Origin: Polytrichum commune
Lineage: Eukaryota; Streptophyta; Polytrichopsida; Polytrichales; Polytrichaceae
Reading direction: 5' to 3'
DNA: 64,000 nt
Assembly: GCA_950295325.1 (NCBI GenBank)
Contig: OX485807.1
Coordinates: 28,923,666-28,987,665, forward strand
A program made the position numbers and the translations under genes. Each line of letters begins with the position of its first letter. Position 1 is the stretch's first letter. Below the pieces are notes generated by a model. That model had not been told where the DNA came from. It saw only the letters and a list, made by a program, of their open reading frames with translations, and ran no database searches. Of the stretch, positions 1-64,000 are shown one piece after another.

Positions 1-11
1 TGCACGCACGA

Positions 12-423
12 ACACACACCACGGGTAGATCACTCCATTGTCAAGTTGAACACCACGTGCAACCAAAAAAAATCTTCTTTTGGTAAGTTGCACCACCAAA
101 ATGGGTCAAAATTTTATCAATTTTTTTTCATGAGTAGATATACACAGTACCTATGACATAGTCAAAAGTGGTAACTAAATTTGATGATTTGTTTTTTCAT
201 AAAACATACCATTTCTAACTATAATGACACATAATTGAACTAAAAATTTACTAAAAATATAAATATGACTAAAAATATAACAAAGATACTATCAATGGTT
301 ATGTATATGTAGAAAAAATATCATAAATTTTAAAATTATATATGGCATGTAATATAGGGGTAGCAAACTTTGTTTGCACGTGGTGTCAACTTGACAATGA
401 AGTGACCTCCCCGTGACACACAC
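12..423. mobile_element. hAT-like MITE, copy A, with 8-bp target duplication
   Basis: The element spans 20-415. Its ends are about 42-bp inverted repeats beginning CACGGGTAGATCACT on the left and CACGGGGAGGTCACT on the right (reverse complement), with about three mismatches and one indel. ACACACAC flanks both sides (12-19 and 416-423), giving an 8-bp duplication, the size typical of hAT elements, although this sequence is low complexity. The interior is AT-rich and has no coding potential, so it is non-autonomous. A second copy with related ends lies at 11736-12254. Confidence 0.75.
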
Positions 424-3327
424 AAGTTGTCTACATTAAAAGTGGCATGATCATAATGGGTAGAGGCAAGCTTGGATTTGGACACTTGTAGCATGCTTTA
501 GTGGATTAGACCCCTTTCACCAAGGCCACAATATTTCCTTCCCATCCAAAACCACAAAATCCATCCCTTTAAATACTTTTTTATAAGAAAAAACCTACAC
601 CTGTAGGTTTGTGGTTAATTCATTCAAATTTCGGCTCACTAGACTTATTCGGAGTCTTCGAAGCTCACTCCAATGTTAAACAATCTAAAGGAAATAACCT
701 CTAACATACATGCTAATTGATGGCATTTTTTTCAGTTGATGAATGATAGGTATCCTCGTTTGCTTCTTTTTATAGACTATATTGCATGTACATTGATATG
801 TGTAATTAGGTAGCCTTAGCGAATAGGTTGCCTCTTTACCCATGCAACTTACCTCGGGTCAAAATCAAATCAAAAATATTTTCTGTTTTGTTTGTTCATC
901 CGTATAGCAATTGTGCATTTTGGTGTTGTGGTAACAAATATTCATAATACACTCTAAACTCCGTATCAACCTCCTTGATGTCACTCCTTCTCTCATATCC
1001 CAAGCCCCTAGGGAATGGATGTTATCAATTTAAATCTCGCTCCTTGTTGTCATATTTCCTTCTCATATATCAAAAGGTTTTGACATTTATGTGAATCATT
1101 ACAAAATTCAAACCACGTGCTTGCACGCATCACGTTGTCATCATCATAACTAATGTCACTATTGCAATGTCGACTTTGTGTCCTTCCACAATGTCACATG
1201 CTACACTAATTTGTTTTCGATCAGCATCCATGTTAACACTACAAAACTCCTTAATATCACGTGCACTTTGGTTGCCACAAGCGTGATATTACGAAGCTTA
1301 GAGTGTAGTGTGGGATGTGGATAATTTGGCATGGGGCAACCTAATTGCACAAATGAGTGTAGTCATCGCACACCTCTATACAAATATATTATTCAAATAT
1401 CTATGGGATATTGTTAAGGGCAGTCCACTATTGGAACAAGGGATCCATGCCTACCTCGTAGAGCCCCAAGATATTGCATGCCAATGATGATACGGAGTCA
1501 AATAAACATTGGGCACCTTTACCAAGGTGCAACTCCAAACCTCCCTATGTATTATCACAAGTGTTTGATGGCCATTTGGATAGAGAAGAAAGGGATTTAT
1601 TGCATATGAGCATACCTTTCATCCATCCAACATATAAACTTGACCCTCTATAAGTATTTGGCAAATTCATCTCCAATGACTTGGACTAGATTAATTTGGA
1701 GTCTTTAAAGTGGATTTTAACAACGCATAGGACCCCCCCCCCTCAGTTTCTTTCATGCCTTGTTGATGTTCAATCACACCGGGTAACAACACACCACTCA
1801 AATACACTTGTTAATTTAAGACGTAACCAAATTAAACTTGCTTACTTTATCATGGAGATCGTTTTCAATTTGGATGGACGAGTGGTGCATTCATAATCAA
1901 CAATTCCCATGAGTTGTGTGACAAAGGGGAAGATGAAAACACAATGTAACCCATTATATAAGGTATCATATTTAGATACATAGAAACTTAAAATAAAATA
2001 AGAATCCCAATCTAATAAAGTGAAACTTCATATAAAATTATTAACCACAAACATATTGGGGACATGTTTTTACCCCCCCCCCCCCCTATTACACTAGAAC
2101 TCTTAAAGGGCCAAGAATTTATGCCATTCAAGTAATTGAAAATGAAAACACTAGGAACCCCTTATAGCTCGGACATTTATTTTCTTAGCAAATTCAAGTG
2201 TGGATAACATATGAGACCTTGAATAAATCCAATGAGATTAAGTTGGGATGAGTCAACCATGACCCCATAACAAATTCCACGATATGGGACATCTAAGGCA
2301 CAAGAGTAAGAGGTATGGATGTAACAACATAACAACTAGTTAGCACAAAACAGATGAAACCATGACCTTGGAAATCTAAGCCCCACCTAAGCTCTCTCAT
2401 TGGTCAACTTCACCTAAGTAGGAAGTCTAAGTTTACACTAAATCTCTAAAGGTTCATGGACAATGAGTAAATTGAAGATGAATATATGTGGAAACCTCTT
2501 ATAGCTTGGATCTCTGTTTTCATAACAAATTTGACCTTGGATTTTAACATCAAAGATTCTAGAATAATCCATTGAAATGAAGAACCACGAATCAACCATA
2601 ATCATGTGTGGGGTGTTTTTTCACTGGACCCTTTATTTGAGTGACATGAATCCTAAGTTGTTCTTAAGTGCCATGTACGTTTGTCATATAGACTGGGTAA
2701 TATGTATGGAACATAGTAAGTGCACATTTTGCAAGTTTCACATCCCTCACCAAGAACATATGACAAATACATGTACTTCATCATAAATCACCTATCCTAC
2801 TAACCAAGACATAAGACGCCTATGCATAACCACGTAACACACATGTTTGCCTCAACACGGATGAATGTCATCTTATTCATTGCACCACATTCATCCAAAC
2901 TACAATGTTTTAGTATGTGACGCATCATTACATCAATAGGTACTCCAACCCTTTTGAAGAGCATGCGTTGCGGATGGGGGTTTGGGACACTGCAAATACT
3001 AAAAATAAAATGGAATGGCCAATGGTAGGAGGTAGAAGAATGGATTTGAGGCTCCTAGGCTAAGTAAAACATGTCGGAGAATATACTCAAATGTTGAATT
3101 TGACTACACCATTTATGGTATTTAGTGTCAAATGTGTAATAATGTCATTTACCCTACTTTGAGGCGTATGATAGGTTGCACCAATGATTAACAACTTCAT
3201 CATGGTTGTCACCTTATGACACATGGCGTTCAAGTGTGCTTGCTAATATCTTGGCATGAGTATGTTCAAGAGTGTTATGAGGTGCATGCTTGTGTTACAA
3301 AATGGTCTACAAGTTGACCAAAGTGTA
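424..3327. other. Gene-poor AT-rich stretch
   Basis: I see no convincing gene here. Open frames are short and have no recognisable motifs. There are homopolymer C tracts near 1733-1742 and 2073-2086. Nothing else can be supported. Confidence 0.5.
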
Positions 3328-3567
3328 CACAAATCAGTGATCGGGGAGATTTTTGTGCATAATCGGTTGAGATCCTAGTGTTTGCAAGTCCAACTGGTTA
3401 CACGTTGACATCCTCTGGTTTTCCTTTATTAAGTTGGGGTATATTCTATAAATTCCTCTAAAATGATCGGTAATTCTCCAGCAATCTCCAACTTCAACCG
3501 GTTATTTCTCAAACTCAACCGGTTCATTTTTAACCAACTGTCAGTTCTCCCTGATCATTGACACAAA
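3328..3567. mobile_element. Short dispersed MITE-like element, copy 1
   Basis: A 228-bp element at 3334-3561 has 16-bp inverted ends, TCAGTGATCGGGGAGA against TCAATGATCAGGGAGA, and is flanked by CACAAA on both sides (3328-3333 and 3562-3567). A diverged copy of the same internal sequence (shared AACCGGTT-like and TCCTCTAAAATGAT blocks) lies at about 57462-57680 in the same orientation. There is no coding capacity. The superfamily is uncertain. Confidence 0.65.
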
Positions 3568-3924
3568 TGACGCTTGCCATTAGTATGCTCAAGAGTATCT
3601 TCCTTTTTGCATATTAAAATGTAAACACATGACACTTGCCATTAGTGTGCTCAAAAATATCTTCCCCTCGCATACCAAATGCAAAGATTATCATCTAAAG
3701 TATCCCAATGTGCTACTCTAAATGTCATTATGTAGATATTTTGCCACTTAAAAAAGTTATATTTGTTGACAAATGAAATCATATTGGCAATTAGCAAGGG
3801 TGACACTTTGAGACCTCTAGACATATAGTTTAGGCCCTTCGCTAATAGTGCACATGCCACTAAATACCATACGTGCTTAATGCTAATCTCTATCTATCTA
3901 TCTATCTATTTATTTATTTTGACA

Positions 3925-5161
3925 GACGATATCTTGTCCCCTACGAGCCTTTCGGGGGAGGTAGATACAAGCAGGAACCCCACAAAGAAACCATGATTTT
4001 TCAGACTCGATTGAAAACTATTGCTCGACTTCAAAAAAAACCATTGCCCTTGCATTCTTGAAGGCCACTTGTCCACAAATCCCATATTGAGTGCACTTCA
4101 CCTTCAAGGTCCAAAATTCAATAATCAATATATATGTTCACTTTCATTGAGTAAAACAACAATTGAATGGGATTTCATTTTCGAAGTGAAATCGTTAATA
4201 AAGGATGTAATTAACTTGGAAGTAAAAATATTACAAAATCCTCATAAGCACTCAGGCAATATTTTTGTGACTTACCATTGAAAGGGTCTTTGTCATTCTA
4301 AAGTGGAACTAAAATTAGTGTTTTTTTAATATGGTTTTTTTAGAATATTTTAATCAATACCTTCTACTTTCAACAAAGTATTCATACAAATTCAAAAAAA
4401 TATAATTAAGTCTAAATAATCATAATTAATTATAATTAAGCCCAATTAAATCAGAAATTAATCTAATATAAATAAATAAGCCTGATTAATTATAGAATGC
4501 ACTTCATCGTGAATTAATTCAGATATGAGGAATGATGTGCTTAATTAGGCTGAATGCACTTACTTGCACTTAATCAGGCTTAATTAGTTTGAATGTGTAT
4601 GAGTACTTGTAGAAACCTAGGCCCTGCACTCAATTACCTTCTAATACAGTTATTTAGAATTGATTACAGTTAATCATACTTAATTAGTTTGAACGTGTAT
4701 GAATACTTTGTGAAAGTATAAGGCATTAACTAAAATATCATAAAATAAACATACTAATTTTAGTCCCGTTTTAGAATGACAAAGACCCTTTCAATGGTAA
4801 GTCACAAAAAGTATAACCTCAATGCTAATGAGGATTTTGTAATATTTTTACTTTCAAGTTAATTACATGCTTTATTGACGACTTCACTTTGAAAATGAAA
4901 TCCCATTCAATTGTTGTTTTACTCAATGGAAGTGAAATTAAAAATTATGTATATATATGATTTTGGGCCTTGATGAAGTGCACTCTATATGGGATTTGTG
5001 AAGAAGTGGCCTTCAAGAATGCAAGGGCAATGATTTTTTTGAAGTCGGGCGGGGTGGGCAAAAGTTTTTGGTTAGGTAAGAAAATCATGATTTCTTTGTG
5101 GGGCAGCTGCCCCTTCCTGTATCTACCTCCCCCGGAAGGCTCGTTGGGGGAGGATATCGTC
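3925..5161. mobile_element. Foldback element: long imperfect palindrome of 1.24 kb
   Basis: The outer arms are inverted copies of each other: GACGATATC at 3925 pairs with GATATCGTC ending at 5161, and both arms carry the block (C)GGGGGAGGTAGATACA. The arms run at least from 3925 to about 4320 and from about 4748 to 5161. Weaker pairing continues inward to about 4400 and 4690, so almost the whole element can fold. The short frames inside are arm sequence, not genes. Ends and length suit a foldback or long-TIR (MULE-like) element. I could not define a clear target duplication. Confidence 0.7.
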
Positions 5162-8100
5162 CGCCATATATTTCTTGTGGTTTCTATAGTTGACTTTACC
5201 TCATGCTCATCATCATAAATACAACCTTGAGTGTTTTTTTGTTGTGATAGCTCCACTAATTATTGTACCTAGTAGGGCATTAAAATTGGTGCATCATGTC
5301 CAATAAAGTAGTTTGTATGACTTGTCATGTAGTGCCAAGTGTCATGTGACACCAGTGATTGCAAGACAATTGGAGTGGGTTGATAATGGACCACACTAAC
5401 AATTTGTAACTCAATGTTATTAGTTGCATATATTTCATGATTCCTTGATGATTTCATTACCTCGTACATGTTTTTACATTTTCCTTAGTATACATAGTCA
5501 TAATCTTGAATATGACTAGACTTTCAAAGCACACAATATAGAAGGGCATGGGAACACCTAATGAACACATAAGGCACAAAGGAAGGGAGAGAGATGAGGA
5601 AAGCATCATAAGAAGAGGAATAATGGAGGGATAGAGGGTGCGAAGGTTGGCAATACTTATAACCACCCACTTAAAAACACCAATCCTTGTGGCTACTCCC
5701 CTGCACATGCTATTTACTAGATGCAAACGCCTTGGCTGCCTAAGACCAAAATATATTATGTATCCTAGGAGCACCACCCATAGCCAAACCACCCTTCACA
5801 TCCAACCAACCTCAAAGTACAATATATAAACTTACTTGTTGCGGTGACAAATTCCCCACGATTGTCATAACTTGAGAATTGGATAAATATGTCATCCTCC
5901 AACCACAGTGAAGTATTGTAACTACCCATTACTTGGTTTTTTTAGAAATATGAACACCGATTATCCCATTTAGTAAGGCAGGGCTAATAGTGTGTGTGGG
6001 AAATTAGTGAAGGTAATTGTACGTTTCTTCACTCTATGGAATTAGTGCCACCAAAAAATCTAGGGTTTCGGGAGCCCAAAGTGTCAAAATACCGGAAACT
6101 CTCAATGCAAGTTCTTTTCAATTTCTTAGTGTTAGGAGATGCCTTTGAAACGAGTGGTGCCAATTGAGGAGACGAAGAAGAAGAAGAAGAAGAAGAAGCC
6201 TCTTTGAGCTAACCATAACAAAACATGTACTCTACAAACACCTTAGAGCACACATTCAATTTCTTGAAATGTATGATAAATGAGCATGTATTCATGAATT
6301 TAGTATCACTCAGTACAAATTCTAGCTCTACCTAATTTTGAGACTTGACAGATTGGGAATTAATACCACACACACTAATTTGGTTGATCAATGTAGTCAT
6401 CATCTTTGTCATGATACAATATCACTCCTATTAAAAACCATTTCTCAAGATATTTATGCGATCTTTTAAAGGGGGGGTCCACTATTGGAGGTAAACGTAA
6501 TAGTGAAATAGGTATCTTGATACGATACAATTGAACAAACATGTACCTACTCCATGGGTGGATCATTAAAGGTGTTGAAAGCCTCTGAATGTATCCTCAC
6601 CAATCCTTTAAAGTTCTAACTTAAAGCTTCACAAAAACCAAGGACTCCATGTGATTCATTAGCAACTTCACCTAGCCTAGCATCGATTGAGTGTTGTTAC
6701 CAATACTCAAAAGCCCAAGGCCTTGTGAGGACCTTTCAAATTACGAGACTCAAAATCATCAACATGTAACAACAATCTTGGTCACTCGTATAATTGAAAC
6801 CCCTATCAAAAAACTTGTCTTTCCTTACTAGACTCTTGCATGCACATATAAATAATAGAATTCAAGTGAGAAAGTGAATCACATTCTAGTTCATACGAAT
6901 AGGTGTTTCTTATGAACCAAAAACGTTAAAATCATTTAAAGTCATACTATAACCTACAAGCAATGTACAAAGTGCATGAAGGTATTCTATCAAAATATTT
7001 TTTACAATTTCATTTTTATAAATTCTAATTCTTATAAGAAGCAAAGTTTGGACACAACAACCTTGTTCAAGGAATTTAAATCTTTGTTGCATTTGGCTAG
7101 TCGAAAACGTTCATTGGTTGCACTTCAATTTTGAGCATGTTTGGGATTGAAGAGGATAGCTTCCTTTTCCCACTAGGAGTTTAAATATGCAACTTGTTGC
7201 CACACCGAAAATTGGATGAAAATGATGCATTTGCATACACATCCACCTTTTCAAATTTCTCATTTGGACATAAAAATTCCATGTGGGGCATTAGGCGTTA
7301 AAGAATGAGGGAATATTGTGCATCCCAAGATGTGTTACATGAGCATTTTTCCAAGGGTCTTATGAGAAATTGTTACAAAAACAAAAGTTGTGAGGCGTCG
7401 TCCAAAGATCACATTCGTATGTTTAATTGAAAAAGAAATCAATCTTCTCATATAGAATTTAGAAGTAATCACATCGAATGTTCATCACACAAACAAATAT
7501 GTGTAGAGAGAGAGAGAGAGTTTTTTAAGAAACTTGATATGATGACTAAAGTTATGATAATCATAAAATGATAGGAAGTCACAAACATTCAAATGAAGTG
7601 GTCAAATTGTCAATATGTCTCATGAGATGTGAACACTCCATGAGGCAAAAAGGGTCAATGAAATTTTGTGATCAAGCTTTTGGAAGTGAAAGACCACTTT
7701 AACAACTAAGCATGATTTATTTATTTTACAAGTCCATACCTTTTGCTTAAAGCAAGATCCATTTGAAGTTGAGAGTCCCAATTTGGAACATTTAGGCCTC
7801 ATAGTCTTTTACCAATTTTTTTTTTGGGATAATCAACAAATTTTACACCTAAATCTGTAAAGCTTTGTCCAATCTTGTTTCTTCAAAAAGCAAAGTGTGT
7901 TAAATAGAGTCCATTGCTAAGTTCAAATTGAAGGTTTGGAGTTTTCATAGTTTCACCACAAGGGCTCATGACTAAGTGGATTTGCCCTTAGGGATACTTA
8001 GAGTTGGTTTACACCATGCACCATGGAAGATGGTCTTTTTTCATGGTCCAACTTACTGGTCCAACTTCTGCCAACACATTCAAAGGTACCAAATGAAGTT

Positions 8101-11100
8101 ATATATGAAAATTAGACAATTGACTTGAGTGGTATGTCCAATGAAATGATGGAAGGCAAGATGGAATTTAACACAAAGCCAAGTCCATTGATTGTGTTTT
8201 ATTCCAAAAAGGCATAACATGAAAACCAATCCACACAAATCAAGTCATAATGTTTAAGACTAACCATGATTGTATTCAATCTCAACATTTTTGTTCATTA
8301 TCCTTTTTTACCTCGTAATCTATATATGCCAACGAACCAACCAACGAGATCTTCAGGAAGAGACTGATGTCAAGGTAGCCGCCACAACCTTAGCCATATT
8401 CTCTGTATGTGGAGGAAACACCATCAAGTTTCAAGGTGATGAAGCATTTTCTATCATGCTTATGACCACACCAAAATCATAGTGGGATACAATAAAAAAA
8501 AACAATAATGAACACATAACATTGAAAAACACCTAACTCAAGAAATGCAATGACATACTCATTTATTGATGCATGATCACTTATCTACCTTCCGTATAGG
8601 TTCATCATCAACTGCAATATTTGTAATATGAGGCACACTTCCACATGTGACAATAGGATTAACATCGCACATAGGAGCCATGCTAGCCTAGAAAATGGCA
8701 TAATCCTTGTCAATGGCTACAAGGTGGCGTCCACTACACTCACAAGCATGAATAATAGGCCTTGAAAACCACAATGAACAACATTCATTGGCAAGGTTTG
8801 TAAAGACAAAACAAGTGACGAAATCGATATGAAAGATAAAAATATGTTGCAATCACCTATGGATGCATACACATCAAACACCATTGCTCCGAGTTTTGTT
8901 AGAGCCCTTATGAAGACTTGCATGGATGAAGAGTCTTTCTCTCATCCTCCTCTCCAAGGGACCCCTTTGTTCATCGGTTTGAGTATCAACCTTGACTAGA
9001 CTAAATAAAAGGTTGGTGGCCTCAATATCCACTTCGGGCATACCTACGGTCTTATGAAAAACAAAAGGTGAAAAAATCCTCGACTTGTGAATGAAAAACT
9101 AAAATGCAGAGATGTAGAGTATGAAAACATATCAAAGAAATCAAATTTAAAGATAAATATAATTGAAACAAAACAAAAAATCAATTAACACATCAACTAT
9201 AATAGATTAAATTCAAACACGTCAAGAGCATATTGTATGAGTTCTATCAACACCCAAACACAATGCCAAGTTGTTGATGCCCCACCAATCCTTTGCAATT
9301 GCAAAATCAAAAGTTTCGGCATATGCCATCACATCCATCCTAACTTCTTTTACTTTAGGAAAACAAACGAGCATGCAAATATCCTCACATGAATATGCAC
9401 CAACAAACTCAAAAAAAACTTCGATGTGGGAGGTTATGTGCAAATTCCATTCCAAAAAAAGTGGGAAGGGGTGAAACATGCGGAATTGGGAGCTCTTTTG
9501 GGAAATTTGCAATCACAAGGTCAAACTTGCAACCACCAAAGGATACATGCAAAGTGGAGTGAACGCCACATAAATGGAATGTATACAATACTTACAAATG
9601 AAATGTTCAAATAAATTCAACTAAATTAGAATGTCTTTTTAAAGAACTCCAAAATGTCGACCATGATTGGATGCTCAACGACCCCAATGTCCAAGATTGT
9701 TGCGATCAATGTATTTCTCCCCACTATTAATATTTGTTGAGAGCTTGTTGTTGAAGAGGAACCCACTCGATTTCCTCCACCATGCCTTTGTGCTACCTAT
9801 TGTGAATGGACAGTAACTCCAGTAGAGGTTGTTGTATACCGGTGTTGGCAGGGTAGGTGTTGCAATGATATCCTTTGCCCTGGATGAAATGGTTGAATTG
9901 TGCTCCACCTCCAATTCTTGAGTAGTGGCTACCAATTTTGAACTTCTTTTGTGCTTAGTACCTTTTCCTACTTGAGCAAGTTTGATTTGAATGCCATCTA
10001 TCATGTCTTTGGGTAGATCATGACGATGTGTGGGACCCCAATTTGATCTCTCCAATTTCTCTTCCGGTGGGGAAAATGTAAGAGAACAATACATAAACCA
10101 TGGGAATTTCCTTAAAATCATGGGTTCCCATATCCTCAACTAGGATGAAGTAAATATGCAAAGCCCCCTTTCTTGCACCCACAACGACAAAAATTACAGA
10201 AGAGAAGAAGCCAATATGACATTCAAAGTCGCAAGTTGTTTGTGAACATATCTACAAAATAAAATACCAATTTTTTGGACAAATAAGAAAGTTTTGTTTA
10301 AATACATATTGAAGATAAAGAAATACATAGAAACATGTATTTTAATTGATACATGTATATAGCTCTTTGTGTGGCAATTTTACAACTAGGGAAATCCACA
10401 AGTTCAAAAGATTTGGTGAATGGCATTTTCCATGCGAACATGGGTTGAACGCTTTTGACCATAGTTGAATCCTCCACTACTCAACATAATTAGTAGGAAG
10501 AAGGACACCGCTACACTACCGGAGATTGTCCAATTGACTTTTGAAGCCATCAAACTCATTAACAACAATCTCCTCCAACTGACAACCCAAGTAACAAAAG
10601 TAGTTGGTATTTCTCATAGAAACAATACAAAACGTGTTAGTGGGCAAGACACATGAGGAGGATATAGTATTTATGAAAGCCCAAAAAGATGCCCTCACAA
10701 GCCAATTGCCTAGTTCATATTCCTTGACTTCTCCCAATGGAATCGGAGAGATTTCCTTGCCATTGGGCTTGAATTCCACCATCGTAATCATTGCAATTTG
10801 TGTTTTACTTTCACATGAGGAGTTGAAATCATTTGCAACTTCTCAAGTGTTATGTCTCGCTTGGCAGGATGGCAAAAATGCTTATTGATTTGCGCAAGAT
10901 ACATCCAAATGTTAGAGCTCCCAATGACATAGATTAGGTGTGAGGAAGAAAAGAGGTCCAATACAAAACTTGGTAAATCAAATCTCTTGACATTGATGGT
11001 ATACCTCTTTCAAAAACTCATGGCCATTTGCATGCGCATGATCAACTTTAGCAATGATTTTTTCAAGATTGGTTTTTCTAATTATCTTGATTGTTTTCTT

Positions 11101-11727
11101 TGCAGCCGTCTGCATGACATCCCACATACCTATCGCCGATCTTGACTCCAAAAGAATTTTTATCCTCTTATATTCTAGATGCTTCTTTTATTGCAACCAC
11201 AATTTCTCACTGCAAAACATAAGGCGGAGGAGTCAAACAAAATATACCACCACACAAATGCAAACAACATATCATCTAGTACAAACCATGAGGATATATT
11301 TTGATGTCAAACTCACCTTGCACAAGAATTGAGTGAAGACATCCAACGTCAAAGGATACCACACACCCTTGTTGCATCTATTCATACACAAAGTGTATTG
11401 CTCAAGGATTAAAAGGTTCCAAAACTTATCAAGCTTCATAGAGCCAAAACTCTTCACTCAATGTAACTTATGAATAAGGTTTGCTTTTATGTGGTCACTC
11501 TTCGTAAACACGTGCAACACATTAAATAATATTTGGTTAATTAAACACAAACCAATGTACATTGATTTTATTACAGAAATGAACAAAATCAAATAACAAC
11601 CAATATAATAATGTTTGGAGGCACATGTTCACGTCATGCATCGCATCTAGCAAAACACCAACAAAATCACCCAGATGGAGGAATATGGAATCAACCATAT
11701 AATGCCATTTGGGGTCATTCTAGTGGA
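5162..11727. other. Gene-poor stretch with microsatellites
   Basis: No gene can be named. A GAA run lies at about 6174-6198 and a GA run at about 7505-7520. Minus-strand frames between about 8.7 and 10.8 kb reach 154 codons (10139-9675) but show no motif I recognise. They may be remnants of a decayed element. Confidence 0.4.
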
Positions 11728-12262
11728 GATGGTCACATGGGTAGATCACTTAGTGCATTTTAAAAACAACGTGCGGCATAATATAGAGAGGATTAAAATC
11801 ATTTGAAATAAAAATTATAAAGAAATTCCAAATAATGAAGGGGCCATTAAATGTAGACAATCCCATTATAAGTAAGTTAGATGGACATAAAACATGGGCC
11901 ATTATTTTTTTGTAAAATTAATATAGGGGCTGAAGATAAGGATCCTAGAAGGTATGTTTAGTATGGTATGTAAATATGTTTAAGACTCACGGGGATGGAT
12001 GATAATTGGGATTTCCGTCTGTCCAAAAATGGATGAAAAGGGAACGCGCCGTCGTTAAAAGGAATATAGAGTACAAAAAATTACAATGACTTGGACAATA
12101 TACGTAATGGAAGGGTGCAAACAAATGGGCCATTTTTGAAATTTAAGTAATTATAAGGAGGTTTTAATTCAGCCCTTGAAGGTAAATAGCCCCAAAACAA
12201 AAAACCACCAGCCGCACGTGGTGCACAAAAATGCCTTAGAGTGATCTACCTGTGGATGGTCA
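11728..12262. mobile_element. hAT-like MITE, copy B, with 8-bp target duplication
   Basis: The element spans 11736-12254 (519 bp). Its left end reads CATGGGTAGATCACT and the reverse complement of its right end CACAGGTAGATCACT. Similarity continues for about 43 bp, including ACGTGCGGC. It is flanked by GATGGTCA at 11728-11735 and 12255-12262, a perfect 8-bp duplication. The shared terminal core GGTAGATCACT and the ACGTGC block place it in one family with copy A at 20-415. It has no coding potential. Confidence 0.8.
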
Positions 12263-13954
12263 ATATGATGCCTCCAAGCAATAACTCTATGGTTGCCTCC
12301 TACACCCAAAACATTTTACCTTGGAGCACACTAAACTTGTCATTTGCCCTCAAATACAACTCAAATGAGTCATTGACAACTCGCAATTGCTTATCCCACA
12401 AATCATACTCACATTGTGTAACCTCTTTCACTTTACCTTTTGTCATCTGTGATGGCAGGTGATAAAACTCTATCACCTTCATGGTATCTGTTGACGAACT
12501 AATTCTTGAGCAATTGAACATCCACCTCCAAAACGGATCTCACTAATGAAAGTGGCAATAAGCGACACAAAGGCATACACAAACGAGACCTAAAAATTGG
12601 TTTCATGCACAAACTTCTTATTGATGAATTAGAATTAGTATTTTGAATACTAGGCATGTAGGTTACACTATCCTCAACATCTTCCAATTGCATGGTAGAA
12701 CACTAGTTGGATTATTGTAACCATCATTTTGAAACAACATGTAAATGCAAACATAAGTCAAACCCTTGTGTATAAAATTCACCAATGGCAACCTAGTATG
12801 GTCCACACACTCCCCATTGAAGTGGACTAAAGAAAATTAAAGCATAAACCGAGTGCCAAAAAACCAAAACAAAAAATGATTTTTTTTAAAACACTCAAAA
12901 CCTAGAGGGTGTTTTTCCAAATTATATATATGTTTTTGTTGGCACACTTGGGAGCTTTATGTGGATGGTAAGGGGCCTTTAATGGTCACCTGAAGACCTA
13001 AGAAGGGCCATAGTCAAGCCTATAGTGGCATGTGTGGGAGTAGGGAAGGGGGGCATTAATAGGATCACCTAGTGGTCACATGCACATGATCACCCAAACA
13101 TGGCACATGTGAGAGCAAACCAAAAGGCCTTCAAGAGGATGGCCACATGCAACCCTTTGCAATAATTTGACCACATGCCATAAATATGTTGGATATTGAA
13201 GTGGACTTACAAGAATTAAAGTTCAAATTGATTGAAAAATATAAACATTGAAGAATCATGAACAAAACTCTCTCGGAACATAGAGGATGTTTTTTGTGAT
13301 TCTTTGTACTTTAAAAAGAAATAGTCAATTGGGGTTTTAATTTGTGTCTTACAAATGTTCCAGTTGGAGGTTTGGGGAGGGTTAAGGAAGGCAAGAGTTG
13401 AGAGTGGTAAGGGTTGAGAAAGGATAAGGTTTGAAGATGTACTTGTGTGGGAGGTGTACTTAGTTTTTTGCCAAGATTTATATAAACCAAAACCTAGGGT
13501 ATAGACTATGAAGGAAAAATTTACTAATATCTGTTATAGGCATTCGTCACATTATAGGTCATCAATTAGACAACATGGTTGCTATTTCACTCTAAAACAT
13601 TAATTAATCATCTTTGACTTTCCTTTCTCTCAAGGTTCCCGTCTCAATGTCCCTCTCTCAATTTCTCACTCAATATTGTCTATTTTTTGTAGGTTAGAGG
13701 TTTTCATCTCGCCATGACATTGTAGAACAATCTTTTTGAGAACAATGGTCTTTGAATAGCACATTTGTCTTGGTAATCATTGGCCAATGCATCTTCTATC
13801 CATCACAAGTTCCTTTCTTAATTGTCATTGTTGAATCCGGTGCAAGACAATTTATTGATTTGTTAACTTCAAGATTTAATCCTTACTCACAACTTATGCA
13901 ATTAAGAACTAACACCAAATTCAAGCTATAGTCTTGGTTGTCCTCCAAGACAGT

Positions 13955-13986
<32 letters not shown>

Positions 13987-16900
13987 CCAGTGTAACGCAC
14001 ACAATACAATAATCAATCTTGGTAACTTGCATTTCATCCTCAAAGATTAGAGTCTCTATACTATGTATCAATCTAAAACTATAATTAATTCTAAGTTAAT
14101 CCATGCTGCCTTAATATCCTTGATATTCTAGAATTTATCCTATCTCAAATATACTTAATAACTCTTAATATCTTATGCCCATTATTACTCAACTGATCAA
14201 AGTTTGTTCTCATCACATTCAATTAGTAAAGGGTTCATCAACTCAACAAACTAATAAACTTACAACCACAACACTAAGGTATTTCCTTTAACTATAATTT
14301 AAAAACTTGATCACATTGTTTATCAAATTATTTTCTCCCTTTCTTTGCCTCCCACATGCTTCAACAATTGCCAATAGTTTTCCTCTTGGACTAACCCTTG
14401 ACCTCCCAATTCTCCTGTACATCAAATGCCTCTCACGGGACTCTCTCTCTCTCTCTCTCTCTACTTCTTGAAATCTTAGAACGACGAGCTCCACACAAAA
14501 GATGCTTGCGGGCTGCCCGTCAAAAAATAATACCAGTATAAAATTGTGAAGCGCAGACTGAACAGTATCCCTGACTGTCTCGTCTCAATTACGTAAAGTA
14601 CCCCTTGTAGATAGCTGCTCCTATGAACTACGCTGTGAGTAGTCTCTACTGAGCGTGATAGACAGACTATTGAGAGTCTTGTGAGCAAGTGAGGTTGCAA
14701 CGTCTGCTGGCCACAGAGACCGTCTGAGCTCTCTTTGCTTCACATTGACACAGCGCAGATACATATTGAGTGTATTGCCGGTCTTGTATTACCATTTTAC
14801 ACACTGTTCTTGAATCCCAAAAAACTGTCAGGATGAACAAGAATAGTTCACCACAAGAGGATTTCAAGGTGTGGATTCGGAAATTGTTTCAAAGCAATGA
14901 CTACACTTATTATACATGGGATAATTTACCTATGACTTAAGAATACTTCCAATTCTTGACTGAATATTGCATATTATTCAAGAATATGATATATATTTAT
15001 TACTTATTTCCAAGAAAGGTGATATGGCCTTGTTGACATCGATAACAAGTAAGAGGTCCGTCGACACCTGTTGTACGTTCTACTAACTTTTTTTTTTTGT
15101 GTGGGGAGCATGGGCACAGGTGAGGACCTCTTCTACAAGTGCTGCGCACCTTGCGAAGAAATTGTCCACTCATCACAATTTTTCTAGCAATTTCTCTTTG
15201 AAAATTGATCATGAGTATTTTCTTACTTGACAAGTACATTTTACATACTCTATAAAATGATTAATACCTGCAACTGTCGATTGACGAAAAATAGCCAGGT
15301 AATATGAACATGTGTTAAATACCCGTATACAGCAGTGAATTTCCAGTTAAACTGCTCTACCATTTCGATGATATAACTGAACTATCAAGATATACTGTTT
15401 GGCACAAGATGCACTGATTCTGACTGTCTATATGAAATAGCAGTAAAAGGGATAAGAATTCTGAGAAAACAGGTTGGATAATAATATCATGAGTATTGTT
15501 CTCTATTACTAACCAATTGAGAGTGAGTCAGCAGATTGTCTCAACGAAGACATAGTTCTTGATTATATTCGAACTGTACTTATTTCTGCTGATTTTTCGA
15601 GAGATAACTGATTGATACAGACTACTGTATAAAGGAGTGCAGGAATAGTTCTGACTCCACAATTCTTGAGTGAACACTTGAAGAATATACATGAGGAAAT
15701 ATTTCCTAAATTTGGACAATCCCGGGAATTCTCCCACCTCGTATATTCGTAATAAGTTTTTCTGAGAAAGGGTCTTACAAATTGCATAATAATGTGTATA
15801 TACTCTTGATCTTCTGATATGAAGAAAGAACATGCCAGGAGATATGTTATGAGAGGAACTTACAAAATCTGTATAACTTCAACAGATCCATACGGTTGGC
15901 AAGTAAAGAGACACTTTGAGTGCTCTTAGGAACCACTTAAGAACCTATTGCTTAAGTATGTTCTACCTTAGCAAAAAGAAGGAATAAGCTGACGAAGGAT
16001 TTCCTGTTATATACTCTTAAGGGACGAAGTATGTACAAGATCTGCAGAACTTCTCTGGTAACTCAGATCATTCTTCCGCTTACAAACGAATCACCTACAA
16101 CCGCATGAATGATTCGTCATAAATAACCATCTGAGAAAAGGCACTGGATATTGTAGAAAAGAACCCATGAAGTCTCACGACCCTTGTTTCCTGGTCATAC
16201 TTCAAGAACAGGAAACAACGATTTATGGAGAAGGGTCCCTATGAGGAATTTTTTGATATGGCTTATGCGAAAGAATTTGAGCGAACTTCGCAGCAAGAAG
16301 TCATAGGAGTTCCTTGCGAAGTCTCACTAAACCTCGTAAAAAGCTTGAGTCACAGAGGTATTAAGGTGTCGATTAACTTCTTTACTACGAAGTACAGTAG
16401 GGGTCCTTTATGGATACTCTCTGCAACCATATGAGAAGTTAACATCCCAGGGAAGAAGACAACACTTAGGTGCTTGTATATCCCGATCAGGACCATTTAG
16501 GTGTTGATTGTGCAAGGCTGACTGGATAAACTCTGAACATACTTGGGATAGAAGGAGTTTTTCAGAAAATAAGAAGGTGCTGGTCGATTAGATAACTACA
16601 CTATCTACGATACAGGGTTCGATTACCGCAGAAGAACCTATTACATATGACTAAATCTGCATATCTAAGGTGTTGAATACTCAGCTAAATAGTCCCAACA
16701 TCTACTTGAGTAAGGGATACAATTGGAAGAGATGATGAATACTATACCATGAAATTATCAAGACCTTGTTCTAACAGGGATGTATGTTGTCTTTTACCTT
16801 ACATAACATGACTTTACATTAGGTATGACATAACCTATTGTAACATGAATTTAATCAAGACAAGATTAAGTCAGCTCTCTCTCTCGGTTTTAACCCTTAA

Positions 16901-19900
16901 ACGACAATGCAAGCCCCACGGGCTTGGTATTATTTTGGGAGAATCTTGTTCAAAACTTCTACTCCATTGCACCAAATGGGGTTTTTAGAATGCCAAATGG
17001 AGCACCTTAGCAAGATCTATAGTTCTTTAGAATAGAGCCTATGTAAATTAATTGGTTAATCATGCTTAAAATGAATTTTAAAACAAATTTTGGGTGTGGT
17101 ATCGGGAAAGCATATGTCCTTTAAGGGTTAACCCAATCAAACTACCCCTTGGTTATGCCCTAGTTGCTCAAGGGCTATGCTCTCTAGGCAATTCTTGTCT
17201 ATGGTTGAACTTACTGCACTCTAGAGCGATTACTCCTTCACTATTCTTTCACATACTTTGGCCAAGTATTTTATGTATGCTCTTAACTCAAAGGGACATT
17301 TTGCCCATAATTCTACTTGATTTCATACTTTTAGTGTTATTATCCAATTGCTCCTATCTCTTTGATTAAAGAGTCTATGCTCTTTGACAATGGTTGCACC
17401 TTTCATTGTTATCTTTTCTTATTCATTCGATTATGACTTCTTCTTTTTTTCACTAAGATCATTGTTCACTTCCACTCTTGCTTCAACTTCTTTTCCTTTG
17501 AGAATACTAATATGTGTTTCTCTCAGTTTGCTATGGCTTTTCACTCAGGCATGTGTTATGTAGATTAGGTTTTTGGTAACAAACAAACCCAAGGAAACAC
17601 TTAGGGAAGACTTAAAAGTTGATTTGTGTATCATCTAGGTGTCTCAAATAAATTTATCGAGGGAGAACACAAGGCAAACTCATATCATTTAGGGGTAAAG
17701 ACTCTCAAGGTCAGTGCATGTAATTATGACAGTCACTCAATCTCACATTATTTACCCATGCAATAGTATGGCAACGAGTTCATTTTGATTGGACCAAGTG
17801 CGGTGCTCAAGCATAGGCACAACCATAATCAATTGTCTTGCATGTAGTATACCATTTTAATTCGTTTACCACAGCCAAGGGCACTTTGGTGTTGTTTATA
17901 GTCTCATATTAATTAAACCCTTTCAATGTAGTTTGATAACATAATGCAATCATCCTTACATGATTTTCCATTCTTCTTGATTTAAAAATTGTTTGATTAT
18001 GTTGTCTGACAATGATTTTTTTACCTTGCTACAATCTCCATCTTCAAAATTCCTTGTATGTTTGGGCCTCTCGTGGATGCTTCACAGTCAATAGTCTTGA
18101 TCATGAAGTCCTTCCAACTACCAACCCTACCAAAGGCCAAGAGAGCCAAAACTTGGATGGTCTTGAAAGGTTACTCTTTATATTATAATTTTTTATAACA
18201 AGTTCTTGGACTCCTCACTAAGCATATTGGGTGAAGGCTAATTAATCAATTATCAAACAACTAAGATCACTCAAAAAAAATTTACTGCATATACTAACTT
18301 ACATTCAAGCATGGCGCGGTGGCAAACAATAAAATTATCTTTCACACAAATCACTTGGAAATTCCAGTTTATTTTTCTCGAGACATTCAGAGTAAAAGTC
18401 ATAGTCTTCTGTTTATTTGAACAACCTGTCATAATACATAGAGTAATTGCCTTCAAGACTGAGGTGCAAGAGTTTTTTTGTGACCAAGGTTACTCTTTGT
18501 GTACGAATTCACTCCCTCGGATGGGATAGGGAGTTTCAGTGGTAATGCATTTATTATATTTATAGTTATGATATTTGCTACAAAAATAAAATTTTCTTCT
18601 CAACCCAACATTATTCAATGTTCATGAGTCTCAAGATGGTAAAATTACTATTGCACCTACAATTATTTTGATCATGTGACAACTCTGATATGTAATTATA
18701 ATGGAACTCCAATTTAAGATACACATTGGCAATCATATAAACACATGTATTTTAAATCAAATGAACTCAATCTAGGATTATCTTGAAGGGTATTACGATC
18801 GCAATATAAACTTGATAAGACCATAGCCTGACTCACACATGTCGACAAAAACTCAACATTCACTTCCAGGTAGTAACCGTACTCAAGGAATCCCTCCTTG
18901 GAGATATTTCAAAACAATCTTCAATTTTATAATTTATCCACAAAATTTTACTCAGATAAAGTTGCAATCAAGTACAAACTCCCTAGGTGCTCTCAAAATT
19001 TTCCAAGTTCAAACAATTGTCCTAGCAACTAAGGAATCCCCCCTCTTGTACTTAAAAACTCTATGAAAGGATTTTTTTTCACTGACCTATCTAATTGCTT
19101 CCCTTTTTTGGCTCAAAAAATGCTAGTCTATACACCCTATAATAAACATGTGTAGATTCCAACATACACCTTCCTTCCAATCAGACTATGGTCTATCTAC
19201 TTCTTGATGTCTTAATCAATAGCCTTTTCAGACCTAATCAAATTAGAAATTTCTAGCTCATATTAGACTCTATTTACATTTTTTTTAGATAGAGCTAGAA
19301 AAAACAAAAAATTGTACGACATGTTCTCACAAACTTACATTCACAATGCTTCTAACAATTTATATCAACTTATTGTCTCTCGTTTCTCAGAAACAACCAT
19401 GCTTCACAAATTAGGTTAATTGCACTCACAAAAAACTATCATTTACGATATCTCATCACTATAATCACAAAAAGAAGATAGTTCAACCAAACCTCAGTGA
19501 TTAAGTACATTTATACTCAAAGCAACAATTAACTTCGTCTGACAACAACAATCCCACAATCACCACGGTAATTGTAAACTGTGTCACTGAACGTAGTTTC
19601 ATAATTGACCTCGCACAACCTCTATGCCGGTAGAGACATGATTGCTTGGTTTTAACTATCCTCTCAACTTTGCTTGAAGAAATGTCTATTTTATTGGCCT
19701 CGCCCAACCTCTTTGAGGAAGACGATAGTTGCATTGTAACCAACTAAGGGTTCTTAAGCCCATGCTAATAGTTGTAACTACTTACATTTGTCCATAGTTC
19801 TATCTTCATCTAATTGCTTCTTATTTGCGTATAGTAAAACTATATGACCAAAAAATTGGCTCACATGAGGTGTTGCCGAACCATTCTAACCTTTGGCATC

Positions 19901-20555
19901 ACACATATTGCCATCTTCTTCCACCCTGCCCCCGTTACCTCCCTGCTTCGCCCTACGACCATTGCCTCCCTACTTCACCTCGGCACGGTTGCCGCCTTCC
20001 ACCGTCTCTTTCTTAGACCCCCCCCCCCCCAATCCATTTACTATACCTCACATGAAGTCTCCCTCCTTGTAATAAACGCCTTGTCCTCCTTTCACTCTAC
20101 TTCCTCCCTATCTTCCCTTTATTGTTGTAGAAGGTAGAGAGCATTAGATTGCTCGTAGTCAATAAAAATGTAATGGAAGAGGCATGAGAAACAAGGGTCA
20201 AAATAAGGCTATAACGTTAGTCCGAAGAGGGATAAGAGTTATCCCATATTGTTTGTATAAACCAATAAAAAGAAGAAAAACAATAAAATGCAAAGCAAGG
20301 AGAGCATGAGACCATCTTACTTCAAGCATTGTTTATATGCCTTTGTGTATGTGAATACCGTATGTGATAGGCCAGTTCAACAATAATTAAATTATTTAAA
20401 TAATTGTCGAATTTTATTATTATTAAAAGGCCCAGCTGTCGAAAAGCGAAATAATCATTGGTGGACTTGTCGAAATCTGTCCGTTGTCACATCTTTCCGC
20501 TCCCGCCCTCTCTCGCCCCCGCCTCCGTCATCGCGCCTTCCTTCCGAAACCCTAG
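12263..20555. other. Gene-poor stretch, possible decayed elements
   Basis: No intact gene is visible. A CAA run is at about 13955-13988 and a CT run at about 14441-14461. Between about 14.48 and 16.8 kb the sequence is less homopolymer-rich than its surroundings and contains many short interrupted frames, which would suit a decayed retroelement, but I find no reverse transcriptase, integrase or paired LTRs. A C tract lies near 20020-20030. Confidence 0.35.
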
Positions 20556-20618
20556 TTGGCAGACCTCGAGGCTCCCCAGGTGGTCCTCCACACCAACATG
20601 GGCGACATCACCGTGGAG
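20556..20618 (+). pseudogene. Cyclophilin-type peptidyl-prolyl isomerase, first exon only
   Basis: A 21-codon frame contains the stretch APQVVLHTNMGDITVE, which matches the first beta strands of single-domain cyclophilins of the PPIL1/CYP18 kind (compare the family pattern V-T-L-x-T-x-x-G-x-x-x-V-E). It is followed immediately by a splice-donor-like GTATGC at 20619. Upstream is a plant-like leader with GAAACCCTAG. The position expected for the initiator reads TTG (20556-20558), so the start codon seems lost, unless translation begins elsewhere. I see no further cyclophilin exons downstream, so this is probably a gene fragment. It lies about 430 bp from the large hAT insertion. Confidence 0.5.
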
Positions 20619-20804
20619 GTATGCACTTTCATGTTGGGCATCTGGGGCATGTTGGGTAGAACAGGAGGTTGATGATGTTGTTGCGGAGGCTGTCTGTCAA
20701 AAGCTCTCGCCTTTGTTGAAGAAGGATGACCAGCGGAGGATGCAAAATGGTCGTGGAGGGGGCTGGGAGAGTTTTCTTCTCTAACTACTCCAACTCCTAC
20801 TGCA

Positions 20805-21107
20805 ATGCCTCAAGCTGCTGTCCTGGAGAGAAATGAAAGTCCTAACCCAAGAACATTGGACAACCTCGTTCGGAAGATATCTGGGATTCGATCACCGATT
20901 CCACATATTCCATGGGAAATCCTTGCGGCATTAACGATTCCAAGTTCATACGAGCGACCATTTGTTGATCGGGACAACCCTCTACTCCCACCTCCTACTA
21001 CAAGGCAGACTGTCATCAATTTTGCTCAGAAGACACTGGCTTATGCCCAGGGTTGTCTATCGCGACGTCATGACGATGTCGTGCCGTCATGTCAGGTCGT
21101 GTCGTGA
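20805..21107 (+). CDS. Small ORF split by the large hAT insertion, function unknown
   Basis: An ATG-started frame runs 81 codons up to the target duplication at 21040-21047 and then enters the hAT terminus, ending at TGA 21105-21107. If the 17.15-kb element and one duplication are removed, the frame continues at 38208 for 17 more codons to TGA 38259-38261, or could splice at the CAG|GTTACA junction near 38224. The predicted protein is proline-rich in its middle and has no domain I recognise. Whether it belongs to the channel-like gene remnants at 38.9-40.4 kb cannot be decided by eye. Confidence 0.35.
   Translation: MPQAAVLERNESPNPRTLDNLVRKISGIRSPIPHIPWEILAALTIPSSYERPFVDRDNPLLPPPTTRQTVINFAQKTLAYAQGCLSRRHDDVVPSCQVVS
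21040..21047. repeat. Left 8-bp target-site duplication of the large hAT
   Basis: CTTATGCC immediately precedes the left terminus and is repeated exactly at 38200-38207 after the right terminus. Confidence 0.92.
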
Positions 21108-21140
21108 CGGACCCCTCCGTCACGACACAATAGGGTCCAC
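21048..21140 (+). repeat. Left terminus of the large hAT with subterminal motifs
   Basis: The terminal 13 bases CAGGGTTGTCTAT match the other end exactly. Inside them lie repeated motifs of the type GTCGTGACGG in both orientations (for example around 21098-21110 and 21116-21127), forming a near-palindrome. Similar motifs cluster within 100 bp of the right end. In hAT elements such subterminal repeats are usually where transposase binds, so that role is inferred here. Confidence 0.85.
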
Positions 21141-21317
21141 GTAGGGTCAACATAGGGGGAATGGACTAGGGTGGGTAAAATACTTACCTTCTTGCCAAGG
21201 TGGCGTCCTATGTGGCAGAAAACGCCGACGTGGATGTGCATATTTCCCTTGCCAAGTGAACCATTTTGCCATTGTGTTTAGGGTTCTGTTAAAATCAAAG
21301 TAGAAAAATATGACTAA

Positions 21318-21965
21318 GGAGGGTGTGGGGCGGACGGTGGGGCGGACGGGAGAGGGGGGTGGTGCGGACGGCGGAGGGGGGTGGAGCGGACGGACGGGGG
21401 GTGGTGCGGGCGGGGGAGGGGGGTGGTGCGGACGAACGGGGGGTGGAGCGGACGGGGGAGGGGGGTGGAGCGGACGGGGGTGGGGCGGACGGACGGGGGT
21501 GGAGCGGACGGGGGGAACGCGGAGGGCTCCGTCCGCCCCACGTTCCCCCGCCGTGCGTTCACGTTCCCACACGTTTCCTAACGTCCGCACCCGTTCCCTA
21601 CCGCGTTCCCCCCAGTCCGCACCCGTTCCCTTCCCGTCCGCCCCGCGTTCCCTTCCCGTCCGCCCACGTTCCCTCCCGTCCGCCCCATGTTCCCTCCCGT
21701 CCGCGCTACGTTCCCCTCCCGTCCGCCCACGTTCCCTCCCGTCCGCCCCACGTTCCCTCCCGTCCGCCCCATGTTCCCTCCCGTCCGCCCCATGTTCCCT
21801 CCCGTCCGCGCTACGTTCCCCTCCCGTCCGCCTGCGTTCCCCTCCAGTCCGCCCCACGTTCCCCTCCCGTCCGCCCCATGTTCCCGTACGTTCCCTCCCG
21901 TCCGCCCAAGTTCCCCTACGTCCGCCCCCTCGTTCCCTCCGTCCGCCCCCGGGTTCCCACGTTCC
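21318..21965. repeat. GC-rich tandem array 1, upstream of the kinase-like gene
   Basis: An irregular tandem array of about 650 bp is built on a GCGGACGG(G)n monomer. Up to about 21530 the plus strand is G-rich. From about 21536 it becomes C-rich, in units such as CGTTCCCTCCCGTCCGCCCC (about 21-23 bp), so the array flips orientation in the middle. The C-rich units are the reverse complement of those in array 2. Long open frames across it in many phases are a by-product of the periodic, stop-poor sequence. It is CpG-dense in an otherwise AT-rich region and ends about 70 bp before a TATA box. Confidence 0.9.
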
Positions 21966-22032
21966 CCATACGTCCTTTTCGTGCCCCATGTCAAATCCGA
22001 CCGGGATCCCATAATGATTGTGCTCCCCTTTG

Positions 22033-22043
22033 CCTATATAAAG
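22033..22043 (+). promoter_or_regulatory. TATA box of the kinase-like gene
   Basis: CCTATATAAAG is a close match to the plant TATA consensus. It lies about 70 bp after tandem array 1 and about 225 bp before the ATG at 22267. An initiation site near 22065-22075, close to TTCCCCTCACTTTCC, is plausible. The other two main genes of the element have the same array-TATA-gene order. Confidence 0.7.
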
Positions 22044-22266
22044 CCGTGGGGTTTTAGTTCCCCTCACTTTCCTCTCCTCCCACCACAAAGGGACCCGAGA
22101 CCTTGTTGCCGTCCCAAGGACAGCGGCACCGCGCGGGTCTCAGGGGGTTTGGGAGGGCAGGGCAAATTGTGGGGAACCCTCGCAATTTTTTTTCCAGATT
22201 CACGCACTCATTTCTACATTCACTCACTCCTTTTTACATTCACTCACTCACGCGGTTTTTTTCACG

Positions 22267-24183
22267 ATGGAGGGGGAGGACATTGCTCCTTACCAAGACG
22301 AGGATACGAGGCTGCACCGTGCTTGGCTCCAAAGCACTCCACTTGCGCATACTGGAGAGGGTACGGGAAGCGAGGCCGGAAGTGGAAGCACTGCAGCACG
22401 TCCCCCACGTCCAGATCCTTTTCGGTTTGACGAAGAGTTCTTTGCAGTTGGCCATTCAGGAGGCAACCAAACACGTGGAAGCCGTGGAACACGTGGGAGT
22501 CGGGGAAACAATGGACATAGAGGGAGAACAGGAAGGGGACCAAGCTCAAGCAGTTCCACCGATATAAATGCAGCCACTCATGGAGAGTCCGTGCCACCAC
22601 GATCTCCGACACGGCGGACATCAAGACCGGAGAGCCCTGCACGTGATGTACCTCAGGGTTCGGAGCATGGTGAAAGACGGGGACAAAAACGCCCAGCAAT
22701 TTCGGAAGGGACGGAGGAGGGGTCCGGGGTTTCAGGTTCGCAATCAAGGAAAAGGAAAAATAGAGGCAAACGCGACCCGCGGATCGATGAGGCTCGAAAC
22801 CATTGTAGGGTCGTGCTGTTGGAGTGGTTTAGAAATAACAGCATGGTTTATTTGGAAAAAAAATACCTCAATGATGGTACAAAGGGGTTGGATTTGGTGA
22901 GAAACGATTTGATTCTTATTCTCACGGAAGCCACGGCTGGAGCGGAGTTTGAAGATGCTAGGGGCATGAGCGATTGGGGCACCTGGATTGAACAACAAGC
23001 CGTGGAAGCAATCTACAATCCAACAATGGCATATGATGCTGTGCATCCTAGCGAGGGAAGTAGTAGTGGCAGGAAGTCCGAGCTGTACATGAAGCTAGAG
23101 AATTGGAAAAGAGGCGTAATAGCAGCAAAAGGAACATCCGCCCGCAACCTTCCCATTTTTATTGACAGGCAGATGGCAGACAACATTGCCACTCAGGGCC
23201 GGCAGGGTGTCATATGGTTGCCTAGGAATGCGGAGATCAAAGCCTTGGATAAGGAAATCTTCCAAGGGACCTTCGGAGTGGTGCGGAGAGTCGCAATTCA
23301 TGGAGCATCATTCATCCCTAGCTGGATAGAGTGGGCTGGGAAGACCATGAAGGCCACGAATAGTTTGGAGAATCGAAAGGAACGTTCAGTTGAAGCATTG
23401 GCGTGTCCAGTAGATCATCCTGGGGTAATCAAGCTACAATACCTCAATATGAAAACATACGAATCCTATTCGATGTGATGGAATGGAGGCTCCTTGAAAA
23501 ACATGAGGATCTATGACTTCAGCGTTCCGGAAACCCACGAGCGCACAATCCTTCACATGCCTTGGGCAGACTTTGAAGCACGGAAACGGTTGGTTGTATA
23601 TCGAAGGCATCGAGCTTATTTGGCATGGGCTCTAATGTGCATTGTGGATGTAGTGCACAGGCATGACGTGTTGCACAATGACCTTAATCCCAACAATGTC
23701 ATGCTGCATTTCCCACAAGACCGTGAGAACACGGTTTACATTGGTGTGTGTGATTGGGGCATGGCATCCTGGGGAGGTGAAGACGCACCCTCCAACTATG
23801 GAAAAGATTCAGTGGATGAGATGAACAAGCACAAAACAAAATACAACTGTGCTGGTCCAGAATTATTCCATGTACGAGGGCAGCGTGGAACATCCACCTC
23901 TCTGGTGAGGATGGCTCGGAAACATAGGCACACGTTTCTATCGGAGTCCTTCTCAGTGGGTGCTTTGGCAAAGAAGATTTATGCCAGGGATGCGACTTCC
24001 CCCTTGTTTCAGCTAAACAGTGATCCAAATGGCTTGAATATGCGGTTTGAGTTAGCATTGGATTCATTGACGAAGACCAATCCAGCGGAAAGGTCAACCA
24101 TCACACACGTAGTGAACATTTTGAAGTCCCCTCCATACAACATGGTTAACCCGACAATGTGCTTCCGTGACACTGCAAAATAG
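22267..24183 (+). pseudogene. Protein-kinase-like gene carried by the hAT, one in-frame stop
   Basis: One frame runs from ATG 22267 to TAG 24183 (638 sense positions) except for a single TGA at 23476-23478 (codon 404). Residues 1-200 are low complexity and basic, with an NLS-like cluster RKRKNRGKR. The kinase-like domain follows: a glycine-loop candidate GTFGVV near 334, candidate ATP-binding Lys in AGKTMKA near 359, helix-C Glu near 376, catalytic loop HNDLNPNNVML with Asp about 472 and Asn about 477, and DWG in place of DFG with Asp about 496. The HND and DWG variants mark a divergent family, but the core Lys, Asp, Asn and Asp are kept. The TGA falls just before WNGGSL in the hinge region, where a tryptophan codon (TGG) would be natural. 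I treat it as a recently damaged gene; readthrough or a rare spliced form is not excluded. Confidence 0.8.
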
Positions 24184-25045
24184 ATTTTTTTTGTTTTTTT
24201 TGCAACAATTTTGAATCATACCAATTTTGTAACCGTTGGAGATGTAAATAAAGCCATCATTTTTTCATACAAAACTTGTATATTGTATGAGGTTTATGGA
24301 TCTTAGTGCAATGTTCATACTACTCCATGAGGCCTTTGCTCCATAATCGAGAAGAAGTCTATGGGAGGCTAACCAAGGTTCTCGCCTCTCGTGATGCCAC
24401 ATCCTTCTTTCACATCGTTGTTATCACATCCATGTGCTAAGTTCAAGTTAACTATAGTTGTTTGTGATATGTCTTGAAAAAATGCAGTTACCTATATTTA
24501 TTCTAATTTTGGTATGCCACAAAATGTAGTCAACTATAGTTATATCTAGTTAACTAAAGTTGAGCACAATATTGCAATAGTTATATCGGTTGTACACGTG
24601 ATCCAAAACATCTCTAAATGTTATCTTTCTTCTACTCCCCACATATTGCACACTATAAATGTTAAACGTGTTAACAGTTAACAAAATGGTACTCCCTTCT
24701 TTGTAAATCTGACTCTATAAACGTTAACGGATGAAATACAACCATAATATGGATGATAAAAACTACACATCCAGTTACATTGATTCATATTCACTTGTGA
24801 TTTGTAAACTTGATATTGAATAAAGTTTTGATTGGGTGTGCAATTTTATGAATGGTATTCTCTCACAAGGAATCTTCACAATTGCTTATATTTATATTTA
24901 TATAATTTACAATCACTTTTTTTTGGAAGTTTGGACATATTCTTGGCCGTCCAAGTTGAGAGGCCGTGCGATTGAGTGGCCCAACTTTGTTGATAGTCAA
25001 AAGAAATGATCTGAAAATAGCCAAGAAAATATAGTAAGGGTAGCC
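24184..25045. other. Spacer inside the hAT, no gene seen
   Basis: AT-rich sequence downstream of the kinase-like gene. TTGTAACCGTTGGAGATGTAAATAAAG just after the stop could serve as a 3-prime-processing region (AATAAA at about 24247). No ORF of note. Confidence 0.5.
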
Positions 25046-25517
25046 TTAGTTGGGCATAGTGTGAAGCCTCCAAAGGCCAAGCGCAAAGTCCAAACCTTTG
25101 GCCATGAACTCCCACGGCCTCTCGGCTTGGATGGCCAAAGTGTGAAGCCTCCAAAGGCCAATCCCAAAGTCCAAACTCAAAGGAGCATGCCACTTTATTC
25201 CTTGCTCAAAATAACCCCTCCAATCTAACGGCCAAGATCTTGTCAATGATTGATTATTTTAATGAAAAAAAAGTTCGGCCTCTCGACGGAAGTTTGGGTT
25301 GAGCATTTTGCTATACCCAATCTTTGCTCGAGAGGCCGAACTCTTGGCGCCATAACTTCCTAAAAGTGTTGCCACCTAGGCTCTTTTGGAGGCCACGTCC
25401 TTTGGACTTCGGCCTCTAGTGTGAAGGCCGAGAGGACGGACTTTGGGCATTTCAGCATTTTCATTGGTCCAAATGTTGAACCTCTCAAAGTTTGGCCATA
25501 TTGTGAACCGGCCCTTA
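25046..25517. mobile_element. Harbinger-type MITE inside the hAT (diverged copy)
   Basis: From about 25272 to 25514 this closely matches the MITE at 39367-39728, sharing blocks such as GTTCGGCCTCTCGACGGAAG and GCCACCTAGGCTCTTTTGGA. Its right end reads GTGAACCGGCCC followed by TTA at 25515-25517. The left part differs and holds two direct copies of AGTGTGAAGCCTCCAAAGGC (near 25059 and 25140). The left boundary is placed at the TTA at 25046-25048 only tentatively, because the expected GGGCCGG end is not preserved. It was presumably acquired after the hAT was formed. Confidence 0.6.
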
Positions 25518-26552
25518 TATTTGCAATACATGTCTTATTCTTTTTTTGGCACAAATTGAAAATACAACCAACCCAGCCGAAACAGCGCAGCCTAAGTGGA
25601 AATCTAGAAATAATGCTCATTTGAGGCCTATCCTTCCAAGTAGGGACTAAGTTGCTACGGGTCACAATAGGACCTTTGACCCCCCAAATCAAATCAAATT
25701 TGTTAAGAATGTCATGGTAGGCCACGTCCGGGGCTTTTTCCAAGTCCCTAAGCATCTGTTTCCATTCAATCCTCCCATACTCTGATTTGTAATACATGTC
25801 ATAAAAGCTAATGCAATTATTGTTTTGAAGTCTACCATCAAATGATATGTAAGATCGTATGTTCACTTGTGGTTGGTTCTTTTTATGTACCAGTTTAAGC
25901 CAATACTAAAATAAAATAAACCTTATTCTATAAAATCTAATGACACTACCATACAAGTTAGTAGAGATGTTGTATATTTTTTAAAATTATTCTATATATT
26001 TACATAACTACAACTTATAATTTTGTGAAGAATAATATATAATACAACAAAGTTCAAATCAATACCTCTTTTGTGCACTCACATATACTCATACGGATTT
26101 AGTATAGTGCACCCCCCCAAATGATCACTAATGTGGGCCACATTAAATTTAAGCCCACACCAAATCCCTAGTTTAATATCAATGTGGACCATATTAATTT
26201 GTTTTTCTAGAATGTTCTAATTTGTGTAAGGTGTTGGTAAGATATCTTTATGAAGCCTATAGGAACTCGGGGGATGCACTCTACATTATGTTTGAGAATC
26301 ACGTGCGTTCATGACCCCTTCTAAAAACCCCAATGTATACCATAAGTTATATGTCTAAGTAGAGATTGTGCCAACTTGAAGTAGTCCTCGCGATTTGCGA
26401 ACGTTTAACTTTCGTTGTAGGCATCGTAAAAAAAAGCAGGTGGGTTCGTTGGAAAGCTGGGAACCTAAATTCTCAAACCATGTATGGAAACACTTCTACA
26501 TGAGTGAGAGAACAAAATAATGGCACATATGTGGTAGCAATTTGGAATGACG

Positions 26553-26583
26553 TAGGGTTTAGGGTTTAGGGGTTTAGGGTTTA
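26553..26583 (+). repeat. Short interstitial telomere-like repeat (TTTAGGG)n
   Basis: About four tandem copies of the plant telomere unit, GGGTTTA with one extra G, lie directly before an 80-bp minisatellite. They may come from double-strand-break repair or from the minisatellite itself. Confidence 0.7.
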
Positions 26584-26586
26584 TGA

Positions 26587-26900
26587 ACCACAAAGGTTGA
26601 AGCACAAATATGTGAATTATCGAATGAAAGGGCAAGGGGATGCGTGTGGGTTGTAAAACCATACGAACCACTAAGGTTGAAGCTCAAATATGTGAATTGT
26701 TGAATGAAGATGGCATTCGGATGCCTAATATGCGTTGTGAAACCATATGGACCACAAAGGTTAAAGCACAAATATGTACTTTGTTGAATTAATATGACAT
26801 TCGAATGCGTGTGGGTTGTGAAACTATACGAATCACTAAGGTTGAAGCTCACATATGTGAATTGTTGAATGAAAGGACAACCCATCAAATATAGAAGCTT
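26587..26900. repeat. Minisatellite of about 80-84 bp units, about four copies
   Basis: Units start at about 26587, 26667, 26751 and 26832 with the phrase ACCACWAAGGTTGAAGC, followed by CAAATATGTGAATTGTTGAATG and ending with GTGAAACCATACGA-like sequence. Alternate units resemble each other more than neighbours do (units 2 and 4 have CACTAAGG and AAGCTC). Minus-strand frames across it encode a repeated Cys/Phe-rich peptide that I regard as a by-product. Confidence 0.8.
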
Positions 26901-27129
26901 CAAAGAGGTTTCCAATGCGGGTGTCGGGGGATTTTTTCAAAAAGTGCAACTAACTTTTTGACTTCACCAACTTTTTTTTTATTCCTATTGTGTTGTCTTT
27001 ATCCTACCAACGAGAATTGGATCCTCTACATCTTGGATTACATCAAATATTGTATATTTCATAAAGTCCTTTGAGCTCAATATATAAGTAGAGCATTTAG
27101 ACTCATATATATAACGAGGGTAGAGTATC

Positions 27130-27669
27130 ATGGATAGGATGGGAGAGAAGAGAGACATGTTTGAGGGTCTAGGATGTGATGAGGAGATAGAAAATTTAGG
27201 TGAACCCGATATTCCATTCAATCCATCAACCAAGCGTGAGAGAGATGAGAGATGTGCTAGGGATCGATTTCGTGATGAGTATGTCATGACTCTCTTCTCA
27301 CAATCTACACAAGCTTGGAGGATGAGGGCGGAGGAGGACCAACGACGATATGCGGACAACTTTGAGATCGATGCGGTGGAGAATGACAACACACAATGCG
27401 TGGGTGGAGATCTAAATGATCTGATGAATTTGTGTGCGGATATTTTGGAGAAGCCCGGGGATGTGGATGTGGAAGAGACTTCAATCGACATTGAAGATGT
27501 CAAGGTAGCGGGAGAATCTTCAAGGACTTTGCATTTTCGTAAGAAGAGGAGAGGATTATCGCCTCATCGGCTACCATTGAAGGAACGGATGAAAGACCGA
27601 ACGATTAGCTATGTTGATTTACTTCGACCGAATCCTCTCCCAAAAATGGATCCTCGACGGAAGCCATAA
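27130..27669 (+). CDS. Small charged protein encoded within the hAT, function unknown
   Basis: An ATG-started frame of 179 codons lies between the kinase-like gene and array 2. The N-terminal two thirds are rich in Asp, Glu and Arg, and the C-terminal third is basic (RKKRRG near residue 138, a possible nuclear signal). I recognise no domain. Its codons are richer in G and C than the surrounding DNA, which favours real coding, and it stands on the same strand as the kinase-like and zinc-finger genes. Unlike the three main genes it has no GC-rich array directly upstream. A minisatellite lies there instead. It could be an accessory gene of the transposon or a fragment left by another insertion. 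Confidence 0.5.
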   Translation: MDRMGEKRDMFEGLGCDEEIENLGEPDIPFNPSTKRERDERCARDRFRDEYVMTLFSQSTQAWRMRAEEDQRRYADNFEIDAVENDNTQCVGGDLNDLMNLCADILEKPGDVDVEETSIDIEDVKVAGESSRTLHFRKKRRGLSPHRLPLKERMKDRTISYVDLLRPNPLPKMDPRRKP

Positions 27670-28146
27670 GCATCTACGAGGTTGCCATGACGGAAGTCAA
27701 GTTGACGGAATGAAGTGGAATATTAAATCGTGCATGGTTTGTTCATGTATGTGATTTATAAAGGGCATTTGTACCGTCGTCGCAATAATAAAGTCATTAC
27801 TTGTACATCGTTGTCTCTATAGGGATGATAATTTGTTGGTCATCATACTATATTGGTTACTTTGTTTCTTGAGGGATCCTTCATTAGTTTTGTGTGGATA
27901 AGTACACCGGTAATGATATTTAGTGTCACATATATTATTTGCAAAGGGCCTAAGTTAGATGGGGTGCGGATGGGGGGACGCGGGAATGTGCAGTAGAAAT
28001 ATTATTGCATATTCATGTAGAGGACTTCATTACCTATCCATGGATACCAAGAAATCATTTTTTGGACTTCATATGAATTTTTGAGAGCCAAAAAACCGAG
28101 ACTATGTCTAAACTTCCAAAAACAGTTTAAAAGTGCAGATTCAAAG
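27670..28146. other. Spacer between small ORF and array 2
   Basis: AT-rich, no gene seen. AATAAAG at about 27785 could be a polyadenylation signal for the ORF ending at 27669. Confidence 0.4.
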
Positions 28147-29195
28147 GAACTCGGGAGCGGACGTATGGGAACGCTAGAGCGGACGCAGGGGAACTCTAAA
28201 ACGGATGTAGGGGAACATGGGGCGGACTTATAGGAACGTTGGAGCAGACGTAAGGAAACATGGAGCGGACGGGGGGGAGCGGAAGGGGGGGGGGCAGGTT
28301 GGAGCGGACGGGGGGAACGCGGGAGCGGACTGAGGGGAGCGGACGTAGGGAACGAGGGAGCGGACTGAGGGGAGCGGACGTAGGGAACGAGGGGGCGGAC
28401 GTTTGGGAACGGGTGCGGACGGGGGCGGAAACGGGTGCGGACTGGGGGGAACGCGGGGGGCGGACGTAGGGGAACGAGTGCGGACGGGGGCGGGAACGGG
28501 TGCGGACGGGGGCGGGAACGGGTGCGGACTGGGAGGGGAACGGGCGCGCACTGGGAGGGAACGGGCGCGCACTGGGAGGGAACGGGCGCGCACTGGGAGG
28601 GAACGGGTGCGCACTGGGAGGGAACGGGCGCGCACTGGGAGGGAACGGGCGCGCACTGGGAGGGGAACGCGGGGGGCGGACGTAGGGAACGGGTGCGGAC
28701 TGGAGGGGAACGCGGGGGGCGGACGTAGGGGAACGAGTGCGGACGGGGGCGGGAACGGGTGCGGACTGGGAGGGGAACGGGCGCGGACTGGGAGGGGAAC
28801 GGGCGCGGACTGGGAGGGGAACGGGCGCGGACGGGAGGGAACGGGTGCGGACTGGGGGGAACGCGGGGGGCGGACGTAGGGGAACGGGTGCGGACTGGCG
28901 GGGAACGGGCGCGGACTGGTAGGGAACGGGTGTGGACTGGAGGGGAACGCGGGGGGCATACGTAGGGGAACGAGTGCGGACGGGGGCGGGAACGGGCGCG
29001 GACTGGGAGGGGAATGGGCGCGGACTGGGAGGGAACGGGTGCGGACTGGAGGGGAACGCGGGGGGCGGACGTAGGGGAACGAGTGCGGACGGGGGCAGGA
29101 ACGGGTGCGGACTGGGAGGGGAACGGGCGCGGACTGGGAGGGGAACGGGTGCGGACGGGAGGGAACGGGTGCGAACAGGGTGGGAACGGGGAGCG
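28147..29195. repeat. GC-rich tandem array 2, upstream of the RING/PHD gene
   Basis: About 1.05 kb of units of 21-24 bp such as GCGGACTGGGAGGGGAACG and GCGGACGTAGGGGAACG, G-rich on the plus strand. A block at about 28540-28660 repeats a GCGCGCACTGGGAGGGAACG variant five to six times almost unchanged, a sign of recent local expansion. Multi-phase open frames through it are artefacts of periodicity. The monomer is the same as in array 1, inverted relative to that array's C-rich half. Confidence 0.92.
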
Positions 29196-29202
29196 GATGG
29201 AG

Positions 29203-29212
29203 GGGTATATAA
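29203..29212 (+). promoter_or_regulatory. TATA box of the RING/PHD-finger gene
   Basis: GGTATATAAG follows array 2 within about 10 bp. Transcription would start near 29235-29240. The ATG at 29681 lies about 470 bp downstream, so the leader is long or contains an intron. Confidence 0.7.
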
Positions 29213-29680
29213 GTGGAGGGGACCACTTACATACCCCACTCCACTCCTTGTGGGCGCCCGGACGACCCTCCTCTACTACAGAGTGCGGGGTTTAGCGGGG
29301 TGCTCGGAGGAGTTAAGGATCCCTTTTTTGGGATCCTTTTATACTTTTTTTACTGACCTGTTTGTGGGTGTGATCCACGTGGACCCGTTCCCTTGTGACG
29401 TGGCATATTGCCTTTTTGGCATATTCCTTGTGACGCGCCCAGTCAACTGGCCTCTGCGTGAGCGCTGGTAGCGGGGTGCTCGAAGGGTGTGCTGAATTTT
29501 TGTACTTTAATTTTTAACGACATTTTTGAACTAATTCCACAGCAACACTATTTTGAAGTGTATGGTTGGATGTTTTGTAGCACTATTATGAAGTGCAATT
29601 AGTAATTTAAAAATTAGAGTTCTAGATTAGAATTAGAAACTACAATTTGGGTGGATCCGGCAAGTGAAGGATTTCCAGAC

Positions 29681-31657
29681 ATGGCAAGTGGAGGATCTGG
29701 AGACATAGCAAGTGCAAGATCTGGAGACATGGCAAGTGGGGGATCAGGTTGTCACAGATCACATGTACGCAAGGCCGCTGGGTTGGAGTGGGATGTTTAT
29801 GATGACAACACCCAAAAAGCCAGGGCAGGTTGGGAGAATGTACCACAACCGTGGTCAGTGAAGACTGCAATGCAGTACGTGGGCTTCCCTCACTTTGATC
29901 AGTTGTGGCCAAGACCTTGTCACGAGCGACATTGCAAGGCCATCAGTGCGAGTTATATGCAGCTTGATGACGTGGAGGCAAAATGGAGATTCCTAACGAT
30001 ACTTAAAAGTATCTCCAATTTGGATAGATGGCCCAAGAGCGCAATTCCAAAGTCGGTGGCGTGTATGATGTATGCGGAGCACGTGTTGCGAGTTAGGGTG
30101 GATTGGTCAAGTTTGGCTACCCTGCATGGTCAAAAATTTGGGGGTATTGGAATTGCATTCACTAAATGCACAGTTCCAGATATTTCATACACTCCCGTTC
30201 CGGAGTGGTTCAGGAGGAATCCTCGACTAGTGGACGAGCCTGGGGCCCCAATTCCAAAGGGTCGGGAACCAAAAAAACCACGTAATCGTAAACGACCAGC
30301 CAATGACGTGGAGATGGCCATCGAGGAGGCGTTTGAGCATATGGATGAGGGCATGGAGGCAAATGTCGAGGTCAACAACCTGATCAACAACGTGGTTAAC
30401 GAGGTCCTAGATGAGGTAAACCTTGGTGAACATGGAGCGGACCCGACGGAGAGCAGAATGGAGGAATTGCGTAAGCAATATGCGTTGGAAATTCGTGAGT
30501 ATAAAACGATGATTTTCGAGTTGGAAAATCGAGTTGCAACACTTACGATGGGGGAGGCTAGCAGTTCAAGTAGTACACCAATTAACCATCAGTCTTTGGA
30601 AGCAGAGAGGGACGCAACTTTACAGGAGGCCAAGATTGCAAAGTCACAAGCTCTGGAGGTATGTATGAGGAATGAAGTAATGCGAGGAAAGATGGAGGCT
30701 TTGCAAAAGGAGGTGGTGGACATGCAACAACAACTTCAAGTGGTCAATGAAGTGGTTGTTGATCACGAAGCCAAGATTGGCGGACTGGAAGAGCAGAATG
30801 CAAGGTTGAAGAAATTTCTGTTGGATGCGATTGTGGAGCGCAAAAATATGAGGACAAGCACATTGCTTGCTATGGCCAAGGCTCATCAATTTGAAGCTGA
30901 GTTTGAGAGCATCCAGAAAGAATGGAACCGCAATCAGAGAATGCGGAATATGATGCTCACGTCATGGCCAGAAGATGAGCAGATGTACCCTAGTAGGTGG
31001 GATAGGGATAATGAGTGGACATTACCAAGCGGGAGCATCGATTGGCGTCAAGTGACCGACCTAGATCACCATTGGGATGTGACCCAAGTGCATGAATATC
31101 CATTCCGCATGAGGGGTGAGTTGTTATGGCCAAATCCACATACAATGGTCTTCGACGGAACCGCATGTGCGATTTGCCAATGTCCATTTGGCCCAGAGGG
31201 ATGCTATCAAGTTGGATCATGTGGGGCCCAATTCCATCCACAATGTCGAATAGAGAATATGATCAAGAAACGCCAATGTCCTCATTGCAGATCACCCTTC
31301 CACCCTCGTTTGTACCTCCAATTTGGCCTTCGGGATTACATGCGTAACGACTGGGTATTAAAGCCATGGAACTTTCCCTTCGATCTTCAAGAGTTTGATG
31401 GGGAAAATGTTGAGTGGAGTTGGTTATACAATTGTGCCAAGGTTGAGCTATGGCACGAGAACAGAGATGGCGATTGGACACGGAATGCACATCAAATTTT
31501 GTATGTTGCAGACGAGTTGTATCCCAACAAGCCCCCCGATCATGGCTTGAAAATATTTTTGTACCAAACTCTTGAATGGCATTGGGATTCAACCAGCAGA
31601 CAATTAAAGAGAGGCATCACTACAAGAGTTTATATGACCTATTTGACAAAAATGTGA
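29681..31657 (+). pseudogene. Coiled-coil RING/PHD-finger protein gene, 5-prime part, cut by CACTA insertion
   Basis: The frame from ATG 29681 stays open to TGA 31657, but only 29681-31617 is original; the last dozen codons come from the inserted CACTA terminus. The N-terminus is Gly/Ser-rich. A Trp-rich segment of unknown type follows (residues about 35-180), then a basic patch RKRP near 208, and a long coiled coil with heptad-like Leu/Met/Glu/Gln (about 256-417). A zinc finger follows: C496-x2-C499-x8-C508-x5-C514-x4-H519-x2-C522-x10-C533-x2-C536, ending CPHCRSPF. The spacing is closest to a C4HC3 PHD finger while the final CPxCR suits a RING, so an E3-ligase role is possible but unproven. 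A GTG ten codons upstream is in frame but is a poorer start. The original C-terminus lies at 32821-33181. Confidence 0.8.
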
Positions 31658-32817
31658 CGAAATTTTGTTAATTTTGGTGTCATATAGGGCACCTTGATTC
31701 GGTCATACAATTAACAGAGTTCTGTCAATTTCTTTGTCATCTGGGACAATTATACACGTAGGATTCCATTTACTCCGGCCCCCTTGCCATGTTGGATTCT
31801 CTTTACCTCGTCATTTACCCATGGTGATGTGGTTTAATGTCCAAGTTATACTAGTAAAAAAATCCTAAATTAATAATCCACCCTCGCATTCGGGGCCTAC
31901 TCACATAGGTCTAAGGGCGAAGGGCCACCTCACCTAACCTAGGCTAATGGACAAAGCCACCTACCTACCCTAGGCGAAGCCAAGGGTGAGGGGTCAAGGG
32001 GATCGAACCTTGAACCTCTTGGCTATAGTGTGAAGGCCTTAGCCACTAAGCCACCGCTCATTACATGATATAGGCCAAGTATGTAAGAGTTTTGTATGAA
32101 GAAGCCATAAGACTTATAAACTTATGTATATATATTTTTTAATTAGTGAAAGTAAAAACAAGCATAAAATTAATGTATTTACTGTTTTTAATTAGTACGT
32201 ATTGTATTTGTATTAAAAAAAATTTACAAAAATACTCCTAAACATTATTACAGTAATTATTGTAATTATTTTAACTACATTAATTACAATAATTTCAGTA
32301 TTTTACTGAAAATAGCCAATTTCAGTATATACTTAAATTAGCAATTTTCAATATTTACTTAAATTAGCAAATTTCAGTATTTACCTAAATTAGAAAATTT
32401 CAATATTTACTTAAATTAACAAATTTCAGTATTTAGTTAAATTGGTAATTTCAGTATTTACTTAAATTGGTAATTTCCCCATTTACTTAAATTGGTAATT
32501 TCAGTATTTACATTAATTAATTAAATTAGTTATTACATTAATTATAGTAAATACATTAATTATATTAATTACTTATACTAGTAATTACAATAATTAAAAA
32601 CCTTTTGTAACACCTTTTGTTGTTAATAAATATGAGACACATGCTCAGGTGAAGGGAATAAGTTAAACGTGAAATATATAAATCTGATGAGAGAAAATTG
32701 ACACAAATTTTGAATAATGTCCGAATTGACAAAAATTCATAGCTTTGAGCTGATTTTGTCACTTCGGACATTTTAGTGTCACATTTTTGTTAATTATACA
32801 CCCATTTCCTTGTAGTG
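31618..32817. mobile_element. Non-autonomous CACTA element inserted in the RING/PHD gene
   Basis: The 1,200-bp element starts CACTACAAG at 31618 and ends CTTGTAGTG at 32817. It is flanked by CAT at 31615-31617 and 32818-32820, the 3-bp duplication of CACTA (En/Spm) elements. Subterminal ACAAAAATGTGAC occurs at both ends in opposite orientation. The interior is AT-rich, with repeated TTACTTAAATTRG-like units near 32330-32500, and has no transposase. A SINE-like insertion sits within it. Confidence 0.92.
31866..32060 (-). mobile_element. tRNA-derived SINE inside the CACTA element
   Basis: On the minus strand the head begins near 32060 with TGAGCGGTGGCTTAGTGG. It has a pol III A box TGGCTTAGTGG (perfect fit to TRGYNNARNNG) and, about 35 bp on, a B box GGTTCGATCCC (one mismatch to GGTTCGANTCC). 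The head resembles the Au-type plant SINE start. The body runs through GCCTAGGGTAGGTAGGTGGC to about 31866. I could not define a clear target duplication. Confidence 0.75.
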
Positions 32818-32820
32818 CAT

Positions 32821-33181
32821 TCATCCTCCTTGGTACAATGCAGCAGGTCTCGAATCAGTATCGGAGCATGATTTGGAGGAAAATGCAGATGACATGCCTA
32901 CGGAACGGGATCCGAGATATGAATTGCAGTTAGAGGTGGGGTACCACAAGAACAGGCTGCAGTTGGCTGCAATTGATGCACTCTTGCATAGAGTTGCGGA
33001 TGATGTGGTATTGAGATGGCTAAATGGTGGGCCTAGACCACGTAATGCCGTTCCATTGTCTCATGGTAGTCGTCCATACCTCACCCGTGGAACAACGCGA
33101 AGCATGGAAGCGGGGGAATCATCACGAGCACGACGAGGATCTACTTCAGCTAGAATAGACCTCGATTCAGATTCGGATTAG
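32821..33181 (+). pseudogene. Displaced C-terminal part of the RING/PHD-finger gene
   Basis: When the CACTA element and one CAT copy are taken out, the frame of the zinc-finger gene passes from base 31617 to 32821 without a shift and stays open for 119 more codons to TAG 33179-33181, giving a predicted original protein of about 765 residues. The tail contains a Leu-rich helix (IDALLHRVADDV), a basic Ser/Arg stretch and an acidic end DLDSDSD. Alone it has no suitable ATG near its beginning. This clean in-frame join is strong evidence that the two parts were one gene. Confidence 0.85.
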
Positions 33182-33880
33182 GCATTTTTGTACCATGTTT
33201 AGGAAGTTGTATAGAAACGGATGAAGACTTTAGACACAATGAACATATTTCATGTTCAAAGTATATGTAATATAAAGAGGATTTACCGACAAGTTGTCAT
33301 TTCTAAGATCGTGTAAAAGATAACATATGGATGCCACATGTTTTAATGTTATTCGAAACTTTTAAAAACTTACTTGAATATTAGTAATTCATATGATAGT
33401 CTAACCAAAAGTACTATTGACTACAAAGTCAATATTGAATACCACATAAAAATATAATTATATAAAACGGATAGAAAGATCCTCAAAAAGAGGATGTCAC
33501 CAACGAAGCATGTACAATCGAGCAATAGGGGATTGCAATATTTATAAAAGCATATTCTTTAAGATGCTCAATAAATAAACATAAAACTCCATTCACAGTA
33601 AGAATTATACAAAATAGTAATTAATAAAGGCATAACATGTTATTGGAGATTAATTGCAATGCTAAGTTGACAATCATATTGTATTTTAAAAAATTTAAAA
33701 AACATGCAATAAAAAATTTTATTACTATAATAAAATGTTACAACTTCGAAGGTAACGTTCGCTTTGTGGTCTAAATGTCTTACCGAAGGCCCTAAGGTTG
33801 TAACTTGTATCAATTTTGACGCAAGTAATAAATTATGGGAGTACGTGGGAGCACCGAAATACCACATTTGTGCAAAACCA
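33182..33880. other. Convergent intergenic spacer inside the hAT
   Basis: AT-rich, separates the ends of the zinc-finger gene (plus) and the transposase (minus). No gene seen. AATAAA-like motifs occur on both strands (AATAAATAAA near 33570). Confidence 0.45.
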
Positions 33881-36800
33881 TTACGTTCGAATCCGTACTG
33901 TGGGATCATTTGCTTCGACACATCTTGGGTCCTCTTCAGACTCGTCTGTGTTGCAATCATCATCTGTTTGGGGAGTCGCGCTCCGAAGATGCAACTCTCG
34001 GTCACGTTGTGAGAAAATTATCTTCTTGGTCGGCCGGGAGCCCTCTGCATCCTGTATGCCATTTTCATCTAGATGTGGTCTACCCTCATCTTCATTGTAG
34101 TCTTCAGCAGTAAACGGAAGCGATCTTCCCTGATACCTCTTCCTAGTACGTTTGACACCTCTCGTAGTTCTCTGACGCCCTCCACCCGTACCACGACTTG
34201 AGTGCACTTCATCTCTACTTCCATCTATAAAAACATCCCCCGTTGTACTTCCGCCTCCAACTCCAAGGCCACATGTTCCATTGGATTGACTGTGTGGAAG
34301 TGAAACTGATGCGGATGGAATTGCAATTGGTATGTTCTCAACAACATGTCGACGAACAGAATGACGACGTGGCGCCTCTGTAGTAACATTTCTTGAAACA
34401 TTGTGTATAGCAACCAAAGTAGCACCCACCGCAGTTGCACGTGAAACACCCAATCTAGAAGTATTGGCAATACTTCGAGTGAGAGGACGACGTTGACCTT
34501 GTGCATGCACTTGCACCGTAGAGGTTGATGCAGTTCTTTGAAGAGCACGGAATCGAGTTGTAGGTATTTCAGGAACATTGGGCGTTTGATCTTCTATACG
34601 ATGGTTGGATATGAGGGAGGCGTCCATGGATTCAGAATGTACTCGGGCTGGAAATGGATCCTGTTGAACGTGCGTTGGCTCATTTGCGGGTAGTACATTG
34701 TCACCTTCACCAAAAGAAAGAGAATCGCTCCGAGGTTGCAAGGAATCTACTTCAATTCCTACATTCTCACTTGGCCCCATAGCAACATTATGGGCAGGGC
34801 GAAACCCTTGTCTAATGTGGAGAGTTTCAAAAGGCGGTCCTCCAATAGACCCCTCATGATCGTCATGCATTCCGTCGTTATGTTGGGGGACATCCGGTTC
34901 ATCAAAATCAAACACCCCAAGGTTTCCATCACTACCATTGCCATCCTCATCTTCTGAATCATGATTCTCGGAATCGAGGTCATCCAAATCAAAGTCGATG
35001 TCATCAACATTGTTGTCATCATCATTTCCGGCACTATCATTTGGATCCACGTCATCTTCGTTGTCATCTTCTTCGTCAAGGTCATCGTCAGAATGGACCT
35101 CATTCAATTCGTACCATTGCGCAGGTCTTGGGCCCCTCCGATGTCGAATGAGCCTACTATTGGTATATATGTAGACGAGGTCCTCGGCACGACTATGCTT
35201 CAAGCGATTGCGACTCTTGTTGTGAACACATGAGTACATGCTCCAATTGCGTTCACATGCGGATGCGGAACATACTTGTGCAAGGATACGTCTTGCTATT
35301 GTTTGGAGGGCTTTAGCTCCACCTCCCATTGCATCCCACCATTCATGGAGAGGTGCGGCATGCACGCTCGGGTCAGTAGAATCAGCAAAAGGCCCTCGAT
35401 TTTCAAGGAAATCTTGGTACTGGTGGAGGATTTGGACATAAGTGTCCTTATCTTGAGCAAGCCTGCGAAGAACTCGATTTAGGATTGTCCTCAAATTCTC
35501 ATCCTCATGGAGTGGGGCCCAACCACGTAGAAGCGGATTTAACATCGCTCCAGCCCAATGTAGATCATTCAACATCAACCTCCATCTATTTTGAAACGTT
35601 AGCATAGCATTTGCAGCAAGCTCAGGGCTTAAGCGAAATGGAGGTTTACTGAATCCACGAATATGGGTTTGTAAATCATGCATGACCCTCCAAGCCATTC
35701 CCATTGCAGGCGCCTTGCCATTAAATACACGAAGAGCTTTAACAACCGGGATCACCATATACAAGAAATTTTCGCACGTGTTCCAGAATCCATCAGAACG
35801 TATAAAGCTTCGCACAGCAGAGCCCTTCATGTAAGAGGTGCGAGATCTCCTCCTCATATCACGCATTAGAGTAGGCCAATCCTCATCAACCACCATTCTT
35901 TCCAAAGCATTGCGTACTTGAAGAAGACGATCTATCATGATGAAGTTCGTTGCAAAACGGGTCTCTACAGGTAGGCGGAGTGAGAGATTTGGTGACAACC
36001 TCCGGAATATAGCTTGAGAAGCATGATGGTTTTTGATAAAAACACAAATATGGCGCGCCTTTTTTACCAACTTTTTCACCCATTCCTCCTTCCCCTAATC
36101 TTCTAAGAGGAGATCTAGGCAATGCGTAGCACATCCTTGAAAATATAGATCGGGATTTGCTTGAATCAAGTCGCGAGCAGCGGAGGCCATAACTGGGGCA
36201 TTGTCGGTGCAAATCTGGACCACATTATGTCGACCAACCTTTTCCACAAATGGTTGAATTTGAGCAGCAACGTATACATGATCCTTGTGATTTCCCGTGG
36301 TATCAATGGTACCCAAGAAAACATCTCCCTTTGTGCCGCATTGGAGAACGTTTAGGAGAGGTCGGTTTTGCACGTTGTCCCATCCATCACAACATATTGT
36401 AACACCGTATTTTTCAACGGAATTCCCCATCTTCTCCTTCACTTGCCTATCTAGGTCAACCTTTTTATCAGTTAACAACTTCGTACGGATGGCATTGTAC
36501 GATGGTGGTGTGTAGGCTGGCATTCGATGACGGGCAGTTTCACGCACAGCATGAACAAATGCAGGATGTCTCACAATGTTGAAAGGAATGTTAGCTTCAT
36601 AAAAAGCCGTTGCCCATGCTCTATCAAGGAGTTGTTTTGTTGACACATTGAACCCCTCCGTTATGTTGAGTTGACGTAGTTCACGAGGAGGTGTGCCATA
36701 TATCACAACATCAGAATGTTGAGTGGATTGGGACATAAGCAAAGGCTCTGTTTCACAAATTACGGAGTCCGCTATAATAGGCTCCAGGGGTACAATATCT

Positions 36801-37078
36801 GGCACCGGAGAGTCCTCATTTACAATGCCTACATGTAAGGGCACAATGCCTCCGCAATGTTCAAACAAGACCCTAATATGCGGGGGTACCATCCTACATG
36901 TGGAAACATCACAAGCACCCCCTACAGGAGGTCTATAACCAAGGTGGGCCAACATTCTATTTCCTCGGTAAGATATGACGAACGGGCAAAACCTACATTT
37001 AACCTGCCTTTGTGATTTACCGGGAACCATCCCCTTATCCTCGTACCAATGATCCCATGCATCATTTCGGCGTGGCAT
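33881..37078 (-). pseudogene. hAT transposase (BED / DUF659 / hAT dimerisation), one in-frame stop
   Basis: The frame from ATG 37078 down to TGA 33881 covers 1,065 codons, interrupted once by TAG at 36097-36095 (codon 328). Features in order: an N-terminal BED-type zinc finger (W-x2-Y near residue 10, CRFC near 30), a DUF659-like core with CCDGWDN (Asp about 231) and ICTDNAPVM (Asp about 292), the ATHCLDLLLED motif just before the stop, and a C-terminal hAT dimerisation region (ACERNWSMYS near 607). An unusual 400-residue tail follows, with a long Asp/Glu-rich stretch and then Ser/Thr- and Arg-rich segments. The family normally continues through the stop position with LED-x-G, so the TAG replaces a sense codon. 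A TTTGCAG acceptor at about 37097 suggests an intron in the 5-prime leader. The tail is longer than in typical hAT transposases (about 600-800 aa). Confidence 0.9.
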
Positions 37079-37311
37079 GACTTCAACAAAACCTGCAAAT
37101 ACAAACAAGTTAGAGCAAGTAACTTTGATCGCATACTAGGTCCTGTTCAAGAGTGCCACAAGGGCAACCCTAATTCACAGTCACTAGATTGGACAAAGTA
37201 TCCTCTGCATTCGGGTCTCACGCATTCAATCCTCACTCCTCAAAGGAGAATCAAAAGACTTGAGACACACTATGTCAGTGGAGGCAAAAATGGCACCTTG
37301 AACCCTCAATT

Positions 37312-37320
37312 TATAGTATT
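37312..37320 (-). promoter_or_regulatory. TATA-like box of the transposase gene
   Basis: On the minus strand ACTATAAATT lies directly after array 3 and about 235 bp before the ATG at 37078. Same array-TATA-gene order as the kinase-like and zinc-finger genes. Confidence 0.6.
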
Positions 37321-37324
37321 CGAA

Positions 37325-37975
37325 TCGGACGGGGGAGCGGACGGAAGGGGGGGGGGGGGGGGGGACCGGACGGAGGGGGCGGACGGAGGGGGGGGGAGCG
37401 GACGAGGGAGCGGACGGACGGGGAGCGGACGGAGGGGGGGGGGGGACCGGACGGAGGGGGCGGACGGAGGGGGGGGAGCGGACGAGGGAGCGGACGGACG
37501 GGGGGGAACGGACGGGGGGAGCGGACGGACGGGGGGGAGCGGACGGACGGGGGGGAGCGGACGGGGGAGCGGACGAAGGGGGGGGGGAGCGGACGGGGAA
37601 GCGGACGGAGGGGGGGGGGGGAGCGGACAAGGGAGCGGACGGACGGGGGGGAGCGGACGGACGGGGGGGGGGGGGGGGGACGGGGGAACGGACGGGGGAG
37701 CGGACGGGGGTGGGGCGGACGGAGGGGGGTGGAGCGGATGGGGGTGGGGGGGGGGGCGGACGGGGGAGTGGACGGACGGGGGGGGGGGCGGACGGGGATT
37801 GTGAACGGGAGTGGACGGACGGGGGGGGGGGGGGGGGCGGACGGGGATTGTGAACGGGAGCGGACGGGGGGGAACGGGGGCAAACGGGGATTGTGAACGG
37901 GAGCGGACGGGGGGGAACGGGGGCGAACGGGGGTTGGGAACGGAGGCGGACGGGGGGGCGGACGGGCTCTAGTAA
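37325..37975. repeat. GC-rich tandem array 3, upstream of the transposase gene
   Basis: About 650 bp of GCGGACGG monomers with long G tracts (up to about 15) on the plus strand, hence C-rich in the transposase sense. Higher-order repetition is visible: the segment starting near 37368 (GACCGGACGGAGGGGGCGGACG) recurs near 37446, and near 37790-37910 a unit with GGGGATTGTGAACGGGAG recurs three times. Core monomer shared with arrays 1 and 2. Confidence 0.92.
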
Positions 37976-38089
37976 ATTTTTCCCCACTTTACCTTTACTT
38001 TGCTAACATGTCATCACACGTGGACATTGTAAATCCTACATATCAGAAATGGGTTAATGTAATTACACAAAAAAATCGGTAAAATTCAA

Positions 38090-38199
38090 GTCCGTCAGGA
38101 TAAAGACAACATCTGGCATAATGTCGTGACGGATACGTGTCGTGACGGCACGACATTATGTCGGGATTACCCTCCGTCACGACACAATAGACAACCCTG
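38090..38199 (-). repeat. Right terminus of the large hAT with subterminal motifs
   Basis: Reading inward on the minus strand the end starts CAGGGTTGTCTAT, identical to the left end. Inside are four or more copies of TCGTGACGG or its complement, for example CCGTCACGACACAATAG at 38174-38190, which also occurs at the left end. Confidence 0.88.
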
Positions 38200-38207
38200 C
38201 TTATGCC
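38200..38207. repeat. Right 8-bp target-site duplication of the large hAT
   Basis: CTTATGCC, identical to 21040-21047. Confidence 0.92.
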
Positions 38208-38549
38208 AAGTCTAACAATAACAGGTTACATTCAACCCTAAGTCTCCAAAAAATCTCATGAGCTTCCAACTCATGGGTAGAGGTGACAACTTGATCATTT
38301 CAATAGGAGAAGTCACTAGATCATATTCTTCTCGGAAACCATTTGAAGATTTTCCACAGGTTAGCGAGATATGTAGATTGTGTGAGTTGAACCATGTTGA
38401 TTCTGGGTCACTACACATGCATGTCATTCTCTTCATCCCTTTGTACATAAGGCACAAGCAGACAGACATTGGCGATGAACAATTCTAATGGTAAAAGGGA
38501 ATCTTATTGAATGGCGATGCATATACTGCTGTGAATTTACAGACTTCGG

Positions 38550-38831
38550 GTGTTGGTGGGCAGGGTGCGGAAGAGGCAAAACACTTTTGAAACTATGAGA
38601 GCAACATTCCTTGGCAAGAGCTCTTCAAGCAGGAAATTTCAGGGACCTCTGGAACCCCCCATCGCATGTCCACTCTATTCAGCAGCTGATAGAGCTGGTG
38701 TTGCACACAAACCTTGTGATCACAAGTTTGCGTTTGAAGAAGGCGGTAAGCATCTAAGTCCAACATTGAAGCTCAAGCACTTATGCAATTTTAGGATTAT
38801 GAATTGTAGGGTTGCGAATGGGATTCGCTGA
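38550..38831 (+). pseudogene. Possible N-terminal exon of the channel-like gene
   Basis: An open frame with a Ser/Lys stretch and the phrases GPLEPPIACPLYS and LKLKHL lies just before the channel exons. CNGC19/20 proteins have N-terminal regions with recurrent GPL motifs, so it may be that region, but similarity is weak and judged by eye only. A CAG|GTGCGG at about 38562 and a GGCG|GTAAGC at about 38744 could be splice sites. Confidence 0.3.
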
Positions 38832-39363
38832 ATTTGATCCATAGATTACCAACAGAGGATGCTCGTATTAACACAAAGACATGCTTATTCCTGGGGTGTA
38901 GGCTAAGGGGGTGATCCTTTGCATTATGGAGCAAGATGTGCAGTGTTGCGTTTGAAATGGGGGGAAATTAAAACTTCTGGTGGTAGGAGATGCCTTTCAT
39001 TTCCACGGAGGGACTTTGAAACCTGGACCAAATGATAAAAGCACAAAGTGGATATTCGGGAGAGTCCTGGACCCACACAGCCAGAATATTCGAAGATGGA
39101 ACCGACTCTTTCTTCTGTCATCTACATGGAGCACTGCAGTAGACCCTCTGTTTTTCTATCTCTTAAGCATTAGCAAAGAGCTCTCCTGTCTCTATGTCGA
39201 CAGAGACTTTGCTCTCGCCGTCACATTTCTCAAAACACTGTTCGACTCCTTTAAACTGGTGCACATGTATTCGCAGCTTCAGCTAGCATACTTGTCCTCG
39301 GAGTCACTGGTTCTTGGCTACCATGACCTTGTATGGGATGCTCTCAAGGTCGTCTACAACTAC

Positions 39364-39731
39364 TTAGGGCCGGTTCACACTATGCCCAAGTCGAGAGGAG
39401 AAGCGTCACTTTTCTAGACCAAACTATGTCGAGAGGAGAAGCCTTTGGGTTGAAAAAGTATATTAAAATAATCCACGGCTAAAAATGTTCGGCCTCTCGA
39501 CGGAAGTTTGGGTCAAGCATTTTGCTCGACCCAAACTTGGCTCGAGAGGCCGAACTCTTCCCGCCATATTTTCCTAAAAGTGGTGCCACCTAGGCTCTTT
39601 TGGAGGCGACGTCCTTTGGACTTCGGCCTCTAGTGTGAAGGCCGAGAGGACGAACTTTGGACATTTATGCATTTTCATTGGTCGAAACGCTTCTCCTCTC
39701 GAAGTTTGGCCATAGTGTGAACCGGCCCTTA
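39364..39731. mobile_element. Harbinger/Tourist-type MITE in a CNGC exon
   Basis: The 362-bp element (39367-39728) has inverted ends GGGCCGGTTCACACTATG and, as reverse complement, the same 18 bases, flanked by TTA at 39364-39366 and 39729-39731. A GG(G)CC start with TTA duplication is typical of PIF/Harbinger elements. The interior has further hairpin-forming blocks around GTTCGGCCTCTCG. A related copy lies inside the large hAT at about 25046-25517. Confidence 0.9.
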
Positions 39732-39904
39732 TACTCGGGAGGTTCCTTTCTTTTAGACTTGTATGTCGTTATACCCCTTCCTCAGGTAGATGAATTTCCT
39801 CGTTGATGAATTTCCTTGTAGCAACCAAATGGCTTAAGATAATTACTGCTAATAGTAGAGTCTTCAGCATTTGCAAGTCTCTGATTGCAGTTTGTGGCAT
39901 TTGG

Positions 39905-39923
39905 TCTCTCTCTCTCTCTCTCT
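39905..39923. repeat. TC microsatellite
   Basis: A run of about nine TC units within the putative intron of the channel gene. Confidence 0.8.
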
Positions 39924-40427
39924 ACACCTTTGCATCCTCAAGCTTTGTAAAGTCTATGGGTTCAGTTCCTACATGATTTCCAAGATTCAGAAGTGACAAA
40001 ATTAACCATTTTGTCTGTCATTGTGACTAGAAATTTGTCCATGGATCTAAGGAACATGGGGTTCGTTACTAATGCATATATTTTTGCAATTCTCAAGCTG
40101 TTCAATTTTGCAAGTAGGGAGACTTTGGAACAGCAAGGCTCCATCAATGGCTGATGTTTCTCTGGCATTGTGTGCCTGGGGATTGTGGAAAACGATGGAT
40201 GGAACACAGATGATGGTGTGTGGATAGTTCCTGACATGATTGCTCAGGGCTTGAATTCACCAAAGATTATGTATTACTTTCTGCTCACATCTTTGTTGCA
40301 GTACATTCCAAGGATCTTCCACACACTTCATGCCAGTCGGCGTATGGAAAATGTGATTGGCTTTGTCTTTGGCACTGCTTGGTGGGCATTCTTAATTAAT
40401 TTGAGGTATTACTTCCTAGCTGCCCAT

Positions 40428-41288
40428 GTAAGTAGTCTCACCACCCTAGAACAACTTCAATTATTCTCACAATTTCTTGGAAGTTTTCTTGCTAGAAAGC
40501 TGTAATGATTGTGTCCCTTTGGCCCTTAGGGCCATTGCCACCTGTGAGAAGTTGAAAACTAGACACCACCCAACTGGAAATTGGAGTTATGTGGAGGCCC
40601 AATTATTTCTGAACCACCAAATAGAAGAGGTATGGGAAGGCCCTGAACTTGTTATAACTTCAGAGGACCAGTTCACCTAGTGACCCAAATCATACCCTGG
40701 CTCAAGTCATAAATCTGTTCTCAGGCACCTGGAAAATTGGGACATGGTTATATACTTCAATGTATTGCTTCAAAGTCTTAATAATCCAAGAAGAGCTGCA
40801 TTAAAATGTCGAGACCACTGAATGTAACCAGTACCCTGTTTCATTCATTGACATTTCTACTCATCTTTCAGAGCAGATTGATGCCGATCGTTGGTAGTCT
40901 GGCGTAGTGACCAAAAAGTTGGTCACCACTTATCCATATTGTCAACCATCTGCAGTACCTATTGTTTTTTTAGTCAACCGATGATTTACTGCTTGCAGTG
41001 GTTGTGGTCCATCAGTGAAAGTCGCATTACTTAGCAAGAACCTTTATAAGTCCAGTACACCGAAAAATATATTTCTGTTCCAGTTCATTGCTTCAAAACT
41101 CATGCTTTCAATGAATACAGTGAGCTATGACAAGCATGGAGATAACATTGAATAAAAGACATCAACTCCAAAGGTTTGTTTCATTACTTGTCACATTTAC
41201 ATAACTCCATGGTCCATCAATCCATTTTTAGACCTTGATAATACATCTAAATGAACTATTTTATGAAGTATGTCTACCTTAAAACTCA
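40428..41288. other. No clear gene
   Basis: Frames near 40477-40680 (containing NDCVPLALRAIATC) could be a decayed following channel exon but are not convincing. Nothing else is seen. Confidence 0.35.
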
Positions 41289-43136
41289 CTAGGTTAAGGT
41301 TTTTTGTTTACCTCTCTTGTTAATATTTTTAGATGTATTCTTTCTCTTCTTTGTTGTTGCTCCATGTACAAATGATGATGTTGGTGCTTCAACATTTGCA
41401 TCCAAGCATTCTTCAACCACATTTATGAGTGGTATGGTTGGATCAGAAACATCTTCTTCTTCAACATTCTCCTCCAAGTCATGGTTCACGGTAAAGAGAG
41501 GAGATTCAGCATTCACCTCCATTGCCTTCAATTGGAATGTAGGTAAGAAAACTCTTTCAAACCCACATTTTTGCCATCCTTTCTGTATCATAGCTTCCAT
41601 CTTTTTGACTTGTGCCCAAGCTGAGAACAACCATGCAGGGATGCGTGGTTTCAAGTTACTCATACTTAGATCAACTTCAAGTTCTCCATTGGCTTCAATT
41701 TGTAATTTCACCTCTGTTGCTATCCAATTGTAAAATTCTAACTTAAGTGCATGCTTAAATGGCCTTTGCAAAATGACATCAGTTGGCTGTAGCTTAGAAG
41801 TACAATTGGCAAGAACAAATATCACTAGGATATTTGCATGCTTGGATTTAATCTAATTCAAAAATTTTGAACTTTTGTGCACAAACCATGAGTCAATCAA
41901 CCATATTAAGTTCTAGTCTTTTGGAAGATTGTGCAAGGCAATCTTGGAAGCCAACTAGGGCTCTAAAATCTCTTCAATAAATTGTTGAGAGGTATGGAGT
42001 GTACTCCAATGATTTGGAGAAAAGGTAAAGTGCCATCCTCCCTCCATGCATTTAATATTTTTATCACGTTGTTTTGATAAGCATCTTATTATTTTCCATG
42101 TGAATATTGCTTGAGTTGGCAAAAATTCTCCACTAGTACTAAAGAAGATAACACATGTGATCTGCCTTTTGTTCTCCATGCCTAAATTTTTGATATTTTT
42201 TGTACTTTTTGCATCCCATGATTTGCCCCTTGCTGCAGGTACCAAATGGATATCCGTTTGGTCTGAATTGACTACAAGAGATGATGGGATGCCATAAAAT
42301 TTAGCAAAGTAAGCTACCCTGTAATTCATATTAAGTCCTTGCTCCATCCAATCTAATGGTAATTTACTTGCAGCAGTAATATTTTTCTTAATTATCCAAT
42401 TCATGTAAACTTTCATGAATTCATTTGTTCATTGTCTTGACATTGTGAAACCTTCAGGTCTATCATCAAGAAGTTGAGGAACAAGAGCCTTAAGCATTCC
42501 TCTAAGAATGGGTTGTACAATGGAAATGATGAGAATTTGTCCAATTTCTCTCATTTTTTGCAACTTGGATACAAGTTGATCACGAACATGGGGGAAAATT
42601 CTCTAAAATTGGCAAATGTTGATTTTGTTTTTTGGGTGATGTCCTAGGTTTGCTGCTTCCTTGTAATTAGCTTGTATTTCTTCTTTTTCATCAAACCAGT
42701 CATACAAGCTTGATTTTCCTAGTTTTTTGTAAGGACTAGGACCTCCATGTGTTCTAAAAGCAATTTCCAAGTAGTGAATTGCAGTTTGTGTCTTTCCATA
42801 CCTCTTAACTGCCTCTTGAATTGGTGGAAAGAGGTCTGTGATGTACCACATGTTGTATGAATGTCTTTTCTTTTGTAAATGTTGAGATTTCTTCCTCCTT
42901 GCATCTTGCTGCTCCTCCTCTTGTTTGATTGTGCTTGGGCATATAAGCATGGTGTTTTTTCTTGGGTGTCCAACTTGGCGCTTCTCTACAATTTCTCTTT
43001 GAATCTCCCTCTCAACTGCAACTATGGCTTTTAATTGATTAAATTCTTTTGCAACAACACACTCTCTCTCTCCTCATGAGAGATCTTAGTAAACATAGAA
43101 GTCAACATAGTTTGTTTCTTCTTACCAAGCGTCATT
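41289..43136 (-). pseudogene. Decayed pogo-like (DDE) transposase
   Basis: Read on the minus strand from an ATG near 43136, pieces in order are: a Lys-rich start, a helix-turn-helix-like part (IQEAVKRYGKTQTAIHYLE), then the DDE core with VVNSDQTDIHLVPAARGKSW (first Asp, about 42265), a second block LIWLIDSWFVHKS (about 41900) and NCTSKLQPTDVILQRPFKHA (third catalytic Asp, about 41780). This order and wording fit pogo/Tigger-type plant transposases. At least one frameshift near 43060 and stops near 42600, 42420, 41960, 41915 and 41850 disable it. Terminal inverted repeats were not found by eye. Confidence 0.75.
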
Positions 43137-43870
43137 GCTCCTATTTGGCATACACAAGACTATGAAGCTATGACTTCCTACAGCAGAAGGAGGAGAAACA
43201 CTACAGTAAAGAGTTTGTGTTCTAAACCTTAAGCAAATACATGAAATGCTTTCAAAGATTTAGAGTATCTTGAGTAGATTTTTGTAACAAACCAATTATG
43301 ATCATGAAAGTGCAATTCCGTTACAATTTGTTAGGAATAGTCGAATGAATGAGAAATTACTACTCACATCCGTCAAATTTTGATGAAAATATTGTTTCAT
43401 CCGTCAAATGTAAAAAGTGAAAATTAAATTAATTATTCGACACCTATGAGCCCAAAATGGTTGCTCATATTTGTTTTATGTTTAGAATTTACTTAGAATT
43501 GCAATTGTCGTCATTATTGAAACAACTAAAAGTATTAAAAAGAGTGAGGCTTGGTGTGGAGTTATGTTTTAGGCCTTAGGTTTATTTAGTGTGGTTAATT
43601 AGAGGCTTAGTGGCATTGGGAGTTGTTTTGGTTAAATGAGTGTTGTGTGATGAGGCAAGGGGAAGGGCCTTGGGTTTAAACATTTGATTTAGGACATGTT
43701 CGTGTTGGCTTAGGGGGTGAGGGTTTAGTGGATAGGATAAGGTCCTATTATGTAGGAGAGGGTTGAGGGGTTAAGCTCTCTTGGGAGGTTTTGTGTGTGT
43801 GTGTGTGGGGGGGGGGGTTGTAGAGTGTGGCTCTCTCTTGGATTGTTGAGCGGAAGAGGCTCAACCTTGG
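43137..43870. other. No gene; GT microsatellite and G tract
   Basis: A GT run is at about 43790-43807, followed by about 11 G. Otherwise AT-rich, with no gene seen. Confidence 0.5.
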
Positions 43871-44710
43871 AGGAGCTGGGATTCATTTAGTAGGAGCTGG
43901 GATTTAGTTGGTAGCGGCTAGGATTTAGTTTGTAGAGCTGGGTGTAAGCAAGGCTAAGTTGATTTCACTTTGAGGAAGCCACAGGCTTTGGAGTTAAGTT
44001 GATTCCACTTTGAGGAAGCTCAGGCTCGGAGGTTAAGCTGAATTCACTTAGTAGGAGCTGGGATTTAGTTGGTAGCGGCTGGGATTTAGTTTGTAAAGCT
44101 GGGTTTAAGCTAGGCTAAGTTGATTTCACTTTGAAGAAGCCACAGGCTTCGGAGTTAAGCTGATTCCACTTTGAGGAAGCTTGGGTTCGGAGGTTAAGCT
44201 GATTTCACTTCGAGGAAGCTCGGATTTAGTTGGTAGCGGCTGGGATATAGTTGTAGCAGCTGGGATTTAGTTTGTAGAGCTGGGTTTAAGCTAGGCTAAG
44301 CTGATTTCACTTTGAAGAAGCCACAGGCTTCGGAGTTAAGTGATTCCACTTCGAGGAAGCTCGGGCTCAGAGGCTAAGCTAATTTCACTTTGAGGAAGCC
44401 ACAAGCTTCGGATTTAAGCTGATTCCACTTCGAGGAAGCTCGGGCTCGGAGGTTAAGCTGATTTCACTTCGGAAGAGCTGGGATTTAGTTGTAGCAAGGT
44501 TCAAGCTAGGCTAAGCTGATTCCACTTCGAGAAAGCTCGGGCTCGGAGGTTAAGCTGATTTCACTTCGGAGGAAGCCCAGGTTCGGAGGCTAAGCTGATT
44601 TCACTTTGAGGAAGCTCAGGGCTTCGGGAGTAAGTCGGTTCCAAGCGGAACTAGCTCTAGGCTTCGGAGGAAGCTGGGGTTCAAGTCGAACTAGCTTAAG
44701 GTTGGAGGAG
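43871..44710. repeat. Complex tandem repeat with two nested periods
   Basis: A higher-order unit of about 165-180 bp recurs from about 43880, 44057 and 44220 (shared GGGATTTAGTTGGTAGCGGC). It consists partly of about 40-bp subunits of the form AAGCTGATTTCACTT, GAGGAAGC, CGGGCTCGGAGGTT. Toward 44700 only the 40-bp subunits remain. No frame is kept, so it is not a repeat protein. It could be a satellite seed or the internal region of an unrecognised element. Confidence 0.8.
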
Positions 44711-47700
44711 ATGGATTTAACTAAGCTAAGTACCTAAGCTTAATATAATGGAATGGTTAAATCATTAGTTACCCATGGAATTGGGGGTGAGCTTGTGTGG
44801 GATTTGGATAGGGTGTGTTAAGAGAACAATCATGGAGAAAAACGTTTGTCAACGCTTGTACGCATGACATGGAATAAATGGTGTGACCAAATGGATGTGT
44901 GATGTAATGGGGATGAATGATGTTGAAAAGATTAACCTAGGATTATTATGAATGTGAGCCCCACGCCCTCACCCGGACTAGGACGCATAAGGGTGGGAGG
45001 TTTGGCCTCACAACACCTTATTGTCGAACTGGCTTATCACGTATGGTATGCTCGTGCAATCTCATCTATAGTCTTATTAACTTCCAATAATCACCACATG
45101 GTCCCCATTAACCCAAAGCCTACGATAGGGTTAGGGTGATCTCATCCAAAACTTAATCACGTTTTGGATTTAAGGGCGATCAACGCAATTATTGCCCACC
45201 ACAATTATTACTATGCATTTAACAAAAACATGATTACAAAGTGAGCTAGGAAATAATTGAGTTTTTTAAACAACATCGGAGTGCGATTAACAATCTGGTT
45301 TTGTATTTTTTTCATGTGGTGCAAACTCCAAGACACATGTTTGGGATAATAAATAATACACTCGATAATTCAATTTGTACACTCGATAATGCACTTGATA
45401 AGACTTACCCTCTAGAATATGTTTTCTTCTCCATATGTATTTGATGAGTCATGCGATGGTGTTGCTAACCACATCCTCACAATTCCCCATGAATATAATT
45501 GGTTGAGCACTATTGGGAAGGACGTTGAATTCGTCCAAAATGTGGAATACTAGCAGGAGCTAAATTCCCGTGTTGTGTTTGCAATAACTACCTCCACAAT
45601 TTTGCTCATCTACCTTTGCATTCTTGCCATTTCAATTTGTTTCCTATTGGAGTATTCAAACCATTTTTCCTTCTCTTTCTCTTTGGTACTTTATCATTGG
45701 GCATTTGCATGTATCAACCCTTTTAACATGCCTATGAGAAACACCCTTAGAGACACCGTGAAGGACACCTAAGATACAAAGGAGGGGATCAACCAAGGAT
45801 ACGCCTCCCTCCAAAAATCTAAAGGAAACTACCTTGGAATACTTATTGTGCATGCCAAAAATCTCAAAGACAAATCCTAAGAAACTAGAGACTATCAACC
45901 AAGCCATCCACAACCATATGGAACCACTGTATGTAGGGGGTGTACACCTCTTGACAACGTTAAAGGATGCAAAGTGAAGGTGCCATTGGAATGTCTACAC
46001 CGCACACCAACGGCCGGGGATTCGTGGCACTCAAGTAAAATCATCCGTGCGGATGAAAAAAACACAGGAATCATCTAAATGGCTATTTTTGGGCAATTTG
46101 ATTCCGGAAATAGAGTCAAAGGCCCCGAATTAGTCTAGTGACATCACATTCGAATGAATCGGCCCTCAACCCCATAGGGGGGCTTTTTTTTATTGGAGCC
46201 ACTTCATCCATGATATCTTGGATGGATGATTTTACTTGAGTGCCACGAATCCCCAGTCCACACCAACCATGTAGGTATATAGGCAAGTTACAGAGGGTCG
46301 TCATCAATAATTGATGGATGAGGTAATAACGCTCCATGGGTCTTGGGCTAGTATTCCAGTCTTTGTGATGCCTATTGAATTGGATAGAGAGAAGAAGGAA
46401 TACAGACCTTTACCCAAAAAAACCTAAATTCAAACAAGCTATGTTGGAAAATGATTTTTGGATTATTAGAGGTCAACATTCAATAGTGGCAATGAGGGAA
46501 ATGATGAATGACCCAATTTTTTTTGAGCCATGACGATGTTAGAGCTTACTGTAGTTTCCATGAGATTGTTGTTGTGTGGTCATTTGACAACGGGAAGATA
46601 ATGTACATGTCCAAAGTGTTGAACTTGAAAATCCATGATAAAGATGCAAGGCCTTACCTTCTTCGAGGATGTCACAAAAGGAAAAACAATTTAAGTCAAT
46701 CATGGAAAGCCACAATCTGTATAATTGGGTGGCATACATTCAACATAATGGAATGTAAGTTTGTTTACCTTCAATTTCTTCGTGGAAGGTTTTATTTGAG
46801 ATGTTTGTCTTTCAGGGGTTTTCAAATGCAAATGCATGCACATTTTTGTCCATGCCTTTGGTTTTGTCTTGGCATTAGGAGGTCTCTCAATGCATATGCT
46901 TGCGCACTTGTTATTTGTGTAGAATATACAATTTGACTATGCTCTTGGATATGTTCAAAAATTAAAACTAGCAATGACAACAACCTTCCACAAAACATGC
47001 AACATGAAAGAGTGACTTCCTTTGGTTATCTGCAGTGATAAGTCCTTTACAACTTAGGGGTTAGTGTTATAACAATGGGTGGATGGAACGATTTTGGACG
47101 GTCACGGGGTTTCATACTTGGGAACTCCTAACGACCGCCTCAAAGGAAGTTTGAAGTGAGCCACATTTAGGGTCTTCCAAAGGACATGCTTTAGGAGATT
47201 GACACTTTAATTCTTGAGAAGAAAGTGTGTTGCAGACCTTTGTTGCCTAGTGTGGAATCTCTTGTATTCCTTGTTAATATGTATGACCATAAAAATGATG
47301 AAGTTGTTAACATGCAAGAGCTCATGACACGGCATAGTTGGGAACGTCCCCACAAAGGGATAAGTTATAGGGCATGGACTTACTAAAATTGGGTGGGGGT
47401 ATCCAACAAACACATTTGATGCCTCCTTTGTGACCGTGATGTGGAAGCTCATGAAAGGAACTGATGTAGGGTTTAGGCTTGGCTGAAAGAGGGAGAATGA
47501 TTTAATGAAAATTTCCCAAGAACCATCTTTTTTTTTGGTTAGCAATTAAATCGTATGTGCAAGGGTTACAACCTAGGGAAATCATAGATGATAGTTTGGG
47601 GAAAAAATACATTGTCATCACAACAAAGGAGTTGGATGACATTACGGGGGCTTTGAGAGAGTGGGGTGTTTGTGTTCCTCCATATACAGTATCCACATCA

Positions 47701-48229
47701 AATTTCTTTCTGGCCATTGGTGTGGCTCTTACTCTCCCAATCCAACACGAATTCTTACAAATTTTTGAAGACAAGGTTGTGTAAAATTCTACACCATTGT
47801 GTATACACTATTTCTTTTGCTCCCTACAAATTTTAGCAAGCTGTGTCAAATGGCTTCGTGAGCTTAGCGTTTGGGGTTATCATGTTGTGGTTGTGTTGTC
47901 TAAGATTGAGCTAGAGACATTTATGGTACATGCTTGGGAGACCCAGGTCTTGGTGTATGTTCTCAGGGGGTGCACTGTACTAAACATGTACGAGTATACG
48001 TGAGTGCACAAGAGGGGTATTGATTTGGACCTTGCCGTATTACGTATACATATAGTATACATGTTATAATTTATAGTTACGTACATATATGGAAGGCCTT
48101 TAAAAAGTATACAATAATTGTACTTGTATGGTACTGTTACTATACTACATATCATAAGTTTTCATATTGGATGAAATTAGGATTAACTAGGATTAACGAT
48201 TTTCGTTAGCAACCTTATAGGGTAGTATG
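44711..48229. other. Gene-poor stretch
   Basis: No recognisable gene. Frames of up to 142 codons (46508-46936) exist on both strands with no motif I can identify. Confidence 0.4.
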
Positions 48230-48963
48230 AACCATGTACAATTCAAATTGAAGGAGGCATTTCAAACTCATGCAAGGATGCTTTCATAGAGGCTGAAGGG
48301 TTGCAGTCATTGGCTGAAGATGACATAAATGAAGATGTTGAGTTGGAGAGTCAACTTCGACATACTTTGGATGTTCTTGTTGATGAACATGAAGGTGCTG
48401 AAATTCCCTCTCTTGGCTTATGTAATGGTAGGGGAGTCTAGAATTTTTAAAAGTACACTTGTTAGTCAATTGAATGGCAATCTTTCTTTGTCTAAAGATC
48501 GGTTGACTCGAATTAGAGCTGGCATATTATATATGAAGCCTTAACTCATGAGTGCTGGAAACCATGACACTTTGTTAAAGCTTGGTTGTGACTGTGGTGT
48601 GTGTTTTTTGAACACACATGAAGCTAAAATTGTGAAAAAACGAGGTAGGCCAAAAAATCTACTCGAGTTAAGGTTTGGTTTGTTGGGAGAGTTTATAGGA
48701 TGCGGAGGAAGTTTGGTAATTGTTGGGTGGAGTATAGGGATCCAATTGACTTGGTGGACCGTCCATCAAACGTGGAGATTGGTTTATGTTGGTATCAAAA
48801 AGGGGCTAACAACAAGTGGACATATGATCTTACTGATCATTTGATGGTAGACTTAGAGACAATAATTGCATTGGCTACAATGACATATATTGGCGAATCA
48901 AATGTTTATGGATTACATCCGGGAGATGAAAAAGTATTCAACGACTTTGTTGATGAAAGCTAG
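48230..48963 (+). pseudogene. Degenerate coding remnant of unknown type
   Basis: Three overlapping phases each carry protein-like sequence: an acidic part (EDDINEDVELESQLRHTLDV) near 48310-48440, then KSTLVSQLNGNLSLSKDRLTR near 48450-48520, then a basic RGRPKN motif near 48640 and, after a shift of phase, VEYRDPIDLVDRPSN to the stop at 48963. This looks like one ancient frame with two frameshifts. Position among transposon remains suggests an element-derived gene. I recognise no family. Confidence 0.4.
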
Positions 48964-49586
48964 GATATTTTGTTATACATATTATAGGGGTTGATTATTG
49001 TTCAAAAGTATATTTGTATACTTATGTTAATGACTATATATGAATGGATGTTTTTTTGTGTATACATATTGTCACTTGTATATTTATTGTTGTAATTGTA
49101 TGTGTATTACTTCATTTCACAAAAAAATTACTTGTATATAGGGGATTTTTAGAGTATGCAGTGAACGCACATGATTCTAGGTTTTAATGAAAGGTGCACC
49201 CCCCGAGTGTATGTTCTGATGGTTTTCACAAAAAAACTCTTGCAAAGGTTGAATAAGCAAAGCATTTGAAAAATTTGTTTGGTGTCAGCACATTGGTTTT
49301 TGTTGATTTGAAGACACTAAAATGATCTCCTTTAGGGAATTGGTCGACATTGGGCGCTCAACCTAGAGTTTCATCTCTCGGCGCCTTTGTGTGGAAAACA
49401 CTGAAATCTAACCGAATTATTTTCAACATGAAGTGTGGTGCAACTTCAACATTATTGGGTCTTCACAAATGAATTCCTATTGCCACCAACATTGTCACAA
49501 TTAACTCAACACATAGGTTGCCGAGAAATAACAACAATAATCATAATTTTCTACAAACTTCAATGCTGGAGTGAATTGTTGATGCA

Positions 49587-50186
49587 ATGCAAAGGGCTAA
49601 TGACAAACATAAAAACGTTGGAGTGGAGGTAGTTGACGATGAGACTCTACATGCATACCAAGAACTAAGGGATGTCGCCATGGAGGAGGTGGAAGACGTG
49701 CATGCCCATGATTCCGACAGATTTGATGATGAGATGGAGAATTACAATTTTTCCAATACACAGAACGTGGGGGAAAGGGGGGGGGGGGCTCAAAACACTC
49801 ACGAGGCATTGGGAGAGCTCCTCATGCCCCAAGCTAGATCACAAACCCCTAAAAACTCTCCACCTAATTCAATTTTTGTTCTTGACTATGAAATTGCAAT
49901 CACATATGCTCCCAACCTTGCATTTTCTACACCCTCGCCTTCACCTCATGCACCTGATGTGGCAGATGATATTATACACCACAAATATAAGGAAGACAAG
50001 ATTTTGGAGGTTATTGCGCCAATGCCTGAACATCTTCGATCTAAACATGCCCCTCTCCCTACCACCTGCTCGTCAAGTGGTTGGGGGTCCCCTTTCAAGG
50101 GTAAGTACAACGTTAGAGGGTACAAACACAAGGTCAACACATGGCAACATGAAGGACAAGAAACCAAAAACTTGAGTCTATTGTAA
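49587..50186 (+). CDS. Unknown ORF, possibly a gene or element remnant
   Basis: A frame of 199 codons begins at an ATG near 49587 and has an acidic N-terminal half (EEVEDVHAHDSDRFDDEMEN) and a Ser/Pro-rich second half (STPSPSPHAPDV). It includes a tract of nine or more G encoding Gly. No domain is recognised. Surroundings are transposon-like, so an element-derived or spurious frame is possible. Confidence 0.3.
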   Translation: MQRANDKHKNVGVEVVDDETLHAYQELRDVAMEEVEDVHAHDSDRFDDEMENYNFSNTQNVGERGGGAQNTHEALGELLMPQARSQTPKNSPPNSIFVLDYEIAITYAPNLAFSTPSPSPHAPDVADDIIHHKYKEDKILEVIAPMPEHLRSKHAPLPTTCSSSGWGSPFKGKYNVRGYKHKVNTWQHEGQETKNLSLL

Positions 50187-51320
50187 CAAAGGCAACAATT
50201 CCACATGAGACTCCAACCATGTGTTTATACTTTTTATTATGTTCAAATTAATAATTACACCTTTTTAAGTTTGAGGACCAAGAGGCTCTCAATGCTCAAT
50301 TCTTCACAATAGTACATTAATAGGGAGAGGTTCATATATTCATTTTTTGAAAATTTGCACTATTATCTTGTAGCATCGATTGACTTGCCTCCCAAGTTCA
50401 TTAGTGTGCAATTGGTAAGATATTCATTAGTGTTTGATTTGAATGGGTTTTTGTGCTCCATACCAGTTAATAAAAGAGAATTTCTTAATATTGCCAAGCG
50501 CCCGTGAGCTTCTAGATTGGTGCCACAATAAGGTTGACATTTTGTTCTAGACTTCTACTTGGAAGCTAAAAGCTAGGCAAATGATTAAAGCCTTAATGGA
50601 AGAATGTAGATACTTCAAGTTTGATGAAGAAGGTGGATTCATTTATTAGGAACACTAAACTTTTTCCAAGCACCGTGATAAACCATAACAACCAATTTTG
50701 TTAAAGGTAATTACTAGGAATTTCAAGAAGTTGAACAATGTCATATTGCATAATGTTTCGTATATAGATGATTATCTAGCTAAAAATTTTCCTAATCATT
50801 GGAGTCAAGCAATCCATCCTCCCACTTACAAACCTGAGTTGAATTTTGATGACAAATTTCTCCTTGGTCCATTGCTTGAGTGGTTGCAATGCCTTGTGGT
50901 CTCAAACATAGGTGTAAGGAAGTTTGTAAAAATGAACCCCCTCTTATCTAGAAAATCCCAACTTTGTAAGTTTGGCGCTTATTGGGTTTTACTACTAGAC
51001 CGCTATTCAAAGAGGTTTTCCCATGTGGATCGAGCAAAGTTATTCCAATCAAAGTAATAACCTCGGGAGATCTCCTAAAACATTCTTTATTGTATCACAA
51101 TGTTGCGCTATTTCTTCAATTTTCAAGGGGGGAAAATTCACTAAAAATAAAGGAAAAAAATGACTCTCCTTTCCCCCAAATGGCGTCGTCAAAAAGTTCC
51201 CAAACTCTTGTTCTAGCTCTGGAGGACATTGTGAAATCAACTCAACAAGTTCTTGGGAATCATGGGAACTTTGGGAGTATCCACATGAGCCAATTACTTT
51301 AAGAATGAAATTCGGCACAT
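50187..51320 (+). pseudogene. Unknown coding remnant
   Basis: From about 50698 a 119-codon frame contains YIDDYLAKNFPNHWSQAIHP and FDDKFLLGPLLEWLQ and then shifts phase near 51050 into a frame containing ALEDIVKSTQQVLGNHGN to 51302. It looks protein-derived but I recognise no family. Upstream 50187-50697 has nothing clear. Confidence 0.3.
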
Positions 51321-54300
51321 CTTCACTAGATGTCCATGTCCTTAGGTTCCCCTAAGAGTGTCACAAAGTTGGACTTGGGGTTTACACATTTTTAGCTTTC
51401 TTTGGGTTCCTTTATTTTTTCTTCTTATGTGAAATAAAATTTTGATCTATGACTGTGACATTTTATAATGTTTTGATATTCATTAGGGAAATATGGACCA
51501 TGAGTTCTATTTGTAAATACTTACAAACCATTGTAAATGTTTCCCCCCCCCCCCATATATTACCAATAGTGTTTTGAGCATCCGTATACGAATGTATATA
51601 AATGTATTTGTTTCTTGCTCCACATTTTCCCAACACATGTGTTTCTTGGTACCATGATTAGGAGTCTTCCTAATGCATCTTCTCCACAAGATTTTGAGGT
51701 TTTTATCATCCTATGCAGCCTAAGTACGAAGCCCAACCAAGGCCTTTCAAGTTAATTATTTTCTTTGTTGATGGTCTACTTTGTAGTTGCTTTTTGCTGA
51801 GGGTAAGATAGAAGGAAATTGCGTATTTTAATGGACAAGGTAATATTGGAAGGGTTAAGTTTATGGGACCTCAAAGTTCATCTAAGATTATGGGAATTTA
51901 TGTCCCTACTATTACAAAATTTCCATGTCCTTTTGTGGTCATGCATAGAAGATGTTGTCCTTCAAAATGTGTTGCGAAGCCTATATGCAAGGAATGTCGT
52001 TCGTACATTGGCATTGTGTGGGGCAGACCAAAGTGCACAAATATAAATGGGTTCATTAGTAAGATGTATCTTTCCTCCTTAAAGAGAAAGAAATCGTCTT
52101 TGGGCACCACAAGAGTATGTTGAGTTGCAAGGAGGGAAATATCTTGTTTGTTGATGATCAACCTAGAAAACACATTAGGAACAAGGCCTCAAAGTGTTGC
52201 TACTTCCCCTGCACTTGGCCTGGTCCTAGAGTTATAGATAATAATATCATCAGCATTAGTTATATCTACATTGAGAAACTTATACATGCACCAAATGTTC
52301 CTTTGTATTTGGGAATTATATTATAGGTGGACAACCTCCAATATCATGTTAGGATAAAATGTTTGGGTTGTTTGTGATTGGCAACTACTTGCCGAACTCA
52401 GTAGATTCTTGGAACACTTTATGTGAGTACTTACCAATCTCTCTCTATTCATTTTTTTCCCTTTCTATTACTACCATGGACTAGGAGGTCTCTTGATCCA
52501 ACATTTCTACGATGTATTTTTTTTGTATTTAATTGCATTGCCACACTCTGCTCTTTGTCTTCTTTTTGTATCAAGTATCTATGAGTGTGGCACTTAGGCA
52601 CCAGAAAATTGAAACCCATAAAATCTCCAAATAAATGCATGGACTTGCAACCCACGAAACTATTGAAGTGTACCTCCTATCTTGCTTACTACCTAAGGCA
52701 AACCATTGCAGTTGATTCTTCCTCACCACAATGCAAGATGTTGCGTGTTAGATGATGCCTACAACTTTCGGGAGGTAGTCTGACTTCTCATTTGTAAATA
52801 TCTTCTTCCTAATTTTCTTTGCTTCATCGTTATACTAATAAAAATTCACATCTTTGTTTTCTCTATTTTGCATGTCCAACTAGCTCATCTCCTTACGAAT
52901 TCTCATTTCTTCCTGCACCTCAAGGTTTTGCTCAAATAAAAGCTAGCCAACTCTATATAGGAGTCACTAACGACTACGAAAACATTGGGAACTCTCCAAA
53001 TCCTATATTTTTTCCACAAAGAAGGCATGAAAGTTGTTAGGAGGCTCTAGATATGGTGGCCGATTCAGGATTACTTAGTCGTCAAGAGCTTTGCGATCTT
53101 CTATTGAAATAATAGAAGAATATAGTGAAGGATTTCAATGTGAGTATGGACTGTAATTTGTTTTTCGGTTTACTGTACATTGCTTGATGCAGTGCACAAC
53201 TTGTGTTTGAGATTTTATGACAACTTATGGAGTTTTATTTCCCAAATCCCATTTTTACTCTTCACATGTGTTTCATTTTATATATTTTGTTAAGTGTATT
53301 TTATTTCTATAGATGGGGAGGCTGCCCGATGCTCTTGGAGATTAAACTTGTTATAATAATCTATTTTGAAATTTGTAGTACACTTTCCTACTTCTCTTTT
53401 CTTACAAATAATTGTTCTTTTACATGAAGCCAAGAATAATTTGGGCATCGGGTGTGCTCCTTGTCCCATTATTGTTTACTAGAATGTTTTGGGGCTTCTA
53501 TTATTAATTTTGTGATTATTAACTTATCAATAATCATCATTAATTAATCTAAAAATAAATTCAAACTCCTTAATTGTATGATTTTAGTTAAATACTTGTT
53601 ACACTTGTAAAAAAAACCCCTATCATGTGTACCTATTACTAATAGCAAGTGACATATTCTTAGTGTTACCACCAGTGAGGCCCACTCAAAAGTAGAAGCA
53701 CAATATCTTGCCGTCCTATATGTTGGTGGTGATATTTGTGTTGCATAAGGGATCTAGGTGACTAAATTGCTTACACAACCTTTCACTATTGGCTAAAGCA
53801 TACCGACAGCCAAACTCGATGACCGTATCATGCATGCGATCTCAACCATCATCGATGAAGGGACCCTAGTGAGCTTATCCTCTATAACATTTTAATTATT
53901 TCAACTCATTTCCCTACCACTTCATGGAATATGTTAAGCCTTCTTAAATCCAAGACTTGCGATGCTATTTCTAGCTAAAATTAGCATTAATAATTAGATT
54001 TCAAGTTATAGTTTAGTTCATTGCATTTTCACCTCGTGGATAAAAGAGTTTACAAACATGCCAGAGAGTTGTGACCTTAAAAAATGCACTTCTACAATAT
54101 CAAAATGTCTAAAATGAAATAACATTATGAAGACAAGGTGATATCAAGTTTTTGTTTTATGTCTTAGTGAAAATACCTAGGCTCTGTCAAGTCTTGTAAG
54201 TTCTGGTCTCCTCTTTTGTTAGGCACACTATGACAATGGATGTTACCTTACAGAACATGGGGTTGGTGTTGGTTGGTGTGGTGTGGTCCTAAGTTATGGA

Positions 54301-57300
54301 CATCATGGCATGACGAACCCAAAGAAGGACAAGTGTTAGTAGGTGGGCACTATGGAGTAATTTCCGCATATGCATTTTGTACATACATTGATAAGTATAT
54401 TTAATTGTGATCCCTTCCTCAAATCACCCCTATAGATTCTTGCCTATTATGAACTTGGTTCAAGAATTCATTGGAATTCCAAATGGTGCACATGTAGATG
54501 ACTACAAAACAAACCTCCTCAATATGAGAAATGTATAGAGAAAAAAGAAGGGTATACGTTCTAATTGTATGCTAGATAATAGATTCGTGCATTTAAACCA
54601 AGGTTTTCAATTTCATGTGATAAATGTCTCAACTACATACATGAAATGTACATCATGAAGAAATTAGGTCTTTTATATATAAATGATCCAATGAGTGAGT
54701 TATTGAAGATTTTCATCCATGGATCTGGCTCATAATAATCTCATTCCATAATATACTATGTCATTGAAGCTAGGGCAACGATAGCATCTAGAATTATCAT
54801 CATATGATCAATTAAGTCATAAGGTCACTTTGATCCATTTAACTTTTGACTCTAACATAATCCTATCTCCATGTGTGCTCCATTTGCAAAGGATGGGCTA
54901 TTGAGTCAATAGTTCGTTGTATTATACTCACCTATTACCATCATCCAAGCAAGAAATGCTAGATTAGGATTCTAGTCACGTATTTTGGAGTATTGTGTGT
55001 GTGTGTGTGTGTACAGTGGTTGCATATGGATGTGATTTGAAGGTCACACACATAAGTTATTTTTTTATCCTAATGAAGAGTGCACCACCTGAGTAAGAAT
55101 CACGAAAATTATGATTTTCAATTATTGGAATCAAAGTTGAGATTTAAAGATGAAGATCTCTTTTAATACCACACATGTACTCCTAATGGTGTAAACTAAT
55201 GTTTGTGTTTAGGTTGAGAGGAAATTATTGCATGGAAAAGTACTTCCCACTAACCCCTCACTAATATGTATTAATGCCTTGACATATTATGTAGCTTGTC
55301 TCTTATTTAATTTTGATAAATTGACACTAGAACTAGCTTCAAAGAATCTAAATTAATCATGTGAGCCACATCAAAAGTCAATCAACCACAAACATGTAGG
55401 AGGTAGGCTTTTAACCCCTAGACTTGGCTTCTCCAATATGACCTTGGAATCCCCTATGTGAATATCAAAACTTTAACAAATTTTTATCACCATGTCTAAT
55501 AAGTGACATCCAAATCCAAATTGTATATATGTATAGAGCATGTGGGTGAGGAGTACCTCAAATGTTTCTCTAGCCATCTCAATATCTCTATATGTATTTG
55601 GTGAGGCTTGTATGATAAGATGTCTAAAAGGGGAGATTTTTGCACCTTGCTTTCTTATCATGCTCATACTTGGTTTGGGTGAATCGAGCAAAGTAATACA
55701 CCATTAGAGATTCACTAAAATTACCAACCACATGCAGACTCTCACAAATCCCACAATTGCCATAATTTGTGTTTCTAAGGACCTTTGCTATGGAAACTAG
55801 ACATTGTTGAATCACATTCTAATCTTTTGATGAAGGTACATGTTGACCTCCAAATGCAAATCCCAGTGGTAAATGTGGCATCAAGAATATGAAACATAAT
55901 CATAGAATCTTTGGTGCATGAATTGAGAAATGTGAGGGGAATATGGTCCCTTTTTGCCAGCAAATATGGGCTTAACAAGGGCACGTGGTATGCTTACATT
56001 GGAGAACATGATTTGGAATCCCATAAAATCCTAACCAGTCTATGCTTTAGAATTTCTAGAGGACTCATGTCTAGTTCAATTTACAAAAACCTTTCACCTA
56101 TGAATCTCAAATCCCATTGCACCCAACATACTTAAATCTAACAAAATTATTGATCAAATCCAAACACCTAAAGCCATAGAAAACACATGCATTTTTGCAC
56201 ATTTGGGCTTCTTAGGCATTTAGGGTCAACACGGATGAATGAGAGGTGCACTGATATGCAACATCTCCCTTTGCCTGATGTTTGGAGCACACAATCCAAT
56301 CCCATCATAACAAGGATCCATTTGATGTCTGTTCCTAATTACAAGGCTTGTCATATACCAATCAAAAATAGGTTTCCAATCAAGAATTATGATCCCATAA
56401 GGTCCCCATACCTTACAATTGGTTCCATGTTGACTCAATACATGCGTACATGCACTACTTATTGCTCAAAGTTCCAGAAATAGGTGCTTCCACTATACCG
56501 CATGACTCAATTGTTTTGACACCCATTAGAATTGAATCATGTGACTTTTTTGTATACTTGATCGTGTTCGGAATCTACCCCCAAAAAATACACTGACAAC
56601 ACATCATCCCAAATTAAAGCAACTTATTAATGAAGGCAACCTAATTGCATATAACCATTGGCACATAAGATGATGCTCTAAAGTTATGGAGCAAAACGTC
56701 TTCCACATAGCATAACCCTCTCCTTCCCATGCCTTCAATCTAAAGCGTCCATCTCCATGATTAGAAGCATGGAGCGACAAAATGATTGTGTCCAGTAACC
56801 CCTCCCAGCCCTCGAAGGCTACGTAGTCCAGAATCCAGATCAACATACTCTAAAGAAGAAGGAATCTAGAAAACACCGACAGTCCAGCAGAGTCCCACAG
56901 CTGCTACAAATTGAAAGCAACCTAATTCTGCGTCAACGATCTATGACTGCGTGCAATGGGTACGGTTCTGGATCTTTCCATCCGCTGCTGCTTGAGGGCG
57001 GTTGAATCGAATCCACGCTGTATATAAACTTATGATCTGTGTATGTTTAGTGCAGCACTCAATTAATGCGTTCCACTCTGTTGCCTCGATCATTCCATGG
57101 CTGCCTGGATTTCCTGAGCTTCTTGACCTCTCCATGGAGCAAGGCGATTGCATCCAATCCCTCGTGGTGTAACTTATGTATGTATGTTCAATGCAGCCGC
57201 CATTCATGCCTTCTACTCTGTTGCCTCGATGATTCCATGGTTGGCTGACTTTCCTAAGCTTCTGGAGCTCTGCACGGATGCTGCTTGAAGCTCCACACGT

Positions 57301-57457
57301 GGTCATCCGTTCGATTCCTGTAGGCAAGTCGATCGTGCAGCAAGGAGGTCAGACCCATTCTGAGATAATCATTACCATCGTCATTTTTGTGGTTTTGTTG
57401 CACTTAGTGATTGATTGCCGAGTTCCGGCGCTTTTATATTGAGGTTCGTTTCGCAGC
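51321..57457. other. Gene-poor stretch with microsatellites and a local duplication
   Basis: A C tract lies at 51541-51554 and a GT microsatellite at about 54994-55012. A frame near 51860-52120 is Cys-rich (KFPCPFVVMHRRCCPSKC) but short and not identifiable. At about 57010-57300 a block of roughly 141 bp is duplicated in tandem (CTCTGTTGCCTCGATSATTC at about 57073 and 57214). No gene is supported. Confidence 0.4.
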
Positions 57458-57461
57458 AATG

Positions 57462-57680
57462 TCCGGGGAGAGTTTTGAGCATAATCGGCCGAGATCCTAG
57501 TGTTTTCAAGTCCAACCGGTTACATGTTGTGATCTTCCGGTCTTTCATTATCTATTCAAGGTATATACCATAGATTCCTCTAAAATGATGGGTAATTATC
57601 CTGAAGTCTTGAACTTCAACCGGTTTTCTCTCAAACTCAATAGGCTCATGCATCTGTACCTAGCGGTCGGTTCTCCCCGT
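57462..57680. mobile_element. Short dispersed MITE-like element, copy 2
   Basis: Diverged copy of the element at 3334-3561, in the same orientation, with ends CCGGGGAGA and TCTCCCCG, and shared internal phrases ATAATCGG, GAGATCCTAGTGTTT, TCCAACCGGTTACA and TTCCTCTAAAATGATG. It lies about 660 bp upstream of the RDR1-type gene. Confidence 0.65.
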
Positions 57681-58340
57681 TTTATTGCTTTGCAGCTCCA
57701 GTTGCAGAGGATCAAATGTCACGGAGACATATAGAGAGGAGTTCTGATTGAAGTTCTGCAGGATCTGTTCGACTAAAGACGATCGTAGTTGGTGCCTTGC
57801 AAATCCACACGAGGTTACTGTCAGACAGTGCGTTTACACACAACCACCGTTTGTGTGGTTGATGGTTGCAGTTTACTTCATTGGAACTTAATTTGGTTGT
57901 ATTTTTGAGGTACAATGATAACGATAGAGAAGGTGCATTGATGACAACTACAACCACAACTCCTCTTACTTGCCCGATTACGATATCAGATGTACTTGGG
58001 AGTATGTCCAACAGTAATTATGTGTAAATAATAAGAAATCGTGGTTGTGGTTGAAGGTAGCAGTAGTAGACACTCAATACCAATTACAGCAGAATTTTCA
58101 GACTTCCAGGAGGAAGCTCAAAGGTCACTAGTACAGCTTAACCCTTTAAAGGCCAAGAAAGCCTCTGATCCGATGGCTTGTCGATCGAGAGTGGAGTGTT
58201 ATGACGTCTGAACAATTCTACGATTTAAGCTCTGCGGTGTTGCCTTATGAACGCTAACAATTGAATTGTAATCGGAGTGACGTGCTCTTAGATCAGGGTG
58301 AAGGGACGAATATCTTGAGAAGCTCGACACTGTGACGGCG

Positions 58341-61300
58341 ATGGAGGGACGTGTCAAGACGTTTGTGAACAATATTCCCTTTGCGGCGAAAGTGAAGGAA
58401 TTGATCACATTTCTGGAGGCATCGATTGGGGCAGGCTCAATCTTCTCCGCCGAAATTAAGGTCGATAAGGAAAATGGGAAATCGATGGGCCAAGCGGTAG
58501 TGATTTTTGAAGATCAAGACAGCGCTCTCAAAGCTGTAAAGTTAGCTGACTTTGGTACTCTACAGTTTCAGAACAGGAAGATTGTCGTAAAGCTGGTTGA
58601 CAGAGACATCGTGCACAAGCCGAAGCACAACCTTATAACCGTTGAGCTCGGTAGTCTATACTTGGGCTATGTGAAGAAGGACACCACTATGCTCGTTTTG
58701 TGGTCATCGAGATCCAAAGCAGTGACCACGGACGTCGATTTTAATAGCAGGAGAGTGAGATATACCCTAATTGTGAATGACGCGACGCAGTACAAATTGG
58801 AATTTCACTTCGAGGACATCTTCTTCATCAACCCCACCGCCATACCACGGAATGGAAACTTTGCCCTCCTGATGCAGGTCTTGACGCAATACCCTAATGA
58901 TGTCCCCTGATTTGCCTGCATTTCCTCAATTTTGTCGGTAAGTCTGCCTGCATAGACAATGATGAGAAGTGTTCATGCTCATCGAGTCACCCTTGAGTAA
59001 CTCACCAGGATTGCTACATGTGCAGATCCAAAATCCACCGCGAGTTTTCCAAAGAGGATACCATGGGGACAATGAGGGCGCGATTCATGCAGACTTCCAG
59101 TATAGTTTTTCCAAGGGAGCGAAGGAGGAGCCGTGGGCGAGAAGCACAGACTTCACACCGAACAGCTCCATAGGGCAGGCCTGGGCGTACCTTCTTGAGT
59201 GTCCAGACCTTAAACTAGCGGGGAAAAAGGATCTCTTTCAGAAACTCGCTGATTTTAAGTTAGCGGAATACCCGATCAATCCTCGAAGGATGAATCTCCA
59301 ATCTGGAGTGTCAACGGTGACACGTCAGACGCTTGTGCCCATAGTGGAGGCACCGGAGGACATGGATATCGCATTTGAGCTCATGTTCAAAGTGAATGAG
59401 CTCGTGCAGTATGGGAAATTGATCCCTGACGATCTGACCAGGGAATTTTACAGGATATTACAGCCACGTTGCACTCCACATGAGTATGCAAAGCTTGGAC
59501 TTCGTGAGATTTTGGAGCTGAAATCCGTTGTGTGTTGGAATCCTGTGCGAGTTTTCTTCAACGCCGTGCTGAAACACCAAGCCAACAAAGTGCGAACCCC
59601 CATCTCCGGCTCCGTGAAGCTGGAACGAAGCTTACTGAGTGTGCACAGGCTCGCCATTACTCCCACCAAAGTTTACTGCTATGGCCCGGAGGTTGACCTC
59701 TCCAACCGAGTGACAAGAGAGTTTAAAGACAAGGTAGACAACTTTCTTCGTGTGTCCTTCATTGAGGAAGATTGGGAGGAAACATCAGCCACCGCCCTTA
59801 CCACAGGCTCCGACAAGGAGCTTTCCCGTGTGTATGATAGATTCTTGCGGGTGATGCGCGAGGGAGTTAAGCTTGGAGGTAAAAACTATGAATTTCTGGC
59901 ATTCTCCTCCAGTCAACTGCGTGAGCGATCTTTCTGGATGTTTGCCTCCACAGGGGACGTAACACCTGCATCTATTAGGGAATGGATGGGGAACTTTCTG
60001 AGCATCAGGAACGTAGCCCAGTGCGCTGCTCGCATGGGTCAATGCTTCTCATCTTCCACACCTACACTCGAGGTGCCTTCTCGAGAACTGGAACTCATTG
60101 ACGATGTGGAGAGGGTGGATAGGAGGACATCTATAAAGTATTGCTTCAGTGATGGGATAGGCAAAATCTCCGAAGACTTTGCCAAGCAAGTCGGCCGCAA
60201 GTGTGGGCTCCGGCGAATGGGAGTGTCTATGGCGCCATCTGCTTTCCAGATCCGCTATGGTGGCTACAAGGGTGTGGTAGCGGTGGATCCATACTCACTA
60301 TATAAGCTTTCACTGCGCCCAAGCATGCGGAAGTTCTCTTCCGAACATATTGGCCTTGAGGTTCTGGGCTGGGCTCAGTTCCTGCCTTGTTATCTGAACC
60401 GGCAGATCATCTCCCTGCTGTCCACACTTGGGATTGAAGACCACGTTTTCGAAAATCTGCAAGAACGGGTGGTTGCTCAACTAGATGCCATGATAGAGGA
60501 CCCTGTCGTGGCTCTCGAAGTTTTGCAGGTATCTCCTCCAGCCTAACATGTGAAGATGTCATGTTCGTAAGGAGAATCTTTTAACATTCTACAACTTACA
60601 TGTTGTTCACATAGAATGAAGCTGTAGAAAGTGTATCCTAAACCCTAAATTTTAAACCTCTACAGCAGTTAAGAATTGACAGGTAGATTCCACAACAGTG
60701 GACTGTGGATGGAAGTCTAACGTGAAAACATAGTTTTCAGAGTTGGATGCTTCCGAGTTTTTTTGGAACACCATAGGATCAAAGCATATTTATTATTACT
60801 CTACAGGTCATCCCCAGAAAGTTTCAGTATTTAAGTTTACACAAGGTTGATGAGATCAGCATTTACAGGATCCTTACATTTGTCCCCGCCAGTCAGGCAT
60901 CCAGCAAGTCAGTGCGTGCAGAAAATACAAATTCTCAGAAAAGTTAATCTATGCATAGAAAAGGTACGGTCTTCCTCATTACTTTAGTCTGGTCACACAA
61001 ATTCTGAATCATCTGATGCAGGCAACACATTCAGGAGACTCACACCGAGCAATCAAGAAGATGCTCCAGATTGGTTATCATCCGGTAACCGAACCCTACC
61101 TGAAGAGCATGCTGAGTGCTTTTCGAGCGTACCAGTTACTAAAATTGCGCACGAAAACCCACATCTTTGTTCCAACAGGGGCATTAGTTATGGGCTGCCT
61201 TGACGAGACAGCCGTGCTCAACTACGGGGAGGTGTTTCTCCAACTGACACCTTCTTCAGGAAATTTTCACCACCTGCAGGATGGGTTGGATGAGTTTCCC

Positions 61301-62980
61301 AAAAATTTCCACGGAGGGGACAGTAAAATAGTTGCAAGTGTGGTGACAGGAAAAGTGGTGGTGGCAAAGAATCCATGTCTCCATCCTGGGGATGTCCGCG
61401 TTCTTCGGGCTGTCAATCACCCAGGCTTACGACACATGGTGAATTGCCTCGTGTTTCCACAGAAGGGCCGCAGGTGCTTAATTTCTTGACACATCATTCA
61501 TCCTTTGAGCATTGCTTGCTGATTGTGAAACTGGCTTCAAAGCAGCAGTTAATCTAATATTCAGGACATTGGAAGTGCAGGCCACATCCCAACGAATGCT
61601 CCGGGAGTGATTTGGATGGGGATTTATACTTTGTGAGCTGGGATAGGTCTCTCATCCCACTCAATATGGAGGAACCGATGGACTACACCCCTGCACCGAG
61701 GACAACACTAGACCATCCGGTTACTGTGGAAGCAAGTTTAACTGCACCTTTAACCCTTCTTTGCATCATTGATTCTACTATCATTAGAACTATATACTCC
61801 TGCAGCCCACGAAAGGTAACAAGGATGAGCAGTAATCCCGTTCAAAACCTTGTCTCCAGGTTTGGGTCAGTACCCGTGCTGGTCTGCACATTGATGACCG
61901 GTTACAAGATTATATCAAGGATATATAGAGTATGTAACAATATTGTGTCTATGATTATATCTGTGCAGGAGCTGCAGAAATTTTTTTTAGACCATTGGGT
62001 CAGTGACAACCTGGGGCAGATTTCGAATGCACATGTGGTCCACGCGGATCACGAGCCACAAAAGGCCCGGAGCAAGAAGTGCCTAGAGCTTGCCCAATTA
62101 TTTTCTACTGCTGTGGACTTCAGCAAAACAGGGGTACGAGCAGTCATACCCCATTCCCTTCGACCAACTGAATATCCTGATTTCATGGAGAAAGAGGATA
62201 AACCGACATACCGATCTCAGCGCGTGATCGGAAAGTTGTTCAGATCTGTGAAAGAGGCAGCAACTCATAAAGTCCCGGACTTGAATTTGTCAGAAGAATC
62301 CATGTCCAAGTACTATGACCAGCAATTACAGGTTTCACCTTCTGAACCTCAACTCTCAAGTCTCAATGCGAGTCATACATAATATGAGGAGCTTGCCTCA
62401 TTTGCGGGTTTTGACCAAACTGTGTCTTGAAATCGAATTTGGAAAGGGGATTGTGATTATTGAGGATTTGCAAACATATCCACTCGCTATTCAATCTCAC
62501 CTCACAAGTTCATCTCTGTAGGTATTTGGTTTTGAGAATTACGTGGAAGAAGCCATTGCGTACAAAAACGAATATGACGTGAAACTTATTGGACTAATGA
62601 ACCAATATGGCATAGAGACTGAGGCCGAATTGATGGGTGGCAACATTTTACGGCTGTCACGGCATTTTCGAAGGCGGGTCGAGGAAGTCAAAAAAAGGAT
62701 TCATTTAGCAGTTAACTTGCTGAAACGAGAAGCTCGTGCATGGTTCTTTGGTCAACAGGGCAATGAGGAGGAGGAAGAAGAAGAAGAAGAAGAAGAGCGC
62801 CGGGAAGTAGATCACTTTGCCAAGGCTTCCGCTTGGTATTATGTCACATATCACCGTGACTACTTCCATAAAAATGATCAATTTTCTGCGGCCACAAAGG
62901 TGAAGTTGCACCTCTTGAGCTTCCCTTGGGTGGTCAATGACATCCTTTTTGAGATCAAGGGAAATTACACTAGTAACTAG
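58341..62980 (+). CDS. RDR1: RNA-dependent RNA polymerase, RDR1 clade (six exons, about 1,154 aa)
   Basis: Exons inferred from frame and splice sites: 58341-58877, 59026-60528, 61022-61473, 61581-61731, 61969-62331, 62522-62980. The start is ATG 58341; a GTG three codons upstream is in frame but not needed. Residues 1-90 form an RRM-like N-terminal domain, followed by the RDR1-type linker (LVPIVEAPEDMDIAFEL). The RdRP core has FSDGIGKIS, QIRYGGYKGVVAVDP, VAKNPCLHPGDVRVL and the catalytic DLDGD at about 841-845 inside ECSGSDLDGDLYFVSWD; all three Asp are kept. The C-terminus has KASAWYYVTYH and LLSFPW, plus a run of about ten Glu coded by GAG/GAA. Length matches RDR1 (about 1,100 aa in Arabidopsis). 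The enzyme makes double-stranded RNA for small-RNA defence and silencing. The fourth intron starts GCAAGT, a GC-AG intron. No disabling lesion is seen. Confidence 0.92.
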
Positions 62981-64000
62981 GTTTATAGATTATAACATAA
63001 TTGCAAGATGTTTGCGATAGTTTTGCGATGGTTTTGTGGGTATTGAAAATCCGGATATTGGTGTCAAGTTCTCAAAAGTATTGCAAAATTGTTACAAGTA
63101 TATTGCAAATACATTATTAGTTCGTTGATATATCATGAGCAAAAGTGAGGTTCAAATTATGTTGTACGTATGTTAAAAAATAGTTGCTAATAAAGAAAGA
63201 CATCTACATATTGTGCCCAGCTTGCAATCGATTTTACAAAGGATTAGGAATATGTAACAATTGGTTTTGCAATAGGTTAGCAATTTGTAACATTTTATAA
63301 ATGTTAAAAAATATTCCTCTATATCCAAGGAATAATATTACATTGATATATTGATTGCATTATGTTTATCAATTATATTCATTTTCATTTTGGACATTTT
63401 ATTATATTTTGATTATGAATTATTTAATATAACATTTTTCATTAATTGGACATGTTTGTTTCTCATATTTTCACAAGATTACATTCATAAGGAAAATATT
63501 GGTTGTATATAATTCACGCTCTTTATTGATGTTCTTGTAACATTAAAAAACTATTATGCGATCAAATTAAAAATGTATGAATAACATTTTTGAACAATTA
63601 TTTCATCGATATTTATTTTGTTATCATATTAATTTATAATTAATTTATAATAAGTTATCAACAAATGCCTACCCCATTCTATGTGATTTTTAAATTTTTT
63701 AAATTTACATCATCCACAATTGTATTGTTAAGAAGGTGGGAAGTTGATGGTAAACATTAAATTTATTTATTACTTTATTTTTGAATTACAGGTTAGTTGT
63801 AAAATCATGTATTCTAATTAGTGTAATATCATAAGTAATATTCATATACATATGATTTTGTAATTTGTAAAGTCACACATTTGATTAATATACAATATTA
63901 TCTACAATCATAATCATGTGGTAGAATCCGATTCAATACAAAACAAATATTTTATATTCAATCAATAATGTTGATGATTGATCAACTAGCAAAGATGTGA
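62981..64000. other. Downstream AT-rich region
   Basis: Very AT-rich. Holds imperfect repeats of the GTTGCAATTTTGCAATAG type around 63000-63300 and no gene. A polyadenylation site for the RDR1-type gene is expected in the first few hundred bases. Confidence 0.4.

Follow-up and report, generated by a model that had tools for sequence, protein, structure and literature searches.

A multi-gene hAT transposon family in the genome of Polytrichum commune

One insertion and its relatives across the genome

We analyzed a window of 64,000 nucleotides of Polytrichum commune (contig OX485807.1), and the element it contains is best explained overall as a single, defective member of a multi-gene hAT family of apparently recent origin, a reading that we consider probable. 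In the textbook view, hAT elements are minimal transposons with one enzyme and two ends, and ordinary members are a few kb long and carry only a transposase. The family described here carries a transposase (T) together with a kinase-like gene (K), a RING-like gene (R), and a small charged gene (S); three extra recurrent genes are unusual for the class.

The element occupies positions 21048-38199 (+) and is 17,152 bp long, or ~15.95 kb without a nested insert. Its perfect 13-bp terminal inverted repeats, CAGGGTTGTCTAT on the left (21048-21060, +) and the reverse complement ATAGACAACCCTG on the right (38187-38199, +), are common to other elements and are bordered on both sides by a perfect 8-bp target-site duplication, CTTATGCC (21040-21047 and 38200-38207). 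Each end has one nearby occurrence of the 17-bp subterminal motif CCGTCACGACACAATAG, the two being oriented alike, in the window copy as well as in all four other copies tested (A2, B1, C1, and D1). When joined, the flanks matched a paralogous empty site elsewhere in the genome at 96% over 990 bp, and this site holds a single CTTATGCC. The interval 21048-38199 is one insertion. A sequence-only reading of the window had described a single unit with identical 13-bp ends, a perfect 8-bp duplication, and shared subterminal motifs; its coordinates match ours, the motifs recur in the other copies, and the empty site that it sought was found.

Among the matches listed, the genome holds at least 40 left ends and at least 40 right ends at 97-100%. 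Twenty other elements with the same ends were fetched, and in all 20 the two termini match these 13 bp with no more than two substitutions. Perfect 8-bp duplications, different from that of the window copy, flank 19 of the 20, and one element has no matching duplication. Because 19/20 elements sharing these ends have perfect duplications, chance ends or a chance duplication are excluded. Four further two-ended places (C1:27.61, C5:25.16, C5:42.48, and C6:36.41 Mb), at each of which a left and a right end are listed in a common orientation, were left out of this test.

Matches to the four genes were listed in the same way. T was found at 61 places (94-100%), K at 89 (89 of 300 candidates), and R at 65, in each case among the matches listed; S rows were listed at 66-100% identity, many of them beside T, with 29 further rows at ~50-55%. 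The co-location table used 40/40 left ends, 40/40 right ends, 61/61 T rows, 89/90 K rows, and 65/70 R rows, where the dropped K and R rows are second pieces of one match, and 103 S rows, where the 50-55% rows and some partial rows were dropped. Listed copies of R, S, and K all lie on the expected side of 32/61 T matches, and both listed ends are present as well at 13/61. Similarly, one or more listed matches to K, S, or R lie no more than 20 kb from 87 of 100 DUF659 sites of the family, as compared to 1.3 per 100 random points; the other 13 have none. The sites in this linkage test are the 100 of 132 rows with at least 108 bits, and 17 of the dropped S rows were added back. Host copies of K, R, or S outside elements may exist, since the genome search scored the best candidates only (89 of 300 for K). 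Judged by position, K, R, and S evidently travel with the hAT element. The earlier reading had named as support further copies in which these ends, with other 8-bp duplications, enclose this gene set; such copies were found, and the pattern across loci indicates a multi-gene hAT family and not a chance capture.

Genes of the window copy

T (33881-37135, −; first in-frame Met at 37078) matches DUF659 (2.3e-30) and the hAT C-terminal dimerization domain Dimer_Tnp_hAT (PF05699, 3.5e-10, 40 bits against a cut-off of 21.4), and a zf-BED match in the Pfam scan is weak (E 0.16). The motifs CCDGWDN, CTDNAPVM, and CERNWS, candidates for the DDE residues, are present, and a long acidic C-terminal region is under constraint (dN/dS 0.44, p 0.001). 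T forms a 1084-aa frame in many other copies; in the window copy a stop at 36095-36097 interrupts it, at a point where other copies are open. The earlier assignment as a hAT transposase is therefore upheld by the Pfam domains, but the broken frame had escaped notice. The empty site speaks for insertion alone; T presumably performs ordinary hAT cut-and-paste transposition.

K (22042-24183, +; first in-frame Met at 22267) matches Pkinase at 4.8e-6, below the Pfam gathering score, and an open copy likewise stays below the cut-off (3.5e-6, 27.0 bits against 31.7). Ten copies from A, B, and C were compared, and most of them retain the glycine loop, Lys, HND..N, and DWG. The Pfam scan matched no alpha-kinase model to K up to E 1, and PDB sequence searches returned weak, general kinase matches only. 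In NCBIfam, K weakly matched proteins that contain kinases (lanthionine synthetases, PknD), and none of the other five proteins submitted had a match. AlphaFold modeling of an open copy over aa 240-710 (5 rows) was uninformative, with a mean pLDDT of 37.5. The divergent kinase gene of the sequence-only reading thus holds as an open reading frame with weak Pkinase similarity, but not as an intact gene: a stop at 23476-23478 breaks the window frame, which is open over 708-710 aa in several other copies.

R is split in the window copy by a 1,200-bp CACTA-like insert (CACTACAAG...CTTGTAGTG; 31618-32817), flanked by the 3-bp duplication CAT at 31615-31617 and 32818-32820, with no match in the other fetched element copies. 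The N-terminal and RING part lies at 29618-31617 (+), within a coiled-coil RING-like frame that reads as 29618-31657 (+) in this copy, and the C-terminal part lies at 32818-33181 (+). R runs on across the insertion point in A1, A2, and B2, and the two parts are continuous as a 788-aa frame in other copies; the separate frame at 32816-33181 is therefore really the R C-terminus, cut off by the nested insert. Long helices are predicted at ~aa 229-448 in a low-confidence model, followed by the RING at ~aa 516-558. The RING region matches zf-RING_2 at 2.3e-4 (21.8 bits, below the 27.3 cut-off) and the RNF38 RING at 2.2e-5, in an alignment where the histidine of C-x-H, an expected ligand position, is Ala in R. 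The AlphaFold model of the window frame (3 rows, mean pLDDT 36.0) was uninformative. What had been read as a coiled-coil RING/PHD gene survives as a RING-like frame but not as an intact gene, and the kinase, transposase, and RING genes of the window copy are all broken.

S (27124-27669, +; 181 aa, first in-frame Met at 27130), already described as a small charged frame, has recurrent rows beside T. The two rows read from the ~50-55% class lie in a second repeat family, which has a different, transposase-like gene and yielded no match to T, K, or R. A transposase-like row of this second family lies within 6 kb of 12/29 S rows of that class, in a test using 44 of the 148 listed transposase-like rows; the other 104, read by eye, added none. 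S may have moved between the hAT family and the second repeat family.

Subfamilies, tandem arrays, and selection

Three subfamilies carry T, K, R, and S in different arrangements: K+ S+ R+ T− in A, K− S+ R+ T− in B, and R+ T− S+ K− in C. Full copies examined are 15-18 kb long, and several copies have complete frames for K (708-710 aa), for R (788 aa), and for T (1084 aa). Synonymous divergence between A and C is unequal by gene (S 0.055, T 0.092, K 0.166, and R 0.193), so either the lineages are mosaic or the genes have different histories. These unequal values leave some room for each subfamily having captured K and R independently from host paralogues.

GC-rich tandem arrays are present in the majority of the intervals that separate genes from one another or from the ends in subfamilies A, B, and C, and their unit changes. 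In the window copy, GCGGACGG-type units lie between the left end and K (21330-21958), an 84-bp minisatellite lies upstream of S (26585-26874), where C1 and D1 also have related repeats, and GCGGAC-type units lie between S and R (28154-29197) and between T and the right end (37326-37966). The fetched stretches of five A/B copies contain GCGGAC 66-126 times and GTCGGAC 0-1 times; those of two C copies contain GCGGAC 8-10 times and GTCGGAC 13 times. The arrays may be plain minisatellites.

Selection was measured as dN/dS on codons fixed by group, A against C, excluding stop codons, codons that varied among the copies of A or of B, and codons without a majority state in C. Values were 0.61 for K (p 0.0015; kinase domain 0.44, p 0.004), 0.56 for R (p 2e-4; RING region 0.53, p 0.051; C-terminus 0.55, p 0.11), and 0.44 for T (p 4e-6). 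The first 160 codons of T gave 2.11 (p 0.26), and the middle part of K, compared between A and B, gave 1.47 (p 1). These data suggest that purifying selection keeps K and R working between subfamilies. Inside the hAT family S showed no significant constraint (dN/dS 0.71-0.89, p 0.33-0.8), and S of A1 against the second family gave 0.44-0.46 (p ≤ 3e-4); for S, purifying selection is apparent only against these homologues.

Possible roles and known systems

If the window copy has moved at all, it was probably by T made from intact copies. K, R, and S would be putative helper proteins whose targets for modification are proteins of the host or of the element; most likely they would keep the element expressed despite host silencing, and the GC-rich arrays between the genes would be possible cis targets, as in Arabidopsis VANDAL/VANC. 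We favor this role tentatively, at somewhat less than even confidence; for its last step, the main alternative is that the helpers may regulate the transposase or host DNA repair. A fuller version, which we regard as unlikely, is that a four-gene hAT lineage has built its own counter-silencing out of enzymes that modify proteins, in which the kinase, RING, and adaptor S act at the element's own arrays, the unit changes between subfamilies, from GCGGACGG to GTCGGACGG, as if in an arms race, and S was passed to or from the other repeat family.

Several other readings were weighed against the helper role. The accessory proteins could regulate transposition with no part in silencing, K phosphorylating T or its partners, R ubiquitylating T or host repair factors, and S acting as an adaptor. 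Protein-modifying enzyme folds suit control of a transposase, and the constrained acidic region of T is consistent with it; however, K and R are tied to T by linkage alone, and a more general role is suggested by the arrays between genes and by the homologue of S in the second repeat family. We consider this account possible but doubtful. Improbable, in our estimate, is a hAT that picked up a host kinase, a RING gene, and S through chance capture (transduplication, Pack-type) and does no more than copy them. DNA transposons do take up gene fragments (PMC13317346), and many copies have stops in K or R, among them all C loci examined and, for K, the window copy; but all four genes persist in three subfamilies that arrange them differently, several copies retain complete K, R, and T frames, and the purifying selection on group-fixed codons of K and R weakens the idea further. 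Large mobile DNA often carries kinase and RING genes, and the size and gene number here resemble giant elements. Remains of a larger virus-like or giant mobile unit taken over by hAT ends are very improbable, however, given that a Pfam scan of ten window ORFs found no polymerase, capsid, integrase, or protease domain and that the dimerization domain of T scores above its curated cut-off. An assembly artefact, or unrelated neighboring genes between two solo ends, for which nothing was found in favor, merits practically no credence and is already refuted by the full structure repeated at many loci, the matching duplications, and the empty site.

A multi-copy hAT that keeps K, R, and S through subfamily splits and reshuffling suggests that such elements can evolve and maintain their own program for dealing with the host. 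The family offers a concrete system for asking whether phosphorylation or ubiquitylation helps transposons to resist silencing, with the arrays as the candidate cis target. It also carries a warning for annotation, as these kinase and RING genes could be miscounted as host genes.

Arabidopsis VANDAL MULEs with VANC (PMC10398659; PMC13317346) are multi-gene plant DNA transposons with fast-diverging tandem noncoding repeats. They belong to the Mutator superfamily, and anti-silencing is demonstrated there and proposed here; identity with them was rejected, T being a hAT and not a MULE transposase. ToxhAT/ToxTA, a 14-kb fungal element, is likewise large and multi-gene and was once filed as a hAT; it has 2-bp TA duplications and was dropped as a precedent because its authors reassigned it to Tc1/Mariner (PMC12506042). 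Fungal IS3EU elements keep an alpha-kinase gene opposite in orientation to the transposase (PMC12730594) and resemble our family in holding a kinase inside a DNA transposon, but they are of another superfamily with 6-bp duplications, and K matches Pkinase weakly. Fungal hAT7 elements carry an accessory TET/JBP dioxygenase gene, thought to counter silencing, that moves between transposon superfamilies (PMC12730594), a parallel to S, which may have moved. They differ in their 7-bp duplications (8-bp here), their fungal hosts, and their one DNA-modifying enzyme; the accessible text mentions no kinase/RING/S set, and our Pfam scan found no TET/JBP match among ten window ORFs, which sets the window element apart from hAT7. 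hAT7 and IS3EU are precedents for accessory genes in DNA transposons, hATs among them (PMC12730594). As to the suggestion that the element may be undescribed, within the open-access literature, as far as its sources could be seen, we found no report of a plant hAT with kinase or RING genes or with the K/R/S set. With the hAT superfamily (Ac, Tam3), the element shares 8-bp duplications, short inverted ends starting CAGGG, the DUF659 and Dimer_Tnp_hAT domains, and a repeated subterminal motif, and it departs from that superfamily in its 15-18 kb length in full copies examined and in its three further recurrent genes.

Boundaries, copies and decay of the element

The hAT element in the window spans 21048-38199 (17,152 bp) and is bounded by perfect 13-bp inverted ends (CAGGGTTGTCTAT / ATAGACAACCCTG) and by the target-site duplication CTTATGCC, read in the sequence at 21040-21047 and 38200-38207. 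A search of the 408-Mb host genome, which comprises 64 contigs, with 407 bp of the left flank led to genome position C5:17,893,411. The 1 kb compared there matches the joined flanks with 96% identity over 990 bp, contains a single CTTATGCC and lacks the element. This locus is a clean paralogous empty site, and it upholds the unit proposed in the sequence-only reading from its ends and 8-bp duplication.

The same ends recur elsewhere, with at least 40 matches at 99-100% identity to a 254-bp left-end query (best 40 of 605 candidates) and at least 40 at 97-100% to a right-end query (best 40 of 595). Sequence taken at both ends of 20 further elements revealed perfect 8-bp duplications in 19, no two alike, as that reading had anticipated for other copies; the sole exception lies at C3:38.01 Mb. 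The 20 include two shortened derivatives of ~1 kb whose ends are the same. Short derivatives of this kind (~0.8-1.1 kb) were seen at C2:24.19 Mb, C4:38.88 Mb and C5:42.48 Mb, the first two with perfect 8-bp duplications. The transposase (T) ORF has at least 61 genome matches at 94-100% identity among the matches listed, in 34 of which the frame is open for at least 1079 aa and stop-free inside the match. A DUF659 family search afforded 132 matches from 138 candidates, 100 of them scoring at least 108 bits.

The window copy carries stops in the kinase-like gene K (23476-23478) and in T (36095-36097), and its RING-like gene R is interrupted by a 1,200-bp CACTA-like element nested in it (31618-32817; ends CACTACAAG...CTTGTAGTG; CAT duplication) with AT-rich tandem repeats inside. 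If mobile at all, this copy would need the proteins of other copies. In its neighbourhood are pogo/Tigger-type transposase-like ORFs (41289-43073, minus strand; weak DDE_1, E 0.0075, in one of two scanned) and, ~20 kb away, a host RNA-dependent RNA polymerase gene of the silencing pathway (58302-62980, plus strand; RRM_1 7e-7, RdRP 8.5e-87 and 2e-45).

Association and arrangement of the accessory genes

K, R and the small charged gene S occur at at least 89, at least 65 and more than 100 genome places, respectively, among the matches listed. Of the 61 listed T matches, 32 have listed R, S and K nearby, 13 of them together with both listed ends. Among the matches listed, K, S or R lies within 20 kb of 87 of the 100 higher-scoring DUF659 sites, and all three do so at 40, as compared to 1.3 and 0.3 per 100 random genome points; the gene set found by the sequence-only reading thus recurs elsewhere. 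Conversely, such a DUF659 site lies within 25 kb of 68/89 K, 59/65 R and 88/120 S places among the matches listed. The host genome may also hold K, R or S genes outside elements.

Subfamily A (the window type) has the order K+ S+ R+ T-, subfamily B K- S+ R+ T- (copy B1 with the duplication GTAGGGTT at both sides), and subfamily C, with the same kind of ends, R+ T- S+ K- (copy C1 with the duplication CCTGCGAG/CCTGTGAG). The gene set of these fetched elements is therefore stable, with variable order and orientation. A fourth type, D1 (4.46 kb, duplication GTTGTGGC), carries S alone of the four genes. The four genes differ in synonymous divergence between A and C, at 0.055 for S, 0.092 for T, 0.166 for K and 0.193 for R. 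Identity along S, moreover, is a mosaic among A, B and C. One must therefore suppose either that lineages recombined or that histories differ. The 279 bp 3' of the kinase gene (24668-24946; positions 5392-5670 of fetched C stretch L061) are 95% identical between A and C, as compared to 88% for the gene itself, reflecting either regulatory constraint or recombination.

Selection and protein features

Using codons fixed within groups and Fisher tests on Nei-Gojobori counts, A versus C gave dN/dS values of 0.44 for T (p 4e-6), 0.56 for R (p 2e-4), 0.61 for K (p 0.0015), or 0.44 for its kinase domain taken separately (p 0.004), and 0.89 for S (p 0.8). Comparing B with C leaves this pattern unchanged (T 0.42, R 0.53, K 0.58, S 0.71), and between A and B the values are 0.32 for T (p 6e-4), 0.48 for K (p 0.029), 0.43 for R (p 0.051) and 0.89 for S (p 0.8). 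Values are uneven along T, with 0.30 in the core (p 1e-5) but 2.11 in the first 160 codons (p 0.26); along R they are 0.38 in the N-terminal part (p 0.003), 0.45 in the coil (p 0.009), 0.53 in the RING region (p 0.051) and 0.55 at the C-terminus (p 0.11), and the middle part of K gives 1.47 between A and B (p 1). All C loci examined carry a stop in one or other of K and R, and decaying copies shift such estimates towards 1. Simple pairwise values are noisier (K 0.45-1.03; T 1.38-1.54 in four close pairs). The family is a real, multi-copy, multi-gene hAT with accessory genes, two of them under selection; any account of what the accessory genes do is inference.

K matches Pkinase weakly (4.8e-6 in the window, 3.5e-6 in an open copy, both below the gathering score). 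The glycine loop, Lys, HND...N and DWG motifs are kept in most of ten copies compared from A, B and C, with single losses such as DWG to NWG in B1; the motif names are those we take to apply. R has long predicted helices, coiled-coil-like in a low-confidence model, and a RING-like finger (RING_2 2.3e-4; RNF38 2.2e-5) with Ala in place of the histidine of the usual C-x-H. Predicted structures of K and R were uninformative as folds. S (181 aa) has two conserved blocks, at the N- and C-terminus, and no match in a Pfam scan.

At least 29 listed matches to S show about 50-55% identity. Twelve of the 29 lie 1.9-3.4 kb from a transposase-like ORF of a second, abundant family (best 148 of 1715 candidates scored); the other 17 have no such ORF near among the matches listed. 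In the two copies read (L063 4190-8157 and L064 1631-5582), S is on the strand opposite to this ORF, and K, R or T matches are absent within ~5 kb. The ORF found no convincing match in Pfam; its DGTY...D...CxxH pattern may resemble that of Mutator-like transposases. Compared with its homologues in the second family, S from A1, C6 and D1 has dN/dS values of 0.35-0.46 (five comparisons, p <= 3e-4), so S has been constrained over longer time.

Tandem arrays and comparison with known elements

GC-rich tandem arrays occupy most gaps between genes and ends, the R-T gap having none. Each A copy has three and each of two B copies four; C1 has C-rich arrays in four gaps and C2 similar clusters. In fetched stretches, not all of them exact elements, five A/B copies contain 66-126 GCGGAC and 0-1 GTCGGAC, versus 8-10 and 13 in two C copies; the window flanks (46.8 kb) contain two GCGGAC. 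Directly before the S minisatellite is a short interstitial TAGGGTT run (26553-26583), which we take to be a plant-telomere-like repeat.

As to the suggestion that the element may be undescribed, no report of a hAT with kinase or RING genes was found in open-access literature judged mainly by titles and abstract starts, and the words "hAT" and "kinase" are absent from the main text of a review from 2026 on gene capture by plant transposons (PMC13317346, in part). The nearest precedents are fungal hAT7 elements with a TET/JBP gene and IS3EU elements with an alpha-kinase gene (PMC12730594, in part). Giant elements of the KDZ, EnSpm and Sola types, many of which carry extra genes, are described in brown algae (PMC12477816, in part). 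In Arabidopsis VANDALs, anti-silencing VANC proteins target tandem repeats that diverge rapidly (PMC10398659, in part), a likeness to the arrays of this hAT family that is suggestive only.
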